From: Actinomycetota bacterium | Lineage (GTDB): Bacteria; Actinomycetota; Actinomycetes; Nanopelagicales; Nanopelagicaceae | Assembly (NCBI GenBank): GCA_014377015.1 | Contig: JACMQL010000046.1 | Location: 62,001 to 126,000, forward strand | Reading direction: 5' to 3' | Length of the DNA stretch: 64,000 nt | In this document: positions 1 through 64,000 of the stretch, piece by piece | Position numbering within the stretch: position 1 is the first letter of the stretch | Layout of the letters: every line of letters starts with the position of its first letter | The notes under the pieces: model-generated | What the model saw: the letters and a program-made list of their open reading frames with translations, nothing else | The model's database searches: none | Told to the model about the DNA's origin: nothing | Position numbers and translations under genes: made by a program

Positions 1-1
1 A

Positions 2-1093
2 TTTCTTGCACCATGCCCGACTGGCGAGGACACATATGTTTTATGCGAAAGTTGCGGTTTTGCCGCTAATGTTGAAGCGATGCGCACGGGCGCGTCGGCG
101 GTGGATGCGAACAACACTCCAGCAATGCAGGTTGTAGAGACTCCCAACACCCCAACTATTGAAACTCTAGTTGCAGTTTTGAATGAACGATACGGGAGCG
201 GCTTCACTGGCTCTGACACACTCAAAAATGTTTTGCTCGTGGCTGATGGAAAAAATATCTCTGTGTTGGTTCCTGGAGATCGCGAAGTCGATCTCAAGCG
301 ACTACAGGCGAACCTGCCAGGTGTGCAAGATGTGCGACTTTTTGACGACAGTGATTTCACAAAGAATCCGCAACTCGTTAAAGGTTACGTAGGACCTCAA
401 GCTGCGCAAGAGTTTGGACTGGTTTTGTATGCAGACCCTACTGTGGCAACAGGAAGTGCATGGGTCACTGGTGCAAACAAAGTCGGGCAGCACGCTCTCA
501 ATGTTGTTAGCGGTCGTGATTTTCACGTCGACGGTTACGTTGAAGCTGCGGAAATTCGGCAAGGTGATGCCTGCCCTGAGTGTGCATCGCCAGTAGTAAT
601 AGATCGCGCAATCGAAATCGGCCATATCTTCCAACTGGGCAGAAAGTACGCGCAAGCGCTAGATCTCACAGTGCTTGATAGCGATGGAAAACCACGCGTT
701 GTCACGATGGGTTCGTACGGTATCGGCGTCTCGCGCGCCGTTGCGGCAATTGCGGAACAAAATCACGATGAGTTGGGCCTGTCCTGGCCGATGGAAATTG
801 CACCGGCCAAGGTGCATATTGTGGCGACGGGCAAGGAAGACAAGCCATTTGATGTGGCTCTTGATCTCGGACTCGCCCTTGAGAAAGCGGGAGTTAGTGT
901 CATGCTCGATGATCGACGAGATGCCAGCCCGGGAGTGAAATTCAAGGACGCCGAACTTATCGGAGTTCCTATCATCGTTGTTGTAGGCAAAGGTCTGATC
1001 GAGGGCAAAGTAGAGATTCGCATCCGACGCACAGGCGAGCGGAGTGAAGTTTTATTTGAAAATGCACTCGGCACAATTTTGAACCATATGTAA
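2..1093 (+). CDS. proS: Prolyl-tRNA synthetase, C-terminal part (5' truncated by window edge)
   Basis: Class II aminoacyl-tRNA synthetase that charges tRNA-Pro in the cytoplasm. The reading frame is open from base 2, before the first ATG listed in the ORF track, and reads FLAPCPTGEDTYVLCESCGF, so the gene starts outside the window. Visible parts are the end of the first catalytic segment, the editing (INS/YbaK-like) domain at about residues 40-180, the class II motif 3 segment GSYGIGVSRAVAAIAEQ, and the anticodon-binding domain (roughly the last 110 residues, with LDDRRDASPGVKFKDAELIG). It is therefore the bacterial form with an inserted editing domain. The stop overlaps the next start as TAATG, implying translational coupling with the TSUP gene. 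Identification is secure. Confidence 0.96.
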   Translation, partial: FLAPCPTGEDTYVLCESCGFAANVEAMRTGASAVDANNTPAMQVVETPNTPTIETLVAVLNERYGSGFTGSDTLKNVLLVADGKNISVLVPGDREVDLKRLQANLPGVQDVRLFDDSDFTKNPQLVKGYVGPQAAQEFGLVLYADPTVATGSAWVTGANKVGQHALNVVSGRDFHVDGYVEAAEIRQGDACPECASPVVIDRAIEIGHIFQLGRKYAQALDLTVLDSDGKPRVVTMGSYGIGVSRAVAAIAEQNHDELGLSWPMEIAPAKVHIVATGKEDKPFDVALDLGLALEKAGVSVMLDDRRDASPGVKFKDAELIGVPIIVVVGKGLIEGKVEIRIRRTGERSEVLFENALGTILNHM

Positions 1094-1890
1094 TGCAATT
1101 CTTGGGGGAAGTTTCTTTACTTACCTTCTCCGTGTTGCTGCTGGCAGCTTTTTGTGCAGGTCTCATCGACGCCATAGCAGGCGGAGGTGGGTTGATTCAG
1201 TTGCCGGCGCTATTGATTGGCTTGCCGAATTCAGAGACTGCGCAGGTTTTGGGTACCAATAAACTCGCGGCAGTATTCGGAACTTCTTCGGCCGCCATCA
1301 TGTATCGGCGGCGCACGAAACCTGATCTTCGTTTTACATTGGCGATGGCCGTGCCTGCGTTTATAGGTTCAGTTTGCGGAGCGTTGCTCGCGGCATACAT
1401 ACCGACCGATGCACTTCGCCCGCTAGTTTTTGTTTTGCTTGTCGCAGTTGGAATCTTTACTTGGCGCAGACCGACTTTGGGTCATGTCGAACTACTACGT
1501 CACTCACCGCGTCGTCGCCAAAAAATTGCTGTGTTTGCCGGTGGCGGAATTGGATTCTATGACGGAGTGTTCGGGCCAGGAACTGGTACTTTTTTAATGC
1601 TGGTGCTGGTTGCGGCGCTTGGCTTCGCGTTTCTTAACGCATCGGCAATTGCAAAGATTGTTAACGTCTCGACCAACATCGGTGCAATTTGCGTATTCGG
1701 AATTCATGGCGTAATTCTTTGGAAACTTGGACTCGCACTTGGGGTAGCCAACATTGTCGGTGGTCTCATTGGAGCGCGGGTAGCCATTCGCGGGGGATCT
1801 GCTTTTGTGCGCCGAGTATTTCTCATAGTCACAGCGATTCTGATTTGCAAAGTGGGACTGGATACGCTGACGCATTTTCTTGAGCAATGA
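1093..1890 (+). CDS. TSUP (TauE/SafE, DUF81) family membrane permease
   Basis: Integral membrane protein of 265 aa, a typical TSUP length, with about eight hydrophobic segments. The N-terminal GLIDAIAGGGGLIQLPALL and the repeated GFYDGVFGPGTGTFLML in the second half are the paired glycine-rich signatures of the family (YfcA/TauE/SafE). Members export or import small anions such as sulfite, sulfoacetate or other organosulfur compounds; the substrate here cannot be told from sequence. The start codon overlaps the proS stop (TAATG), so it is probably co-translated with proS. It sits between proS and rimP and may be a lineage-specific addition to the core cluster. Confidence 0.88.
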   Translation: MQFLGEVSLLTFSVLLLAAFCAGLIDAIAGGGGLIQLPALLIGLPNSETAQVLGTNKLAAVFGTSSAAIMYRRRTKPDLRFTLAMAVPAFIGSVCGALLAAYIPTDALRPLVFVLLVAVGIFTWRRPTLGHVELLRHSPRRRQKIAVFAGGGIGFYDGVFGPGTGTFLMLVLVAALGFAFLNASAIAKIVNVSTNIGAICVFGIHGVILWKLGLALGVANIVGGLIGARVAIRGGSAFVRRVFLIVTAILICKVGLDTLTHFLEQ

Positions 1891-1954
1891 GTTAGTGGAG
1901 ACTGCCCCGCTTCTGGGTTATGATCTGGCTTACAACTTCATAGAAAGAGATGTG

Positions 1955-2428
1955 ATGGATATTAAAGAAGCAATTATTGTTGGCTTGACTCCAATAGTGT
2001 CCCAGGCGGGTTTTTTTCTCGAGGACGTGCAAGTTTCTGCGGCAGGGAAGAGACGAGTAATTACCTGCATAGTTGATGGCACAACGGATCTCACAATGGA
2101 CGAGGTCACTTCAATTTCAAAGGAAATTTCGGCCTTTCTTGATACGGCTTCTTTTCTAGGTGACTCGCCGTTTAACTTAGAGGTAACTTCCCCCGGCGTA
2201 GATCGACCACTTTCGGGACCTCGTCACTGGGAAAAAAATCTTAATCGCCTAGCACGTGCCGTAATGGTGAATGGTGAAGTAATCACCGGGAGAATTGAGG
2301 CAGTCCATGATGAATCGGTTTGCTTGCTGGTAGGAACTAAGGATCCAATGAAAATAGAACTGCCCTACGTCGAGATCAAACGCGCAACCGTCGAGATTGA
2401 GTTTAATCGCAAGGACGACCTAGCATGA
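1955..2428 (+). CDS. rimP: Ribosome maturation factor RimP
   Basis: Assists late assembly of the 30S subunit. The protein matches RimP in order: an N-terminal alpha/beta domain with FLEDVQVSAAGKRRVITCIVDG and DEVTSISKEISAFLD, the signature LEVTSPGVDRPL, and a C-terminal SH3-like domain. I place the start at ATG 1955 because AGAAAGAG lies 5 nt upstream and the conserved part begins right there, giving 157 aa. The ORF-track start at 1880 would add 25 unconserved residues and overlap the TSUP gene. The 3' end overlaps nusA as ATGA, so rimP-nusA is a coupled pair as in most bacteria. Confidence 0.95.
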   Translation: MDIKEAIIVGLTPIVSQAGFFLEDVQVSAAGKRRVITCIVDGTTDLTMDEVTSISKEISAFLDTASFLGDSPFNLEVTSPGVDRPLSGPRHWEKNLNRLARAVMVNGEVITGRIEAVHDESVCLLVGTKDPMKIELPYVEIKRATVEIEFNRKDDLA

Positions 2429-3417
2429 ACGTTGACATGAAGGCACTTTCATCCCTCACTATTGAAAAAGAGATTCCACTTGAACGGCTGATTTCTGCCA
2501 TCGAAGCTGCAGTGCTTACCGCATATGCGCACATGCCAGAAGCTCGTCCGCATGCCTATGCCCATCTTGATCGAGAGACTGGTGAGATTCGCATTAATGT
2601 CCCGATTTTCGGGGAGGATGGCGAAAAGATCAACGAGGAAGTTGATAGCCCTGCAGGTTTTAGTCGCATTGCGACGAGTACTGCGCGTCAGTTGATCAAA
2701 CAGAAGATGCGCGAGGCCAATGACGCTGACATAGTCGGTGAATTCACTGCCTCAGTTGGAGACGTTGTTTCTGGTGTAGTGCAACAGGGTCGCGATCCCC
2801 GTACGGTTTACGTAAATCTGGGCCGCGTCGAAGGCAAGGTTCCGTCACAGGAGCAGGTGCCAGGCGAGGTGTACACGCACGGTGAACGAATCAAATGTTT
2901 TGTCGTTGATGTGAAGCAAGGGCTCAAAGGTCCGGAAGTAACACTTTCGCGCAGCCACCCTGCATTGGTGAAGCAACTTTTCGCCCTTGAAGTTCCAGAG
3001 ATCACCGACCGCATTGTTGAAATTATGGCCATTGCCCGCGAGGCAGGACATCGCACCAAGATTGCAGTGCGTACCCATCGTGCTGGCGTCAGTCCAAAGG
3101 GTTCATTAATTGGCCCGATGGGCTCTCGAGCGCGTGCGGTGATGGACGAATTGCACGGAGAGAAGATCGACATAGTCGACTGGTCTGAGGATCCCGCAGT
3201 TTTCGTGGGTCATGCCCTAGCCCCGGCAAAAGTCGAGAAGGTGGAGATCGTCGACCTTTTGACCCGCTCAGCAAAAGTCACAGTTCCTGATTATCAACTC
3301 TCACTTGCCATCGGCAAGGACGGCCAGAACGCCCGCTTGGCCGCCCGACTCACAGGTTGGCGCATTGACATCCATTCTGACGCACCCGTTGGGTCTAGCT
3401 CCGCGAAACCGAGATAG
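2425..3417 (+). CDS. nusA: Transcription termination/antitermination factor NusA
   Basis: RNA-polymerase-binding factor controlling pausing, termination and antitermination. At 330 aa it is the short actinobacterial form without the C-terminal acidic repeats of E. coli NusA. Domains in order are the N-terminal RNAP-binding domain (1-110), S1 (about 115-185, with [19 protein letters not shown]), KH1 (about 190-265, with [21 protein letters not shown]) and KH2 (about 270-325, with [19 protein letters not shown]). It is coupled to rimP by an ATGA overlap and is followed by ylxR and infB, the standard cluster. Confidence 0.97.
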
Positions 3418-3517
3418 TTCCGAAAATTCAAAAACCGTTGCCATGGGCTCTCGATTTAGGGTATTGCCGCAATGGCAGGTAGGGTTGGGGACGTTGAATT
3501 TGAGTGAACGGTCGGTC

Positions 3518-3796
3518 ATGATTTCTCGGCAAAGCACCAGAGTGCGGAGTTGTGTTGATTGTCGAAAACGAGAAAATCCAACAGCGTTAATCAGAACTGT
3601 GTGCAGGGACGGGAAGTTAATTCCTGATCCGCTGGGCATCTCTCCAGGGAGAGGTGCGTGGGTACACAGTAAATGTGCGGCGCGAGCGGTTGAGCGCGGA
3701 GTTTTTGGCCGAGCGCTTCGACTTAAAGATGCGCCAGATGGCAGCGATCTGATCGCCTACATCGAAGTAACGTTTACAGAGCAGTTCAGAAGTTAA
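3518..3796 (+). CDS. ylxR: YlxR family RNA-binding protein
   Basis: Small basic protein of 92 aa encoded between nusA and infB, the usual place for ylxR (DUF448). It shows the family hallmarks RSCVDCRKRENPTALIR and a later GRGAWVHSKCAARAVERG. In Bacillus the homologue binds RNase P RNA and modulates tRNA processing; YlxR may also be a nucleoid-associated RNA-binding factor. I chose ATG 3518 because the family begins a few residues before the first Cys. The ORF-track start at 3305 runs back into nusA in another frame. There is a 127-base gap before infB. Confidence 0.9.
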   Translation: MISRQSTRVRSCVDCRKRENPTALIRTVCRDGKLIPDPLGISPGRGAWVHSKCAARAVERGVFGRALRLKDAPDGSDLIAYIEVTFTEQFRS

Positions 3797-3923
3797 GACT
3801 TATCAAAACTAAGTTTGATGAATTGGATGCGAAAGATATGAAACTCACATGAGTTCGACACGATCATGAGGTCAAGCAACTAAGGCTCGCATCTAGAAAA
3901 TTGCGGGCCAAGACAGGAGAACT

Positions 3924-6644
3924 GTGGCAAAGGTCCGCGTACATGAGTTAGCAAAACAACTCGGTATGGAGAGCAAGGAAGTCCTTGTAAAACTCCAAGA
4001 AATGGGCGAATTCGTTCGATCTGCCTCTTCGACGGTGGAAGCACCCGTCGTACGCAAGATGCAAGAAATGTTTCCCAATGCAAAACCCGCCGAAGATGTA
4101 AAGCCGGTCAAGAAGGCTGCCGCAAAGAAAGCCGTTGCAAAGTCTCCGGAAGCGGAGTTATCTCCGCAAGCTGCCACTGAACTTCTGGCAGAAATTGCGC
4201 CGGGATTAGTGGAGCAAGCTGTTGCGCAGCAAGCTAGCGCTGAAAAGGCCGCGGCAGAAATTAAGCCGACACCTCCAGTCATATCCGCGGCACCAACTGA
4301 GGGCGCAGCGGCACCGCTTCCGTCTTCAATCCCGCGGCCGCCAGTTCCGCGTCCAGGTAACAATCCATTTGGAACTCCGCGTCCACCGGCTGCGCGTCCA
4401 CCGGCTGCGCGTCCAGGTAACAATCCATTTTCCGCGGGCGGACCTCGCCCAGGACCGCGGCCCGGTGGTCCAACCGGCACAGGCGGACCACGCCCACCCA
4501 TGTCCGGTCCCCGCCCAGGTTCAGTTCGACCAGGTTTTGCCGCGCGACCATCTTCACCTCGGCCACCGCAGTCAGGAACGGGCAATTATCCGCCACGTCC
4601 TGGTGCAGGTGGAGCACCGGGCAGTCCCTACCGTTCGCCAGGTGCGGGCGGAGCTCCAGCTGCAGGTGCGGCAGGAGCAGCGCGTCCAGGTGCGGGTCGT
4701 CCGCAACGCGGAAGCACTGGGGGAGCGTTTGGAAAGAATGCGAGCAAGCGGAGCAAGAGCAAGCCAAAGAGCAGAAAGGCGCTGCGTGACGAGTTCGACA
4801 ATATGCAGGCGCCTCAACTCGGTGGTGCCGTTGTTCCGCACGGAGATGGCAAAACCACAATTCGAATGCGCCGCGGTGCATCACTTGCAGACTTTGCCGA
4901 AAAAATTAGCGCTGATCCAGCTGCGCTGGTTGCGGCGCTCTTTCACTTAGGTGAAATGGTCACTGCTACTCAATCTGTGAATGAGGATACTTTCGCGTTA
5001 CTCGGCAGCGAGTTGGGATACATCATCCAAATTGTCAGTCCCGAGGACGAAGACCGCGAGCTGCTCGAGACTTTCGACATCAACTTGGAGAAAGAGTTGG
5101 CCAGCCTGGATCCTGCAATGCTTGTGCTGCGACCACCAGTTGTCACTGTTATGGGTCACGTTGATCACGGTAAGACTCGATTGCTTGATGCAATTCGCCA
5201 AACTGAAGTTATCAAAACTGAAGCGGGTGGAATTACGCAGCACATAGGTGCGTATCAGATTCATCATCAACATGACGGCACCGATCGAGCCATCACATTT
5301 ATCGACACCCCTGGTCACGAAGCATTCACCGCTATGCGTGCTCGTGGCGCAAAGGTCACTGATATCGCAGTGCTAGTTGTTGCCGCTGATGACGGCGTGA
5401 TGCCCCAAACTATTGAGGCGCTCAACCACGCGCAGGCAGCCGATGTGCCTATCGTTGTTGCCGTTAACAAGATTGATAAGGAAGGCGCAAATCCTGACAA
5501 GGTTCGTCAGCAACTCACGGAGTACAACTTGATCGCTGAGGAATACGGCGGAAGTACGATCTTTGTAAACGTTTCCGCAAAAACTGGAACTGGAATCGAT
5601 GAGTTGATTGATTCCATTCTTCTGACGGCAGATGCTGCGATTGATTTGCAAGCAGTAGCAGATGATGCGGCACGTGGTGTTGCAATTGAAGCACACCTCG
5701 ATCGCGGTCGTGGCCCGGTTGCAACAGTGCTTGTTCAGCGCGGAACTTTGCGAGTTGGCGATGCGATTGTGGCGGGCGGATCATTCGGACGCGTTCGTGC
5801 GATGCTCGACGAGCATGGTGAAAACGTTGAATTTGCTGGCCCATCTCGTCCGGTGCAAGTACTTGGATTCACATCCGTACCTAGCGCAGGTGACACCTTC
5901 CTCGTTGCTGATGAAGATAGAACTGCGCGCCAGATCGCTGAAAAGCGTCAGGCTGCGGAACGAAATGCTCAGCTTGCTAAGGCGCGCAAGAAAGTCTCGT
6001 TGGAAGACTTCATGGAACAGTCGAAGATTTCAACCCTTAACCTCATTCTTAAGGGCGACGTAAGTGGTTCGGTTGAAGCGCTCGAAGATGCATTGATGCA
6101 ACTCGATGTCGGAGCAGAAGTTGACCTTCGAGTGATTCACCGTGGTGTGGGTGCTATTACTAAGAGCGATATCACTCTGGCATCAGCGTCAACGGCGATA
6201 GTCATTGGTTTCAATGTGAAGCCAGAACCTCAGACTGCGATATTCGCTGATCAAGAAGGGGTAGAAGTCCGCTTCTACTCTGTCATTTATCAAGCAATTG
6301 ATGAGATTGAACTTGCGCTCAAGGGCTTACTCAAGCCTGAATTTGAAGAAGTTGTTCTCGGCAATGCTGAGATCCGCGAGATCTTTAAATCCAGCAAGTT
6401 CGGAAATATCGCAGGCTCGATCGTTCTCGATGGAATCATCCGTCGCAACGCAAAGGCTCGCTTGATGCGTGCTGGCGAACTCGTTGTCGATGGCTTGACG
6501 ATTGAATCTCTCAAGAGATTCAAGGATGACGCAACCGAAGTCCGCGAAGGTTTTGAGTGCGGTATCGGAGTCGGGTCGTATAAGGATGTGCAAATCGGAG
6601 ACGTAGTTCAGGTCTACGAGATGCGCGAGAAGAAGCGGGTATAA
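3924..6644 (+). CDS. infB: Translation initiation factor IF-2
   Basis: GTPase that places initiator tRNA on the ribosome. At 906 aa it has the long actinobacterial layout: an N-terminal IF2 domain with [19 protein letters not shown], then about 260 residues rich in Pro, Gly, Arg and Ala, including two copies of RPGNNPF. The G domain follows with [10 protein letters not shown] (G1), DTPGHEAF (G3) and NKID (G4), then domains II-IV with the C-terminal IF-2 domain. The start is GTG 3924, supported by AGGAGA 3 nt upstream. The low-complexity segment produces several long shadow ORFs on both strands that are not genes. rbfA begins 2 bases after the stop. Confidence 0.98.
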
Positions 6645-6646
6645 CT

Positions 6647-7111
6647 GTGGGTCAATCGCATCGAACTCAGAAGGTTGCAGATCGAATTAAGGTTGTAGTG
6701 GCGGGAGTCCTTGAAGGAAAAATCAAGGACCCGCGACTCGGCTTTGTCACAATTACTGATTGTCGTGTGACTGGCGATCTGCAGCAAGCATCAGTTTTCT
6801 ATTCGGTGTTGGGGGACGAGCTACAACGCGAGGCAACTGCGGCAGCGCTGCAAAGTGCCAAGGGCGTGATTCGAGCGGCCGTCGGTAAAGATCTGGGCCT
6901 TCGAATCACTCCGTCACTCGAATTCTTCGAAGACGCCCTTCCCGAGAGTGCGAAAGCTCTCGAGTCCTTACTTGATACTGTGCACCAGAGAGATGCAGAA
7001 GTGATCGCGCTGCGCGCGAATGCAAAGTATGCAGGTGAATCTGATCCTTACAAGGCGCCTCGTACTCAGGGCCTGCAAGGAGATCACGGGGACGAGCCCG
7101 TTGAGCATTGA
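6647..7111 (+). CDS. rbfA: Ribosome-binding factor A
   Basis: Cold-adaptation and 30S maturation factor that binds helix 1 of 16S rRNA. The 154-aa protein has the family opening [20 protein letters not shown] and [13 protein letters not shown], a KH-like core ending in [14 protein letters not shown], and a charged tail carrying a few extra residues beyond the usual domain. The start is GTG 6647, only 2 bases after the infB stop. Its 3' end overlaps truB by 11 bases, so infB-rbfA-truB form one operon. Confidence 0.95.
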
Positions 7112-7985
7112 TGGATTTCTTGTAGTCGATAAGGCTGGTGGAATTACGAGCCATGATGTCGTTGCAATTGCGCGGCGGGCGTTAGGTACGCGAAAAGTTG
7201 GACACGCAGGAACTCTCGATCCGATGGCAACAGGTGTGCTCGTCCTTGGCTTCGGGAATGGCACTCGGTTGCTGCAATACATCACCGATGGTGAAAAGAG
7301 CTATGAAGCTACCGTTGTATTGGGGGCAAGCACCGTCACCGATGATGCCGAGGGTGAGATTCTTGAAACTGCAACATTGACTGAATTAGCAGGGATCTCC
7401 GATGAGATGATCATCGATTCATTCAAACCAATGAAAGGCGTGATATTTCAACGCCCGAGTTCGGTTTCAGCGGTGAAAGTTGCTGGTGAGCGTGCCTACG
7501 CCCGAGTTCGTGCGGGAGAAAAAGTGGATTTACCGGCCCGCGAAGTCACGATTTCAATTCTTGATGTGAAGCAGATTCGTAGAGTCGAAGGAAGAATAGA
7601 GATTGACATCTGCGTCACGTGCGGTGCCGGAACTTTCATTCGCGCTATCGCGCGCGATTGCGGAGAAACACTTAAAGTAGGCGGACACTTGAGCAAACTT
7701 CGTCGAACATGGGTCGCTCCATTTGATTTGTCTTCGGCAGTCAGTGTTACCGATCTCAAGTCTGGTGAATTCAACTCTTTGAGTGTCGAAAGCGTGGCAC
7801 GCTTGCGTTTTCCGGTGCGTGAAATATCAGAAACCGAACGCGACGAATTGCGTTTCGGACGCGCGCTTTCGCCAGCGGGAACTACCGTAGTAACGGCGGC
7901 GATCTTCAAGGAAAAACTGGTAGCGCTACTCCAAGATCGCGACTTGAAATCTTGCCCCATCGCGGTATTTTCAGTTGAGTCCTGA
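7101..7985 (+). CDS. truB: tRNA pseudouridine-55 synthase
   Basis: Makes pseudouridine 55 in the T loop of tRNAs. Key motifs are [17 protein letters not shown] at the N terminus, [18 protein letters not shown] with the catalytic Asp in GTLDP, and [22 protein letters not shown]-terminal part of about 60 residues is present. I placed the start at TTG 7101, preceded by GGGGA at 8-nt spacing, giving 294 aa, the usual length. The ORF-track start at 7020 would add 27 residues inside rbfA. It overlaps rbfA by 11 bases. Confidence 0.95.
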
Positions 7986-8003
7986 GGGTGGAAAGATTGA
8001 TCT

Positions 8004-8930
8004 ATGAATAGATTGCAATGGCGGGGAGAACAAATCGCTGGCGCAGTGGTGGCGATCGGAATCTTCGACGGCGTCCATATCGGCCATCAGGCGATTTTGG
8101 CGAGAGCCGAACAAGTGAGTAACGGCCGTGGTGTCATAGCGCTCACCTTCGACCCCCACCCAATGCAGATTTTCGCTCCCGCCAAGGCGCCAACCATGCT
8201 CGTTTCTCTGGAGCGGCGGATTGAGTTATTGAAGCAGTATGGGGCAGATGCAGTCGTGGTCTGTGATTTTGATAAAGATTTCGCCGCGATGTCTCCCGAT
8301 GATTTTGTCTCGCAAGTTCTGGTCAAGCACCTGCAGATATCTGGCGCCGTTGTAGGAGAGAACTTCACCTACGGACATAAAGCAGCTGGAGGCGTCAGCG
8401 ACCTGATCGCCGCCGGAAAAGTACAAGACTTTCACGCAGAAGAGGTTGCGTTGCAATCAAGTCAGGGAGGCGTGGTCTCATCGACACGTATTCGCGAGGC
8501 AATTTCGCAAGGGAATGTGGAATTAGCACGCACCCTTTTGACTCGCCCGCATCGACTTGAAGGAGTGGTTGTTCATGGCGAAAAGCGCGGTCGCGAGATC
8601 GGGTACCCAACTGCGAATCTCGGATACTCAACGGCATTCAATTCCGTTCCGGCTGACGGGATATATGCGGGGTGGCTGGAAGTCGAAGGCGTGCGGTGGC
8701 CAGCGGCCATCTCAATCGGCACGAATCCGACCTTTGCCGGCGAGAGGTCGCGCCAGGTTGAGGCGTATGCCCTTGATCAAACTGGCCTCGATCTTTATGA
8801 CAAGCCGGCGACTATTGATTTTGGATGGCGCCTCCGGGAAACAGTTAAGTTCGACGGCCTGGCAGCCCTGCTCGAACAGATGAAAAAAGACTGCGATCAG
8901 GCGCGAATTTTGACGCAAAGTGTTCGGTAA
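8004..8930 (+). CDS. ribF: Bifunctional riboflavin kinase / FAD synthetase
   Basis: Converts riboflavin to FMN and FMN to FAD. The N-terminal FAD-synthetase (nucleotidyltransferase-like) domain has GIFDGVHIGHQAIL and SSTRIREAISQGNVELA. The C-terminal riboflavin kinase domain has GREIGYPTANLGY and the GIYAGWLEVEG strand. The length of 308 aa is typical. It starts 18 bases after truB and completes the nusA-infB-truB-ribF string. The following 157 bases carry the leader of rpsO. Confidence 0.95.
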   Translation: MNRLQWRGEQIAGAVVAIGIFDGVHIGHQAILARAEQVSNGRGVIALTFDPHPMQIFAPAKAPTMLVSLERRIELLKQYGADAVVVCDFDKDFAAMSPDDFVSQVLVKHLQISGAVVGENFTYGHKAAGGVSDLIAAGKVQDFHAEEVALQSSQGGVVSSTRIREAISQGNVELARTLLTRPHRLEGVVVHGEKRGREIGYPTANLGYSTAFNSVPADGIYAGWLEVEGVRWPAAISIGTNPTFAGERSRQVEAYALDQTGLDLYDKPATIDFGWRLRETVKFDGLAALLEQMKKDCDQARILTQSVR

Positions 8931-9087
8931 TCGCCATGCGGGCTCCTTTTAGATTTGATCTGACTCACCCGATTTCTCTTGAGCGCGCGAGCGCTGGTAT
9001 CCTTTGCCGTCCAACGAGAAAGCGAGTTTCCGTGAGGCAAACCGGAAGCCATCCCAAGTAGTAGCGAACAGCAAAAGGAGCACCACA
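8931..9087 (+). promoter_or_regulatory. rpsO upstream leader with candidate -10 box and hairpin
   Basis: Intergenic leader between ribF and rpsO. A TATCCT box at 8998-9003 could be a -10 element, though I see no good -35. Downstream, TTCCG (9028-9032) can pair with CGGAA (9043-9047) around a 10-nt loop, and AAAAGGAG precedes the ATG. S15 autoregulates through leader structures in several phyla, so this may be such a site, but neither the promoter nor the regulation is proven. Confidence 0.35.
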
Positions 9088-9357
9088 ATGGCACTATCGC
9101 CAGAAGTAAAGAAAGAAATTATCGCAAAGTACGGAAGTTCGCCTACTGACACGGGAAGTCCTGAAGCACAGGTCGCTTTGCTCTCCAAGCGCATTGAAGA
9201 AATCACAGAACATTTGAAGACTAATAAGCATGATCACCACAATCGTCGTGGCTTGCTTCTATTAGTTGGGCAACGTCGCCGAATTCTTCAGTACCTCGCA
9301 AAGACAAACATCGAACGCTACAGAGCGATTATCGAAAAGCTCGGTATTCGCCGCTAA
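9088..9357 (+). CDS. rpsO: 30S ribosomal protein S15
   Basis: Primary-binding 30S protein of 89 aa that contacts the central domain of 16S rRNA. It is a full-length match: [16 protein letters not shown], then [20 protein letters not shown] and [23 protein letters not shown] 9088 follows AAAAGGAG by 7 nt. The ORF-track start at 9004 adds non-coding leader. It is followed by the Actino-pnp RNA and pnp, the conserved rpsO-pnp pairing. Confidence 0.98.
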
Positions 9358-9365
9358 TACAACGA

Positions 9366-9445
9366 TCAACCGGGAGAGATGGTCCTCGGTAGTGGTTTAC
9401 GGGTGCCGATTTCAAAAGTAGCCGTGAACTTCGATCGAAGATCCA
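9366..9445 (+). ncRNA. Actino-pnp leader RNA motif
   Basis: Structured RNA in the 5' UTR of pnp. The 126-base spacer between rpsO and pnp contains GGTCCTCGGTAGTGG, a middle GGGTGCCGA segment and the perfect 12-base palindrome CTTCGATCGAAG (9429-9440). This arrangement matches my memory of the Actino-pnp motif described upstream of polynucleotide phosphorylase genes in Actinobacteria. By analogy with RNase III-processed pnp leaders elsewhere it may serve in autoregulation, but that is not shown. The boundaries are approximate. Confidence 0.8.
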
Positions 9446-9483
9446 TTTACTCCCTCGGTTTTGATCGAGAACAGGAGTGACCC

Positions 9484-11679
9484 ATGGAGGGTCAAGAAAT
9501 TTCGTCTGCCGTTGCAGTAATCGATAATGGCAAATTTGGTAAAAGAGAAATCCGTTTTGAAACTGGACGCCTTGCGCGCCAGGCAGGCGGAAGCACCACG
9601 GTTTATCTTGATGATGAAACCATGTTGCTTTCAGCCACCACAGTCTCCAAGCAGGCTAAAGATCAATTCGACTTCTTTCCACTCACCGTGGATGTTGAAG
9701 AACGTATGTACGCACTTGGTCGTATCCCGGGCTCATTCTTCCGTCGTGAAGGTCGGCCATCTGAGGATGCGATCCTTACCTGCCGTTTGATAGATCGCCC
9801 ATTGCGTCCGTCTTTTGTTAAGGGTCTTCGCAATGAAGTTCAAGTTGTTGTGACAGTTATGGCACTCAACCCAGATCATATGTATGACGTCGTTGCCATC
9901 AACGCCGCTTCCATGTCAACCCAATTGGCAGGATTGCCATTCTCCGGTCCGATCGGCGGCGTTCGCGTCGCTTTGATTCAGGGCCAGTGGGTTGCTTTTC
10001 CAAATCATTCACAACTTGAAGATGCAGTCTTCGATATGGTTGTTGCCGGAACGATCTCTGGCGATGACGTCGCAATCATGATGGTTGAAGCAGAAGCAAC
10101 TTCGCGCACGATTGATCTCATTAAGGGTGGCGCAGTTGCCCCAACTGAGGAAGTTGTGGCGCAAGGACTTGACGCTGCTAAGCCATTCATTCGAATTCTT
10201 TGCGAAGCACAAATGGCTGTTGCTAAGCAGGCTGCCAAACCAACTGGTCAATTCCCTATCTTCTTGGATTATCAGAGCGATGCTTTCGAAGCAGTTACTG
10301 CTGAAGTAAGTGATGAATTAGCAAAGGCCCTTACCATCTTTGGTAAGCAAGAACGTGAGACGGAAATCGAGGCTTTGAGTGCACTCGTAAAGCAGAAGCT
10401 TGCTTCTGCTTTTGAAGGACGCGAGAAAGAAATTCCTGCGGCGTTCCGATCACTCACAAAGAAGCTTGTTCGCCAACGCGTATTGCGCGACAAGATTCGT
10501 ATTGATGGACGAGGATTGCGCGACATTCGACCACTTTCAGCCGAGGTGGAAGTTGTTCCGCGAGTTCACGGTTCGGCAATCTTCGAACGCGGGGAAACAC
10601 AGATTCTTGGAATCACAACTCTGAACATGCTTAAGATGGAGCAGCAACTTGACACGCTGAATCCAGAAAATCATAAGCGCTACATGCACAATTATAACTT
10701 CCCACCATACTCAACCGGTGAGACGGGTCGCGTTGGAACTCCAAAGCGCCGTGAAATCGGCCATGGTGCACTTGCAGAGCGTGCTCTCATTCCAGTTCTT
10801 CCAACACGCGAAGAATTCCCTTACGCAATTCGTCAAGTGTCTGAGGCACTTGGTTCTAATGGTTCGACATCCATGGGATCTGTTTGCGCTTCAACCCTTG
10901 CACTTCTCAATGCTGGTGTGCCACTTAAGGCCGCGGTCGCAGGAATTGCCATGGGTCTTATTTCCGATGATGTAGACGGAAAGATTGAGTACGTAGCGTT
11001 GACAGATATTCTCGGTGCAGAAGATGCATTCGGCGATATGGACTTCAAGGTTGCCGGAACTCGTGAATTCGTTACCGCACTCCAACTCGACACAAAGCTC
11101 GATGGAATTCCCGCCTCTGTTCTCGCGGCAGCACTTCATCAGGCGAAGGAAGCGCGCATTGCGATTCTTGATGTGATGGCAGAGGCAATCGACACACCAG
11201 ATGAGATGAGCCCATTTGCTCCACGGATCATCTCGATCAAGATTCCTGTCGACCAAATCGGTGCAGTTATCGGGCCTAAGGGCAAGATCATCAATCAGAT
11301 TCAAGATGAGACCGGCGCTGAGATTTCGATCGAAGACGACGGCACTATCTATATCGGTGCAACTGATGGGCCAAAAGCTGAGGCGGCCCGCGCACAGATC
11401 AATGCAATTGCGAACCCGCAAATGCCTGAGGTCGGCGAGCGTTACCTTGGAACCGTTGTGAAGTTGGCTGCTTTTGGTGCCTTTATCTCACTTCTTCCAG
11501 GAAAAGACGGACTGTTGCACGTATCTCAGATTCGCAAAATGCATGGCGGAAAGCGCATTGAGAATCTTGAGGAAGTCATGAAGGTTGGCGACAAGATTCA
11601 AGTTGAAATCGGTGAGATCGACCCTAAGGGCAAACTTTCACTCGTTCCTGTACTTGATGATTCAGTTCCGGCTGAATAG
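9484..11679 (+). CDS. pnp: Polyribonucleotide nucleotidyltransferase (PNPase)
   Basis: Phosphorolytic 3'-5' exoribonuclease and polymerase, in Actinobacteria also the guanosine pentaphosphate synthetase homologue. Its 731 aa carry two RNase PH domains (about 15-235 and 335-560, with [20 protein letters not shown] and [19 protein letters not shown]), an alpha-helical linker, a KH domain ([16 protein letters not shown]) and an S1 domain ([18 protein letters not shown]). The start ATG has AGGAG 6 nt upstream. It is preceded by its own leader RNA and followed 16 bases later by the M16 peptidase. Confidence 0.98.
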
Positions 11680-11695
11680 ATTGGCGAATTAACAC

Positions 11696-12973
11696 TTGAG
11701 CGTTCGCCGTACCGTTCTTCCTAGCGGTCTGCGTATTGTCACTGAAGAAGTTTCGTCAGTACGCAGTGCCGCGATAGGAATTTGGGTAAATGTAGGTTCG
11801 CGTGATGAAACCCCGGCAGTAGCTGGGGCTTCTCATTTTCTCGAGCATCTCCTCTTCAAAGGCACAAAGACTCGGACTGCTCTCGAGATCTCTTCTTCGA
11901 TTGAGTCAGTCGGTGGTGAAATGAACGCCTTCACGGGCAAGGAGTACACCTGTTTTTATGCTCGAGTGATTGACACCGATCTGCCAATGGCAGTGGAAGT
12001 AATCGCAGACTTGATTACTTCATCAGTTGTGTCTGCATCAGATGTTGATGCAGAGAGGAAAGTAGTTCTAGAAGAGATCGCCATGCGCGATGATGACCCC
12101 AGCGATTTAGTGCATGACCTTTTTTCAGATACCTTTTACGGCGACACTAAGTTGGGCCGAGCGATTCTAGGATCAGTGGAATCTATTAACTCAATGAGCC
12201 GGACGGCCGTCTTCAATTATTACAAACGAAAGTATCTGCCACAAGATTTAGTAGTTGCGGTTGCTGGCAATATCAAGCACAGGACAGTAGTCGCGCTAGT
12301 TGAAAAGGCACTCTCTCGCGATGGATTTTTGGATGTCGTGGGTGAGCCCCAAGTGCGACCGAACACTTTGGTAAAGATGGCCGCCCAGCAATCCGTGGGA
12401 ATTATTGCTCGCAAGACCGAGCAAGCGCATATGTTCTATGGAGTCCCTGGGGTAGCGCGCGGCGATGACCGACGTTTCACAATGGGAATTCTGTCAGCTG
12501 CATTGGGCGGGGGAATGTCTTCGCGACTTTTTCAAGAGATTCGGGAAAAGCGCGGCTTGGCTTATTCGGTGTACGCATACGCTCAGCAATTCGCTGGTTC
12601 GGGAACGCTGGGTTTCTATGCAGGGTGTCATCCATCCAAAGCTGGTGAAGTAGTCGAGATCATAAGAGACGTCCTCAATGATGTGGCGGAGAAAGGCATG
12701 ACGCACGAAGAGATTGCGCGTGCGAAAGGCGCTGTTAGAGGATCCCTCGTTTTGAGCCAAGAAGATTCAGGCTCGCGAATGAGCCACATCGGAAAGAGTG
12801 AGATTGTGTATGGCGAAGTCATGAGTTTTGACGAAATATTAAAGAGAATAGACGGCGTGACCCCTGACGCGGTCCGTAAATTGGCTAGCGAGATTCTTAT
12901 CAAGAGACCTACTCTTGCTTTGGTTGGACCTTACAAAGACTCGAAGAAGTTTGAGAAGATTTTAGGAGTGTAA
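11696..12973 (+). CDS. M16 family zinc metallopeptidase (processing-peptidase-like)
   Basis: Predicted zinc peptidase of 425 aa with the inverted zinc motif HFLEH (HxxEH) near residue 47 and the downstream glutamate region VVLEEIAMRDDDPSDLVHD. The C-terminal inactive M16 half has GGGMSSRLFQEIREKRGLAYSV. This gene regularly follows pnp in Actinobacteria. Homologues are called YmxG or mitochondrial processing peptidase beta-like; the physiological substrate is unknown. The start is TTG 11696, which gives the standard VRRTVLPSGLRIVTE beginning. dapB follows directly with no gap. Confidence 0.92.
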   Translation: MSVRRTVLPSGLRIVTEEVSSVRSAAIGIWVNVGSRDETPAVAGASHFLEHLLFKGTKTRTALEISSSIESVGGEMNAFTGKEYTCFYARVIDTDLPMAVEVIADLITSSVVSASDVDAERKVVLEEIAMRDDDPSDLVHDLFSDTFYGDTKLGRAILGSVESINSMSRTAVFNYYKRKYLPQDLVVAVAGNIKHRTVVALVEKALSRDGFLDVVGEPQVRPNTLVKMAAQQSVGIIARKTEQAHMFYGVPGVARGDDRRFTMGILSAALGGGMSSRLFQEIREKRGLAYSVYAYAQQFAGSGTLGFYAGCHPSKAGEVVEIIRDVLNDVAEKGMTHEEIARAKGAVRGSLVLSQEDSGSRMSHIGKSEIVYGEVMSFDEILKRIDGVTPDAVRKLASEILIKRPTLALVGPYKDSKKFEKILGV

Positions 12974-13975
<1,002 letters not shown>

Positions 13976-13983
<8 letters not shown>

Positions 13984-15103
13984 TCTCTGAGACCCTTTGC
14001 GAAATTCGATATTTGGCAATGTAGTCTCGATCTAACTCCCACCCAAGTCCAGGGCGATCGGTGAGTTGGATGTGACCGTCATTGAGTTTTGGGCGATTGG
14101 CAATCATGTTGTGCCAGATCGGATCTCGCTTGGGATGGAAATACTCCAAATAAGTACCATGCGGAATCGACGCGAGCAGGTGTGCAGCGACTTGTGGCTC
14201 TTCATGGTGTGCCATATTCACGTCATAGACGGTGGCCATGCCGGCCACTTTTCTCCACTCCGTCGGGCCACCGGACCACGAGGAGTCAAAATTACAGAAA
14301 TCAATTGATCCTGTTTCCATCAGGTCGCGACAGCCGGCTGCCGAAAATTCACTTTGACCCGCGCAGACTGACACTCCTCCGGCAAAGCGAACATCACGCA
14401 TTCCTCGTCGATCGTTTTGCCATTGGCACGGCTCTTCAAACCACAGCAGATTGTCGTCTTGGACCAATTGCGAAAACTTGATTGCCTGAGCAGGGGTGTA
14501 TCCTTGATTTGCATCTACCGCGATTCGGAATTTTTCGCCGCCGACTTTACGCGCTTCCTTAAATCTTTTTGCATCCTCCTCAGGAGACATTCCGCCGATC
14601 TTGAATTTCATTCCCGCAAACTCTTCCTGAAGCAGATATTCAACTTCCTCTTTGATGGTGAGGTCGCTGCCGTAGTATCCGCCGATTGTTATTACTGGGA
14701 CTTTGGAGCGATAGCCTCCCCATAACTTCCACAGCGGCACATTTAGCGCACGTCCAAAGAGGTCCCACAAAGTGACATCTAAAGAGGCACACGCAACTAA
14801 TCCAAGTCGGCGGTCGCGCAAAATATTCCACGTTGCTGGACGAGCTAACTCCCAGCACAACTCGATTGCAGATCCGTCTTGTCCTAGTAGCACCGGAGCA
14901 ATCTCGTCATGAATGATGCCGTCAATCTCGGCCAAACCCGCGTCTTCGTCTCCTGCATAGGCTTCACCGACCAATCCGCTCGCGGTGTGTACCCTGGTAA
15001 CGATTGTTGAGCGGTGGGTCATCTGGTAGTGACTGCCTCGATATGTTCGTTCGAGAGGTACTCGCACCTGCTCAGTTTCGATTCGGGTGATGGTTAGGTC
15101 CAC
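13976..15103 (-). CDS. Enolase-superfamily dehydratase/racemase, mandelate racemase subgroup (copy A)
   Basis: Predicted sugar-acid dehydratase or racemase, 375 aa. The N-terminal capping domain (1-130) is followed by the TIM barrel with GMKFKIG (KxK base), metal ligands in VDANQGYT, WFEEP and AGQSE, and an Asp/His region with CNFDSSWSGG and MAHHEE. It thus has the full mandelate racemase-type site. The closest relative here is copy B at 24314, which matches it along its whole length. The start is GTG with AGGAG 6 nt upstream. A strong promoter with a LacI operator just upstream shows control by the divergent LacI gene. The substrate is not known. Confidence 0.88.
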
Positions 15104-15154
15104 GGAGTTCTCCTATGCGCGTCTCGTCTTTTTCCTGGAAATGTGTGACAATTC

Positions 15155-15168
15155 TGGAATCGGTTCCA
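15155..15168. promoter_or_regulatory. LacI-type operator TGGAATCGGTTCCA
   Basis: A 14-base near-perfect palindrome with a central CG, the classic LacI/GalR-family architecture. It lies in the 144-base divergent region between enolase copy A and the lacI-type gene, abutting the -10 box of the enolase promoter. This position would block transcription initiation. Confidence 0.8.
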
Positions 15169-15195
15169 TTTTACGAGATCCCAGGAGGGTGTCAA
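15168..15195 (-). promoter_or_regulatory. Promoter of enolase copy A: TTGACA-N16-TAAAAT
   Basis: Read on the minus strand, TTGACA (15195-15190) and TAAAAT (15173-15168) are separated by 16 bases. The LacI operator starts at the last base of the -10 box. It is the best sigma-70-like promoter in the island. Confidence 0.8.
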
Positions 15196-15247
15196 GGAAA
15201 ATGGTGATTTTTCTCGTTAATCAGGTTAGAAAAAGGGGTCGGACGAA

Positions 15248-16273
15248 GTGAGCAGTGAAAATGAAAACGGCGGTCAAGTCACTATTCGCCACGTGGCGGC
15301 GCGGGCGGGAGTGGCTCTTTCCAGCGTTTCGCGCACGTTGTCCGGCCACCCGGATGTGTCTCCTGCGATGCGGGCAAAAGTAGAAGAGGCGGTTAAAGCC
15401 CTAGGTTACGAACCTGACTTTCTTGCTCAGTCACTGCGAAGTGGGACTACTCGCAACATCGGCTTCATCATCCGCGATATAGCTAATCCACTATTCGCCC
15501 TAGTCGCGCGAGCCTGCGAGCAGGAACTGCGACGAAATGGTTACTCAATGATTCTCATGAATTCCGATGGAAGCGTCGAAACTGAATCTAAAAATCTAAT
15601 GCTTCTTCGTCGTCGTCGCGTGGATGGCGTTATTGCCTCACTCGTCGCGGAAGATTCTCCTTACATTAAGAAAACAATTCTTTCATTGCGGCGTCCGTTG
15701 GTTTTATTGGATCGCGATATGAAGGATTTAAATGCGAGCGCTGTCATCACTGACCATTACACCGGCGTTTTCGAGGCAACTAAACATTTGTTGGACAAGG
15801 GTCACCGCCGAATCGCGTTTGTAACGGGATCTGAAAATGTTTATACGACACGAGATCGGCTGCGCGGGTATCGTGCTGCGTTTACTGCTGCCGGTGAGGA
15901 AGTCTCCGAGAAGTGGATGGCACTTGGTGGATTCGACCCTGAATACGCACTGGTACACACTAGGAATTTTCTGTCGAAGAATCCTCGACCCACTGCGATC
16001 ATCGCGGGTGGTATTGGATCGACAGCCGGTTCTTTACGGGCTCTGAATGAACTTGAAATTGAAATCGGCAAAGATATTGCCTTTGTAGCGCTAGATGAGT
16101 GGCCGCTATTTGATATTTTCCGTCCCAAGATTTCTTCCGTTTATCGCGATGCCCAAGCAATGGGTGTAGAAGCTGCGCATCTTTTACTTGAAATGCTTAA
16201 TGGAAAGAATCCGAGCGAGTCAGTGATCGAGACGAAATTCACTGCGCGAACAAGTTCTGAAGGTGGCTTGTGA
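15248..16273 (+). CDS. LacI/GalR family transcriptional regulator
   Basis: DNA-binding repressor, 341 aa. The N-terminal HTH is TIRHVAARAGVALSSVSRTL, followed by the hinge helix YEPDFLAQSLRSG, then a periplasmic-binding-protein-like effector domain starting GFIIRDIANPLFALVARA and containing GHRRIAFVTG and the C-terminal FVALDEWP. LacI proteins usually sense sugars or sugar acids, matching the neighbours. It is divergent from enolase copy A, with the palindromic operator between them. It probably also acts on the operator-like site at 21967 before the E1/lipoyl operon. The start is GTG 15248, with AAGGGG upstream. Confidence 0.93.
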   Translation: MSSENENGGQVTIRHVAARAGVALSSVSRTLSGHPDVSPAMRAKVEEAVKALGYEPDFLAQSLRSGTTRNIGFIIRDIANPLFALVARACEQELRRNGYSMILMNSDGSVETESKNLMLLRRRRVDGVIASLVAEDSPYIKKTILSLRRPLVLLDRDMKDLNASAVITDHYTGVFEATKHLLDKGHRRIAFVTGSENVYTTRDRLRGYRAAFTAAGEEVSEKWMALGGFDPEYALVHTRNFLSKNPRPTAIIAGGIGSTAGSLRALNELEIEIGKDIAFVALDEWPLFDIFRPKISSVYRDAQAMGVEAAHLLLEMLNGKNPSESVIETKFTARTSSEGGL

Positions 16274-16274
16274 A

Positions 16275-17525
16275 ATGTCTCTGGTGGCAGATTCGCAAGG
16301 TTCATCACACATTCTTGAGGAGTTAACGGATCTATCGACTCTCGTTAGTACGCCAGAATCCTTGATTCGTTTAAATGTTCTATTAACTGACTACCTGGCG
16401 TGTCTAGTTGGATCAGTTAATTCAGGTCACGAAATGAAGAATGTTCTCGTTGATGAGGGACTCATTGGGAAATGTTCGTGGCTGGCGTTAGCGGTGAATG
16501 GCAATGACCAAGACGATATCGATTGGACCGTTGGAGCACACCCTGGTTCGATAGTTTGGTCGATCGCCGTGGGGCTAAGTATGAAAGACGAAATAAAGAG
16601 AGAGAATTTTATTTTAGCCGCGTTAGCTGGCTACCGAACTTTCGCAACTGTTGCTGGCGTACTTGGTGCTTCGCATAGATCAAAGTGGCACATCACGGCT
16701 ACCGCGGGTGCCTTCGCATCGGCTACCACTTCTGCCGTTCTACTTGGATATTCACCTGACGAGCACCTTCGCGCCCTACATCTGGCGGGTGCAAATATCG
16801 GTGGCACTGTTTTGGCTCCGCGCGATCGAAGCGGGGCTGGTGGTTTCAACCGAGCCGCGGCAGCGGGTCTTGGTTTGACGGCAACCTTGGCAGTGAGGTC
16901 CGGCGCACAACACGTCATCGAACTATGGGATGGACCCTTGGGCGTGCTGGAGTTATTTGACAGTGCAGGTGACTTTTCAAAACGAGATTCTCTTTCGGAC
17001 GGAGTTTCGACAACCTCCTTGCGTCTCTTTCCCGTAACGGGCTTTGCGCAAGCGGCGGTTTTGGCCGCTGCGAATCTTTCGCTACGAAGTATCGGAGAGT
17101 TGCGTCGGTTAGATCTAGGAGTTTCGGGAGGTGCCATCTCCTTTCTCGACGGCACCCGTGGAGGTGACTGGTGGGATGCACGTTCAGCTGTCGCAAGTGC
17201 GTGGGTTTCCAAAGATCCTACGGAACTTCTTCGAACTAAAGATTTTGAGGCACTGCGCCGTTTGGTGCATCTGAGTTCTATCGAAATTCCGATCGGCGGC
17301 GCATCCTTGATAGCCACAACAGATGCAGGCGAAGATCGGGAAGTTATTTCTGCGGCGCCGGGGCGAAATTTCAAGGATCCAGTTGAAGGTCACTGGCGAA
17401 ATGCAAAGTGGCGCCGGCTCGCAGGCAAGAAAGCGGAAGCAGTTAAAGAAATATCGACCAATCTTGTAATGGATAAAAGCGCTGAGCCAATGTGGCGAAG
17501 TCTGCAAGAGATTCTTCACCACTAG
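16275..17525 (+). CDS. MmgE/PrpD family protein
   Basis: Member of the 2-methylcitrate dehydratase / cis-aconitate decarboxylase fold family, all-helical N-terminal domain plus a smaller C-terminal domain. Recognisable parts are the early LTDYLACLVGS, a HPGSIVW site, and KWHITATAGAFASATTSAVLLG, the family's most conserved block. At 416 aa it is slightly shorter than usual (about 450) and the C-terminal part is divergent, so the reaction is uncertain; a dehydratase or isomerase on a hydroxy acid is likely. I prefer ATG 16275 (AAGGTGG upstream, just after the lacI stop) over GTG 16263. It is likely co-transcribed with lacI and the next SDR. Confidence 0.8.
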   Translation: MSLVADSQGSSHILEELTDLSTLVSTPESLIRLNVLLTDYLACLVGSVNSGHEMKNVLVDEGLIGKCSWLALAVNGNDQDDIDWTVGAHPGSIVWSIAVGLSMKDEIKRENFILAALAGYRTFATVAGVLGASHRSKWHITATAGAFASATTSAVLLGYSPDEHLRALHLAGANIGGTVLAPRDRSGAGGFNRAAAAGLGLTATLAVRSGAQHVIELWDGPLGVLELFDSAGDFSKRDSLSDGVSTTSLRLFPVTGFAQAAVLAAANLSLRSIGELRRLDLGVSGGAISFLDGTRGGDWWDARSAVASAWVSKDPTELLRTKDFEALRRLVHLSSIEIPIGGASLIATTDAGEDREVISAAPGRNFKDPVEGHWRNAKWRRLAGKKAEAVKEISTNLVMDKSAEPMWRSLQEILHH

Positions 17526-17563
17526 AGCGAAGGGAATCAATCACAATGTCGCCAGAAAAACTA

Positions 17564-17590
17564 GGAGTGCCAGGAGTGCCAGGAGTGCCA
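17564..17590 (+). repeat. Three tandem copies of GGAGTGCCA
   Basis: A 9-base unit is repeated exactly three times. Each copy contains AGGAG-like Shine-Dalgarno sequence, and the last copy lies 8 nt before ATG 17594 of the SDR gene. If translation starts upstream at ATG 17546, the repeat instead encodes GVP repeats. Confidence 0.9.
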
Positions 17591-17593
17591 GCA

Positions 17594-18361
17594 ATGAATA
17601 TGTGGCGAAATGATGCCGGGCTGCAAGGTAAGAGCGTTGTCGTAACTGGAGCCGCAGGTGGAATCGGCAGGGAGGTCGTGAAAGGTTTCGCAGAGGCGGG
17701 TGCGAAAGTCCTACTTGTGGATGTCGCCGGATCACCACTCGAAGAAGTGCTACGCAGTCTGGCCGGGGAGGGGCATGAGATTCATCAGGCAGATCTTTCC
17801 GACCTCTCGACGCATGCTGGAATTTTCGCCAAAGCCCAGGGCATGGCACCCCTCGCGGCGTTCACACATTGCGCTGCCGTTTTACGGCGCCGAAATACAG
17901 TTGATGACGTCACCGAGGAGGATTGGGATCTGCAGATTGATGTCAATCTCAAAGCTACATTTTTTCTCAACCGAAGCGCGCGAGACTCATTCCGCACAGC
18001 TGGCACAAAAGGTTCAATTATAAATTTCTCATCTCAAGGCTGGTGGTCAGGCGGCTACGGCGGCTCAGTGGTGTACGCCGCGAGCAAAGGTGGAGTGGTA
18101 TCGATGACTAAAGGTCTTGCCCGATCTTTCGCACCCGATGGAGTTCGCGTTAATTCCGTATCGCCAGGCGGAGTCGAAACTTCAATGATGCTCGGCGGAA
18201 TGACCGAGGAAGGTTTGAAGTCATTCGTGTCGATGATTCCAATGGGTCGACTTGCTGAACCGCAAGAAATGGTTGGAGCAGTCCTCTTCTTAGCTTCAGA
18301 TGCCGCAAGTTTCGTGACCGGAACGGTGGTTAACGTTTCGGGCGGACAGTTGATGTATTAA
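17594..18361 (+). CDS. Short-chain dehydrogenase/reductase (SDR 1)
   Basis: NAD(P)-dependent oxidoreductase of the classical SDR type, about 255 aa. It has the cofactor motif TGAAGGIG, the catalytic Ser region NFSSQG, YAASKGG (YxxxK) and the C-terminal block VNVSGGQLMY. It probably oxidises a sugar or sugar-acid hydroxyl. I prefer ATG 17594 because AGGAG lies 8 nt upstream; ATG 17546 is possible and would add the odd PEKLGVPGVPGVPA stretch. It is similar to SDR 2 (27550), which shares the -NVSGGxLxY ending, suggesting a duplicated module. The 3' end converges on the Gfo/Idh/MocA gene. Confidence 0.88.
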   Translation: MNMWRNDAGLQGKSVVVTGAAGGIGREVVKGFAEAGAKVLLVDVAGSPLEEVLRSLAGEGHEIHQADLSDLSTHAGIFAKAQGMAPLAAFTHCAAVLRRRNTVDDVTEEDWDLQIDVNLKATFFLNRSARDSFRTAGTKGSIINFSSQGWWSGGYGGSVVYAASKGGVVSMTKGLARSFAPDGVRVNSVSPGGVETSMMLGGMTEEGLKSFVSMIPMGRLAEPQEMVGAVLFLASDAASFVTGTVVNVSGGQLMY

Positions 18362-18379
18362 GTAGGTTCTTTAGAGAAA

Positions 18380-19429
18380 CTACCGTGATTCGAGTTTGCC
18401 AGATGCGGCGCTTCGATAGGCAACGTCAAGGGCTTCGACTGTGCGGGCGCCCAGTTCTCCCGGAGATTCATTAGTGAATTCCTCGCCGCGACCTGCACTT
18501 ACAATCGCATCGATGGGCCCGATGCAGTCGTAGAGTCCCGCATCATCAAGCAAGTCCAAGCGCGTCTCTTTGCCATCAATGTGGTGCCAGACGGCAGCTC
18601 TTTCTAGATCTACAAGAATCTGCCCACGATCACCAATTGCGCGCATTTCAACTGCATGCATTTTTTTATGCGCACTTAGGTGCGCGGAGCCACCAGAAAG
18701 TGTTCCGATCGCTCCACCTTCGAAACGATAAGCGATTGCATCATGCATTTCTACCGGAGCATTCATGGGTGCTGACATCAGCGCGAAACCTGATTCAACT
18801 CGAGCTCCGGTAAGCCAGAGCGAAAGACCCAATGCGTGCGTCAATTGTGCTTGTCCGTACCCGCCTCCGGAGAGTGTCGGATCCGTCCACGTCCGTGATT
18901 CAGGAAGTGCATCTGGGGATGCATCGGGGTAGGAGCCCGTGTTGGAAAGCAGCTCACGAGTTTGTGAGGACATGTGAATACTTATATGTTCCAGCGTGCC
19001 AATTCCGTATTCATTCATAAGGCGCTTTGCACCAGTAACCATGTCGAAATAGTTCCAGCCAAAGGAAATCACTAAGTGCTTCTTGAGTTGATTGGCGGTC
19101 TCGACCAAATCCCATGCATCTTGCGGCAACACGGTCATCGGCTTCTCGCACATTACATGAGCACCAGCCTCGAGCGCGGCTTTGGAATGTTCGTAATGAA
19201 ATCCACTTGGACTACCAACTATGCAGACGTCGAGACCTTCGTTGAGGATGTCACGAAAGTCCTCAGAGGCAACCTTAAATCCGTACTGGTCTTTGATTTT
19301 CTGCAAGATCTCGGGACCCTTACGGGAAACTCCAACAAACTCCACATCACTGTGTCTTGCCAAATTAGGAAGATGTGAGGCTAGCGCCCAACTTCCCGCT
19401 CCGATCACACCTACACGTATCTTTGCCAT
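18380..19429 (-). CDS. Gfo/Idh/MocA family oxidoreductase
   Basis: NAD(P)-dependent sugar or inositol-type dehydrogenase, 349 aa. The N-terminal Rossmann domain has GVIGAGSWALASHLPNLARH, the SPSGFHYEHSKAAL segment and the EKP motif (CEKPMTVL). The C-terminal domain carries a GYGQAQLTHALGL segment typical of the substrate-binding Gln/His region. It probably oxidises a cyclic polyol, sugar or sugar acid. It has its own strong promoter, apparently giving a leaderless mRNA. It runs opposite to SDR 1 (convergent) and is divergent from rhaM. Confidence 0.9.
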   Translation of the reverse strand: MAKIRVGVIGAGSWALASHLPNLARHSDVEFVGVSRKGPEILQKIKDQYGFKVASEDFRDILNEGLDVCIVGSPSGFHYEHSKAALEAGAHVMCEKPMTVLPQDAWDLVETANQLKKHLVISFGWNYFDMVTGAKRLMNEYGIGTLEHISIHMSSQTRELLSNTGSYPDASPDALPESRTWTDPTLSGGGYGQAQLTHALGLSLWLTGARVESGFALMSAPMNAPVEMHDAIAYRFEGGAIGTLSGGSAHLSAHKKMHAVEMRAIGDRGQILVDLERAAVWHHIDGKETRLDLLDDAGLYDCIGPIDAIVSAGRGEEFTNESPGELGARTVEALDVAYRSAASGKLESR

Positions 19430-19435
19430 TTTCCG

Positions 19436-19464
19436 AAACTAGGCAAGCGCGGAAGCTTTGTCAA
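19436..19464 (-). promoter_or_regulatory. Leaderless promoter TTGACA-N17-TAGTTT of the Gfo/Idh/MocA gene
   Basis: On the minus strand TTGACA (19464-19459) and TAGTTT (19441-19436) are 17 bases apart, and the ATG follows the -10 box by only 6 bases. Transcription would begin at or next to the start codon. Confidence 0.75.
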
Positions 19465-19573
19465 GGAAGTGAGACCAAAAATGAAATTTGAGGCGATAAA
19501 AAGATGACGATCTAATATTGTTCTCTTATAGATGTCATATTGAACATTTCAATTTAGAGAAATGAGGATTGTT

Positions 19574-19888
19574 ATGGAGAGAGTTTGCTTTACTTTTGAG
19601 ATTTATGAAGGAATGGAAGCCGAATATCAGAAACGCCATGACGAGATTTGGCCAGAGATGGTTCGAGATATAGAAGCGGCCGGCTTTACGAACTACAGCC
19701 TTTTCAGGAGAGGCACTCAAGTGGTCGGATATTTCGAAGCTGTACCAGACGCAAAAACTGCAAATGCAAAAGTCGCGAACAGCGAAGTAAATACAAAATG
19801 GGCGGAGTGGTTCAAAGAAGTCATAGTGAACCTCACGGATAACCAAGGGGACTTGATGGTGATGAAAGAAGTCTGGCACCTTGATTAG
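19574..19888 (+). CDS. rhaM: L-rhamnose mutarotase family protein
   Basis: Small (about 104 aa) ferredoxin-like-fold enzyme that interconverts sugar anomers, best known for L-rhamnose. The family core is clear: YQKRHDEIWPEM with the catalytic His, FTNYSLFRRG with the active-site Tyr, and NTKWAEWFKEV. Its presence suggests a 6-deoxyhexose such as rhamnose or fucose, though family members also serve related sugars. I prefer ATG 19574 (GAGGA 5 nt upstream) over ATG 19562. It overlaps the convergent amidohydrolase gene by 4 bases. Confidence 0.88.
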   Translation: MERVCFTFEIYEGMEAEYQKRHDEIWPEMVRDIEAAGFTNYSLFRRGTQVVGYFEAVPDAKTANAKVANSEVNTKWAEWFKEVIVNLTDNQGDLMVMKEVWHLD

Positions 19889-20769
19889 AAGTTATAAAGC
19901 CGCGCTGCGTTGAGGTTACAGATCTTTTGTTGTTCCGCTTGCGAGAGTGATGAGATAAATTCGCGGTAGATGTCCATGATTACATCGTAAGAACTGTAGA
20001 GCCTGTCCACTGGCCAATTCGAACCCAGAACGCAACGGTCAGCGCCAAAGGCATCAAGACACACTTCAATCCACTTGCGCAATGACTCTCTTGTAAATCG
20101 CTGATCTGTCATCGCTACACCCGATATTTTCATAGTCACGTTGGGGGCTTGCGCAAGGACTCGTACGGCCCGTTCCCAATTTGCAAAGTATTCGTCATCG
20201 CGCCGGCGCGGAAAGCCAATATGTTCGAGGACTATTTTTAAATTCGGTTGTCTACGTGCAAGTTCGAGGGCGGCGGGCATATTCATCCACTCACAATCAA
20301 GATCAAACACCAAGGAGTTTTTTGTCAGAAATTGCAGCGATTCTTCATAGGTACTATCAACGTTTCCCGATGCCAGCATAGGTTCAGCACCAAAGTCACG
20401 GATGCCCACGAAATTTGGAGATTCGCAATGTTGCTGTAATTCTTCTAGCGCCTGATTCGATCCAAGGGATGCATTAGCGATTATCTTCATTGGCACCGGT
20501 CCACTCAGGGACATTTCCTGCAGCCATCTGGTTTCCGTGACGTGATTTGGTGAGCCGATTGCAGCTTGAATATGGACGAAGCCAGAAATATCGGCAAAGC
20601 GCGCCTCGGACCACAGATCATCAAGGATGTAGCGTTGCGATTTCATTGCATCAATGTTGCCAAGAATTGGGTGGGTCACTTCCGGAAGAAGCCAGTCCCA
20701 TTTCAGTTCCAGGTGTTTAAAATCCCATAGATGAATGTGCGTATCAATGATTTGTATACGGGAAGTCAT
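19885..20769 (-). CDS. Amidohydrolase_2 family sugar lactonase (fucono-/rhamnonolactonase-like)
   Basis: TIM-barrel metal hydrolase of 294 aa. It has the N-terminal IIDTHIHLWD metal motif, VLEHIGFPRR, and the C-terminal SNWPVDRL with the catalytic Asp. This is the pattern of L-fuconolactonase and L-rhamnono-1,4-lactonase (LRA2-type), which open aldonolactones made by sugar dehydrogenases. The neighbouring mutarotase, SDRs and enolase-type dehydratases agree with that role. It is the second gene of a minus-strand pair, with its start overlapping the end of the CoA-transferase gene by 4 bases. Confidence 0.85.
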   Translation of the reverse strand: MTSRIQIIDTHIHLWDFKHLELKWDWLLPEVTHPILGNIDAMKSQRYILDDLWSEARFADISGFVHIQAAIGSPNHVTETRWLQEMSLSGPVPMKIIANASLGSNQALEELQQHCESPNFVGIRDFGAEPMLASGNVDSTYEESLQFLTKNSLVFDLDCEWMNMPAALELARRQPNLKIVLEHIGFPRRRDDEYFANWERAVRVLAQAPNVTMKISGVAMTDQRFTRESLRKWIEVCLDAFGADRCVLGSNWPVDRLYSSYDVIMDIYREFISSLSQAEQQKICNLNAARLYNF

Positions 20770-21926
20770 TTCTCAATTCTATTCTTGAGGTGTGGTTCGA
20801 GGTGTGGCGCAGGCTTGCGAATCGGCGGGCGCACTCCGTCAAATCGAAGCGGCAGTCCTGGTAAACGAACGACGGGTGTCGTTGAGTCGGGATAAGGAAG
20901 TAACGCCTGAATTGCACTAGCTTGCACATCAGAATGAAGGTCCTCTGGCAGGGCGAGTCGGTCAGCGGGTACGCCACCGGTGCCGAGAATGCGAGCCCAA
21001 TTAACTGCGGTGTCTACTGCGAGAGCTTCTTCAATTTCTCCGACTAGAACATGATTATTAGCCACTCGATCAGAATTTGTGAGGAAACGCGGATCCGCAA
21101 TCAGATCCTCTCTACCAAGTAGTCTGCATAATTTCGCATAGATGTTGTCATTTCCGACGCCAATACAAAGCGTTCCTTCTTGAGTGGGAAAGAGGCCGTA
21201 CGGAGCAAAAGTCGGATGTCCACTGCCGGATCGGACCGAAGATTTCCCATGAATCTGCTGGGCCGAAACGTGGTAACTCACGAAGAGCGCACCGGTTTCA
21301 AAAAGCGACGTTTCAACGACCGAGCCCAGACCGGTTGCATTGCGTTTCACGAGCGCTGCCAGGACTCCGATCGCGAGCCACATTCCACTTCCGATATCCA
21401 AGACTGAAACGCCAGTGCGTACAGGAGGTCCGTCGGATTCTCCTGTTATATGCATAATTCCTGTGCGAGCTTGGATCGTCGCGTCGTACCCTGGGGTGTC
21501 AGCATTAGGACCGACGCCGCCATAGGATGAAAGATTTCCAAAAATTAATGTGGGACGCGTTTTCATGAGCGCCTCCGCCGTGAGATTAAGCGCCTCCAGT
21601 CGGGCTTGTAAAAAATTAGTTAAGAAGATGTCGCATTCGTCTAACATCTTTTCCAAGGTAGCTCGATCGATAGGAGACTTTAAATCGATTGACTGCGATG
21701 TCTTATTGCGGTTAACCACGTGAAAATATGCCGAGCGGTCTCCGTCAATTGGTGCCATGGCGCGCGTCGGATCACCTTCGGGAGTTTCAATTTTGATTAC
21801 TTCGGCACCTAGATCAGCAAGAATTGCACCACTGAAAGGTCCCGCGATATTCGATGTTGCATCCAGTACGCGAATGCCAGCGAGAGGAAGTCCCAACGCA
21901 ATGGCGTCTTCGTATGTGGACGTCAT
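20766..21926 (-). CDS. CaiB/BaiF class III CoA-transferase
   Basis: Predicted family III CoA-transferase of 386 aa, which moves CoA between carboxylic acids through an aspartyl-CoA intermediate. It shows LPLAGIRVLDATSNIAGPF, GADLGAEVIKIE-like ILADLGAEVIKIETPEGD, and PGYDATIQA with the catalytic Asp. The ATG has AAGGA at 8-nt spacing. It is divergent from the E1beta gene across a 112-base region with a LacI-type operator and is coupled to the lactonase. It implies that a CoA thioester occurs in this pathway, which fits the neighbouring E1/lipoyl genes. Confidence 0.9.
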   Translation of the reverse strand: MTSTYEDAIALGLPLAGIRVLDATSNIAGPFSGAILADLGAEVIKIETPEGDPTRAMAPIDGDRSAYFHVVNRNKTSQSIDLKSPIDRATLEKMLDECDIFLTNFLQARLEALNLTAEALMKTRPTLIFGNLSSYGGVGPNADTPGYDATIQARTGIMHITGESDGPPVRTGVSVLDIGSGMWLAIGVLAALVKRNATGLGSVVETSLFETGALFVSYHVSAQQIHGKSSVRSGSGHPTFAPYGLFPTQEGTLCIGVGNDNIYAKLCRLLGREDLIADPRFLTNSDRVANNHVLVGEIEEALAVDTAVNWARILGTGGVPADRLALPEDLHSDVQASAIQALLPYPDSTTPVVRLPGLPLRFDGVRPPIRKPAPHLEPHLKNRIEK

Positions 21927-21936
21927 AAATAAATCC

Positions 21937-21966
21937 TTGACTTACATGCGATCACCCGCATATCCT
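21937..21966 (+). promoter_or_regulatory. Promoter TTGACT-N18-TATCCT of the E1beta operon
   Basis: TTGACT (21937-21942) and TATCCT (21961-21966) are 18 bases apart, 73 bases upstream of the E1beta start. An operator-like palindrome follows immediately. Confidence 0.65.
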
Positions 21967-21980
21967 AGCAAACGTTTCCA
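21967..21980. promoter_or_regulatory. Second LacI-type operator AGCAAACGTTTCCA
   Basis: Imperfect palindrome centred on CG (G-AAACGTTT-C), directly downstream of the -10 box of the E1beta promoter and also overlapping the region used by the divergent CoA-transferase promoter. Its right half, TTTCCA, resembles the GTTCCA half of the 15155 site. It probably binds the same LacI-type regulator. Confidence 0.6.
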
Positions 21981-22038
21981 GCCCGGGATTTCTGCGCGAT
22001 ATCCTCTGCGGCAGTTGATTCGAGAGAAGGAATAGAAG

Positions 22039-23055
22039 ATGTCAACCAGCTCGGTAATGAGATTTCGGCAGGCGATTGTTGCGGCTTTAGCAGATGAAAT
22101 GCGAGCCGATTCGTCAGTCATGCTCTTTGGTGAAGATGTGGCGGAAGCTGAAGGTCCCTTCAAAACTTCCGAAGGACTGCTCAAAGAATTCGGTCCGCTG
22201 CGGGTTCGCGATACTCCAATTTCAGAGATGGCTTTTACCGGCGCGGCAGTTGGCGCCGCAATCATGGGAATGAAGCCTGTAGTTGAGATTATGTTCATGG
22301 AGTTTCTCGGCGTAGCCCTCGATCAACTAGTCACCGAAGCTGCCAAGATGCGCTACCTCAGCAATGGGGTAATTTCGGTCCCAATGGTTGTTCGCGCTTC
22401 ATGTGGCTCGGGACTTGGCTTCGGAAGCCAACATTCTCAAACGCTCGAAAATTGGGTGGCTGCAACTCCGGGTCTCAAGGTGGTCTGCCCCAGCGATGCG
22501 CAAGCCGCATATTCATTAATGCGGGCGGCGATCCAAGATTCTGATCCCGTTATGGTACTTGAGCCGCGAATTCTTTACGCAGAGCGTGGCACTGTTGATA
22601 CCTCGCACAGAATTGAGATTGGTAAAGCGCGCGTCTTACGAGTGGGAAGTGAAGTGACAGTGGTTTCCCTTGGACAGATGGTAAATGTCTCGCGCGCGGC
22701 AATTGAACTTGCAGGCGTGGATGCGGAATTAATCGATCTTGCAACGGTGGTTCCCTGGGATCGGGAAACCGTTCTTGAATCAGTGAAGAAGACAGGCAGA
22801 TTAATTGTTGTAGAGGAGGCCCCTCAGAGTGGCGGATGGGGATCTGAGATTGTTGCTTCAGTTACTTCTAATCTTTTTGGCACGCTCAAGGGTGCGCCAT
22901 TTCGTATAACTACTCCAGATGTTCCCGTTCCTTATAGCGGGGTGCTGGAAGCAAAATTTGTCCCGACTGTTGAAGATGTGGCGCGTCAATTGAAGGAGTC
23001 GATCGCCTCGGGTACGACTCCAAAATCTTGGTGGGAATTAGAGGGGTTGAAGTAA
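22039..23055 (+). CDS. 2-oxoacid dehydrogenase E1 component, beta subunit
   Basis: Beta subunit of a heterotetrameric ThDP-dependent 2-oxoacid (pyruvate/acetoin/branched-chain type) dehydrogenase, 338 aa. It has FGEDVAEAEGPFKTSEGLL, the ThDP-activating Glu region RDTPISEMAFTG, QLVTEAAKMRYLSNG and SCGSGLGFGSQHSQTLE. The transketolase C-terminal domain ends near PVPYSGVLE. Gene order is beta before alpha, the reverse of the usual order. AGAAGGAA lies upstream of the ATG. The stop overlaps the alpha start (TAATG). The true 2-oxoacid is unknown; the context suggests a keto-deoxy sugar acid. Confidence 0.92.
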   Translation: MSTSSVMRFRQAIVAALADEMRADSSVMLFGEDVAEAEGPFKTSEGLLKEFGPLRVRDTPISEMAFTGAAVGAAIMGMKPVVEIMFMEFLGVALDQLVTEAAKMRYLSNGVISVPMVVRASCGSGLGFGSQHSQTLENWVAATPGLKVVCPSDAQAAYSLMRAAIQDSDPVMVLEPRILYAERGTVDTSHRIEIGKARVLRVGSEVTVVSLGQMVNVSRAAIELAGVDAELIDLATVVPWDRETVLESVKKTGRLIVVEEAPQSGGWGSEIVASVTSNLFGTLKGAPFRITTPDVPVPYSGVLEAKFVPTVEDVARQLKESIASGTTPKSWWELEGLK

Positions 23056-24056
23056 TGAGCATTCAATTGAAGCGACGTGAAGCAGTACAAAACGATGAGG
23101 TTGCGCGATACGAGCGCATGATTGAGATTCGCGAATTCGAAGAACAAATCAATGGTCTATTTGCAACCGGCGCGATTCGTGGAACGACCCACCTGTGTTT
23201 AGGGCAAGAGGCGCTCGCAGTTGGACTCGCGGCAGAGCTGCGACCTTCAGATATTGTGATGGCAACCTACCGCGGGCATGGAATCGCTTTGGCTCTCGGT
23301 CTCTCACCAGAATCAGTTCTGGGGGAGATCATGGGTAAAACGATCGGATGTTGCGGTGGCGTTGGAGGTTCAATGCATTTGTGCGATATGGATCTTGGAT
23401 TGCTTCCGACTTCAGCGATTGTGGGCGGTGGCATTCCTATTGCAGCAGGAGCGGCGTTGGCCTTTCAAACGCAAGGCAAAGATGGGGTAGCGGTATCAGT
23501 TTTCGGTGATGGGGCATCCAATATCGGCGCCTTTCACGAAGGCTTGAATCTGGCGGCCATTTGGAATCTTCCGGTAATTTTTATCTGCGACAACAATATC
23601 TATGGCGAATACAGCCGCATCAATACCACTACTCCTTTGCTTGATTTGCACGAGAGAGCAGAGAGTTACAAAATGCCGCATTTTGCGATCGATGGCATGG
23701 ATGTTAAGGCAGTTCAAAAAGGAGTTGCCGAAGCAGTCAATCGCGCACGCTCCGGAGGCGGGCCGACCTTAATTGAGGCCAAGACGTATAGGTTCGCCGG
23801 TCATTCACGTGCCGACCAAGCGCTTTATCGCCCAGAAGGCGAATTAGAAATGTGGCAGAAGCGCGATCCAATTAAGGTTACGGAAGAAGATCTATTATCA
23901 CGAGGGCTACTTACCGCCGACAGGATCGCGCAAATAAAGTCTGATATGTCCACCACCATCGAAGGAGTTGTGGCGACTTGTCAGGCATCAGGAGAACCAA
24001 CTCTTGCGTCGATGTTCCAGAATATTTGGACTCCGAAAGGAGCAATTAACAAATGA
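23055..24056 (+). CDS. 2-oxoacid dehydrogenase E1 component, alpha subunit
   Basis: Alpha subunit, 333 aa, carrying the ThDP/Mg site: GDGASNIGAFHEGLNLAA followed by the DNN (GDG-X-NN motif). It also has GTTHLCLGQEALAVGLAA, YRGHGIALALG, GGSMHLCD and the phosphorylation-loop-like YRFAGHSRADQ. The start at ATG 23055 is preferred to the ORF-track 23028, because it overlaps the beta stop as TAATG and has GAGGGG 9 nt upstream. Its 3' end overlaps the lipoyl-domain gene as ATGA. It resembles acetoin/pyruvate dehydrogenase alpha subunits (AcoA/PdhA). Confidence 0.92.
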   Translation: MSIQLKRREAVQNDEVARYERMIEIREFEEQINGLFATGAIRGTTHLCLGQEALAVGLAAELRPSDIVMATYRGHGIALALGLSPESVLGEIMGKTIGCCGGVGGSMHLCDMDLGLLPTSAIVGGGIPIAAGAALAFQTQGKDGVAVSVFGDGASNIGAFHEGLNLAAIWNLPVIFICDNNIYGEYSRINTTTPLLDLHERAESYKMPHFAIDGMDVKAVQKGVAEAVNRARSGGGPTLIEAKTYRFAGHSRADQALYRPEGELEMWQKRDPIKVTEEDLLSRGLLTADRIAQIKSDMSTTIEGVVATCQASGEPTLASMFQNIWTPKGAINK

Positions 24057-24292
24057 GGACCACCATCAATATGCCTCGCGTCGGCGACACAGTCGACGAA
24101 GTTTATTTGGTGACCTGGAAGAAGAGCGTCGGTGAGAAGATCGCGAAAGGTGAATCCCTGATGGAAGTTGAGACGGATAAGGCCACCGTGGAGGTACCTT
24201 CGCCCATCGACGGAACAATTGTGGAACTTCTATTCGCCGAGGGAGATGAAATCAAGACCGGTGAACCAATAGTTATTTGCGAAAACCTCTAA
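24053..24292 (+). CDS. Free-standing lipoyl domain protein
   Basis: The protein is only 79 aa, one complete E2-type lipoyl domain: INMPRVGDTVDEVYLVTWK, the lipoylation hairpin VETDKATVEVPSP with the modified Lys, and a closing GDEIKTGEPIVICE. There is no subunit-binding domain and no acyltransferase domain, although the gene follows E1beta and E1alpha with an ATGA overlap. The DKA motif indicates lipoate rather than biotin (which has MKM). It probably receives the acyl group from the E1 pair; the acyltransferase and E3 must come from elsewhere or be absent. The stop is a genuine TAA 22 bases before the next gene, so this is not a truncated frame. Confidence 0.9.
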   Translation: MRTTINMPRVGDTVDEVYLVTWKKSVGEKIAKGESLMEVETDKATVEVPSPIDGTIVELLFAEGDEIKTGEPIVICENL

Positions 24293-24313
24293 AAGACTGG
24301 AGATGGTGATTCT

Positions 24314-25429
24314 ATGGGCGTAATTGAAAAAATCGAAACGATTCCGCTTAAGGTTCCCCTGAAGCACCTCTACAAGGGTTCCTATTACAAGATGCGCAAT
24401 CGATGCACCATCATCACCCGTATTACTACTTCCGACGGAGTGGTTGGTCAAAGTTACAACGCGGATACCGATGAAGAGCAGAATGAAGTATTGGCAATAA
24501 TCCATAACGAGATAGTTCCACTTGTCACGGGAATGGATGCTCGTCAAGTTGAGAAGATTTGGCACGCGATGATCCCAGTCACCCTTGATCAACTTCGTGA
24601 TAGAGCAATTCCAATGCAAGCAATCGCGTGCATTGATAGCGCGATCTGGGATGCAGTTGGAAAATATGCCAATCAGCCTTTGTGGAGACTATGGGGTGGG
24701 TTCCGCGATCGAATTCCAATGATCGGCATTGGCGGATATTACGGCTCAAGCGAGGCAGATCTTGAGCGCGAACTTGGATTCTTCAAGGATGAAATCGGCA
24801 TGGTCGGAATGAAATTTAAAATCGGCGCGAAACCTCCGGAGGAGGATGCCGCTCGATTGAGGTTGGCTCGCTCAATAGTGGGTGAAGACTTCGTTTTCGT
24901 CGTGGACGCAAATCAAGGTTATACAGTTAATGAAGCACTCAACTTTCTCTCGCACATTGAAGGCGAAATCCCTTTGCGATGGTTTGAAGAACCGACTAGA
25001 TGGCACGCTGATTGGCGTGGGCTGCGTGACGTACGTCTGCGCGGTAACGTCAACGTCGCTGCTGGCCAGAGTGAGATTTCACGTGTGGGTATGCGGGAAA
25101 TGATGGTGAACGGTGCTATCGACGTCTGCAACTTCGACGCTTCGTGGGGCGGGGGTCCAACGGAGTGGCGAAGGGTGGCGGCGCTTGCATCTGCATTTGA
25201 AATTCAACTCGGACATCATGAGGAAGCTCAAGTTGCCTCACATCTTTTGGCTTCCGTACCGCATGGAACATATGTTGAATCCTTCTCTCCGACCCGCGAC
25301 CCAATTTTCTGGGAGATGCTTGATAATCGAGCTCCACTAGTAAATGGAGAATTTGTCTTGCCAGATGCTCCTGGATTTGGATGGCAACTTAACGAAGACT
25401 TCATAGATAAATATCGCGTGGACAAATAG
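24314..25429 (+). CDS. Enolase-superfamily dehydratase/racemase, mandelate racemase subgroup (copy B)
   Basis: 371 aa, a full-length paralogue of copy A (13976). It shares LKHLYKGSYYKMRNR-type N terminus, GIGGYYGS, GMKFKIG (KxK), VDANQGYT, WFEEPT, AGQSE, CNFDASWGGG and GHHEEAQVASHLLASVPHGTY. All catalytic residues expected for mandelate racemase-type dehydratases are present. It lies 22 bases after the lipoyl gene in the same operon, so its product, probably a 2-keto-3-deoxy acid, is the likely substrate of the E1 enzyme. The exact substrate is unknown. Confidence 0.87.
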   Translation: MGVIEKIETIPLKVPLKHLYKGSYYKMRNRCTIITRITTSDGVVGQSYNADTDEEQNEVLAIIHNEIVPLVTGMDARQVEKIWHAMIPVTLDQLRDRAIPMQAIACIDSAIWDAVGKYANQPLWRLWGGFRDRIPMIGIGGYYGSSEADLERELGFFKDEIGMVGMKFKIGAKPPEEDAARLRLARSIVGEDFVFVVDANQGYTVNEALNFLSHIEGEIPLRWFEEPTRWHADWRGLRDVRLRGNVNVAAGQSEISRVGMREMMVNGAIDVCNFDASWGGGPTEWRRVAALASAFEIQLGHHEEAQVASHLLASVPHGTYVESFSPTRDPIFWEMLDNRAPLVNGEFVLPDAPGFGWQLNEDFIDKYRVDK

Positions 25430-25439
25430 AAACGGGTAG

Positions 25440-26396
25440 TTGAAAGTGGCCACAATTTCCATTTACGGCGCGGGGCAGTTAGGCAACTCGACCGCGGAAC
25501 TTCTGCGAAAAGTTCCTGATCACGTCGTCTACGGTCCTTTTCGTCGTGACGAGCGCAATAAAGCTCTTAATTCCGGCGCGGACCTTGTGATAATTGCGAC
25601 AACAACGAAGTTTCGTGATGTTGTAAACGATATTCGACAAGCGGTCGAGCATGGATCGCATGTGTTGGTGTCGTCGGAAGAGTGCGCCTTCCCATGGGCA
25701 GTGGATTCTGTTCTGGCCGATGAGCTCGACCGATTGGCACTTGCGAATAAAGTCAGCATCGCGGGATGTGGAGTCAATCCTGGTCTGATCTTTGATTCTC
25801 TTGTGTTAACTCTTCTAGGGGCGGCTCCACGTGGGTGCACGATTGCGGTGCGACGCACTGTCAATATTTCTGGATTCGGTGCCACCGTATTACGCAGAAT
25901 AGGAGTTGGTAAAACTCTGCAGGCCTTTCAAGATGCCGTGGCACGCGAGGAAATTCTTGGGCACGCGGGATTTCCGCAATCCATGGCAGTTGTCGCCTCT
26001 GCCATGGGTCTAAAAATCGAGAGAATTGAAAAGGAGTTGCTACCAATCCTCACGGAGGACAAGATTGATCTGCCCGGACGTTTCCCTGTCGCAAAGAGTG
26101 AAAGTGCTGGAGTGAATCAGACCTATACGGCTTTTGTTGACGGTAAACCATGGTTCACCTCGCATTTCTACGGTCACGTTGATCTGCCTGGCATCGACAA
26201 GAGTGCAATGGATGAAATTGAACTCTCCCTTAATGGAAAAACTTTCCAAACGATCCAACTCAAACCTGGCATCGGATCTCAAGTTGGTTCACAAAACATG
26301 GTCGCTAATTCAGTTGTCAGAATTTTGAAGGCACGTGATGGATGGGTTACTACCGCAGACTTACAGCCCGCTTACCCTGAGAACTTTCGAAACTAA
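25440..26396 (+). CDS. DapB-like NAD(P) oxidoreductase (2,4-diaminopentanoate dehydrogenase-like)
   Basis: 318 aa with an N-terminal Rossmann motif SIYGAGQLGNSTAELLRK and a central GCGVNPGLIFDSL block. That block, together with the overall plan, resembles Ord, the 2,4-diaminopentanoate dehydrogenase of ornithine fermentation, and related dihydrodipicolinate-reductase-fold proteins. It may oxidise or reduce an amino or keto intermediate, but no substrate can be assigned. The start is TTG 25440 or GTG 25446; neither has a strong ribosome-binding site. It lies in the E1/lipoyl operon, 11 bases after enolase copy B and 22 bases before copy C. Confidence 0.72.
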   Translation: MKVATISIYGAGQLGNSTAELLRKVPDHVVYGPFRRDERNKALNSGADLVIIATTTKFRDVVNDIRQAVEHGSHVLVSSEECAFPWAVDSVLADELDRLALANKVSIAGCGVNPGLIFDSLVLTLLGAAPRGCTIAVRRTVNISGFGATVLRRIGVGKTLQAFQDAVAREEILGHAGFPQSMAVVASAMGLKIERIEKELLPILTEDKIDLPGRFPVAKSESAGVNQTYTAFVDGKPWFTSHFYGHVDLPGIDKSAMDEIELSLNGKTFQTIQLKPGIGSQVGSQNMVANSVVRILKARDGWVTTADLQPAYPENFRN

Positions 26397-26417
26397 ATCC
26401 GAGAGAGTGGAGTTGAC

Positions 26418-27560
26418 ATGACAAATGTTCCAACCATCGCACGCGTAACTGTTCATCCAGTTACCTATCCAGAGCCAAACGATAGTAATGCGATGCGATA
26501 TCTGACTTTTGTGCGAATTGAATCCACTGATGGACATGTCGGATGGGGTGAGGCGATTACACAATTCCCCGGAAGCACTCGAGGCACGGTCGAAGTCATC
26601 AAGGGTCTGATAGATGACTTAATCGGAAAGGACCCGACTCAAAACATTGGAATCTGGCGTGATTTACGCAAGCAAACCTGGTGGTACTCCTACAGGGGTG
26701 GATTAGCCCACTTCGCCTTATCTGCCATCGATATTGCTTTGTGGGACCTTAAAGGAAAGATCATCGGTCAGTCGCTTTCCCAGATGATTGGCAAGCGTGA
26801 CAGTTCGGCAGAAACAAGATTGCCGGTGCTGGCCTCAACTCATGTCTTTAATTCTGACCTGGATGTTGAGGTTGCACGACATGCAAAATTCGTCGCCGAC
26901 GGTTACATCGGCTTCAAAATTGGTATGGGAAAACGTGGTGATGCGCGAATTGGCTACGACATTGATCGGGATGTAAATTTCGTAAAGGATTTGCGTGCGG
27001 CAGCGGGTCCAAAGGCTTGGATCATGATGGATCGCGGACAATCTCTTAATTGGACTCTCGATGAGGCAATCAAGCGAGTTGTGCGTTGGGAAGAATTTGA
27101 TTTGAAGTGGGTCGAAGAGCCTTTTGAGCCGTGGGAGTTTGAGCATTTTCGTAAGCTCCGCCAGCACGTCACAACCATGATTGCTGGGAGCGAACGAGAA
27201 TGGGATTACCGAGGCTATTCCGAGACGATTAATTCAGGCACTTTAGATGTGATCGGATGCGATGTCGGCCGAGCTGAAGGAATCACTGGCGCTCTAGCAA
27301 TTATCAAGTTAGTTGAGGCCGCTGGTCTCTGGTTCAACAGCCACGCTTGGTCGAGCGCCGTGAACACCGCGGCATCGCTTGCATTATCCGCCTCCACTCC
27401 TCGCTGTCTTTTACAAGAATTGAAACCGGATGAGAATCCGATGCAACATGAGTTGATTGATGAACCTTTCGTTCCTGAAAATGGGAGCATCGGCATTCCG
27501 ACAAAACCCGGTCTTGGAATAAATGTGAATGAGAAAGTATTGGAGAAGTATGCCTTCTGA
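26418..27560 (+). CDS. Enolase-superfamily protein, mandelate racemase subgroup (copy C)
   Basis: 380 aa, a more distant member of the superfamily. The capping domain includes SAIDIALWDLKGKIIGQSL. The barrel has GYIGFKIGMGK, MMDRGQ, WVEEPFEP, AGSERE, CDVGRAEG and FNSHAW with a likely catalytic His. It is not closely similar to copies A and B. It probably acts on a sugar acid as dehydratase or cycloisomerase. The ATG has GAGTGGAG upstream. The 3' end overlaps SDR 2 by 11 bases. Confidence 0.85.
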   Translation: MTNVPTIARVTVHPVTYPEPNDSNAMRYLTFVRIESTDGHVGWGEAITQFPGSTRGTVEVIKGLIDDLIGKDPTQNIGIWRDLRKQTWWYSYRGGLAHFALSAIDIALWDLKGKIIGQSLSQMIGKRDSSAETRLPVLASTHVFNSDLDVEVARHAKFVADGYIGFKIGMGKRGDARIGYDIDRDVNFVKDLRAAAGPKAWIMMDRGQSLNWTLDEAIKRVVRWEEFDLKWVEEPFEPWEFEHFRKLRQHVTTMIAGSEREWDYRGYSETINSGTLDVIGCDVGRAEGITGALAIIKLVEAAGLWFNSHAWSSAVNTAASLALSASTPRCLLQELKPDENPMQHELIDEPFVPENGSIGIPTKPGLGINVNEKVLEKYAF

Positions 27561-28341
27561 CAGATTGCTTGATGACGACCTATCACTCGGCAAGGGACTT
27601 CGAGACAGAGTTGTAGTTGTCACGGGGGCTTCAAGTGGAATCGGACGTGAGACAGCCCTGTTGTTTGAGAGAGTGGGTGCACGAGTATTTGCTACATCTG
27701 GTGATCGAACCGGGCTTGATGCCCTTGCCCAGCAAATGAATGATCCTTCTCGCCACTATTTCCATAGTGCAGATTTGGCTAGTACCCAAGCATGCGAGGG
27801 GATAATCGCTAGGGCCATAGATCACTTTGGCGAAATCTTCGTTTTAGCTCACGTTGCTGGTGCTCTTATTCGCAAACCTTTGTTCGAAGTGACTGAATCA
27901 GACTGGGACTACCAACAAGATGTAAATCTGCGTTCAGGTTTTTTTCTTAATCGCGCGGCTTGTAGGGCAATGGTGGATGCCAAGATTCCTGGTCGCATTA
28001 TTAATTTCACTTCGACCTCGTGGATGATGGGCCCGCTCAACGGTAGCGATGCCTATGTTGCCGCAAAGGGTGGCGTGGTTTCAATGAATCGCGGCTTCGC
28101 ACGGCAATTTGGCCAATACGGCATAAGAGTAAATGTCATCGCGCCTGGGCAGGTAAATACGCCCATGCAGCACGTAGACAACGACCCAGCGTTAGTTGCA
28201 GCTGCGGCGGCATCCTGCCCACTTGGGAGAATGGGGGAGCCAGATGAGCTCGCGCGCGTGGTGGTGTTTATCGCATCAGATCAAGCGTCTTTCGTGCACG
28301 GCGCAACCATCAATGTGAGCGGCGGAATTCTTCTCTATTAA
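27550..28341 (+). CDS. Short-chain dehydrogenase/reductase (SDR 2)
   Basis: Classical SDR of 263 aa with TGASSGIG cofactor motif, catalytic FTSTSW and YVAAKGG (YxxxK), and C-terminal INVSGGILLY. It is paralogous to SDR 1 (17594), sharing the DWDxQxDVNL block, FFLNR and the ending. It probably oxidises a sugar or keto-deoxy acid. I start at ATG 27550 because GGAG lies 4 nt upstream; the ORF track begins at 27529. It is the last gene of the E1beta-to-SDR 2 operon (22039-28341). Confidence 0.87.
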   Translation: MPSDRLLDDDLSLGKGLRDRVVVVTGASSGIGRETALLFERVGARVFATSGDRTGLDALAQQMNDPSRHYFHSADLASTQACEGIIARAIDHFGEIFVLAHVAGALIRKPLFEVTESDWDYQQDVNLRSGFFLNRAACRAMVDAKIPGRIINFTSTSWMMGPLNGSDAYVAAKGGVVSMNRGFARQFGQYGIRVNVIAPGQVNTPMQHVDNDPALVAAAAASCPLGRMGEPDELARVVVFIASDQASFVHGATINVSGGILLY

Positions 28342-28364
28342 AGTGATTAAAGTGATTAAAGTGA
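28338..28364 (+). repeat. Three tandem copies of TTAAAGTGA
   Basis: A 9-base unit repeated exactly three times across and just after the SDR 2 stop codon, which is the TAA in the first copy. It lies between converging genes (SDR 2 and the phosphotriesterase-family gene). It is the second 9-base triple repeat in the island. Confidence 0.9.
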
Positions 28365-28371
28365 TTGAGGT

Positions 28372-29286
28372 TTATTTACCAGCTAGAAATCTTTGCGGAT
28401 TGGTGCGAGTAAGGTTTGTGATTTCATTTTCGGTCAACCCCGCATCGCGCAACATTGGAAGAAAATGAGTGATCAGGTAGCCGTACCCTTTTCCTCCGTG
28501 AGCAACCATGCGGGACCTGCCCGCGATATCGGTGCTGATTAATATTTTGTCTGCGTAGCCTTCTCTGACTAACGTAGTTATTGATTCTGCTCTTCGTTCA
28601 TCTGTCTGCTTATCGAACTGGCCGACTGCGTCATAAGCAATCCATACTCCGCGTTTGAGCAATTTTCGAGAATAATTCACATCGCGGTTTGTATCGCAGT
28701 GACCGATGACGGTGATCTCAAGATCTGCACCAGCCTCTTCTAGGACATTTAGTTGGTCAAGCCCAATTTCGGTAAAAAGTGCGTGCGTGCCGATCGGTAT
28801 TCCTGTCTCAATCTGTGCCTTGGCTGCGGCTTGTAAAACTTTCGTTTCGGTTTCGGTTATGCCTCGATGAGATGTGCCGAGCTCTCCCATAAAACCCGCT
28901 TTTATTTCCGTTCCAGGAAAACCAACGGTGATGTGCTCTACAAATCTCTTCGTGATATCAGAAGTAGACATCTGCGCGAGCCAGGATGGGTAGTACATCT
29001 CCCAATAAAAACCTGTGCCAGCAACTATGTGTACTCCAGTCTTTTCCGAAATGTCCTTGAGGCCAATAGGGTCAGGATGGAGTCCGTAGATAGTCTGTTC
29101 AACCATAGTGTCCCCACCGGCGGCCCTGAATAATTCAACTTCGTCAATTGCCATTTGGTGATCGAGGAGTACACCATCAGAATTTCGACGGACATCGTAG
29201 GTGTCTACGATAATATGCTCATGGGGAAGAACCAATCCCAACTCCGAGGCGGGAACTGGACCGAGAACAGTTTGCACGGATTTCAT
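28372..29286 (-). CDS. Phosphotriesterase family metal hydrolase (probable lactonase)
   Basis: 304-aa TIM-barrel hydrolase of the PTE/PLL family. Metal ligands are visible: LPHEH (HxH type), IGTHALFTE, IGHCDTN and the Asp in STDIAG. The bridging residue appears to be Glu in FMGELG rather than the carboxylated Lys of true phosphotriesterases. Such Glu-type members include sugar-lactone and phosphosugar-lactone hydrolases. GAAAGGG precedes the start. It is the last gene of a minus-strand unit of creatininase, PF04734 copy 1 and this gene. The substrate is unknown; a lactone is the best guess. Confidence 0.83.
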   Translation of the reverse strand: MKSVQTVLGPVPASELGLVLPHEHIIVDTYDVRRNSDGVLLDHQMAIDEVELFRAAGGDTMVEQTIYGLHPDPIGLKDISEKTGVHIVAGTGFYWEMYYPSWLAQMSTSDITKRFVEHITVGFPGTEIKAGFMGELGTSHRGITETETKVLQAAAKAQIETGIPIGTHALFTEIGLDQLNVLEEAGADLEITVIGHCDTNRDVNYSRKLLKRGVWIAYDAVGQFDKQTDERRAESITTLVREGYADKILISTDIAGRSRMVAHGGKGYGYLITHFLPMLRDAGLTENEITNLTRTNPQRFLAGK

Positions 29287-29301
29287 GAAAGCCCTTTCGC
29301 C

Positions 29302-30741
29302 CTATTTGGTAGATGCATGTAATCGTTCAAGAAGAGCTACGGACTCTTCAACCAGCATCCGACTTGCCGCTGGTGAGAATGGAGCAGGATGTCCGTAACC
29401 GCGTTGCGCGACCGTTGGCTCATAGCCGCCAAATTGATATTCCTCGGGAGTAGAGACGTAGCCTAAGACGCCCTGACAGTAACCCGCGAAGATCGTTGTA
29501 GCAAAAGGGGAACGGCGGCGAACTTCTGCTCCGAGTTCGCTGAATAGTTCGCCGGGAGTGCCAACAATTGCGGCGTCGCCCAAGCGTGCGGCCCAGATTT
29601 CACCCACTAGAAATTCAGGAAGAGGCGCAGTGCGTGCCATTTTTAAGATGTCTTTGAGCCATTCGATGTGGTAGCCAATCGGATTCAAAAGATCACGACC
29701 GGCACCTGCTGCAACTTTTGCATCGAAGTCCATTTGGCGAGATGCGAGTTCCGTCTCCATCTCGGGCACTGTGAGTGAAGGATTCAAAGGAAGCTCGAGA
29801 ACTTTGCGTAGGGAACTGACAGGTTGCGGTGGCTGAGGAGAAACCGCTCGGCGACGATAGAGAGAAATAGGAGTCACTGATCCATAAGAAACCTTTTCTA
29901 TTTTGATCACACGTGGATCCTTGTCAACTATCGCATGTACGGCTTCAAGGCCGAGGCGGGATCCCATCTGGCGTTCTGGTCCAGGCTGATCTATAAAAGC
30001 TTCGAGCGGCAGGACATTACCAGCGGCGCCTTGGAAGAAAATACAGATGCCTCCGCGAAGAAGTTCCACCTTCCGACGTAATTCGCCGATGAAGTCGGGA
30101 CCGCTATAAGGCACCTCGCCCCCCAACACAACTGGGTGACAACCGAACCCGACTAACGTCGCGATAGGTAGACCATCGTGGTCGTCAATGCGAATCGTGG
30201 GAACTTCTTCATCGATGAAGTTCTCTTTGTTCCAGCCCAAAATCGTTCCGCCGTTGCCATCTCGCTCTCTACGATTTACCGCTAATCCAGGTACCAGTCC
30301 GGTGCCCCCAGATATGCGTGCGGGTTTCAACCGAGAGAGTGCCTTAACTACTGCGCTGGCATAGTCATAGGGGATCTTTTCAAAATAAGCTTGCTCTGCT
30401 TCTGTCACGTCTGGAAACTCTCCATGGAGTTTCTTGTTTCCCGCACGTGGCCACAATCCAGCGTGCGTGTGGCTCGAATTTAGCAAAATATTGTCATACG
30501 GAATTCCAGTTGTGGTCTCAATTACGCGTCTAATCCGATCTGCGAAGTACGTGTCAAGATTCGTGACATCGGCAGCGAGAAGAGCAATAGTGTGAGTTCC
30601 ATTTTGAATTACACAAGCGCTCACTAAGGCTGAATCCAAGTCGTCTCGAACTGCGACAGCGCGACGAACGAAACCCTGCGGATCCGAAGGAAGTGGTGGA
30701 TCAATGAAAAAGGATCCTGCACCGACAAGCAATTCTGACAC
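29302..30741 (-). CDS. Neutral-ceramidase-like (PF04734) hydrolase, copy 1
   Basis: 479 aa, matching the N-terminal catalytic domain of neutral/alkaline ceramidases without their C-terminal Ig-like domain or a signal peptide. The zinc-site motifs are visible: SSHTHAGLW, GFGCHPVVLGG, GTPGELF and the Tyr region YVSTPEEYQFGGYEP, close to true ceramidases. The nucleophile motif GDVSPN is replaced by GAAGNVLP, so the catalytic Ser is Leu. It is thus probably a metal-dependent hydrolase of another substrate. It is the most family-typical but the most distant of the five copies in this window. It lies 15 bases upstream of the PTE-family gene, in one operon. Confidence 0.83.
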   Translation of the reverse strand: MSELLVGAGSFFIDPPLPSDPQGFVRRAVAVRDDLDSALVSACVIQNGTHTIALLAADVTNLDTYFADRIRRVIETTTGIPYDNILLNSSHTHAGLWPRAGNKKLHGEFPDVTEAEQAYFEKIPYDYASAVVKALSRLKPARISGGTGLVPGLAVNRRERDGNGGTILGWNKENFIDEEVPTIRIDDHDGLPIATLVGFGCHPVVLGGEVPYSGPDFIGELRRKVELLRGGICIFFQGAAGNVLPLEAFIDQPGPERQMGSRLGLEAVHAIVDKDPRVIKIEKVSYGSVTPISLYRRRAVSPQPPQPVSSLRKVLELPLNPSLTVPEMETELASRQMDFDAKVAAGAGRDLLNPIGYHIEWLKDILKMARTAPLPEFLVGEIWAARLGDAAIVGTPGELFSELGAEVRRRSPFATTIFAGYCQGVLGYVSTPEEYQFGGYEPTVAQRGYGHPAPFSPAASRMLVEESVALLERLHASTK

Positions 30742-30918
30742 TTTAGCCTCCAGAGATACGCTAGTTACAAGCTAAGAAGTGTTGGTAAGTCTATTCCTTG
30801 GCTGACAGGCTAGCCATCATTTTTATTTTGTATTTCAATCTCCATAACGGTGAAAATTCCGGAAAATTTCCTGCAAATAATTGGAAAGTGAAAGATTTTC
30901 CAGAAGAGGATTGTCTAC
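30742..30918. other. Intergenic region between creatininase and PF04734 copy 1
   Basis: This 177-base AT-rich gap has no credible gene. It holds TTCCGGAA (perfect 8-base palindrome) and a possible hairpin TGGAAA (30882-30887)/TTTTCCA (30896-30902). A promoter for copy 1 or a terminator for creatininase would be expected here, but I find no convincing -35/-10 pair. Confidence 0.5.
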
Positions 30919-31725
30919 TCAATTTTTGCGAAGTTGAGATTTCTCAAGCAGAAATAGTTCAGAAATCAAAGCTGAAATGTTTTCGCAAGCGTCCGTGAAA
31001 ATTCGTTCGCCCTTTTGTGCCGTTGCGAGAGTGGGATCACCCATGACACCATGCTTACTGTCACGCAAGAAATCCAAGGGAATACCGACGGGGCCTCCAG
31101 CGCGGAAGTCGATAGAGGAACGTGAGGTGAGCTCACGAGGCATCTCACGCACGGCAAGAGACATATCTACCAGATCTGCACGCATATGAAGGGCAAGTGA
31201 AGTTTCCATCTCACATGCGTGGCCCATACCTCCAATCGGAGATTCTCCAACCGCTATTAGGGTTTCCTTGATCATGGTCCAGTAGGAAAGAGTCGGAACC
31301 GAGATGCCGAGATCATCGCTTAGTTGCGAAACCGTTGCGGTCAGAATGCCAGCATTACCCCCATGCCCATTCATGAGGAGAAATCTGTAGAATCCATGCG
31401 GGAGCAGCGAAGAAATCACGTCGAAAATAATGCTGGAAAATGTTTCTGGACGAAGCGAGAGAGTTCCGGGAAAACCTAAGTGGTGCGGTGATGTTCCCCA
31501 AGGAATTGGAGGAGCAACTAACACGCGTTGATTTCCACCGACAAACTTGCGGGCCACTTCTTCGGAGATTGTCGTAGAGTTGTAAATATCGGTATCAATA
31601 GGAAGTTGCGGACCATGTTGTTCGATAGCGCCAGTTGGAAAAATAATAAACGTGTTATCTCGATCGAGGATCTCGATTTCTTTCCAAGTCATTTTCGAGA
31701 ATTGAATTTCTGAAGCATGTGACAT
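30919..31725 (-). CDS. Creatininase family metal-dependent amidohydrolase
   Basis: 268 aa, the family's normal length. It has the metal-binding motifs FPTGAIEQHGPQLPIDTD (Glu, His, Asp), MNGHGGN (His) and HACEMETS (Glu). Members hydrolyse cyclic amides or amide bonds such as creatinine and formylated pyrimidine intermediates (ArfB); the substrate here is unknown. It starts the minus-strand unit that continues to PF04734 copy 1 and the PTE-family hydrolase. It is divergent from ridA over a 96-base region. The combination strengthens the picture of amide or lactone cleavage. Confidence 0.9.
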   Translation of the reverse strand: MSHASEIQFSKMTWKEIEILDRDNTFIIFPTGAIEQHGPQLPIDTDIYNSTTISEEVARKFVGGNQRVLVAPPIPWGTSPHHLGFPGTLSLRPETFSSIIFDVISSLLPHGFYRFLLMNGHGGNAGILTATVSQLSDDLGISVPTLSYWTMIKETLIAVGESPIGGMGHACEMETSLALHMRADLVDMSLAVREMPRELTSRSSIDFRAGGPVGIPLDFLRDSKHGVMGDPTLATAQKGERIFTDACENISALISELFLLEKSQLRKN

Positions 31726-31742
31726 AATTTTTTTCCAATCTA

Positions 31743-31771
31743 TTGACCCTCAGCGTGCAAAATGTTAGCGT
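31743..31771 (+). promoter_or_regulatory. Candidate ridA-operon promoter TTGACC-N17-TAGCGT
   Basis: TTGACC (31743-31748) and TAGCGT (31766-31771) are 17 bases apart upstream of ridA. The -10 box is weak. A perfect palindrome follows at once. Confidence 0.45.
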
Positions 31772-31785
31772 AAAACCTAGGTTTT
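31772..31785. promoter_or_regulatory. Perfect palindrome AAAACCTAGGTTTT (candidate operator)
   Basis: A 14-base perfect inverted repeat in the divergent creatininase/ridA region, immediately after a candidate -10 box. It differs from the LacI-type sites, so a different regulator, perhaps one encoded elsewhere, may bind. Confidence 0.6.
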
Positions 31786-31821
31786 TTGACTGTTGTCATA
31801 AATATAAAGGAGATTTCGCCC

Positions 31822-32214
31822 TTGACCATTATCCTAAAGACAGACGGAAATCGACCGTGGGCACCGATTGTTGGATATTCCCGTGCTGTTCGAATGGGAA
31901 ATTTGGTGGAAGTGAGTGGAACAAGTTCCACCACGCGTGAGGGCACCGTCATGCATCCGCATGATGCTTTTGGTCAGATGATCTACATCCTTGATGAAAT
32001 TAGAAAGTCAATTGAACAAGTTGGTGCGACTATGGAAAATACGATTCGTACCCGAGTTTTTATGACAAATATCGAAGACTGGCCCGCCGCGGCTAAGGCA
32101 CACGGGGAGGTTTTCTCGAAAATTATGCCTGCCTGCTCTTTCGTTGAAGTAAGCCGTTTGATGCTTCCGGAGTTGTGCGTTGAAGTGGAAGCAACTCTCT
32201 GGATTCCAGAATGA
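31822..32214 (+). CDS. RidA/YjgF family protein
   Basis: 130 aa, the typical trimeric RidA length. Known members hydrolyse reactive enamines or imines formed during amino-acid breakdown. The family pattern is present: APIVGYSRAVRMGNLVEVSG at the start, TRVFMTNIEDWPAAAKAHGEVF, and ELCVEVEATLW at the end. The exact arginine that binds carboxylates in canonical RidA (in the RxxVxV-type segment) is not obvious here, so it may be a YjgF subfamily with other function. TTG 31822 with AAGGAG 9 nt upstream is preferred. It overlaps SDR 3 as ATGA. Confidence 0.86.
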   Translation: MTIILKTDGNRPWAPIVGYSRAVRMGNLVEVSGTSSTTREGTVMHPHDAFGQMIYILDEIRKSIEQVGATMENTIRTRVFMTNIEDWPAAAKAHGEVFSKIMPACSFVEVSRLMLPELCVEVEATLWIPE

Positions 32215-32987
32215 GCCACATAAACGGCGGGCACTCCACCATAATCATCACGGGAGGCGGTAGCGGTTTAGGACTAGCCTCAGGTCGTCGGTTATTGACG
32301 GACTGGCCGAACGTACAAATTGTGTCAGCAGATATCCGTCCCGGTGAAATTGAATCATTACAGTCAGATTTTGGAAAAGATCGAGTCTTGTATGTAGAGG
32401 CCAACGTTGCGCATGTTGGTGCCGCCGCTAAGGTAGTCGGGCAGACCATAGCTTGGGCGGGCAGTCTTTCTGGATTGGTCAATTGCGCGGGTAACAGCAC
32501 AAACCACGCGAGCATTGATCTCACCCCTGAACAGTGGCGGGAAGTTCTCGATTGTCATCTCGATGGTCATTTCTATATGTGCCAAGCATTTGCGCGTTAC
32601 GTTATCGATGCGAATGCAAGTGGAGCGATCGTAAATTTCTCGTCGCTGGCGCATGCATTTGGTTGGCCGCGTCGACTTCCGTATTCCGTAGCGAAGGCCG
32701 GAATTGATGCGTTAACTCGCACTCTGGCCGTCGAATGGGCTGAATTCGGATTACGGGTCAATGCAATCGCCCCGGGGTACATCAACACGCCACTGGTCGT
32801 TAAAGCAACCGAGAATGGGTACTTGGATCCAACGATTGTGGATATGCATGCGATGGGACGTTTCGGCGACCCTAACGAGATCGCAACTGGCGTGAAGTTC
32901 CTTCTCTCCGATGATGCGAGCTTCATAACTGGCGAGATACTGACAATAGATGGCGGCTTCTCTGCCAAGAGAATTCCTTGGAAATGA
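32211..32987 (+). CDS. Short-chain dehydrogenase/reductase (SDR 3)
   Basis: 258-aa classical SDR with TGGGSGLG cofactor motif, NCAG, catalytic NFSSLA and YSVAKAG (YxxxK), and ending LTIDGGFSAKR. More similar to SDR 4 (34143) than to SDR 1/2. It overlaps ridA (ATGA) and enolase copy D (ATGA), so ridA, SDR 3, enolase D and likely SDR 4 form an operon. The substrate is unknown, likely a hydroxy or sugar acid. Confidence 0.87.
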   Translation: MSHINGGHSTIIITGGGSGLGLASGRRLLTDWPNVQIVSADIRPGEIESLQSDFGKDRVLYVEANVAHVGAAAKVVGQTIAWAGSLSGLVNCAGNSTNHASIDLTPEQWREVLDCHLDGHFYMCQAFARYVIDANASGAIVNFSSLAHAFGWPRRLPYSVAKAGIDALTRTLAVEWAEFGLRVNAIAPGYINTPLVVKATENGYLDPTIVDMHAMGRFGDPNEIATGVKFLLSDDASFITGEILTIDGGFSAKRIPWK

Positions 32988-34105
32988 TATCTAGGGTGGA
33001 TTCAATCAAGATCACCGCGATAGTCGGTCGACGTGTAACGCTCACTCTGCCCCAGCCCGTCGAACTCGGCAGTTACGTCATCCGCGCCCGCAGTTTTTGT
33101 ATCGCAACCGTCACGCTCGAAGACGGAACTGTTGGCTCGGCATTCGCACTTGATCGTGGTGCCCCAGTTGCTGAAGCGATCAATACTTTGATTGCTAAGC
33201 CTTACCAGGAGTTATTCAAAGGTGATCCATTGGCAACTTGGGATGTGTTATTGCGACAAGCGAGTGCAGCGTTGAGTTCTGGAGCAGCCCTGCGAGGCTT
33301 TTCTTTAGTTGACCTGGCTACACATGATGCAATCGCACGGCGTGAAAAACGTACCGTGGCGGAGCGTTTCAATCGTCCGATGAAGAAGTTGGCGAAGTGG
33401 GCAGTTATCGGGTATCCGCCCTCGCGCGGACCCGAAGAGATTGCCTGGGAAGTAAAAGCCGCGGTGGAGGCAGGAGCCGTCGGCGTGAAACTTCCTGTTG
33501 GAAAATCTCCTGAATTGACGCGCGAGAGAATCATCGCGGCACTTGACACGAGACTTTGTCCTGTGGCAACTGATTTAGCATGGTCATGTCGGACACCGTC
33601 GGATGCAATCAAGATTGTCGGCGGGCTGGATCTTGCTTGGGTAGAAGACCCCTTTATCCCCGGAAGTTTGCGCGAACTTCGCAATTTACGGTCTCTTCTT
33701 AATGTGCCACTTGCCAGCGGTGATGATGAGGCTCATCTCTATCATCCGCAAGTTTTTATTGAGACAGAGGCCGTGGACATATTGCGTATGGATGCGACAT
33801 GTCAAGGTGGACTTTCGCGAATGCTCCAGTTGGATGACTACTTAGTCGACTCGGGCCTTTCACTTTCGTGGCACGTTTATGATGCGTGGCATTCGCAAAT
33901 CGCGTCAATAATGCAAACGCCTACCTTTTCGATCGAATATTCAGCCCCCGGAGCAAGCGTGGACCCATTGGCAGAGTTGATTTTCAGTCGCAAGAAGGAC
34001 CTTGAGGCAACTGATAATCACGGCTGGCAGTTCATTCTCCCTGAACTTGCGGATGTTTCGATGGCCCTGGATGGTGGAACTCGATGGATTCCATTACCAA
34101 ATTAG
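32984..34105 (+). CDS. Enolase-superfamily protein, mandelate racemase subgroup (copy D)
   Basis: 373 aa. Barrel motifs are AGAVGVKLPVGKS (base Lys), VATDLAWS (metal Asp), WVEDPF (metal Glu), ASGDDE (third metal ligand) and SWHVYDAWH (probable catalytic His). The KxP context instead of KxK and a VEDP ligand set it apart from copies A-C, and it may act as a racemase or dehydratase on a different acid. ATG 32984 overlaps the SDR 3 stop (ATGA) and is preferred over TTG 32978. It is followed 37 bases later by SDR 4. Confidence 0.82.
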   Translation: MISRVDSIKITAIVGRRVTLTLPQPVELGSYVIRARSFCIATVTLEDGTVGSAFALDRGAPVAEAINTLIAKPYQELFKGDPLATWDVLLRQASAALSSGAALRGFSLVDLATHDAIARREKRTVAERFNRPMKKLAKWAVIGYPPSRGPEEIAWEVKAAVEAGAVGVKLPVGKSPELTRERIIAALDTRLCPVATDLAWSCRTPSDAIKIVGGLDLAWVEDPFIPGSLRELRNLRSLLNVPLASGDDEAHLYHPQVFIETEAVDILRMDATCQGGLSRMLQLDDYLVDSGLSLSWHVYDAWHSQIASIMQTPTFSIEYSAPGASVDPLAELIFSRKKDLEATDNHGWQFILPELADVSMALDGGTRWIPLPN

Positions 34106-34142
34106 TTTCATTTACACTCATTGACGTAACGATTGGAGAACT

Positions 34143-34904
34143 ATGACGAGCTCACATCCAGTTGTACTTGTAACAGGTGGCGCGCGGGGGATTGGATTTG
34201 CGTGTTGTCAGGTTTTCTTTGAAGCTGGGTTCAATGTCGTTGTGACAGACATGGATGTCGAACTCGCCCAAAGTTCTGCCACCGACATAGATCCAATCGG
34301 GGAGCGCACCTTTGCACTTAAGATGGATGTTTCCGCAACCGAATCGGTGGACTCGGGAATGCGTGCGGCTGCCAAACATTTCGGGCGACTGGATGTTCTT
34401 GTGAATAATGCTGGCAATTTCTTGCAAGCCCCAACGGCCACCTACACCGATGCGGACTGGGATCTTGTTACGGGAGTTCATCTGGACGGTGCGTTTCGCT
34501 GCTCACGTGCGGCGTATCCATTTTTGAAAGAGTCAGCACAAAGTGCCATTGTTTCAATCTCCTCCATCGCCGCACGAATTGGGCTTCCCGGAAGACTTTC
34601 GTATTCTGTTTCAAAGTCGGGAATTGAGGCATTATCCCGAGTATTGGCTGTTGAGTGGGCGATGGACGGAATCAGAGTAAATTCGGTCGCACCGGGTTTT
34701 ACGCACACTCGAAGTTACGACGACATGGTGCGAAAGGGTATTTCCACCGGCGAAAAATTGATCGCCGCCGTTCCGATGAAACGTCTGGCAGATCCGAGGG
34801 AGATAGCTTCTGTCGTGCATTTTCTAGCATCACCTGCTGCTTCGTACGTAACTGGCCAAACCGTTGTAGTCGACGGCGGAGCGACAGTAGATATCAGGAT
34901 CTAG
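34143..34904 (+). CDS. Short-chain dehydrogenase/reductase (SDR 4)
   Basis: 253-aa classical SDR with [22 protein letters not shown] and YSVSKSG (YxxxK), and the ending [20 protein letters not shown] precedes the ATG at good spacing. It resembles 3-oxoacyl-ACP reductase-like sugar dehydrogenases. It ends the ridA operon and converges on the DppF-like ATPase gene with a 14-base gap. Confidence 0.88.
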
Positions 34905-34918
34905 CGGCGAGAGTCGCT

Positions 34919-35719
34919 TTACGATGCGTGTTTCTGATTTCTAACTGCCGCACCAAGGGCGCCAGGAATTGAAGCAAGAAGTTCTTGAGTGTAAGCCTGT
35001 TGCGGATGATTGAAGATCTCCTCAGTGTCGCCTGATTCTACGAAGACACCATCTTTCATCACGTAAACGCGCTTAGTGAGGTAGCGGATTACGCCGAGGT
35101 CATGAGATACCAGAACAATGGCTAGCCCCTGATGAAGTAACCCTCTGAATAAATTTAGCAATTGCGCTTGTGCACTTTGATCGATGGCAGAAGTGGGCTC
35201 ATCCGCCAAGAGGATCGAGGGGTTAGCCGATAGCGCACGCGCGACACTCACTCTTTGGCGCTGCCCTCCCGAAAGTTGGCGGGGCTTTTTGACGGCATCG
35301 AGTTGGGCGATGCCCATCTGTCTCAGTAATTCAAGAGCTTTCACGTCAGCTTCCGACTTGCTGCATTTGTTGTGGATTCGCACCGCTTCAGAAACCGCGC
35401 TGAGTGCAGTTAGTTGCGGATTCAAACTTGCGTACGGATCTTGAAACACCATCTGCACTTGGCGGCGAGCCTCGCCTGTATACGACCTATGGCCCTTGTA
35501 GAGCGGCTCGCCGTTGAAATACACCTGACCCGAGGTAGGTGTCTGAAGTCCGGCGAGCACGCGAGCGAGAGTTGATTTTCCGCTTCCGGACTCGCCGACG
35601 ATTCCGAGCGGTTCTCCAGCGGCCAAGGTAAGGGAAACATTCTTAACTGCCTCAACTTTGTGAGAACCAGTGCCAAACGTTACGCATATATCTCTTGCCT
35701 CAATAATATTTGTGCTCAC
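34919..35719 (-). CDS. Oligopeptide/dipeptide-type ABC transporter ATPase (DppF/OppF-like)
   Basis: 266-aa ATPase energising import. It has Walker A GESGSGKS, VFQDPYASLNP (the Q-loop pattern of OppF/DppF), signature LSGGQRQRV, Walker B ILLADEPTSAID and a switch His in LVSHDLGVI. It lacks the long C-terminal Cys-containing oligopeptide domain found in OppD-type ATPases. The start is GTG. It is the last gene of the minus-strand transporter operon, 2 bases after the DppD-like gene. Confidence 0.93.
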   Translation of the reverse strand: MSTNIIEARDICVTFGTGSHKVEAVKNVSLTLAAGEPLGIVGESGSGKSTLARVLAGLQTPTSGQVYFNGEPLYKGHRSYTGEARRQVQMVFQDPYASLNPQLTALSAVSEAVRIHNKCSKSEADVKALELLRQMGIAQLDAVKKPRQLSGGQRQRVSVARALSANPSILLADEPTSAIDQSAQAQLLNLFRGLLHQGLAIVLVSHDLGVIRYLTKRVYVMKDGVFVESGDTEEIFNHPQQAYTQELLASIPGALGAAVRNQKHAS

Positions 35720-35721
35720 TT

Positions 35722-36708
35722 TTAACCTTTCAACTTATCGCGATGAAGGCAAGCACTTTGATGCGAACCTCTCTCACCAAAGAGCGGTGGATGACTGCCG
35801 ACCTTGCAATCTTCTTCCTTGAAGGTGCACCGTTCGACAAAGCGGCAGCCAGGATTCCACTCACCAACTGAGGGAGCGTTTCCCAAAATAGTTACTAGTT
35901 CACTTCCCGGAACCGCAATATCTATACGAGACTGGTTGAGCGCCAAGGTGTAGGGATGCTTTGGATTAACCATCTCAGTCACCGAACCAACTTCTACTGT
36001 CGCACCCGCATGCATAACAACAACGCGATCGCATACGTCGTCGATAAGTGCAAGATCATGCGAAATAAGGATGATAGAAGTGCCGAAATCCGCGCGAATC
36101 TCTTGTAAAAGTTGCATGATCTGCGATTGGACGGTTACATCTAATCCCGTCGTGGGCTCGTCCGCGATTAACAACTTAGGGTTGCTGGCAAGAGCGCAGG
36201 CAATCATCACTCGTTGGCGCATTCCGCCAGAGAGTTGATTTGGATACTGCTTCATGACGGTATCAACGCGACGAATCTTTACTAGATCGAGCAGTCTCCT
36301 GGATTGCTCCGCGATAGTTCCTGGAGCCTCGCTTCGGCGTAGGGCTTCCGCTAGTTGCTGTTGGGTCGTTAAAACTGGATTAGGACCAGCAAGGGCACTT
36401 TGCGGAACGTAACCAATTGATTTGCCGCGCAGTTTCTTCCAATTCGTTTCGGATATTTGGGCGAGATCTTGGCCACCGAAGAGCACTTGTCCTCCGAGCA
36501 CCTTGGCTCCTCTACGTTCAAGAGTTCCGATGATGCTGCGGCACACCATGGTTTTGCCCGAGCCAGACTCGCCGACGATTCCTACCATTTCGCCTGATCT
36601 GACATCGAAATTGGCGTTGTCGACGATGATCAACGTTTCGCGCCGCGGGTGCGGGATTCCGATTTTGAGGTCGATTACCTGTAAAAGCGTCTCGTTTTGC
36701 TCACTCAT
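35722..36708 (-). CDS. Oligopeptide/dipeptide-type ABC transporter ATPase (DppD/OppD-like)
   Basis: 328-aa ATPase with GESGSGKT (Walker A), YVPQSALAGPNPVLT (Q-loop region), LSGGMRQRVMIACAL, Walker B LLIADEPTTGLD and ISHDLALI. The C-terminal oligopeptide-transporter domain has PGCRFVERC, EEDCK and a final Cys, which in homologues binds an iron-sulfur cluster. It pairs with the DppF-like subunit as a heterodimer. It overlaps the DppC-like gene by 4 bases. Confidence 0.94.
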   Translation of the reverse strand: MSEQNETLLQVIDLKIGIPHPRRETLIIVDNANFDVRSGEMVGIVGESGSGKTMVCRSIIGTLERRGAKVLGGQVLFGGQDLAQISETNWKKLRGKSIGYVPQSALAGPNPVLTTQQQLAEALRRSEAPGTIAEQSRRLLDLVKIRRVDTVMKQYPNQLSGGMRQRVMIACALASNPKLLIADEPTTGLDVTVQSQIMQLLQEIRADFGTSIILISHDLALIDDVCDRVVVMHAGATVEVGSVTEMVNPKHPYTLALNQSRIDIAVPGSELVTILGNAPSVGEWNPGCRFVERCTFKEEDCKVGSHPPLFGERGSHQSACLHRDKLKG

Positions 36709-37556
36709 TTTGAATTAGTCTCCCGAAGCCGGCGTTGAAGTCCCTCAGCAATAAATGCCACCGTGATACCTGCCCAGCACAATGCTAGGCCAGGAAAAAT
36801 CGTCGGCCACCAAGCAATCTGGAAAATTTGATTTCCATCACGAATCATTGCCCCCCACTCCGCTTGCGGTGGCGGAGCACCTAAACCGAGAAAGGAAAGT
36901 GCGGCGACAGCGATGATGACGATGATGAAGTCGCTCAAAGCATATGCACGAGTTTCCGAAGACACGTTGGGAATAATGTGCTTAAAAAGAATGCGCGCTT
37001 TTGAATAACCGAGAGTACGAGCAGCTTCGACGTAGCCTTGGTGGTTCACGACAACAGCACGAGTTCGTGCAATACGTGCGTAACGAGCCCAGTTTACTAA
37101 TGAGAGGGCAAAGATGATGCTCGTGATTCCTGGACCTATGAAAGCGATTAGCGCGATCACGAAAATAAGAAATGGAAATGCATTGATGCCATCGATAAGG
37201 GAGCCAACCACCGCGTTGATTTTCTTATTTCGTGAAATTCCCAAAAGGGTTCCGATAATGGTTCCGACTATTAACGGAATAGAGACCCCAATTAAGGCTG
37301 TGCCGAGGTCAATGAAGACTGCATCAAAAACGCGAGTAAAGACGTCCCGACCCAAGACATCAGTACCAAAGAGATAGTCTCTGCTTGGCGGAGCCATTGG
37401 CGGCAACCCTGGTTGATTTGGATCGTATTTGCTGATGACGGGGACAATGAGACCTGCAAGTACAAGTGCACCGAACATTGCGAAACCGGTATACAGACCG
37501 AATGTGCCTTCCCGAACTTGTCTGCGGGGCTCACCGTTCTTCTTTAGTTTCGTCAT
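36705..37556 (-). CDS. ABC transporter permease (DppC/OppC-like)
   Basis: 283-aa inner-membrane permease with about six hydrophobic segments and the DppC signature DYLFGTDVLGRDVFTRV. It also has the EAA-type loop EAARTLGYSKARILFKHIIPN that contacts the ATPases. It overlaps both neighbouring transporter genes by 4 bases, so translation is coupled. Confidence 0.94.
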   Translation of the reverse strand: MTKLKKNGEPRRQVREGTFGLYTGFAMFGALVLAGLIVPVISKYDPNQPGLPPMAPPSRDYLFGTDVLGRDVFTRVFDAVFIDLGTALIGVSIPLIVGTIIGTLLGISRNKKINAVVGSLIDGINAFPFLIFVIALIAFIGPGITSIIFALSLVNWARYARIARTRAVVVNHQGYVEAARTLGYSKARILFKHIIPNVSSETRAYALSDFIIVIIAVAALSFLGLGAPPPQAEWGAMIRDGNQIFQIAWWPTIFPGLALCWAGITVAFIAEGLQRRLRETNSK

Positions 37557-38563
37557 GAGAGAGTCACCCGGCGATCTAGTAAATATCCGAGCAGATCGCC
37601 GATGAAACTGAAGAATACGACGATTATTCCGAATATAAGCACCACGCCTTGTACGACGGGGTAGTCCTTGGTGTTAACGGCAGTGATAAGTTCGCGTCCA
37701 ATGCCGGGCAGCGAGAAGATCGTTTCCATGATCACCGTGCCGCCAATCAGTACTCCGACCATATAACTTAATAAAACAACGGTAGGCGCCAGTGATGGTC
37801 GCAGTAAGTAAGACCAGTAGAAGCGAATCTTGCTGACTCCTCTAATCACGCCGGTCTCCACGAATTCCTCGTCTAATGTGTCCATCAAGGAACTGTGCAG
37901 AACGCGAGAAAGTACCGGGACAAGTGAACCGCAGTTGACCAAGGCGGGTAGCCAGAGATATCTCAAATTGCCGGGGAAAGCGCCTTCATATCCTGCCGAT
38001 GGTGCCCAATTAAGTTTGATACCGAAATACAGCAAGCCAACCAGTGCAAGAAAAAATCCCGGTAAGGCGAGCGAAATTGAAGTTGAAGCTCTAAAAAAAT
38101 ATGTGACTAATTGGTTCTTGCTCAGTGCTACGGCAAGGGCGATTGGGATGGCCATAATGACGCCGAGTAAAATTGAAAGGGCGATCACCATAAGCGTGAC
38201 AGGCAGGTGAGTTCCGACGATGTCGGTAACAGTGCGACCCGAGTAAAAAGATTTTCCGAGATCTCCTTGAAAAATCCCCGTGATGAAGTTATAGAACTGT
38301 TGAAAGATACTTGTATCGAGTCCAAGCTCGTGACGCATCTGCTTAACCGAAGCCTCCGTTGCCTCGGCCCCAAGTGCGATTTGAACAGGGTCGCCAGGGC
38401 TCAGTCTTATCATCAAAAAGGCAATGACACTGACCCAAAAGCCGACGCTAAGTGAACGCAGGATGCGACCATAGAGCAGTCTGCGTAATGCGAGTCTATT
38501 TTTATCACGCGGCTCTTCGACAGCGACATCCGCCAGCGGGAAACTTTCGTTGATATTCGACAT
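37553..38563 (-). CDS. ABC transporter permease (DppB/OppB-like)
   Basis: 336-aa permease with the hallmark early MIRLSPGDPVQIALGAEA segment and an EAA-like loop near GVSKIRFYWSYLLRPSL. Six transmembrane segments are visible, ending in DLLGYLLDRRVTLS. The cytoplasmic N-terminal extension of about 40 residues is a little longer than usual. It is separated from the binding-protein gene by a 118-base region with a strong stem-loop. Confidence 0.94.
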   Translation of the reverse strand: MSNINESFPLADVAVEEPRDKNRLALRRLLYGRILRSLSVGFWVSVIAFLMIRLSPGDPVQIALGAEATEASVKQMRHELGLDTSIFQQFYNFITGIFQGDLGKSFYSGRTVTDIVGTHLPVTLMVIALSILLGVIMAIPIALAVALSKNQLVTYFFRASTSISLALPGFFLALVGLLYFGIKLNWAPSAGYEGAFPGNLRYLWLPALVNCGSLVPVLSRVLHSSLMDTLDEEFVETGVIRGVSKIRFYWSYLLRPSLAPTVVLLSYMVGVLIGGTVIMETIFSLPGIGRELITAVNTKDYPVVQGVVLIFGIIVVFFSFIGDLLGYLLDRRVTLS

Positions 38564-38619
38564 TACTTCCTTCTCTTGCTGAACTAAATATTCATAAGTA
38601 AGCGAATTTTGAAAAACGT

Positions 38620-38663
38620 AATGATTGGCGCGGGGTCACTTTCGCAACCCCACGCCAATCATT
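38620..38663 (-). terminator. 17-bp stem-loop between binding protein and permease genes (attenuator or mRNA-stabilising hairpin)
   Basis: AATGATTGGCGCGGGGT (38620-38636) pairs with ACCCCACGCCAATCATT (38647-38663) around a 10-base loop. The single mismatch becomes a G-U pair only in minus-strand RNA, the direction of the operon. It is followed on that strand by ACGTTTTTC. The position, after the highly needed binding-protein gene, suggests partial termination or protection of the upstream mRNA. Confidence 0.85.
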
Positions 38664-38681
38664 CTCATTACATTTCTACTT

Positions 38682-40256
38682 TTACTTCAGCGCAGGAGTC
38701 TGCTGAACGTAGTAGGTGTCATTACCCTTAACGTTTTGGAAAACATTCTGAGGAAGACGAGTTGCTCCATAAACAGAGCGTTGTCCAAGCGGGATATGTG
38801 CTGATTCATCCCAGATTGCCTTTTCAACTTGTGCAATCAAAAGACGCTTGCCAGAAGTTGGTGTTGCGTCGATCTGGTTGAGCAACGCGTCATTGGACTT
38901 CGATCCAGCCCAAACAGTCCACGCACCAGTTCCACCGTAATATGTGCGAAGAATCAGGGTTGGGATCTGACCGGTTGCACCCGAGAACTGAACTTGGAAG
39001 TCACCGGAAGATTGAGCTGCTGATCCAACTGCATCAGCTTGTGGAATCACAGTTGCACTGATTCCGATCTTCTTCCAGTCAGATGCGATCATTGATGCTG
39101 CATCTCCCCATCCTGGGCGGTTGAATACCGTCAGGTTTATTGGGAAGCCCGCTGCATAGCCTGCATCTGCCAACAGCGCCTTAGCCTTAGCAATATCCTG
39201 CTTGTTTCCGCCAGGTCTAGCGCAGGATCCAAGCGGACTTGATGCCCAAGTGATTGAACAAGAGGGCTTCACATCGCCAAAGAAAGCAACTTTGCCCATT
39301 GCCGCACGGTCAATTGCAAACGACATTGCTTGTCGAACGCGAACATCGCGCCAAGGCTTGCCTTCTGTCATTGAGCGCAAATTGAAGTCGAGCGTGAACG
39401 TTCCCTGGAGCTGTACTGGAATTCCACGGAACAGAGCCTTGCTCTTGAGTTGACCACGTGCGATAGCGGCAGGCATGTCGAATGCATAATCGATTATGCC
39501 TTGGCTTAGTGCGATGACACGGGTAACAGGATCTGGTACTGCGAGGAACTTAATTTCTTTGACAACTGGCTTAGCCCAATAATTTGGGTTAACGATGACA
39601 TTGAAATCATCATCTCCAGGAGTCCAAGACTTAATTTCATAAGGTCCTGCGCTTAGTGGCTTGATCCAGTACTTGTCATTTCCAACGACCTTGCTTCTTG
39701 GATTTATGAAGAAGTAAATGCTGGAAAGTGCGTACGGCAATTCATCGAAGCGGGTCTTCAAAGTGATAACAACTGTTGAGTTGTCAGGAGCCGTCATGTC
39801 CTTGACCGCTGAGAACACGGGTGGTGGAGCATTTTTGAGAAGTTCCCACATAAAGACCGCGTCGTCTGCTGTAACCGGAGTTACACCGTCTGAATACTTC
39901 AGGCCTGTCTTCAATTTGAGAGTCCAAGTGAGGCCGTCTGCGGACATTGAGTCTGACGCGACCAAATCGGGCTTAGGCGTTCCGTCAGCAGCAACTCGAT
40001 ATAAAGCTCCCTGAACGAGGAATTTAGTAATGTAATTCTGGTTTGTTGTGCGAACCGAAGACGTTGGGTCCAAGGTAACCACTTTGTTGACGAGCGCAAC
40101 CGTGATGAGATCACATGAAGCAGACGTCGTTGGCGTGCGGAGAGTACAAGCCGATCCCGTTGCACCGTTAGCTATAGGAGCTCCAATGAAGAGAGTTCCA
40201 GCTAGGGACGCAACTGTGATCGGGGCAATCCACGATCGCAATTTGCGAAGATTCAT
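38682..40256 (-). CDS. Extracellular solute-binding protein, family 5 (DppA/OppA-like)
   Basis: 524-aa secreted binding protein of SBP family 5. It has an N-terminal signal peptide with basic MNLRKLRS, a hydrophobic core and an ANGA-type cleavage site near residue 32; I see no lipobox Cys at the expected place, so it may not be a lipoprotein. The mature part has family markers such as LTWTLKLKTGLKYSDGVTPV, AGPYEIKSW and VRQAMSFAIDRAAM. The ligand is not predictable; family 5 proteins bind peptides, nickel, and also oligosaccharides. AGGAAGT precedes the ATG. It has its own good promoter. Confidence 0.93.
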   Translation of the reverse strand: MNLRKLRSWIAPITVASLAGTLFIGAPIANGATGSACTLRTPTTSASCDLITVALVNKVVTLDPTSSVRTTNQNYITKFLVQGALYRVAADGTPKPDLVASDSMSADGLTWTLKLKTGLKYSDGVTPVTADDAVFMWELLKNAPPPVFSAVKDMTAPDNSTVVITLKTRFDELPYALSSIYFFINPRSKVVGNDKYWIKPLSAGPYEIKSWTPGDDDFNVIVNPNYWAKPVVKEIKFLAVPDPVTRVIALSQGIIDYAFDMPAAIARGQLKSKALFRGIPVQLQGTFTLDFNLRSMTEGKPWRDVRVRQAMSFAIDRAAMGKVAFFGDVKPSCSITWASSPLGSCARPGGNKQDIAKAKALLADAGYAAGFPINLTVFNRPGWGDAASMIASDWKKIGISATVIPQADAVGSAAQSSGDFQVQFSGATGQIPTLILRTYYGGTGAWTVWAGSKSNDALLNQIDATPTSGKRLLIAQVEKAIWDESAHIPLGQRSVYGATRLPQNVFQNVKGNDTYYVQQTPALK

Positions 40257-40335
40257 TTGTTACTTCCTTTGCTAGTTAGGGCATTCCATGCTTGGGGCGG
40301 AAATGCTTCGAGGCGGGACCTCGGCAAGCAATGTG

Positions 40336-40364
40336 ATACTAACCACGTTTTTTCGGGCTGGCAA
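40336..40364 (-). promoter_or_regulatory. Promoter of the binding-protein/ABC operon: TTGCCA-N17-TAGTAT
   Basis: Minus-strand TTGCCA (40364-40359) and TAGTAT (40341-40336) are 17 bases apart, about 80 bases upstream of the ATG. The segment AACGTTGCCAGCCCG covering the -35 box closely matches AACGTTTCCAGCCCG at 21971, so the LacI-type regulator may also bind here. Confidence 0.65.
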
Positions 40365-40549
40365 CGTTTTTTTGTGTAACAATCAGGTATCAATTTACTG
40401 GAATCCAGAAATCGCAAGGTCGCTGAATGGATTGACAGATTTGTTTGGGAACGCCGAACACCTGCGCCACGATTGAGCGTGTTTGGGGAAAGTTAAGTGA
40501 ATTGAGCAGAACGAGTCCAGCGGTAGCGCGGGCGCATGGTGACGAGAAG

Positions 40550-41794
40550 GTGGGTTCGAAGTTGACGCGTTTCTCATTTACGGCACTCCGCAATCGTAAT
40601 TATCGAAACTTCTTTGTCGGTACGGCAATTTCGAATATCGGCACGTGGGTTCACCGCATTGGACAAGACTGGTTAGTACTTGAGTTGACCAACAGCGGTA
40701 AAGCACTGGGCATCGTCGTGAGTGCCCAATTTCTACCTGGGTTCTTCTTTAGTCTTTTTGGTGGAACTCTCGCCGACAAACTCGATCGACGAAGAGCACT
40801 TGTCGCAATAAATTTATTTGGGTGCGCAATCGCACTCACGCTCGGAATTCTAGTGATAAATGATATGGCTAACGTGATAACGGTGACCGTCGCGGCTTTC
40901 TTGCTCGGCACTTGCACCGCAATTGATGGACCGATTCGGCAGAGCTACTACGTAATACTTGTCGGCGAGAATATTTTGCCGAATGCGTTGGCGCTCAATT
41001 CGCTGAATATCAATATCGGGCGGCTCATCGGTCCCGTACTTTCTGGAATGTTAATCGAACGATTTGATACAGGTCCTTCATTCATCATTAACTCATTTAG
41101 CTATTTAGTCGTAGCTGCCACAGTATTCATGATTCGCCCTTCGGAGTATCAACTCCCACCTACCGTGAATAATCTGGAGAAAACTCCGAAAATTCGCGAT
41201 GGAATTGTTCACGTATATTCATCAAAAGAACTTTTTCTTTCAATTATTTGCGTGTCATTTCTTGCGATGTGGGGACAAGACATGCAAATCACATCCGCCA
41301 TGATGGCTAAAGAGACTTTCGAGCGCGGTGCAGCATCTTTCGGGTTACTCGGAACTGCTGTGGCACTTGGCGCAATTGCGGGTGCCTTAGTCATTTCTCG
41401 AAAGACGTCCCTACCTACAGTTCGCGATGTTGGAATCAAATCTCTTCTCATGGCCGGCGCTTGGTTTCTTGCCTCGCTTGCGCCGAACTTCACCTTATTC
41501 GCCGGTGCTCTCTTTATTTGCGGCTACTGCGCTATGGGAGTGAATATTTCGGGAAACGGAACTCTTCGGACTTATACCTCGCCACAATTCTATGGACGTG
41601 CTTGGGGTATCTACATATTTATGTGGCAGTCTCTAATCGCACTTGGCGCTCCGGTGCTCGGATGGATTAACGAAACATACTCGCCACGAATTGCGGTTGC
41701 CTTCGGTGCAACGATGGCGCTCCTAATGTCTTTATTTATTTTGCGAAAGTATTCGGCTCTGCATAACGATTTAGTACTGAAGGACTCGCATTGA
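40550..41794 (+). CDS. MFS transporter, MFS_3 (exporter-like) family, copy 1
   Basis: Twelve-TM-type membrane transporter of about 414 aa. It opens with FSFTALRNRNYRNFFVGTAI, followed by the TM1-TM2 segment SNIGTWVHRIGQDWLVLELT and the motif A-like loop GGTLADKLDRRRAL. These are features of the transmembrane secretion effector family (PF05977; EntS-like). I chose GTG 40550 (GGTGA upstream) because it fits copy 2's N terminus; TTG 40445, 40502 and 40562 are possible. It is divergent from the binding-protein gene, and its end overlaps the next ORF. It may export a by-product or import a substrate. Confidence 0.85.
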   Translation: MGSKLTRFSFTALRNRNYRNFFVGTAISNIGTWVHRIGQDWLVLELTNSGKALGIVVSAQFLPGFFFSLFGGTLADKLDRRRALVAINLFGCAIALTLGILVINDMANVITVTVAAFLLGTCTAIDGPIRQSYYVILVGENILPNALALNSLNINIGRLIGPVLSGMLIERFDTGPSFIINSFSYLVVAATVFMIRPSEYQLPPTVNNLEKTPKIRDGIVHVYSSKELFLSIICVSFLAMWGQDMQITSAMMAKETFERGAASFGLLGTAVALGAIAGALVISRKTSLPTVRDVGIKSLLMAGAWFLASLAPNFTLFAGALFICGYCAMGVNISGNGTLRTYTSPQFYGRAWGIYIFMWQSLIALGAPVLGWINETYSPRIAVAFGATMALLMSLFILRKYSALHNDLVLKDSH

Positions 41795-41856
41795 CAACAG
41801 TGAGTCGCAGTGCTTGGGTAAGAAAAGTATTTTGGCGCATGAAGGGTTACCTTAAG

Positions 41857-43284
41857 ATGGCATCTATCGATACACCGAATGCTCAAATAGCACCCAACAA
41901 AAAAATCTGGCGCGAAAATTTGAGTTCTCTTCGACTTGGCATCGCGCAAGTTGACGTGACTCCGCCGGTTGGAATTGAGTCAGGAGTGTGGGGTGCCAGC
42001 AAGCATTCAAGGTCAGAGTCGGTACACCATGGATTGTTCGTCACTGCCCTTGCACAACAAGATATCCACGGAAAGATCAGCTACATCACGGGAGCGGATT
42101 TGTGCGTCCTCGGATGTGTTGAATGCGCAGAAAATCTACTCGTCAATATTTCTACCAAGTTAAACATCAATAAAGATGATCTATTATTTAGTTCAAGCCA
42201 TTCTCACTCAACGCCGCTTCCGTGCATTCACCGAGCGCACAAGGACGGTCACGAACTGGTTCCAGGTTTTATCGAGCAGTTGGTTGACGGGACCGTGAAA
42301 GCGTGCGAGGAAGCCTCGTTCAATATTCAGGATGTCAATGTCACCTGGGCGTACGGAAAATGCGATCTTGCGGTGAATCGAGACCTACCGTGCGGCGAGC
42401 ATGGCGGGACACATGAAGTTGTGGCTTTCAATCCTGCGATCCTCGCCGATGACACGCTCACAGTCGGACGAATTGCCGACAAAAATGGCGAGGTAGTCGG
42501 GACGATAGCCAATTACGCATGTCATCCCACGACGCTCGCTTGGGACAATCGCGCAATATCACCAGATTACATAGGGCAGGCCCGTGAGTTGGTTCAGAAG
42601 GAGACGGGCGCTCCCATGCTTTTCTTACAAGGCGCTTCCGGCGAGCTATCACCTCGCGATCAATACAGCGGAGAGACTTCATTGGCTGACAAAAATGGTC
42701 GTAATCTCGGTCACTCGATTCTGGCCACTCTTGCATCGATGCAATCTCCAGGTCATGAACTCAGGTGGGTAGGAATTGTTGAATCGGGAGCCCTCCTGGG
42801 GGAATGGCGTGAGTTTCCAACTGAGGGATCGAGTGCGGTCATAAAGACTCGTCTTGATGTGAAGGTGCGTGTCAAGGAACTGAAAAGTATTGATCAGCTC
42901 CGTCAAGAATGGGCGGGCATCGACTCGGATGCACTTGAGGAGAGAATTTCTCGTGCCAAACGTTTGCGCATCGGATATGAGTCAAAGCAGATTACGTCGC
43001 ATCCAGTTTGGATATGGCAACTGGGTGATGCGATTTTTGTTGCGCAGCCAGGTGAGGCTTACTCCTATCTACAGACTGAATTGCGCCGACGTAATCCAGA
43101 TCGCGTTATCTTCGTGATGAATCTGACGAATTATCCAGGGCTTTTTTACTTACCAATACGTAGCGCATATGTAGCTCCTGCTTATCAGGCCTGGCAAACA
43201 CTGCTTGCACCAGGCGCAATCGAAGAAGTTGTTGACGTGACAGATAAATTCATAAAGGAATCAATTGGAAAGAGAGATAACTAA
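41857..43284 (+). CDS. Neutral-ceramidase-like (PF04734) hydrolase, copy 2
   Basis: About 475 aa, cytoplasmic by lack of a signal peptide. It has the family start LGIAQVDVTPPVGIESGVWG and the zinc-site motifs SSSHSHS, NYACHPTTLAW, AQPGEAYS and a Tyr-containing NYPGLFYLP. It is the only copy here that retains Ser at the nucleophile position (GASGELSPRD, compared with GDVSPN in true ceramidases). I chose ATG 41857, which aligns with copy 3's MASPK beginning; the ORF track starts at TTG 41791. It heads a three-gene tandem of homologues and follows the MFS gene closely, suggesting one operon. Confidence 0.82.
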   Translation: MASIDTPNAQIAPNKKIWRENLSSLRLGIAQVDVTPPVGIESGVWGASKHSRSESVHHGLFVTALAQQDIHGKISYITGADLCVLGCVECAENLLVNISTKLNINKDDLLFSSSHSHSTPLPCIHRAHKDGHELVPGFIEQLVDGTVKACEEASFNIQDVNVTWAYGKCDLAVNRDLPCGEHGGTHEVVAFNPAILADDTLTVGRIADKNGEVVGTIANYACHPTTLAWDNRAISPDYIGQARELVQKETGAPMLFLQGASGELSPRDQYSGETSLADKNGRNLGHSILATLASMQSPGHELRWVGIVESGALLGEWREFPTEGSSAVIKTRLDVKVRVKELKSIDQLRQEWAGIDSDALEERISRAKRLRIGYESKQITSHPVWIWQLGDAIFVAQPGEAYSYLQTELRRRNPDRVIFVMNLTNYPGLFYLPIRSAYVAPAYQAWQTLLAPGAIEEVVDVTDKFIKESIGKRDN

Positions 43285-43286
43285 AA

Positions 43287-44690
43287 GTGGCATCCCCAAA
43301 GTCTGATCTTCGACCTGACAAAACGATCTGGGCACCACAAAGTGCCCGCCTTACGGCTGGTGTTGCGCAAAGGGTCATTGATCCGCCGATCGGAATTCGC
43401 TCAGCGAGTTGGGGCGCGGCAAAACTTCATGTTGTAACTGGAATTCATAATCACATCACCACTACCGCGATGGTGGTTCGCGGCGAGGATGGTCTGGACA
43501 ATTATCTGGTTACCGTCGACTGGGGTTGGTGGCAAGGAAAGTCCGATGACCTGGCGGTTCGTGGCGAAATTATTAGGTTGTTAGGAATTGAAGAAAATCA
43601 ACTCTTGCTGCACCTGACGCATACCCATGCGGGTCCTACAACTGCTTCCGACGCCGCGCACCTAGATGGCGGAGATTTAGTCGCTGGATACCACGCCACG
43701 GCCATTGAAAAAATCGTTGAAGCTTGCCGCGAAGCTACAAGTACCGCGACTGTGGTTGATATTACGTGGTCATATGGAAAATGCGACCTTGCGGTAAATC
43801 GCGATCTGCCGTGCGGGGTTGAGGATGTTCTTGCGTATAACCCCGATGTGATTGCAGATGACACGCTTACGGTGGGTCGAATCTGCGATTCGAACGGGAA
43901 AATTATCGGAACTGTAGTTAATTATGCCTGCCACCCGACTACCTTGGCGTGGCTCAACAGCAAAGCCTCTCCTGACTTTGTCGGCGAGGCACGCGTAATG
44001 GTAGAAGCAAAAACTGGCGCTCCCATGCTCTTTCTGCAAGGGGCATCAGGTGACCTTGCGCCTCGAGATGGATTCTCTGGTGACACGAAAGTGGCCGACA
44101 AGAATGGTCGTATTCTCGGATTCGCAACTTTGGCAGTGTTAGAAAATATGCTCCCGCCTGCCACGCGAATTCGATTTACGAACACCGTTGAATCCGGAGC
44201 CTTGCTTGGAGAATGGACTCAAGAAGCGTTTATTGCCGCAGGTAAAACGGATCGCGTGCGTTTGGATATTGGCGTTCCATTACAAGTTCTACCCAGCATC
44301 GATGAACTTAAAGAGAGATGGAAAGATATCGACGCCGGCGCACGTGATACGCGCATAAATAGAGCCATGAAGTTACGTGCTGGCTATGTAATTGACGGAG
44401 CGGCCACACATCCAGTGTGGATTTGGATGTGGGGTGACGCAGTAATTGTCGCCCAGCCTGGGGAGGCATATTCGCAATTTCAAACTGAATTACGCCATCT
44501 GCACCCTGAGCGCGTGATCTTTGTGTTGAACTGCACTAATGGTCCTGGTTACATGTACATACCAACGCCAGAGTCGTACGAGCGGTTGAGGTATCAGGCC
44601 TGGCAGACGCTCCTGGCTCCTGGCGCACTTGCGAAGATTATTGCGGAGACATCGGCTGCTATATCGAAACTTCCAAATCCATCACCGTAA
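43287..44690 (+). CDS. Neutral-ceramidase-like (PF04734) hydrolase, copy 3
   Basis: 467 aa, clearly paralogous to copy 2 (shared YGKCDLAVNRDLPCG, NYACHPTTLAW and YQAWQTLLAPGA). The zinc-site motifs HLTHTHAGP, NYACHPTTLAW, AQPGEAYS and YMYIPTPESY are intact. The nucleophile Ser is replaced by Ala (GASGDLAPRD). GTG 43287 starts 2 bases after copy 2's stop and it ends overlapping copy 4 (TAATG). It arose by tandem duplication. The substrate is unknown; an amide or ester of a small hydrophilic compound is more likely than ceramide. Confidence 0.83.
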   Translation: MASPKSDLRPDKTIWAPQSARLTAGVAQRVIDPPIGIRSASWGAAKLHVVTGIHNHITTTAMVVRGEDGLDNYLVTVDWGWWQGKSDDLAVRGEIIRLLGIEENQLLLHLTHTHAGPTTASDAAHLDGGDLVAGYHATAIEKIVEACREATSTATVVDITWSYGKCDLAVNRDLPCGVEDVLAYNPDVIADDTLTVGRICDSNGKIIGTVVNYACHPTTLAWLNSKASPDFVGEARVMVEAKTGAPMLFLQGASGDLAPRDGFSGDTKVADKNGRILGFATLAVLENMLPPATRIRFTNTVESGALLGEWTQEAFIAAGKTDRVRLDIGVPLQVLPSIDELKERWKDIDAGARDTRINRAMKLRAGYVIDGAATHPVWIWMWGDAVIVAQPGEAYSQFQTELRHLHPERVIFVLNCTNGPGYMYIPTPESYERLRYQAWQTLLAPGALAKIIAETSAAISKLPNPSP

Positions 44691-46078
44691 TGACAAGTGC
44701 GCGACCGAAAGTAGATCGAATCAAATCTTCACTTTCGCGCGTGCAGATGGGAATTGCGCAAGCCGATATAACGCCGCCCGTAGGAATATCGGCAAACCCC
44801 TGGGGTAAAAGCACAACCGCCCTTTCAACAGGCATTCATCGGCCTTTGGTTGCAGTTGCGGCGTGCATCCGCGCAACTCGGGATCTCTTTATCGTCACTC
44901 TCGATTTGGGCTGGATTGGTTGCTACGAGTGCGATGTTGTTAATTTTCGGGGCCGAGTCGCACGTGAACTTGAGATTAGCATTGACGATCTACTTGTGAA
45001 TTTGAGCCAAACACATAAGGGACCACCATTTTGCATTCATGAGGCGCTTCGTGAAGGCAGAGAACTTGTGCCCGATTGGATCGAGATTGTGATTACTTCT
45101 GTAATTAATATTTGCAGATTAGCGCGCGAATCAGTGGAATTGACTGATATAACTTGGCAATATGGAAAATGTGACCTAGGAACAGTGCGCGAACTTTCGA
45201 TTGATGGCATTGAGTATGTTGGTTATAACCCCGGACTGAGTCCAGATGATGTGCTTGTTGTGGGGAGAGCGACAATAGAGTCCGGTCGAACGGTTGCAAC
45301 TTTCGTAAACTATGGTTGTCATCCAACGAGCGTTGGCTGGGAAAGTTCCTTAGTGAGTCCGGATTACGTTGGCAGGGCGCGCGAAATAATCGAAAACGAA
45401 ACTGGCGCGCCAATGATTTTTCTTCTAGGAGCCTGCGGAAATGTTGCACCGCGCCTTCAATACTCTGGAGATGTCACCATTGCAGATAGAAACGGCGAGA
45501 TGCTGGGGTATGCCGTTATGGCAACAATTGCAAACATGATGCCCCCGGCATCGGATCTAGCCTTTGAGCAAACGATAATTTCTGGAGCTTTGTTAGCACG
45601 TTGGATACCTCAGGCAATTGTGCCGAATTCTTGCGTTAATACGACCAAAATTTTTGCAGTACTTAAGCACAAGAAATTGCATACAAGAGAAGAGATGGAG
45701 AGTGCTTGGGCTCCTGTGACTGCATCCGCAGAATTTCTTGACTTTCGAATTTTTAAGCAATTTGAAATGCGCAAGGATTATGTTCGGGAAGGGGGAGTGG
45801 TCCACCATCCGATTTGGATCTGGCAACTTGGGGATGCCATTTTTATTGCACATTGTGGCGAAGCTTATTTGGAGATGGCGAGAGAGTTGAGATTCAGAAA
45901 TCCCGAACGCATGATCCTTTGGTTGGACATGACCAATGGTCCGGGCTACATGTATGTACCAACCGCTGCTGCCTACGATAGGGACTCCTATCAATCCCAG
46001 CAGTCTCTACTGGCCAGGGGATCCTTTGAAGAAATGCTAGAAATTTTAGATCAAAGCATCAAGAATCGGCGAGTCTGA
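44690..46078 (+). CDS. Neutral-ceramidase-like (PF04734) protein, copy 4, altered metal site
   Basis: 462 aa, third of the tandem. It keeps IAQADITPPVGIS, NYGCHPTSVGW, a Glu in HCGEAYL and YMYVPTAAAY. But the first zinc-motif His is changed (LSQTHKGP instead of HTHxGP), and the nucleophile region is GACGNVAPR, with Ala at the Ser position. GE is preserved. It may have a modified or reduced activity, or act as a partner subunit. It converges on the DoeB-like pair with a 2-base gap. Confidence 0.8.
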   Translation: MTSARPKVDRIKSSLSRVQMGIAQADITPPVGISANPWGKSTTALSTGIHRPLVAVAACIRATRDLFIVTLDLGWIGCYECDVVNFRGRVARELEISIDDLLVNLSQTHKGPPFCIHEALREGRELVPDWIEIVITSVINICRLARESVELTDITWQYGKCDLGTVRELSIDGIEYVGYNPGLSPDDVLVVGRATIESGRTVATFVNYGCHPTSVGWESSLVSPDYVGRAREIIENETGAPMIFLLGACGNVAPRLQYSGDVTIADRNGEMLGYAVMATIANMMPPASDLAFEQTIISGALLARWIPQAIVPNSCVNTTKIFAVLKHKKLHTREEMESAWAPVTASAEFLDFRIFKQFEMRKDYVREGGVVHHPIWIWQLGDAIFIAHCGEAYLEMARELRFRNPERMILWLDMTNGPGYMYVPTAAAYDRDSYQSQQSLLARGSFEEMLEILDQSIKNRRV

Positions 46079-46080
46079 TT

Positions 46081-47115
46081 TTAAGCTGGAAAGTCATCCG
46101 GAGATGCGTAATCGGGTCCGAGTACCGCGACGACATCTCCGATATTGACTCTTGGAAATCCCCGCATGACACCGATCATTCCAAATTGTTGGGCCAATAT
46201 TTGCACGGCAGGAGTGTCAGGGTGATCCATATCGTGGATTCTGCCGATTAAATCGCCTTTCTCAACCCGATCCCCGCACCCTTTGACATTCTCATAGAGC
46301 CCGCCATGAGTCGCGTGATGATACGAATGTGATCCACGCATGTCGATGAAGATTGGAGGAGTTAATCCTTGCTCAACACGAGAGAGCGCCTGCCCCTTAA
46401 TGACTTTGAAATGTAGAAGGGCGTTTCGGAGTCCATCCGTAGCAATTTGCACTGTTTCAAAAGTAGATACACCTGCGCCGCCGAGTTCGGTTGTAACGAG
46501 ACCCTTTCCCATTCTTTCGACGAGTCCGGGAAGAAGAGTTGTGGGATCAGTTCCTGGTTGCTCGGGAAATATAAGGTGATGGGAGGTGTTAAAACTTGTC
46601 ATATCCTCGATCATCCGTTGGCGTTGTTTTAGATCGGATGACCAGACCATATGCGAACAAGGAACAAAGTAATGACCGCGTCCTCCGCTATGGAGTTCTA
46701 CGACTGCGTCTGCAATTGGAAATAAGTCATAGCTGAGGTAGTAAGCCAACTTTTTGTGAACGCCACCATTCTCATCTCCAGGAAAAATGCGATTGAAATT
46801 TGTACCATCGGGCCATAACCGCATTCCAAATTTTGATGCTGTTTGCGAAAGGCAGGGAATGATGATTACTCGGCCTTGCACCATGTCAGGAGAGAGCGAA
46901 TTCGCAAGATTTGCAGCAGCGAACTGACCTTCGTATTCATCGCCGTGATTGCCACCCAATACCAGGACCGTGGGCCCATTTCCATTACTTATGCTGATGA
47001 TGGGTACATGGAAGGTTGCCCATCCGCTGTTATTGGTGGAGTCGCCGATTTTTAGATAACCAGAATTCTTCCCGGACAGGTTAAGGTCAAATGAACACGA
47101 GACCGTATTGCTCAT
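46081..47115 (-). CDS. DoeB-like deacylase (AstE/AspA zinc carboxypeptidase fold), copy 1
   Basis: 344-aa predicted zinc-dependent N-acyl hydrolase. It has the motif VLGGNHGDEYEGQ (zinc His and Glu), RVIIIPCLSQTA, NFNRIFPG and the second zinc His in ELHSGG. The pattern SGWATFHVPIISISNGNGPT closely resembles N-alpha-acetyl-diaminobutanoate deacetylase DoeB (ectoine degradation), but no other ectoine genes are present. A C-terminal barrel-like domain follows. I chose ATG 47115, matching the paralogue's start and lying 2 bases after its stop. Probably cleaves an N-acyl amino compound. Confidence 0.82.
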   Translation of the reverse strand: MSNTVSCSFDLNLSGKNSGYLKIGDSTNNSGWATFHVPIISISNGNGPTVLVLGGNHGDEYEGQFAAANLANSLSPDMVQGRVIIIPCLSQTASKFGMRLWPDGTNFNRIFPGDENGGVHKKLAYYLSYDLFPIADAVVELHSGGRGHYFVPCSHMVWSSDLKQRQRMIEDMTSFNTSHHLIFPEQPGTDPTTLLPGLVERMGKGLVTTELGGAGVSTFETVQIATDGLRNALLHFKVIKGQALSRVEQGLTPPIFIDMRGSHSYHHATHGGLYENVKGCGDRVEKGDLIGRIHDMDHPDTPAVQILAQQFGMIGVMRGFPRVNIGDVVAVLGPDYASPDDFPA

Positions 47116-47117
47116 CG

Positions 47118-48161
47118 TTAACCCGCCACTTCTTCCATTTGTTTCAATGAAGTGAAACTCTTGCCCACGACACAAACTACGTCGCCCGTTGTAACAGGAG
47201 GGAATCCTCGAATTACGCTGATGACCCCCGAGATCGCTGCCGTGACGTTCGTCGGCGCGACATCAGGATGGTCAAAATCATGAATCTTCCCGACAACATC
47301 GCCCGCATTAACGTGACCTCCCAAGGGGACGCAATTTTCATAAATTCCGGCTTTAGTTGCTGAAACGAAGCCCGCGGGATCCCTAAAATCAATGATTTTT
47401 GCGGATTTTAGTCCTTCCTTGACTCGAGAATTCGACTCTGTCTTGAGTACGCCGAAATCTTGCAAAAAATTTCGCAGCCCATCACCAATGATTTTTATAG
47501 TTTCTGGAGTCGAGTATCCGCTTCCTCCGAATTCACCAGTTGAAACTGACTTTCCCTGGCGCTCTGCCTCTCGATTAAGCAAGGCATAAGGATTCGTGCT
47601 GGGTTGCTCACCGCCGATCATGTGGACGCTCGTATTCCATGCCAACATATTTTTTATCATCTTTACTCGTCGTGCTGGATCGGCAACCCAAACCATATTT
47701 GAGCTTGGGATGAAGTACATGCTGCGACCCCCGCTGTGCATATCAAGTACCCCGTCACAAATAGGGAAGAGGTCGTTGCTCATGAAGAAAGCAAGCTTTT
47801 GGTCTAACGAACCATTTTCAACTCCAGGGAAGACACGATTAAAATTTGCGCCATTGGGCCATAGCCGAGTCCCTGCGCGGGAGGCTTCTTGCGAAAGACA
47901 GGGAATGATGATGACTCGTCCTGTGACTTCTTCTGGTTGAAGTTCACGAGAGAGGGAAGATGCCGCGATTTGGCCCTCGTATTCATCGCCGTGATTTCCG
48001 GCTAGTACCAAGACGGTCGGGCCACTTCCATTCGTGATCATCACGATGGGAACCTGAAAGGTCGTCCATCCGCTGTTGTTGGTTGAATCACCTATTCGCA
48101 GATATCCAGTTTGTTTTCCCGTAGCGTTGAAGTCGAAAGAACAAGTAACAGTTCCGCTCAT
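47118..48161 (-). CDS. DoeB-like deacylase (AstE/AspA zinc carboxypeptidase fold), copy 2
   Basis: 347-aa paralogue of the downstream copy, aligning along its full length, with VLAGNHGDEYEGQ, NFNRVFPG and DMHSGG zinc motifs. Start ATG 48161 is supported by alignment with copy 1 and by a TAAAGT box exactly 6 bases upstream, a leaderless arrangement; GTG 48167 is the ORF-track start. It is divergent from PF04734 copy 5 and heads a two-gene operon. The tandem pair may have two related acyl substrates or form a heteromer. Confidence 0.82.
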   Translation of the reverse strand: MSGTVTCSFDFNATGKQTGYLRIGDSTNNSGWTTFQVPIVMITNGSGPTVLVLAGNHGDEYEGQIAASSLSRELQPEEVTGRVIIIPCLSQEASRAGTRLWPNGANFNRVFPGVENGSLDQKLAFFMSNDLFPICDGVLDMHSGGRSMYFIPSSNMVWVADPARRVKMIKNMLAWNTSVHMIGGEQPSTNPYALLNREAERQGKSVSTGEFGGSGYSTPETIKIIGDGLRNFLQDFGVLKTESNSRVKEGLKSAKIIDFRDPAGFVSATKAGIYENCVPLGGHVNAGDVVGKIHDFDHPDVAPTNVTAAISGVISVIRGFPPVTTGDVVCVVGKSFTSLKQMEEVAG

Positions 48162-48167
48162 TTTCAC

Positions 48168-48173
48168 ACTTTA
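48168..48173 (-). promoter_or_regulatory. Leaderless -10 box TAAAGT before DoeB-like copy 2
   Basis: On the minus strand TAAAGT is followed by 6 bases and the ATG. No -35 is evident. Confidence 0.5.
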
Positions 48174-48272
48174 GTCGTGCAAGATAATAAATGGAAGTAT
48201 CGGAAATCATCAGACGTTCCAGTCTGCTTTCCAGAATATGAACAGAGTCTGGCTCTTGATGATTTCACTTTG

Positions 48273-48278
48273 TATAAT
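48273..48278 (+). promoter_or_regulatory. Leaderless -10 box TATAAT before PF04734 copy 5
   Basis: Consensus TATAAT is followed by 6 bases and ATG 48285. This places the transcription start at the start codon. Confidence 0.65.
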
Positions 48279-48284
48279 CTGTTT

Positions 48285-49676
48285 ATGTCATCACTCGAAG
48301 TAACGCCATTCGAAGGTCAAGCACTCATCGGAATCATGAAGCGAGAGATCACTCCACCTTTTGGAATTTATGGTCGAGTGTGGGGAGCATCAAATCATGA
48401 CAAATCTGAAGGTTCACATAAACCGCTTTTCGTAACCGCGATGTCTATGCAAACCGAATCTGATGACATGCCTGCTTTGCTGGTTGCCATCGACGCCGGC
48501 TCCCTCGGAGATTTAGATGGCCGAGAGGGTGAACAACTGCGTGAATCGGTTAGGACGGCCTTGCAAATAGATGACGCTCATTTGATGATCGCCTGTTCTC
48601 ACACGCACGCATCTCCGTGGTTTGCTCGAAGTCGATCCGCATTGCCAGGTGGTGACCTAATAGAAAGATATTTAGAGGAAATTGCGACGGCAATTATCGA
48701 CGCTTGTAAAGAAGCACTGGCCCATCGTGTGACTTCAATTGTCACTTTCTCAGCGGGCAAATGCGCACTCGCCTCCAATAGAGACTTGATCGATCCCCAC
48801 AATCCAGATCGTTTTTTGACTGGATTTAATCCAGCAGTCGAAGCAGATGACACCCTAATGGTGGGACGAATTGTGCGAATTTCAGATGGCGAAACCATTG
48901 GAACGTTGGTGAACTATGCCTGCCATCCGACATCTCTCGGGTGGGGCAACAAGTTGATCTCTCCAGATTATGTGGGAGCCATGCGCGAGAAGATTGAAAG
49001 CGAAACTGGCGGGGTGCCTTGTCTTTTTCTGCAAGGGGCGTCTGGAGATTTAGGACCTGCTTATCAATACGTGGCAGAAACAGACATTGCTGATGCACAT
49101 GGAAAGCAACTGGCCTATTCGAGTTTAAGTGCGTTAACTGCCATGTATCCGGCCGGCAATAAATTTGCATTTATCAGATCCGTTGAATCTGGAGCACCGC
49201 TTGGATATTGGGAGCCCGTTCCTTACGAAGTGCCTAAAGAACTTTTAGTAAGTGCTGATCGAGTATCACTTCCCGCCAAAGTCTGGCCATCCGTAGCGGA
49301 GCTTGATTCTCAGATAGCGGTTACCGCAGACTCATTCGCAAAGGAGAGACTTTTCCGTAAGCGTTCTATTGCGAAGTTGATGTTAACGGGTGGCGAGTTG
49401 GGTCTGACCATTTATGGATGGCGACTGGGAAAGATTCTTTTTGTCGGCGTCCAATGTGAGGTTTATTCCATTTGGCAGCAAGATTTACGGGAGATGTTCC
49501 CGGATTATGCGATTGTTGCCATTACTTGCGTCGATTATGAGGCCATCGGTTATGTAGTTCCCGACGAATTACATGACTTGAATCTCTATCAAGCATGGCA
49601 ACCTCCATTTGATAAAGGTGTGATGGGCGCTCTCTTTGCAGGAAGTTGCCAGCAAATTAGGAAGATACTTTCTTAA
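48285..49676 (+). CDS. Neutral-ceramidase-like (PF04734) hydrolase, copy 5
   Basis: 463 aa when started at ATG 48285, which sits 6 bases after a consensus TATAAT; the ORF-track start at 48111 would run across the divergent promoter region. It has ITPPFGIYGRVWGASNHDKS, CSHTHASPW, NYACHPTSLGW and a Glu in GVQCEVYS, where copies 2 and 3 have PGE. The nucleophile Ser is Gly (GASGDLGP). It matches copies 2-4 more than copy 1. It lies between the DoeB-like pair (divergent) and the second MFS gene (25 bases downstream, same strand). Confidence 0.82.
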   Translation: MSSLEVTPFEGQALIGIMKREITPPFGIYGRVWGASNHDKSEGSHKPLFVTAMSMQTESDDMPALLVAIDAGSLGDLDGREGEQLRESVRTALQIDDAHLMIACSHTHASPWFARSRSALPGGDLIERYLEEIATAIIDACKEALAHRVTSIVTFSAGKCALASNRDLIDPHNPDRFLTGFNPAVEADDTLMVGRIVRISDGETIGTLVNYACHPTSLGWGNKLISPDYVGAMREKIESETGGVPCLFLQGASGDLGPAYQYVAETDIADAHGKQLAYSSLSALTAMYPAGNKFAFIRSVESGAPLGYWEPVPYEVPKELLVSADRVSLPAKVWPSVAELDSQIAVTADSFAKERLFRKRSIAKLMLTGGELGLTIYGWRLGKILFVGVQCEVYSIWQQDLREMFPDYAIVAITCVDYEAIGYVVPDELHDLNLYQAWQPPFDKGVMGALFAGSCQQIRKILS

Positions 49677-49700
49677 TATCTATGAACACCATTCGCATCA

Positions 49701-50927
49701 TTGACAACGATCGGGGTCTATCTGTTCACCTCCTTTAAGTTCTTTAATTTCCGATTGGTGTTCACTTACAGCACTTTGATGAGCATGGCTGGGTGGGCAC
49801 ATCAGGTGACGATGGATTGGCTGGTTCTTAGCCTGACTGGCAGCGCGGCCGCGTTGGGAGGAATGGTCGGAGTTCAACTCGCTCCCTACATCATTCTTTC
49901 CCTTGTTGGTGGAGCAGTTGCAGATCGATTCAATAAACGAAATTTTCTCATGCTTGTCTGTGCCGTAAATTCAGGCTTTGCATTCATGCTCTTCACTTTA
50001 TTTCACCAAGGTGCGCTGACATACTCTTTTCTATTACTTGTATCCGTGGTCGTGAGCACGCTAAACGCAATGGAAAGTCCCGTCCGAACTGCCCTCTCTG
50101 TCGAGGTGGTCCGGAAGGAGAACCTGGCGAACGCGATTGGTCTCAATTCTGTTACGTACAACGTGGGTCGGCTACTCGGGACTTTGTCTGCCGGATTTCT
50201 GATTGCGCGCATTGACAATGGCGCGCCTTGGATGATGCTGGGCTTCCTTTACGCTGGCCTTGGTCTGTGCCTCCTATCCCTGCGCATACATGAAATTGAA
50301 ATTTCCGGTTTTGGATCCTCTAAGCCAGGCAGATTGATTGATGCAGTTAAGTACCTTCAACAAAAACCCGCCTTAATGCTCTCCATGATTTTGACTTCAA
50401 CTATCTGGGGATCGGGCATGCACTTCGGTCTCACATCTTCTCTGATGGTGAGGAAAGTTTTCATGCTCGACGCAGAGTATCTCGGATATATTGGCATGAC
50501 TGTTTCATTGGGATGTGTAGTGGGTGCCGCGATCGCCGCGCGTTGGGCCGTTCCTGGACACATCCCGCAATTCTCAACTATGTTGAAGAGTGGCATCGTG
50601 GTGGCCATCTTTTGGATAATTTCCGGAACCGTGACTTCGTTTTGGCTATATGCACTCTTTGCCGGCATAGCGAGCGTGTTTCATCTGACATTCATGGTGA
50701 CTTCAAATTCCTTAGTGGTTTCGGGTGCACCCGAAGATTTTCGTGGGCGTATTTACGGAATTTACTTATTTATTTTTTATCTCGGCGCCACTATTGGAAA
50801 TCCGTTGATTGGTAAAATCGCACAGTTATTTAACGTGAGAACCGCGATCGTCACTGGCGGTTGTTCCACTTTAGTTATTTGTACATTTCTTTATCTGAGA
50901 GAGCGGCGAAAACCTAAAATATCCTGA
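49701..50927 (+). CDS. MFS transporter, MFS_3 (exporter-like) family, copy 2
   Basis: 408-aa membrane protein homologous to copy 1: FKFFNFRLVFTYSTLMSMAG, HQVTMDWLVLSLTGSAAALGG and the motif A-like loop GGAVADRFNKRNFL. Several further hydrophobic helices follow. The start is TTG 49701, without a clear ribosome-binding site; no better in-frame start keeps TM1. It is likely co-transcribed with PF04734 copy 5. The two MFS genes bracket the PF04734/DoeB cluster. It ends at the base before azlD, where the core genes resume. Confidence 0.82.
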   Translation: MTTIGVYLFTSFKFFNFRLVFTYSTLMSMAGWAHQVTMDWLVLSLTGSAAALGGMVGVQLAPYIILSLVGGAVADRFNKRNFLMLVCAVNSGFAFMLFTLFHQGALTYSFLLLVSVVVSTLNAMESPVRTALSVEVVRKENLANAIGLNSVTYNVGRLLGTLSAGFLIARIDNGAPWMMLGFLYAGLGLCLLSLRIHEIEISGFGSSKPGRLIDAVKYLQQKPALMLSMILTSTIWGSGMHFGLTSSLMVRKVFMLDAEYLGYIGMTVSLGCVVGAAIAARWAVPGHIPQFSTMLKSGIVVAIFWIISGTVTSFWLYALFAGIASVFHLTFMVTSNSLVVSGAPEDFRGRIYGIYLFIFYLGATIGNPLIGKIAQLFNVRTAIVTGGCSTLVICTFLYLRERRKPKIS

Positions 50928-51236
50928 TTAAGTAAAATGATATGTGCCTGCCGATACGAGTGCTGCCGCAATCACGACGACCGGAAAGGGCGCCTTCAAT
51001 GCAAGTGCAAGAATCGCCACTGCAAGGCCAGCAGATCGATGATCAATCATGACTTTAGTTTTTTCCGTGAATGTTTGCACAGCCACCAGCGCACTAAGTA
51101 GCGCAACTGGAATCAGCGCGTTTACGCGTAGTACACGCGGGTGCTCTAGATACTTGCGTGGAACTGAGTGACCTAAGTACTTGAATGTGAACGCCACAAC
51201 GCTGGTACCTATCACGCCCCACCAGGTTGGGCTCAC
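50928..51236 (-). CDS. azlD: AzlD family branched-chain amino acid exporter subunit
   Basis: 102-aa hydrophobic protein with about four membrane segments, including YLEHPRVLRVNALIPVALLS and the C-terminal APFPVVVIAAALVSAGTY. It works with AzlC to export branched-chain amino acids and similar compounds. It overlaps azlC by 4 bases. It marks the right edge of the catabolic island; the previous gene ends at the adjacent base. Confidence 0.85.
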   Translation of the reverse strand: MSPTWWGVIGTSVVAFTFKYLGHSVPRKYLEHPRVLRVNALIPVALLSALVAVQTFTEKTKVMIDHRSAGLAVAILALALKAPFPVVVIAAALVSAGTYHFT

Positions 51237-51913
51237 CTGCGTTTCTCACGTGATGCAAAAAGTAGGGCAAGGAACGCGGTAGAAATAATTGGCACGCCAG
51301 CTGCAGCGAATGGCGTTAGTCCTAAGGCAAGTGCCATAGCGGTCACGGCTAGGACTCGTTCCTTCGTTGAAGCCAGGCGTGGCCAGACAAGTCCGAGGAA
51401 TGCAGCGGGCACTGCTGCATCCAGCCCCCAAGCCGCTGGATCACCCATTGCTTGTGCGCCAAGGGCGCCTGCCAAAGTAAAAATGTTCCAAAAAAGGAAG
51501 ACGCCGAATCCCGTCAACCAAAATCCCCGCCGCATTGCATCTACACCCAGTGGTTCTTGCGAGAGTGCCACTCCAGTGGATTCATCGATTGTCACGTGAG
51601 CGGCCAAGATTCGTTTAACCCCGCTGACTTTAAGAAGCGGAGCGACCCGCATTCCGTAAAGCCCATTTCGGATACCCAGCAGTCCGGCCGTGATCACCCC
51701 ACTTATTGCGGTCCCACCTGCACCGATGACACCAACAACGGCGAATTGAGACGCGCCGGAGAAAGTCAGAAGCGAGAGCAGGCAACTTTGCACGACGCTA
51801 AACCCGGCCGCCACGCTGGCTGCGCCGAAGGCAATTCCGTAAGCGCCAACGGTCAGGGAAATGCTGAGTGAATCTCGCACCGTTGATCGTGGAGTGGCAG
51901 ACACGACCACCAT
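51233..51913 (-). CDS. azlC: AzlC family branched-chain amino acid exporter subunit
   Basis: 226-aa membrane protein with the AzlC core SLLTFSGASQFAVVGVIGAGG, then GIRNGLYGMRVAPLL and TIDESTGVAL, the typical conserved block. It pairs with AzlD. It is divergent from thyX with a 51-base gap. The same pair elsewhere exports valine, leucine or azaleucine. Confidence 0.9.
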   Translation of the reverse strand: MVVVSATPRSTVRDSLSISLTVGAYGIAFGAASVAAGFSVVQSCLLSLLTFSGASQFAVVGVIGAGGTAISGVITAGLLGIRNGLYGMRVAPLLKVSGVKRILAAHVTIDESTGVALSQEPLGVDAMRRGFWLTGFGVFLFWNIFTLAGALGAQAMGDPAAWGLDAAVPAAFLGLVWPRLASTKERVLAVTAMALALGLTPFAAAGVPIISTAFLALLFASREKRR

Positions 51914-51952
51914 TCTGCCGTATCAATCCAAAGTTGTACGCGCAGGTCTGGA

Positions 51953-51958
51953 TAGGGT
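51953..51958 (+). promoter_or_regulatory. Leaderless -10 box TAGGGT before thyX
   Basis: TAGGGT followed by 6 bases and ATG 51965. Confidence 0.5.
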
Positions 51959-51964
51959 CTTAGC

Positions 51965-52705
51965 ATGTCAGAATCAGGAATGTCAGAATCGATTACGCCG
52001 ATTTTCCGTGGCGATATGACGGTGGAATTGGTCAAAGCAAGCGCAAGTGATGCAGATGTCATCTGGGCGGCACGTGTTTCCACGGCAGGAGAGCAATCCT
52101 TGGAGGAAGTTGGCGAAGATCCCACCCGGTCTGCGGGTCTGATCAACTATCTGGCCCGTGAAAGACATGGTTCGCCTTTTGAACATACTTCTATGACTTT
52201 TTTTGTATCGGCGCCAATTTTTGTTTTCCGTGAATTTATGCGCCACCGAATTGCCTCGTACAACGAGGAGAGTGGACGTTATCGAGAATTGCAACCGGTT
52301 TTTTATGTTCCGAATCCCGATCGACGGTTGATACAGGTTGGCAAAACTGGTGCATACACTTTTGTCGAAGGGACGCTAGAGCAATATGAAGTCACTGTAA
52401 AAGCCATGAAGGAAAGTTATATATACGTCTATGAGCGATATCAGCGCATGCTCGGGGCCGGCATAGCTCGCGAAGTGGCGCGTGCCGTTTTGCCGGTTGC
52501 CCTCTATTCTTCGATGTACGTGACAATGAACGCTCGTGCACTCATGAATTTCTTGTCGCTTCGCACAGCGCGAGAAGGCTCACACTTTCCCAGTTATCCG
52601 CAGCGAGAAATTGAGATGGTTGCAGAGAAAATGGAAGAGCATTTTGCGACATTGATGCCGCTTACTTATGCAGCTTTTGAAAAATCTGGACGGATTGCTC
52701 CATAG
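51965..52705 (+). CDS. thyX: FAD-dependent thymidylate synthase ThyX
   Basis: Makes dTMP from dUMP with methylene-tetrahydrofolate and FAD. The ThyX signature RHRxxSxNExSxRY is present as RHRIASYNEESGRY, followed by ARxVLP-type EVARAVLPVALYSSMY and the R-x-AREGS-like LRTAREGSHFP. Length of 246 aa is normal. The first 30 bases contain a 15-base near-exact direct duplication, encoding MSESG-MSESI. It has an apparently leaderless promoter. It is followed by dapA, the usual actinobacterial order dapB-thyX-dapA-rnj-ftsK. Confidence 0.97.
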   Translation: MSESGMSESITPIFRGDMTVELVKASASDADVIWAARVSTAGEQSLEEVGEDPTRSAGLINYLARERHGSPFEHTSMTFFVSAPIFVFREFMRHRIASYNEESGRYRELQPVFYVPNPDRRLIQVGKTGAYTFVEGTLEQYEVTVKAMKESYIYVYERYQRMLGAGIAREVARAVLPVALYSSMYVTMNARALMNFLSLRTAREGSHFPSYPQREIEMVAEKMEEHFATLMPLTYAAFEKSGRIAP

Positions 52706-52775
52706 TTTTCCCCTTTTTATCCGTTCGCTAGTTGGCCGATCGCGCTAATCCAGCGCGTAAAGCAGGCTCTCGTAG

Positions 52776-52781
52776 TAACCT
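52776..52781 (+). promoter_or_regulatory. Leaderless -10 box TAACCT before dapA
   Basis: TAACCT followed by 6 bases and ATG 52788. Confidence 0.5.
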
Positions 52782-52787
52782 AGCGCC

Positions 52788-53681
52788 ATGAGTATCCACG
52801 CTCCCTTTGGCCGTATGGCCACCGCAATGGTCACCCCTTTTAATAAGGATTTGAGCATTGACTGGGGGGGCTTGAGTACTCTTGCGCAACATTTAGTTTC
52901 TACTGGGCATACCGCGATAGTCGTGAACGGAACAACCGGTGAGGCACCCACAACAAGTGATGAGGAGAAGGGTCGCATTATCCGAACTGTAAAAGAGGCT
53001 GTTGGCCCGCAGATTACGGTGGTTGCGGGTGCTGGAAATAATGAAACTAGCCATTCCATTGAGCAAGCACAGATGGCCGCAAAAGCGGGGGCAGATGCAT
53101 TGCTCGTCGTTACGCCCTATTACAACAAGCCACCACAAGCCGGCATTGAAGCACATTTTCGTGCGATGGCAGATGCCACTGATCTTTCAATCATGATGTA
53201 CGACATTCCAGGCAGAACGGGTGTCCCCATCGAACAAGACACCATCGTTCGATTAGCTGAACATCCGAAAATCATCGCCCTCAAAGATGCAAAGGGAGAT
53301 GTTGCTTCAACATCGTGGGTTATCAAACGTTGCGGTATTCCTGTTTATTCGGGAGATGATATTTTGAATTTACCGCTTTTGTCTGTCGGAGCTGTCGGTT
53401 TCGTTTCCGTGTGCGGACATACCGTAGGGGCTCGTTTACGCGAGATGCTCGATGTGTGGTTTGCAGGAGATGCGGTGGGTGCGTTGCAGATTCATCAAGA
53501 ACTCCTACCCGTCTTTACGGGAACTTTCCGCACTCAAGGTGCAATTATGACGAAGGCCGCTCTCACACTCATGGGACTTCCAGGAGGATTTACGCGGCTT
53601 CCTCTCGTGGATGCTACTTCAGTTCAGATTGCGCAGTTGCGCGAGGATCTGATCGCTGGTGGAGTTGCGTTAGCTACATGA
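52788..53681 (+). CDS. dapA: 4-hydroxy-tetrahydrodipicolinate synthase
   Basis: Condenses pyruvate with aspartate semialdehyde in lysine/DAP synthesis, the step before dapB. TIM-barrel of 297 aa with NGTTGEAPTTSDEEK, VTPYYNKPPQAGIEAHF (catalytic Tyr), YDIPGRTGV and the Schiff-base Lys in IALKDAKGD. Its 3' end overlaps rnj as ATGA. It has a likely leaderless promoter. Confidence 0.97.
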   Translation: MSIHAPFGRMATAMVTPFNKDLSIDWGGLSTLAQHLVSTGHTAIVVNGTTGEAPTTSDEEKGRIIRTVKEAVGPQITVVAGAGNNETSHSIEQAQMAAKAGADALLVVTPYYNKPPQAGIEAHFRAMADATDLSIMMYDIPGRTGVPIEQDTIVRLAEHPKIIALKDAKGDVASTSWVIKRCGIPVYSGDDILNLPLLSVGAVGFVSVCGHTVGARLREMLDVWFAGDAVGALQIHQELLPVFTGTFRTQGAIMTKAALTLMGLPGGFTRLPLVDATSVQIAQLREDLIAGGVALAT

Positions 53682-55360
53682 CGCATCCGCACCCAGGTCT
53701 GGGTACTCCTTCGAAATTAGTTTCAGGTGGGCTGCGTATTGTGGCTCTGGGCGGTCTCGGCGAAATTGGCCGCAACATGACCGTCTTTGAAACCGCTGGC
53801 AAGTTATTAATTGTGGATGTGGGAGTGCTTTTTCCAGAAGAGACCCAACCAGGGATTGATTTAATTCTTCCTGACTTCTCTTACATCCGAGATCGTTTAG
53901 ATGACGTTATCGGCATCGTATTGACTCACGGACATGAAGATCACATCGGGGCGGTTCCATACTTATTGCGCGAACGTGCGGATATTGCGATTTATGGGTC
54001 GGCGCTCACCTTGGCACTAGTAGGAGCCAAACTCAAAGAGCATCGCATCACGCCGCTCATGCGCCAAGTTGCCGCTGGGATGACTGAAGACATCGGTCCT
54101 TTCACGGTGGAATTCGTCGCCGTCAATCATTCGATCCCTGATGCGCTCGCGGTCGCGATTCATACCACGGCCGGCATTGTGCTGCATACTGGCGATTTCA
54201 AGATGGATCAACTTCCCCTTGATGGCCGAATCACGGATTTGCGTGCATTCGCGGCGCTAGGAGAGAAGGGTGTGGACTTGTTCCTTGTCGATTCGACGAA
54301 CGCGGATGTACCTGGTTTTACTCCCGCGGAGCGCGACATTATTCCTGCCCTTGATCGCGTATTCAGGGCAACGAAAAGACGAGTGATTGTTGCCTCCTTT
54401 GCTTCGCACGTGCATCGCGTACAGCAAATTATCGATACCGCCGTCGCACACAAAAGAAATGTAGCTTTCGTCGGGCGCTCGATGGTTCGCAATATGAAAA
54501 TCGCGCAAGACATGGGCTACCTCACCGTTCCAGAAAATGTCGTAATAGAGGCGCGCGAGATTGAAAATTACGGCGATAACGTCGTTCTTATTTGTACCGG
54601 TTCACAGGGCGAACCACTGGCTGCGCTTTCGCGCATGGCAAATGGCGAGCACTCTATCCGGGTCGGCGAAGGTGACACTGTCGTCCTCGCATCATCATTG
54701 ATTCCTGGTAATGAGAATCCGGTCTATCGCGTCATCAATGAATTAACACGTTTTGGAGCGAAAGTAGTTCATAAAGGAAACGCTCTGGTGCATGTTTCTG
54801 GACACGCAGCTGCAGGAGAACTTCTGTATTGCTATAACATCGTGAAACCAAAGTATGTATTGCCAGTTCACGGAGAATGGCGACACCTTCGCGCAAACGC
54901 CGAACTGGCTATTCAAACAGGGGTGCCGCGCAGCAACGCAATCATTATCGAAAATGGAATTGTTGTTGATTTGGTAGATCACGAAGCATCGGTTGTGGGA
55001 AGCGTCCCAGTTGGATTTGTTTATGTAGATGGACAGAGCATTGGTGATATCACTGAGTCTTCGTTGAAGGACCGCAGGATTTTGGGTGAAGAGGGCTTTA
55101 TATCTGTCGTCGTGGTCATCGATGCCCAAAGTGGCAAAGTTGTGGCAGGACCTGATATTCATGCGCGCGGCTTTGCGGAAGACCAAGCGCTATTCGATGA
55201 AGTCAAATTGAGAATTGAAAAAGCTCTTGCAGTGGCAGTGGAAGATGGAATAAACGGAACGCACCAGTTATCTCAGGTTGTTCGAAAGACTGTTGGAGGT
55301 TGGGTGGGAGGAGAGCATCGCAGAAGGCCGATGATTATCCCACTCGTCATCGAGGTATAG
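53678..55360 (+). CDS. rnj: Ribonuclease J
   Basis: Metallo-beta-lactamase/beta-CASP ribonuclease with endo- and 5' exonuclease activity for RNA turnover. It has LGGLGEIGRNMTVFE, the zinc motif LTHGHEDHIGAVPYLL, LHTGDFKMD, beta-CASP region IVASFASHVHRVQQ and VSGHAAAGEL, and a C-terminal domain (SLKDRRILGEEGF). ATG 53678 overlaps the dapA stop (ATGA) and gives 560 aa, the family length; the ORF-track start at 53411 lies inside dapA and its extra 89 residues are not part of RNase J. Confidence 0.97.
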   Translation: MTHPHPGLGTPSKLVSGGLRIVALGGLGEIGRNMTVFETAGKLLIVDVGVLFPEETQPGIDLILPDFSYIRDRLDDVIGIVLTHGHEDHIGAVPYLLRERADIAIYGSALTLALVGAKLKEHRITPLMRQVAAGMTEDIGPFTVEFVAVNHSIPDALAVAIHTTAGIVLHTGDFKMDQLPLDGRITDLRAFAALGEKGVDLFLVDSTNADVPGFTPAERDIIPALDRVFRATKRRVIVASFASHVHRVQQIIDTAVAHKRNVAFVGRSMVRNMKIAQDMGYLTVPENVVIEAREIENYGDNVVLICTGSQGEPLAALSRMANGEHSIRVGEGDTVVLASSLIPGNENPVYRVINELTRFGAKVVHKGNALVHVSGHAAAGELLYCYNIVKPKYVLPVHGEWRHLRANAELAIQTGVPRSNAIIIENGIVVDLVDHEASVVGSVPVGFVYVDGQSIGDITESSLKDRRILGEEGFISVVVVIDAQSGKVVAGPDIHARGFAEDQALFDEVKLRIEKALAVAVEDGINGTHQLSQVVRKTVGGWVGGEHRRRPMIIPLVIEV

Positions 55361-55405
55361 CCCTTCGCAGCGGCGCGCCTATCTATTTGGATTTTGTATG
55401 GCAAT

Positions 55406-55411
55406 TACCCT
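55406..55411 (+). promoter_or_regulatory. Leaderless -10 box TACCCT before ftsK
   Basis: TACCCT followed by 6 bases and ATG 55418. Confidence 0.5.
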
Positions 55412-55417
55412 CACCTT

Positions 55418-57745
55418 ATGGCCCAAAAGAGAAAATCTACGAAGAAGAAATCATCAGCAGGAGCTTCGTTAGGTCGTGGGCTACGCGGACTTTGGCGCTT
55501 AGTTGCGCACAGTATTGGAACCAGCGTCCGGTTCCTCGTCCGAGGGGCGCGCGATCTTGATCCGGCGCATCAAAGAGATGGACTTGGCTTTCTCTTCCTC
55601 TTACTTGGATTAATTGCGGCAACTGGAACCTGGTTTCACTCAGATAATTTCGTGGGACGTAACCTTTACGCAGCGGTGTATGGGGTTATGGGTCGTATCG
55701 GCTTCTTTGCTCCAATATTGTTTTTCTATTTTGCACTTCGATTTTTTCGAGTGCCAGATGAGAAAGCAGCAACCGGTCGTATCACTATCGGAACCCTTAC
55801 CCTCCTTTTAAGTTCGACTGGGATTTCCCATTTATTAAGCGGGTCGCAAGGCACGAGTGCAGATGCCCTTCGCCAAGGAGGGGGATGGATTGGTTATGCA
55901 ATTTCACATCCGCTCGTTCTCCTTTTGACCTCGTTGCTGGCCTACCCAGTTCTCATTTGTCTTTTTATCTTTGGAATTTTGGTGATTACTGCCACTCCTG
56001 TATCTCAACTTCTTTTACGAATTAAGAATCTCGTCATGTGGATCGCCGATAAAATTTCGGGAGGTAAAAAAACTGCCGCAGATTCATTCGAAATATCCGA
56101 GTCTCCTCCGTTTGAAACACCGTTAGTCGCTGACTGGAATCATCCGCCCGAAGAAGAAGAGACCCTCGATGAAGAGAGTTTTGACGAGGAATTCACTGTG
56201 CCAATTCCCACAATGATGGACAGGGTCGGGTCAGAGGAAACGGCGCCAGCTAAGCGTCCAGTGCAACTCCTCCTCACAAATGACGCTCATTATGAACTTC
56301 CTTCTCCCGATGCGCTCAGGGCTGGACCGCCTGCAAAAGCGAAAAGCAAGGCAAATGACGCAGTGGTTGCATCTCTCACCGAAGTCTTCGCCCAATTTGA
56401 AATTGATGCCGCAGTCACTGGTTTCATGCGCGGACCAACGGTCACTCGTTACGAAGTCGAGCTCGGAAATGCGGTAAAAGTCGAGCGAATCACCGCCCTG
56501 GCCAAGAATATTTCGTACGCGGTAGCAAGTAGTGAGGTGCGGATTCTTTCGCCCATTCCTGGAAAATCCGCTGTCGGTATCGAGATTCCAAACGCCGATC
56601 GCGAAATTGTCGCTCTTGGTGATGTACTTCGTTCCTCGGTCGCGGGACAAGACCACCACCCAATGTTGGTAGCCCTTGGTAAAGACGTTGAAGGAAATTT
56701 TGTTTGCGCAAACTTAGCCAAGATGCCACATCTACTCGTGGCGGGCGCAACGGGATCAGGCAAGTCGTCCATGATTAACGTGATGATCGTTTCAATCTTA
56801 ATGAGATCGACACCTGATGATGTTCGTCTCATTCTGATTGATCCAAAACGCGTGGAACTCACGGCATACGAAGGAATTCCCCACCTGATCACACCCATCA
56901 TCACGAGCCCCAAAAAGGCAGCTGACGCATTGCAATGGGTAGTTCGAGAGATGGATCTTCGCTACGAAGATCTTTCAACTTTTGGTTACCGTCACATCGA
57001 TGATTTCAACAAAGCGGTGCGAGCCGGAAAAGTTGTGGCGCCTCCAGGTAGTGACCGAGTGCTTGAACCATACCCATATTTATTAATTGTCATCGATGAG
57101 CTTGCGGATCTTATGATGATCGCGGCGAAAGAAGTTGAAGAGTGCGTAGTTCGTATAACTCAACTTGCACGTTCTGCGGGTATCCATTTAGTTCTTGCGA
57201 CTCAACGACCAAGTGTTGATGTGGTCACTGGGCTGATCAAGGCGAATGTGCCATCCCGATTATCTTTCGCAACGAGTAGTTTGGCAGATAGCCGCGTTAT
57301 CTTAGACAGCGCTGGCGCAGAAAAACTTGTGGGACAAGGTGATGCGTTGTTTATTCCGATGGGAACGAGCCGCGCGGTCCGAATTCAAGGGGCTTACGTT
57401 TCGGAGAGAGAAATCGAAATTGTTGTGAATCATGTTAAAGGTCAATTAACGCCGCGGTATCGAAGTGATGTCACGGCGACGCAAACACGAGGTGTTATCA
57501 ATGAAACGGAAATCGGAGATGACCTAGAACTTCTGTTGCAGGCTGTCCACCTTGTCGTGACAACGCAATTCGGTTCGACGTCGATGCTTCAACGCAAACT
57601 TCGCATCGGCTTTGCCAAAGCTGGACGCCTGATGGACCTCATGGAATCCCGTGGAATTGTTGGACCTTCGGAGGGCTCGAAAGCACGCGTGGTGCTCGTC
57701 AAGGCTGATGACCTCGAAGCAGTCCTCGACACTTTGCAGGATTAG
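55418..57745 (+). CDS. ftsK: DNA translocase FtsK/SpoIIIE
   Basis: Membrane-anchored motor that moves chromosome ends through the division septum. About 775 aa: four N-terminal membrane segments (roughly residues 50-210), an acidic linker, the alpha/beta motor domain with GATGSGKSSMINVM (Walker A), YLLIVIDELADLMM (Walker B) and LATQRPSVDVVTG, and a C-terminal gamma domain with STSMLQRKLRIGFAKAGRLM for KOPS recognition. The linker is short for Actinobacteria. I chose ATG 55418 since it follows a TACCCT box by 6 bases; ORF-track TTG 55394 would add 8 residues. Confidence 0.96.
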   Translation: MAQKRKSTKKKSSAGASLGRGLRGLWRLVAHSIGTSVRFLVRGARDLDPAHQRDGLGFLFLLLGLIAATGTWFHSDNFVGRNLYAAVYGVMGRIGFFAPILFFYFALRFFRVPDEKAATGRITIGTLTLLLSSTGISHLLSGSQGTSADALRQGGGWIGYAISHPLVLLLTSLLAYPVLICLFIFGILVITATPVSQLLLRIKNLVMWIADKISGGKKTAADSFEISESPPFETPLVADWNHPPEEEETLDEESFDEEFTVPIPTMMDRVGSEETAPAKRPVQLLLTNDAHYELPSPDALRAGPPAKAKSKANDAVVASLTEVFAQFEIDAAVTGFMRGPTVTRYEVELGNAVKVERITALAKNISYAVASSEVRILSPIPGKSAVGIEIPNADREIVALGDVLRSSVAGQDHHPMLVALGKDVEGNFVCANLAKMPHLLVAGATGSGKSSMINVMIVSILMRSTPDDVRLILIDPKRVELTAYEGIPHLITPIITSPKKAADALQWVVREMDLRYEDLSTFGYRHIDDFNKAVRAGKVVAPPGSDRVLEPYPYLLIVIDELADLMMIAAKEVEECVVRITQLARSAGIHLVLATQRPSVDVVTGLIKANVPSRLSFATSSLADSRVILDSAGAEKLVGQGDALFIPMGTSRAVRIQGAYVSEREIEIVVNHVKGQLTPRYRSDVTATQTRGVINETEIGDDLELLLQAVHLVVTTQFGSTSMLQRKLRIGFAKAGRLMDLMESRGIVGPSEGSKARVVLVKADDLEAVLDTLQD

Positions 57746-57871
57746 AGCGCGGGTTCACAGCTTTCACGCGAAGTGGAGAGTTCACCCGACGTTCTGCGAC
57801 CCGCTATTTTCTCCTGAGACGATTAGGCGTTACCCTTAGGACCTGTAACTTCCCAACGAATTCAGGTTGAT

Positions 57872-58636
57872 ATGTCTTTAGGAATGATTGTCAAGCAGGC
57901 GCGCACAACTGCAGGAGTATCTATTGAAGCGTTGGCGGACCAAACGAAGATTCGACCCGCTCTGTTACGTGCGATCGAGCTTGATGATTTTTCGCAGTGC
58001 GGGGGAGCGGCATATGCTCGCGGTCATCTGCGTAACATCGCGCGCGCTATTGGCGTAGAACCGACCGTATTCATCGAACATTTCAATATTGCTAATCCTA
58101 TTATTGAACGACCCATGCATGAATTGCTTCGAGAGAATAGCGTCACGGCACCGACACACGAAAGATCAAAATTATCGCTCAAGGCGCTCTCACTTATTTC
58201 TGCAAGCGCTGTCTTCATGGTTGCCGGCGGCCAAGTTTTCTACACAAGCATGCAACCTGAAAAGGGGAGTTCGGCGAAATCGATAATTGCTGCCTCGTCT
58301 CCTTCGGCGAAAAGTACGCCTAACAAAGGAAGTGCTGAATCTGGACAAACAGGCACGGATTCTTCCGGTGTCGTCGCGGCCAAATCCGTCAATGTTCAAA
58401 TTTCGGCAACTCGTGGAGATTCTTGGCTCTCCGTCAATTCAGCCGATGGAACCAAAGTATTTACTGGAAAAATAAGCCGTGGCCAGAGCGTGACTTATGC
58501 TGATGATTCTCCCCTAACAATTCGATTTGGAAATGCGGGCGCCGTTGATGTGCTTGTCAATGGCAAAGAAACACCATCCCTCGGGGGAATGGGCCAGGTT
58601 GTAAACGTGATTTATGGTTCGAGCACCCCGCGATAA
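57872..58636 (+). CDS. RodZ-like helix-turn-helix membrane protein
   Basis: 254 aa with an N-terminal HTH_25 domain (GMIVKQARTTAGVSIEALAD, then KIRPALLRAIELDDF and YARGHLRNIARAIG), one transmembrane segment near residues 108-128, a Ser/Gly-rich linker, and a C-terminal DUF4115 extracytoplasmic domain (VQISATRGDSWLSVNSADG). This is the RodZ layout, a cytoskeletal/cell-shape factor in rods; in many Actinobacteria a homologue lies between ftsK and rimO as here. CAGGTTG precedes the ATG. The 126-base gap after ftsK has an inverted repeat GTTAC/GTAAC (57831-57851) but no gene. Confidence 0.9.
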   Translation: MSLGMIVKQARTTAGVSIEALADQTKIRPALLRAIELDDFSQCGGAAYARGHLRNIARAIGVEPTVFIEHFNIANPIIERPMHELLRENSVTAPTHERSKLSLKALSLISASAVFMVAGGQVFYTSMQPEKGSSAKSIIAASSPSAKSTPNKGSAESGQTGTDSSGVVAAKSVNVQISATRGDSWLSVNSADGTKVFTGKISRGQSVTYADDSPLTIRFGNAGAVDVLVNGKETPSLGGMGQVVNVIYGSSTPR

Positions 58637-58661
58637 CAGATAATTCCGCATAAAACTTCTG

Positions 58662-58667
58662 TAGTAT
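58662..58667 (+). promoter_or_regulatory. Leaderless -10 box TAGTAT before rimO
   Basis: TAGTAT followed by 7 bases and ATG 58675. Confidence 0.5.
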
Positions 58668-58674
58668 CAGGCAA

Positions 58675-60057
58675 ATGAATCGCACTGTAGCCGTAGTGAC
58701 TTTGGGTTGCGCGCGAAATGAAGTCGACTCTGAAGAGTTGGCCGGACGTCTAGCTGCTGATGGTTGGACATTGGTCGATGATGTCGAATCCGCCGAGGTT
58801 GCGCTTGTTAACACGTGTGGTTTCATCGAATCCGCCAAGAAGGATTCAATCGATGCATTGCTCGAAGCTAATTCCCTGAAAGGTCATGGCCTCACTCGAA
58901 CGGTGGTTGCAGTCGGGTGCATGGCAGAACGTTACGGCGAGGAATTAGCCCAAGCTTTGCCTGAAGCAGATGCGATTCTCGGATTCGACGATTATCGCGA
59001 TATAAGTGCGCGCCTCCAGTCAATAATGGCAGGAAATAAGCATATTTCGCACACCCCCAAGGACCGAAGAGCGCTTTTGCCAATTTCTCCAGTTGAAAGA
59101 CCGGCGGCCCGGAAAGCCGATTTTGCGTCGCGCGTGGGAGCCGGTGGTTCGCTCTTCCGGAAAAGACTGGGAAGCGCACCATGGGCACCATTGAAGATCG
59201 CCTCCGGATGCGATCGCCGCTGTTCATTTTGCGCAATTCCATATTTTCGCGGATCATTTATTTCACGACAACCTGATGAGATTATTGCAGAGGCTCGCTG
59301 GCTTGCCGATGAAGGCGTGAGTGAAATATTCCTCGTGAGCGAGAATACAACTTCCTACGGTAAGGATCTTGGAGATCTTCGATTGATGGAGAAACTTCTC
59401 CCTCAATTATCGGTAATCGATGGCATTTCAAGAATTCGACTTTCTTATTTGCAGCCGGCCGAGATTCGACCAACGTTGTTGCAGGCAATAGTTGAGACTG
59501 AAAAAGTCGTTCCTTATTTCGACATCTCTTTTCAGCATTCCAGCGGATCGGTTCTGCGACGTATGCGTAGATTCGGTGACAGTGAGAAATTTATCCATCT
59601 TATAAATCAAATTCGAGCACTCTCACCAGAGGCCGGAATTCGTTCTAACGTAATTGTTGGATTCCCGGGCGAGACAGAATCTGAATATCAAGAGCTCGTC
59701 GATTTCGTAAGCGTTGCAAATCTAGATGCGGTTGGAGTCTTCGGCTATTCCGACGAAGACAATACTGAGGCACTCTCTCTCGAAGGAAAGATTGATCATG
59801 AAGTTATCAAGGAGCGACTAGAAGGTCTTTCATCCCTTGTCGATGAACTTGTAACTGAACGAGCGAGTGCGCGAATCGGCGAAAATGTCGTCGTCCTTAT
59901 CGAGGATTCTGAATTGCAGGAAGGTCGCGGGGAGCACCAGGGGCCAGAAGTTGACGGAACAATTACCTTTATCGACACGCAGTTTTCCGTCGGCGAGTAT
60001 GTGTCTGCCAAGATCGTTGATTCGATGGGCGCAGATCTAGTGGCGGCCCCACGGTGA
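58675..60057 (+). CDS. rimO: Ribosomal protein S12 methylthiotransferase RimO
   Basis: Radical-SAM enzyme that adds a methylthio group to an Asp of S12. 460 aa with the N-terminal UPF0004 domain ([34 protein letters not shown] and VGCMAERY, supplying three cluster Cys), the radical-SAM motif [30 protein letters not shown] and a C-terminal TRAM domain. A linker of about 35 residues at positions 115-160 is more variable. It overlaps pgsA as TGATG. Confidence 0.95.
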
Positions 60058-60608
60058 TGAGCCGTTCGGAAATTAATCTTCCCAATTCCATAACAATATC
60101 TCGCATACTCGCGTTGCCAATTTGTATTTACGTTCTATTTAAGAACGGAGGAGACGATTCAACATGGCGGATTATCGCTTGGTGGCTATTTTTCTTCGTC
60201 GGGATGACGGATCTGCTTGACGGCAAACTCGCCCGAAGTCGCAACACAGTTACCGAATTCGGCAAATTGATTGACCCCATCGCAGACAAGGCGCTCATTG
60301 GATCGGCCCTCATCAGCCTTTCAGTTTTGGGAGATCTGCCATGGTGGGTGACCATCGTGATTCTGAGCCGTGAGATCGGCATCACGATTTTCCGATTTGC
60401 CGTCATTAAGGGCGGAGTAATCCCAGCCAACCGCGGCGGTAAGATTAAAACCACCGTTCAGAATTTTGCCGTTGGTTTCTACATCCTTCCACTGGACGAC
60501 TCGCTCCACATATTTCGCGATGCATTCATGGGGCTTGCTCTGATCCTTACAGTCGCCACCGGACTTTGGTACGTAAAAGATGCGTTTAAGAACTCGACAT
60601 CGCGCTAA
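60057..60608 (+). CDS. pgsA: CDP-diacylglycerol-glycerol-3-phosphate 3-phosphatidyltransferase
   Basis: Membrane enzyme of phospholipid synthesis making phosphatidylglycerophosphate. 183 aa with the CDP-alcohol phosphatidyltransferase motif D-x2-DG-x2-AR-x8-G-x3-D-x3-D (from DLLDGKLARS to LIDPIADKA) and about five membrane helices. ATG 60057 lies in a TGATG overlap with the rimO stop; GTG 60054 is also possible. The order rimO-pgsA-cinA-clgR is conserved in Actinobacteria. Confidence 0.94.
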   Translation: MSRSEINLPNSITISRILALPICIYVLFKNGGDDSTWRIIAWWLFFFVGMTDLLDGKLARSRNTVTEFGKLIDPIADKALIGSALISLSVLGDLPWWVTIVILSREIGITIFRFAVIKGGVIPANRGGKIKTTVQNFAVGFYILPLDDSLHIFRDAFMGLALILTVATGLWYVKDAFKNSTSR

Positions 60609-60615
60609 CTCTGTC

Positions 60616-60621
60616 TAGGCT
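60616..60621 (+). promoter_or_regulatory. Leaderless -10 box TAGGCT before cinA/pncC
   Basis: TAGGCT followed by 6 bases and ATG 60628. Confidence 0.5.
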
Positions 60622-60627
60622 TGAGCA

Positions 60628-61110
60628 ATGGCGACAACTACGACCGAGGTCCAGCTAATCCTGGAACACCTAGCGGCGCGCCACGAATCCTTAGCAGTTG
60701 CCGAATCTCTCACCGGAGGAGCGTTGGGTGCAGCGATCACTTCCGTTGCCGGTGCTTCCCGCGTATTTCTTGGCGGCACGATTTCCTACCATGCTGATAT
60801 CAAAGTGAACCAGCTCGGGGTTCCGCGCGAAATCATCGATTCGTGCGGCGTAGTAAGCGAAGAAGTAGCCGCGGCCATGGCGCTCGGGGCTCGAAAATTG
60901 TTCGGTTCCACGTGGGCAATTTCAACGACCGGGGTGGCTGGTCCTGCCGATGCAGATGGGATTGCCGCAGGTACCGTCTGGATCTCGATTAGCGGGCCGA
61001 TCAATCACAGCGCGCTGCTAGACATACAAGGCGGACGAGAAGTCGTGCGAAACGCGACCGTTTCCAGCGCCATCGCGGCATTTGAGCGTATTCTAAGCAC
61101 TCGGCGATAG
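60628..61110 (+). CDS. pncC: CinA C-terminal domain protein, nicotinamide-nucleotide amidase (PncC-type)
   Basis: 160 aa with only the CinA C-terminal domain: LAVAESLTGGALGAAITSV, GGTISYHADIK, GVVSEEVAAAMALGARK and STTGVAGPADADG. It lacks the N-terminal molybdopterin-binding-like domain of full CinA. PncC deamidates nicotinamide mononucleotide in pyridine-nucleotide salvage. It precedes clgR by 19 bases, the typical actinobacterial arrangement. Confidence 0.92.
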   Translation: MATTTTEVQLILEHLAARHESLAVAESLTGGALGAAITSVAGASRVFLGGTISYHADIKVNQLGVPREIIDSCGVVSEEVAAAMALGARKLFGSTWAISTTGVAGPADADGIAAGTVWISISGPINHSALLDIQGGREVVRNATVSSAIAAFERILSTRR

Positions 61111-61129
61111 CTAGGAAGGAAGGTTGACT

Positions 61130-61393
61130 GTGTTACTGCGTACGCACATCGGTGCTTCCTTGCGAAGTGCTCGCACCGCGCAAAATCGCACTCTTCGCGA
61201 CGTTGCACGTGAAGCTCGCGTTTCTCTTGGGTACCTCTCAGAGGTCGAGCGGGGCCAGAAGGAAGCATCTTCAGAATTACTCAATGCTATTTGCAGTGCG
61301 CTTGGCCTGAGCCTGTCCAAGATCATTTCCGATGTTGCCAGAGAAATTTCTGTTCGCGATACCGTCACGTTCGTTGTCGTTGACGCTGCTTAA
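61130..61393 (+). CDS. clgR: ClgR-type XRE family transcriptional regulator
   Basis: 87-aa helix-turn-helix protein. [20 protein letters not shown] forms the XRE HTH, and the strongly conserved [13 protein letters not shown] follows, as in ClgR, which activates clp protease and related stress genes in Actinobacteria. GTG 61130 follows AAGGAAGG at 6-7 nt; the ORF-track TTG 61124 is too close to it. Usually recA/recX lie shortly after; here an accessory TetR gene follows. Confidence 0.9.
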
Positions 61394-61417
61394 TCAGAAT
61401 TCAAGAATTAAAAATAC

Positions 61418-61954
61418 GTGTCCTTCGCTGATAATTTACCTGTAGCTCCAGTAGAGATTTATCAAAGGCAAACGAGTTCATATCGTCGCACGCGTTCTGC
61501 GATCTTGGAGTCTGCGCGAATCTGTTTACAAATTAAGGGCTTTGCGGCAACGAGCATGATTGATATCGCTGACACGGCAGAGGTTTCTCGCGCAACTCTT
61601 TACAATCATTTTCGCGATAAGGGGAGTGTGTTTCGAGAATGGGCTCGGGCTGACCTCGAACGAATATTTAATGGCGCGAAAAAAGCCGAATCGAACGAGA
61701 AGGCACTCTCGATTATTGCCGCGATAGTGTCCGAAGACCTCGCCCTAGCCAAACTCAGAAGTGCGGACCCGGCCTTTCTTACCCAGATTGTGTCCGACCA
61801 GACAAATCCCGCGTGGGACCAGGTTCGAGCCGAGATGACTCAATTATTCGAAGATCGGGACGGGCTCGCTCTGACTTGGTTGATAGGGCAGGTGTTTCAA
61901 CCACTAAGTTCTGAGCAGATCAAGAAAGATGTTGAAATCATCGTAGGACGTTAA
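61418..61954 (+). CDS. TetR family transcriptional regulator
   Basis: 178-aa regulator. The N-terminal HTH region is AILESARICLQIKGFAATSMIDIADTAEVSRATLYNHF, a clear TetR_N domain; the C-terminal ligand domain is short (about 110 residues) and not recognised. The start is GTG 61418, without a clear Shine-Dalgarno site; an upstream AT-rich TTAAAAAT box could be a -10 of a leaderless start. Its 3' end overlaps the convergent GH31 gene by 17 bases. Target unknown. Confidence 0.85.
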   Translation: MSFADNLPVAPVEIYQRQTSSYRRTRSAILESARICLQIKGFAATSMIDIADTAEVSRATLYNHFRDKGSVFREWARADLERIFNGAKKAESNEKALSIIAAIVSEDLALAKLRSADPAFLTQIVSDQTNPAWDQVRAEMTQLFEDRDGLALTWLIGQVFQPLSSEQIKKDVEIIVGR

Positions 61955-64000
61955 TTAGATCTATCGAATCAGAATTTATGAAGACAGGAATTCTCTCCAA
62001 CGGAGTCAATAAATCTATCCACTTACCACCTTGATGCTCGTCGCCGTCCCAAAGTTCAATCCAACTGCCTTGCGGAAGATAGATTTTCATAGTCGTGCAG
62101 TTAGGGTCGGTAACTGGTGCAACCAACAAGTCTCTGCCGAGCATGTATTGATACGTCGCTTTCCAAATCTCTGGATCTTCCGGATAGTCGAAGAAAAGCC
62201 CGGCCATAAGGGGGCGCCCACTTTCGATAGCAGCTTTACCTTCTCTCGCTAGATAGGGAATGAGCTTCTTTCGAATATCTAAGTATGTGCGAAAGAGCGC
62301 CAGCACCGCGCTGTCACCTGATTGTTTTGCGATGTTCCAAGGACTTCGGTCATTGGAAGGTGTGCGATGATGGTTGTATTCTGAGTGAAATTGCATGATC
62401 GGACAGAATGTCGCCATTTGTGTTCCGCGGATATACAACTCGGTCGTCGGCAACTGACCGCTAAATCCTCCGATGTCCCAACCCCAGAAAAAGAGACCGC
62501 TGGCAGATGCACTTATGCCGGCTCGAATTGATGCTCGAAAAGCTTCCCATGTCGAATCTTCGTCACCGGCCCAAAAGGTTGGGAAAGAACTGCTTCCAGC
62601 AAATCCAGCTCGCGAAAATGTCGCTCCCTTCTTGCCTATATCTGCAAAAAGTTCATGAAAGGTTTGTGCGTAAGCAACCGGCAATCTATTATTCATTTCC
62701 AACCCAGATAAACCATTGAGGTACTTCAAATCCGCGCCCCAGGCGTGCTCACCTCCGTCCGTTTTGAAGCCGTCGACTTCCAGTTCTTCTACTAGATAAC
62801 GTCGCTGATCAGCCCACCACTTTCTTACATGATTTTGGGTCAAGTCGGGTAGAAGGCCATCGTGGAACCAGAAACCACGTACTTTGTAAGGTTCGTCATG
62901 CGCATCCCTAACAACGAAGTCATTTTCAATGGCAAAATTCCAATTTGCTTCTGCTTGTGATTTTGGTTCACCCGCATCTTTTAAGATAGGAATTTGCCAA
63001 AGTAATAGTTTCGTGTCATTTGCGTGAAGATCGTGAATCATCATTTTCGGATTTGGCCAAGCCCCGTTTTCAGGATACGTAATCTCCGCGGCCCTGTGAC
63101 CGCGCGCACCGTCATTTGGTTCATATTGCGCGTCTCGAAAGACTGTAAATGTAGATTCGTCCGACCATGCTTCGATTACAACAACACCAATGTCAATTCC
63201 AAGTTCTTGACTTGTGCGAATTTCTCGTTGTACGCGTTCCTGCGTGTTCCATTCATTACTGCTCGCCCAAAGTGAGTAGATCCATTCTGGAGGTGTGTCG
63301 GGTAGCGCGAATTCGCGCATATACTTTTTGAGGATTTGCGCGGGCTTTCCGCAGTAGCCTTTGAGTCCAAGATGATTTTGATGTGGAGTTACATCTATTT
63401 CAACTTGCAGTTTATTGAGTGAGGAAACACCAACGTCGAAGCGACTTGGATTAGCAGATTGCAGGTAGAAGCCGTAATTGCTTCCGATGATGATCCCAAA
63501 TGGCGCGGGTAGGTAGGTACGATGTCCTTGTCCTTTGTACTCCTCGTACACGCATGCATCTACAAATTCTCCGCGTTGATCCACAGAGTGAAATCTTTCT
63601 CCGAATCCGACCACATGGTCTTCTTCTTGCATCGGAAGTGAGAATTTAAGGCGATGAACTCCACCATCTGAATCCTTGAGCAGTTCCACATCACTGGCCG
63701 TAATTCCATCAGGAAAGTCTCCGAGTTGCTGTAAAAATCCGTTTTCATCGGCACTCCAGACAAGTGCTTGGCATGCGAATTTCTCTGAGGTCTCGTCAGC
63801 ATTGGTTCGCAGTTGATAACTAACCTTTTCATACGCGCTTAAGGGAGGAAGGGATACCTCCCACTCAATTTGCTCTGGATATTCCCCGGATCGAGCGGCG
63901 GCATCGGCCAGGTGAGTTTCGGTGCCTGTGAATTTCGCGGTCGCTCCGTAAGGTCCATGATCCTCAGATCGTGCTTGCCGATGCGTCACAAGCGGCCAAA
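61938..64000 (-). CDS. Glycoside hydrolase family 31 (alpha-xylosidase/alpha-glucosidase-like), 5' end cut by window
   Basis: At least 683 aa; the frame stays open beyond the window edge upstream of the listed GTG at 63989 (reading PLVTHRQARSEDHG), so the N terminus is probably missing. GH31 features are the beta-sandwich N domain, catalytic region GFKTDGGEHAWG with the nucleophile Asp, FSRAGFAGS, FWAGDEDSTW with the acid/base Asp, FFWGWDIGGFSG and FCPIMQFHSEY. The KTDGGE form suggests the alpha-xylosidase-like side of the family. No signal peptide can be judged. It would release alpha-linked sugars. It converges with TetR, overlapping by 17 bases. Confidence 0.9.
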   Translation of the reverse strand, partial: WPLVTHRQARSEDHGPYGATAKFTGTETHLADAAARSGEYPEQIEWEVSLPPLSAYEKVSYQLRTNADETSEKFACQALVWSADENGFLQQLGDFPDGITASDVELLKDSDGGVHRLKFSLPMQEEDHVVGFGERFHSVDQRGEFVDACVYEEYKGQGHRTYLPAPFGIIIGSNYGFYLQSANPSRFDVGVSSLNKLQVEIDVTPHQNHLGLKGYCGKPAQILKKYMREFALPDTPPEWIYSLWASSNEWNTQERVQREIRTSQELGIDIGVVVIEAWSDESTFTVFRDAQYEPNDGARGHRAAEITYPENGAWPNPKMMIHDLHANDTKLLLWQIPILKDAGEPKSQAEANWNFAIENDFVVRDAHDEPYKVRGFWFHDGLLPDLTQNHVRKWWADQRRYLVEELEVDGFKTDGGEHAWGADLKYLNGLSGLEMNNRLPVAYAQTFHELFADIGKKGATFSRAGFAGSSSFPTFWAGDEDSTWEAFRASIRAGISASASGLFFWGWDIGGFSGQLPTTELYIRGTQMATFCPIMQFHSEYNHHRTPSNDRSPWNIAKQSGDSAVLALFRTYLDIRKKLIPYLAREGKAAIESGRPLMAGLFFDYPEDPEIWKATYQYMLGRDLLVAPVTDPNCTTMKIYLPQGSWIELWDGDEHQGGKWIDLLTPLERIPVFINSDSIDLINVLR

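Follow-up and report, generated by a model that had tools for sequence, protein, structure and literature searches.

Within the window, by which we mean the whole 64,000-nucleotide stretch of DNA that was analysed, several paralogues of the neutral ceramidase family PF04734 are clustered with transporters and deacylases (Table 1). Copies 2, 3 and 4 follow one another behind an MFS transporter, and the ATG of copy 4 shares one base with the TAA of copy 3. The locus is frequently ordered as Dpp-type importer, MFS transporter, copies 2-3-4, two DoeB-like deacylases, copy 5 and a second MFS transporter; the importer and the tandem DoeB-like deacylases accompany copies 2-4 in many relatives, and copy 4, consistently the last of the trio, lies directly 3' of copy 3 in each of the 17 genomes that carry it, with a junction of -4 to +8 bases in most. 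With this content, the locus may serve to take up N-acylated or peptide-like compounds and cleave them. A literature search found no paper on it, and we know of no function assigned to freshwater bacterial ceramidase-like gene clusters.

The source genome has at least six PF04734-like copies. Copy 1 is located at 29302-30741 of the window on the minus strand and the sixth on another contig (G000:C30:63338-64099, locus L032), and both have kept the first His of the zinc motif. Beside the importer, genes of the enolase-superfamily, SDR, creatininase, PTE and RidA types are densely packed at positions 24314-34904 of the window, and together with the importer they suggest a larger catabolic island.

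Table 1. Genes of the copy 4 locus and pocket positions of copy 4, in window coordinates.
Feature	Position	Strand	Remarks
Dpp/Opp-type ABC importer: binding protein, two permeases, two ATPases	34919-40256	-	Conserved divergent neighbour
MFS_3-type transporter	40445-41794	+	First in operon
Copy 2, PF04734 paralogue	41791-43284	+	Nearest relative of copy 4 in tree; listed TTG start probably too early
Copy 3, PF04734 paralogue	43287-44690	+	Motif intact; directly upstream of copy 4
Copy 4, PF04734-like protein, 462 aa	44690-46078	+	ATG start; without obvious signal peptide
Gln107 of copy 4, codon CAA	45008-45010	+	Replaces first zinc-ligand His; codon reading, orthologue alignment
His109 (catalytic-His equivalent, human His196) and Lys110	45014-45019	+	Invariant in 13-row alignment; codons read in 17 genomes
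Arg167 (human Arg257 equivalent)	45188-45190	+	Retained; alignments
His211 (second zinc-ligand His)	45320-45322	+	Retained; alignments, ceramidase profile comparison
Ala253 (GACGNVAPR), ceramidase Ser position	45446-45448	+	Variable across family
Glu391 (third zinc ligand)	45860-45862	+	Retained; alignments
Tyr422 (fourth zinc ligand)	45953-45955	+	Retained; alignments
Tyr434 (human Tyr591 equivalent)	45989-45991	+	Retained; alignments
Two tandem DoeB/AstE-like (M14-type) deacylases	46081-48167	-	Conserved neighbours
Copy 5, PF04734 paralogue	48111-49676	+	Motif intact

Copy 4 is a full-length homologue of PF04734 members and has the ceramidase fold. Over 430-460 aa it is 40-41% identical to copies 2 and 3 (E about 1e-110); its identity to copy 5 is 34%, and its profile matches the ceramidase structure 2zws at 1.6e-5. 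Against the PF04734 model it scores 12.0 bits, below the gathering cut-off of 32.1 that copies 2, 3 and 5 exceed, and the NCBIfam neutral ceramidase model NF041649 gave no match to copy 4 at an E of 0.01. A structure model built with 50 related sequences reached a pLDDT of 91.5 and a pTM of 0.92, superseding an earlier one from 13 sequences in which the pocket was poor (pLDDT 67). The strong Foldseek matches of this model in the PDB were 2zxc, 2zws and 4wgk (probability 1.00, TM 0.65-0.67 over the query), and the next match was an unrelated oxidoreductase (probability 0.69, TM 0.14). The departure from the family lies in the His/His/Glu/Tyr set of zinc ligands, of which copy 4 has Gln107 in the first place and the other three residues.

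This departure is visible in the motif itself, which reads LLVNLSQTHKGPPFCIH in copy 4 versus LLLHLTHTHAGPTT in the tandem copy 3; the corresponding motif is LLFSSSHSHSTPLP in copy 2 and LMIACSHTHASPW in copy 5, and NLSQTHKGP of copy 4 replaces the [ST]H[ST]H pattern of the paralogues. A profile of copy 4 orthologues aligns SQTH over THTH of the Pseudomonas aeruginosa and human neutral ceramidases. The zinc ligands of the human enzyme, which we take to be His194, His303, Glu540 and Tyr579, formed part of the basis for assigning the ligands of copy 4, and they are consistent with the aligned position of the second ligand His. A human neutral ceramidase construct comprises residues 99-780, with His196, Arg257, Tyr579 and Tyr591 as critical pocket residues (PMC6952831), and by this numbering the two His of the human motif are, in order, residues 194 and 196. 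Taken together, the alignment and the human numbering indicate that copy 4 has lost the first metal ligand and kept the catalytic His.

Orthologues of copy 4 were sought at the level of genus, family and order, and 17 of the 296 genomes examined at order level were found to carry one. An alignment-based scan of genome contigs yielded 15 loci, and a scan of the contigs with a single protein as query gave no match. No orthologue was found beyond the family in the class or phylum samples, where the closest class-level homologues have the His and most resemble copy 3, and tblastn against plasmids returned distant relatives only (23-30%). In public records the carriers appear as actinobacterial MAGs from lakes and groundwater, one of them under the name Candidatus Planktophila. 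Three of the loci (L071, L075 and L079) are found in public MAG records that go under Streptomyces griseus or Bifidobacterium breve, names that look wrong.

Position 107 is Gln in all 17 orthologues, which belong to one lineage of lake actinobacteria and represent one substitution rather than 17 independent events, in a sample consisting mostly of metagenome-assembled genomes of one family. The codon is CAA in some of these genomes and CAG in others, and no invariant run in the 13-sequence family alignment is longer than the one that contains NLSQTHK. The same position is His in each of the 57 divergent family members that could be aligned (a set with a few near-duplicate rows), full-length ceramidases included, and the first His is likewise kept by all orthologues of copies 2, 3 and 5 and by the class-level homologues. 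The earlier note on this DNA had read the motif as the loss of a His at the ligand position, and that reading is borne out as a stable property of copy 4.

In the phylogenetic tree, copy 4 forms a clade (100/100) whose sister is copy 2 (100/96); copy 3 branches outside this pair, and the homologues from other actinobacteria, which bear the His, lie further out; the tree program warned that long branches meet at the join of copies 2 and 4. Since the copy 4 clade is nested among His-bearing homologues, the Gln is derived, and we propose that a duplication in the copy 2 lineage gave rise to copy 4, in which the first metal-ligand His would subsequently have been fixed as Gln. The stem of copy 4 measures 0.92, and copy 4 is the fastest evolving of copies 2-4, with a mean identity of 0.66 versus 0.73-0.74. 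The longest stem and the fastest rate of the three are what a decaying duplicate, or a sequencing or assembly artefact, might produce, but such an origin is most improbable: the reading frame is intact in 16 of the 17 orthologues, the exception (G132) being cut by contig ends and split over two contigs; dN/dS is 0.05-0.09 for the orthologue pairs without saturation at synonymous sites, signifying purifying selection; and the identical residue recurs, with different synonymous codons, in independent assemblies from different sites. The selection and codon evidence rules out a pseudogene or an assembly error for practical purposes, and, as judged from these sequences, the Gln substitution is fixed and not noise.

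The remainder of the pocket is preserved, D72, H109, R167, H211, D225, E391, Y422 and Y434 all being kept in copy 4. Only eight positions show a fixed difference between copy 4 on the one hand and copies 2 and 3 and all outgroups on the other, namely H107Q, A209G, A216G, S249C, L336M, R356K, A357Q and N413D, and of these A209G, A216G, S249C and N413D lie close in sequence to conserved pocket residues. The Ser354 equivalent is lacking in copy 4, as it is in many paralogues; in copy 4 orthologues the position holds Ala or Gly, in those of copy 3 A, S or G, and across the family at large N, A, S, Q or L. The earlier note was right about the residue, which is Ala, but its reading as a second lost catalytic residue is not supported, a change from Ser to Ala at so freely varying a position being no sign of lost catalysis. 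A compensating His or Cys ligand in the loop that follows the motif (Cys115, His117) was also considered and rejected, as the same C-x-H is present in copy 2, which retains the His, and is not specific to copy 4.

From this pattern of residues we favour, with roughly even confidence, the reading that copy 4 is a working paralogue that has kept its metal site, with Gln taking the place of the lost ligand. What speaks most for retained chemistry is that all other catalytic residues are kept among orthologues no more than 57-69% identical to copy 4. What speaks most against it is that His is otherwise invariant at position 107, suggesting that a His there is required for ordinary catalysis; the fast evolution, the long stem, the fixed changes near pocket residues and the new Lys110 also count against it. 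With the remaining active-site residues invariant, the possibility raised earlier that copy 4 is non-catalytic appears less likely than an altered metal site.

Lys110 could speak for another reading. It is invariant in copy 4 orthologues and shares a loop with Gln107, which it follows by three residues, and no Lys was found at this position among the divergent homologues sampled. Conceivably, Lys110 and Gln107 give the pocket a positive charge that replaces the metal, making copy 4 a metal-free binding protein or an unusual hydrolase; we find this unlikely, however, as Glu391, His211 and Tyr422 would then stay invariant without other obvious role.

Genomes without copy 4 bear on whether it is needed by its neighbours. 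The closed genome G028 (a single contig rated 99% complete) has copies 2 and 3 and lacks copy 4; about 17 bases separate copy 3 from the deacylase (L065 8214-8232), no remnant of copy 4 is present between them, and the closest relatives of G028 in the tree carry copy 4. The absence is apparently a clean deletion. Copy 3 is the only strong match in three further genomes, all incomplete (G031, G044 and G074). In G132, which does carry copy 4, the trio is interrupted by a break or a chimeric join, and just the last codons of copy 2 remain upstream of copy 3. Immediately before copy 3 these codons run into a tRNA-like stretch (L064 16300-16470); ARAGORN found no complete tRNA at this junction, which is probably a chimeric contig join.

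Because G028 retains copies 2 and 3 without copy 4, the latter is dispensable to the two others in at least one lineage, and an obligate three-part complex is unlikely. Of the earlier proposal that co-translated copies 2-4 form a hetero-oligomer, the conserved operon is supported and an obligate complex is not; the conserved gene order supports a putative pathway common to the three copies. A looser association could nonetheless be envisaged, in which copy 4 is a metal-poor, substrate-binding pseudoenzyme complexed with copy 3 or copy 2 and acts as their activating or regulating partner. The disappearance of a ligand that is invariant elsewhere, the constant and mostly tight junction with copy 3, and the precedents of the Zn-lacking partner of BRCC36 (PMC5106787) and the trypanosome prozyme (PMC5201418) speak for such a role, which we consider possible yet on the whole doubtful, given that G028 has no trace of copy 4 beside its copies 2 and 3 and that orthologues show no change in the three other ligands or in the catalytic His, Arg and Tyr, residues that a pure scaffold need not keep.

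If, as we favour, the metal site is altered rather than abandoned, copy 4 would be a functional cytoplasmic paralogue of the neutral ceramidase (PF04734) fold, in which the metal is most likely held by Gln107, His211, Glu391 and Tyr422, with a changed affinity or metal choice, and in which an amide-type substrate would still be bound with His109, Arg167 and Tyr434. It would act beside copies 2 and 3, in a locus whose Dpp-type importer and DoeB-like deacylases may bring in N-acyl or peptide-like compounds and break them down. Tentatively, and with some reserve, we suggest that copy 4 could be the first ceramidase-fold protein with a conserved, active Gln/His/Glu/Tyr site, and that its metal or reaction may be unlike that of its operon partners. 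The ligand in question is invariant elsewhere in a large metalloenzyme superfamily; here it has been replaced once and the replacement then fixed, with the rest of the pocket kept, and copy 4 thus constitutes a natural experiment on whether the fold can run on a Gln ligand or has been turned into a binding or regulatory subunit.

Comparison with known systems places copy 4 nearest to the neutral ceramidases of P. aeruginosa (2zws/2zxc) and human (ASAH2, 4wgk), with which it has the fold in common by model comparison, together with the equivalents of His196, Arg257, Tyr579, Tyr591, the second His and the Glu ligand; whereas these enzymes comprise 640-690 aa and have the first ligand His and Ser354, copy 4 has about 460 aa, a Gln and no Ser354 equivalent. 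Copies 2, 3 and 5 share its locus and are of similar length but, unlike copy 4, keep the first His. In the pairing of KIAA0157, a paralogue lacking the Zn motif, with BRCC36 (PMC5106787) and in the trypanosome prozyme, a dead paralogue working beside an active enzyme (PMC5201418), a paralogue deficient in its catalytic site stands beside an active one; for copy 4 such a pairing would be putative, and one lineage, that of G028, manages without it. Human glyoxalase I (GLO1), though unrelated to copy 4 in fold and reaction and hence a chemical precedent only, has a Zn site formed by Gln33, Glu99, His126 and Glu172, in which a Gln serves as a catalytic Zn ligand (PMC8849047).

Follow-up and report, generated by a model that had tools for sequence, protein, structure and literature searches.

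The window (the whole 64,000-nt stretch of DNA that we analysed) carries two adjacent genes on the minus strand, which we call A1 and A2, and both encode DoeB-like zinc amidohydrolases of the PF24827 family. A1, the upstream member (47118-48161, 347 aa), and A2, the downstream member (46081-47115), each begin with ATG, and the A2 start codon lies just 2 bases beyond the TAA stop codon of A1. A sequence-only reading had picked out this pair as neighbouring DoeB-like proteins with GNHGDEYEG and HSGG motifs, and this was borne out by the open reading frames at these coordinates, by the motifs themselves (together with NFNR.FPG and the catalytic Glu of T.E.GG) and by matches to PF24827 AstE_AspA_cat that pass the Pfam cut-off (99 bits for A1, 91 bits for A2). 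The best-scoring named family is TIGR02994, or DoeB, at 226 (225.5) bits for A1 and 234 (234.3) bits for A2, both under the curated cut-off of 402.7 bits. The two proteins are 55% identical to each other, and their nearest solved sequence is 3cdx (216 bits for A1, 215 bits for A2), while EutE/DoeB structures match them at 169-190 bits. In addition, the predicted structure of A1 (pLDDT 92) confirms the PF24827 AstE/AspA superfamily fold, with a TM score of 0.89-0.90 to EutE/DoeB (6twm) and of 0.88 to 3cdx. Promoter and terminator scans of the sequence flanking the pair gave signals at chance level.

Copies of the ceramidase-like family PF04734 had also been said to lie on both sides of the pair, and they do: CER1 (41791-43284), CER2 (43287-44690) and CER3 (44690-46078, convergent with A2) on one side, and the short CER4 (48285-49676, divergent from A1) on the other, all on the plus strand. 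CER1, CER2 and CER4 score above the PF04734 cut-off of 32.1 bits; CER3 falls below it, though it can be aligned with the other CERs and is 34% identical to CER1. A distant relative, CER0 (29302-30741, minus strand), is also under the cut-off and lies beside a phosphotriesterase-family, lactonase-like hydrolase (PTE, 28372-29286, minus) and a creatininase-family hydrolase (CRN, 30919-31725, minus). Two MFS transporters conserved in the unit, MFSa (40445-41794) and MFSb (49701-50927), are both on the plus strand, and an Opp/Dpp-type ABC importer with an SBP_bac_5 binding protein (38682-40256), two permeases and two ATPases occupies 34919-40256 on the minus strand.

The pair belongs to a far larger conserved island than the earlier reading had recognised, a catabolic island of about 37.5 kb (13721-51236) between dapB and azlD-azlC-thyX-dapA. 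Its remaining genes include a RidA family protein, SDR3, a divergent enolase-superfamily protein (MR4) and SDR4 at 31786-34904 (plus); the beta and alpha subunits of a 2-oxoacid dehydrogenase E1, MR2, a DAPDH-like protein (PF19328), MR3 and SDR2 at 22039-28341 (plus); and MR1, a LacI regulator, an MmgE/PrpD-like protein, SDR1, a Gfo/Idh protein, an L-fuconolactonase-like amidohydrolase and a CoA-transferase III at 13976-21926. There are four SDRs in all, and of the MR proteins one is divergent and three are nearest to sugar-acid dehydratases, with scores that lie far under the equivalog cut-offs. PF19328 is the native amine dehydrogenase family (PMC11164908). For MR3, MR1 and the creatininase-family protein, comparison with the PDB pointed to no substrate. 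The island holds no peptidase, and a search of the window for tRNAs came back empty.

A branch apart from the ectoine deacetylases

TIGR02994 stands for DoeB/EutE, the N-alpha-acetyl-L-2,4-diaminobutyrate deacetylase (6twl, 6twm), which A1 and A2 resemble in fold and in zinc and catalytic residues at about 31-35% identity. In a tree of 115 relatives, all 50 of the proteins encoded beside DoeA form one clade, and 36 proteins from the window's order form a clade apart from these DoeA-linked DoeBs. When the tree was rebuilt with 80 rows, the window clade had a support of 100/100 and was joined only by sequences from G471 (a member of another actinobacterial family), Acidimicrobiia, Rhodoferax/Rubrivivax and Devosia. 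The ectoine hydrolase itself, DoeA (TIGR02993), was not found in the source genome (1.72 Mb, 90.5% complete) or in any of the 296 genomes of the order, which upholds the earlier claim of a pair without ectoine hydrolase, and the genome has no above-cut-off match to EhuB, the ectoine-binding protein model. DoeC and DoeD are members of large generic families, and a full ectoine set elsewhere in the genome was sought through the marker gene doeA; none came to light. Conversely, PF04734 genes were seen at none of the 50 DoeA loci, within the flanks retrieved.

At the level of individual residues, alignment places all of the zinc and catalytic residues of DoeB/EutE in both A1 and A2; H57, E60, N108, R109, H142 and E210 (A1 numbering) are retained in every DoeB and window-clade sequence that covers them. 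Two other positions, Asp149 (of HSGG..LD) and Arg298, are invariant across 48 true DoeBs and are replaced in the A1/A2 group, where nearly all members have Tyr or His at position 149 and most have His at position 298, and an additional EQP segment is found at 185-187. Since the catalytic residues are kept while these pocket residues are lost and a segment is gained, we infer that A1 and A2 share the chemistry of DoeB and act on a different substrate. They would have the aspartoacylase/DoeB fold and work in the cytosol as N-acyl (amide) hydrolases with a single zinc ion, with amide chemistry also expected on the substrate that we propose below.

Unlike DoeB/EutE, these deacylases are found as tandem paralogues. 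Deacylase genes of this type occur in 21 of the 296 genomes of the order, 16 of which have at least two copies, and the remaining five, every one from genus g14, have a single copy. The rebuilt tree assigns A1 and A2 to separate, old groups of paralogues (support 100/98 and 97/96), so the duplication is older than the spread of the pair across genera. A2 clusters with another genus, g6 (100/99), and A1 chiefly with its own genus (93/89), a mosaic that suggests recombination within the tandem. In g14 the single deacylase adjoins an SDR (L115-L118), and the stretches retrieved around it (L115-L118 and L122) showed no PF04734 gene.

These observations allow two alternative views of the pair to be weighed. 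That A1 and A2 are true DoeBs, acting on N-acetyl-diaminobutyrate set free elsewhere, is highly improbable: TIGR02994 is indeed their top named family, and fold and catalytic residues are shared, but 226 and 234 bits fall well short of a cut-off of 403, DoeA is missing from 296 genomes, the proteins sit in a different clade, and both DoeB-invariant residues are substituted. Ectoine degradation is accordingly rejected on the sub-cut-off scores, the missing DoeA and the separate clade, and a non-ectoine role is well supported, in keeping with what the sequence-only reading had proposed. A second view makes A1 and A2 a single hetero-oligomeric enzyme instead of two enzymes for two steps, and here our doubts are milder, as the genes lie in tandem 2 bases apart, stay together in 16 of the 21 carrier genomes and belong to ancient paralogue clades; against this, each protein has a complete active site and a single copy suffices in genus g14, so that we regard one joint enzyme as rather unlikely. 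The completeness of both sites also led us to reject the idea that one member of the pair is a dead pseudo-enzyme, and it fits two substrates or two steps.

Conserved gene order and the PF04734 partners

The tie between the deacylases and PF04734, which the earlier reading had proposed to check by co-occurrence, holds at the level of whole genomes and of gene order, and outside the family too. PF04734 is carried by 23 of the 296 genomes of the order and both genes occur together in 19 (Fisher p 4e-24, a value that ignores the relatedness of the genomes). The order Opp ABC-MFSa-CER1-CER2-CER3-A2-A1-CER4-MFSb recurs in the window genome (G000) and four others of the genus (G278, G274, G264 and G271). 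In other genera the neighbours of A1-A2 are RidA-SDR3-MR4, LacI-MR1, CER0, the Opp transporter and genes of the creatininase and PTE families. In G140, CER1-3 and the creatininase/PTE set surround the pair. Close homologues of the creatininase-family protein (E < 1e-90) are found in 15 genomes, all of them PF04734 carriers. Further afield, two A1-like genes occur in G471 along with a CER-like gene, MR and Opp genes; in Roseiflexus (Chloroflexota; L040 and L027) a PF04734 gene overlaps the start of a DoeB-like gene, accompanied by a second PF04734, an SDR and a creatininase, with Opp and an MR as well in L040; and in an acidimicrobial genome (L008) the deacylase adjoins PF04734. The lone deacylase of g14, which is not beside PF04734, counts against the link. 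Taken as a whole, the association of deacylase and PF04734 is well supported, as is the membership of A1 and A2 in the catabolic pathway of the island.

The ceramidase-like proteins themselves are best described by comparison with neutral ceramidase (2zws, 4wgk). Neutral ceramidases are the sole matches to the predicted fold of CER1 (pLDDT 90, query TM 0.66), and what CER1-CER4 have in common with them is the fold of the N-terminal catalytic domain and, CER3 apart, the zinc-ligand pattern. The positions of 2zws that we take to be its zinc ligands align with the His of S-H-T-H, the His of C-H-P, the Glu of P-G-E and a Tyr. In contrast, identity to neutral ceramidase is about 15%, the C-terminal domain is missing (the CER1 model has 477 aa, against 643 aa) and no signal sequence is evident by eye in these short proteins, for which reasons CER1-CER4 are probably not lipid ceramidases. 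NF041649, with a cut-off of 1200 bits, gives 24 bits for CER1 and no match for the other CERs. Only CER1 always has the Ser of the SP motif, which is also present in part of CER2. In CER3 and all 12 of its orthologues, Gln replaces the first zinc His, and CER3 is possibly a non-hydrolytic or altered-metal member. With one zinc ligand gone from CER3 and the Ser constant only in CER1, not every PF04734 member need be an amidase. A search of the literature on PF04734 gene clusters and on the zinc residues of ceramidases yielded nothing usable.

The insertion site differs among relatives. In G036, dapB and azlD are adjacent, and this genome has a copy of the unit elsewhere; G260, G269 and G273 have short, different inserts at dapB-azlD; and G278 and G271, like the window, have the unit directly upstream of azlD-azlC-thyX. 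Since the site is thus empty, differently filled or unit-bearing from one relative to the next, the unit is a movable catabolic block.

A candidate pathway and its rivals

The deacylases form a separate branch that is co-inherited with ceramidase-like proteins, a peptide-type importer and sugar-acid enzymes, and on this basis they probably strip acyl groups from a nitrogen-containing nutrient other than ectoine. We favour, with reasonable though by no means full confidence, the reading that A1 and A2 represent a pair of N-acyl hydrolases, paralogues of ancient origin, in a non-ectoine pathway that degrades an N-acylated, sugar-acid-like compound. As to the compound, an N-acylated amino-sugar derivative is our leading guess, and it is put forward tentatively. 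In the scheme that we have in mind, the Opp-type ABC importer would take up an N-acylated, carboxylated, sugar-acid-like compound, the amide bonds of which would be cleaved by the ceramidase-fold PF04734 enzymes and A1/A2, with ring esters or amides opened by the PTE- and creatininase-family hydrolases. The amine-dehydrogenase-like protein, together with RidA, might dispose of the amine so released, and the carbon skeleton would then pass through SDR oxidation, enolase-superfamily dehydration and the products of the E1 and CoA-transferase genes; the order of these steps is likewise conjectural. More speculative again is the wider notion that small actinobacteria and Chloroflexota have in common a conserved catabolic pathway not yet described, in which ceramidase-fold amidases and non-ectoine DoeB-like deacylases work on an N-acylated amino-sugar-acid-like compound.

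One competitor to an acylated sugar acid is a peptide. If Opp imports a peptide, A1 and A2 could cut an isopeptide or dipeptide-like bond in it and the PF04734 proteins could take off its N-terminal acyl groups, and there are precedents in CphZ, which acts on cyanophycin dipeptides, and MpaA, which acts on murein peptides. In favour are the Opp/Dpp type of the importer, the structural similarity of CphZ to A1 (TM 0.69) and a weak match of MpaA to A1 at 26 bits; but that score is far under the cut-off of 157, identity to CphZ is just about 15%, the neighbours are mostly sugar- or acid-type enzymes and there is no peptidase among them, all of which makes a peptide substrate unlikely. Far less probable still is the view that the genes share no common pathway and are a chance pile-up in a genomic-island hotspot. 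The dapB-azlD site is certainly variable, with other cargo or none in relatives, but the gene set turns up again at different sites in other genera (G036 and G201), as well as in a further actinobacterial family and in Chloroflexota, and we reject a chance neighbourhood on the strength of co-occurrence and conserved order.

Related clusters and wider relevance

These findings matter in part for how such genes are named. Automatic annotation would lead to 'ectoine deacetylase' and 'ceramidase', both of which are probably misleading here. For two little-understood groups of hydrolases, the cluster offers a concrete route to the substrate in one go: the DoeB-like branch outside ectoine breakdown, in which the 3cdx type may be included, and short PF04734 proteins of bacteria. 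The cluster also suggests an exchange, among genomes of 1.2-2.2 Mb, of a large catabolic island devoted to one specific nutrient that contains nitrogen.

For both groups there are related operons. The gene for 3cdx itself, a PF24827 protein from Cereibacter sphaeroides plasmid pA, has MR-family, SDR and Opp-type ABC genes alongside, as A1 and A2 do, but it belongs to another clade, is present as a single copy and has an M81 metallopeptidase where A1/A2 have PF04734. Operons of this type, with two MR genes, two SDRs, the M81 metallopeptidase and the Opp-type importer, were seen on alphaproteobacterial plasmids of Cereibacter and Martelella (L156 and L162). Short PF04734 genes, for their part, were seen in a conserved operon of Nitratireductor, Devosia, Martelella and Microvirga (L154, L157, L158 and L160). 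This alphaproteobacterial operon also has NagA-like (184 bits, cut-off 226) and NagB-like (110 bits, cut-off 237) genes, SIS-isomerase genes, a sugar ABC importer and LacI, and the NagA-like, NagB-like and SIS genes beside a short PF04734 point to amino sugars. It shares with the island a short PF04734 in a catabolic setting that also includes an ABC importer and a regulator of the LacI type, whereas its importer is of the sugar type. Its PF04734 protein is about 25% identical and it has no DoeB-like gene, two points that count against the amino-sugar guess.

Around the Rhodoferax relative of A1 (L010, 7417-13305), M24-like and sarcosine-oxidase-like genes lie near, as judged by eye from their N-termini. 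MR1 (13976-15103) matches 3msy, 3no1 and 4h83 at about 535 bits; these structures are named by family alone (mandelate racemase/muconate lactonizing enzyme) and may gain a pathway context through the island to which MR1 belongs.
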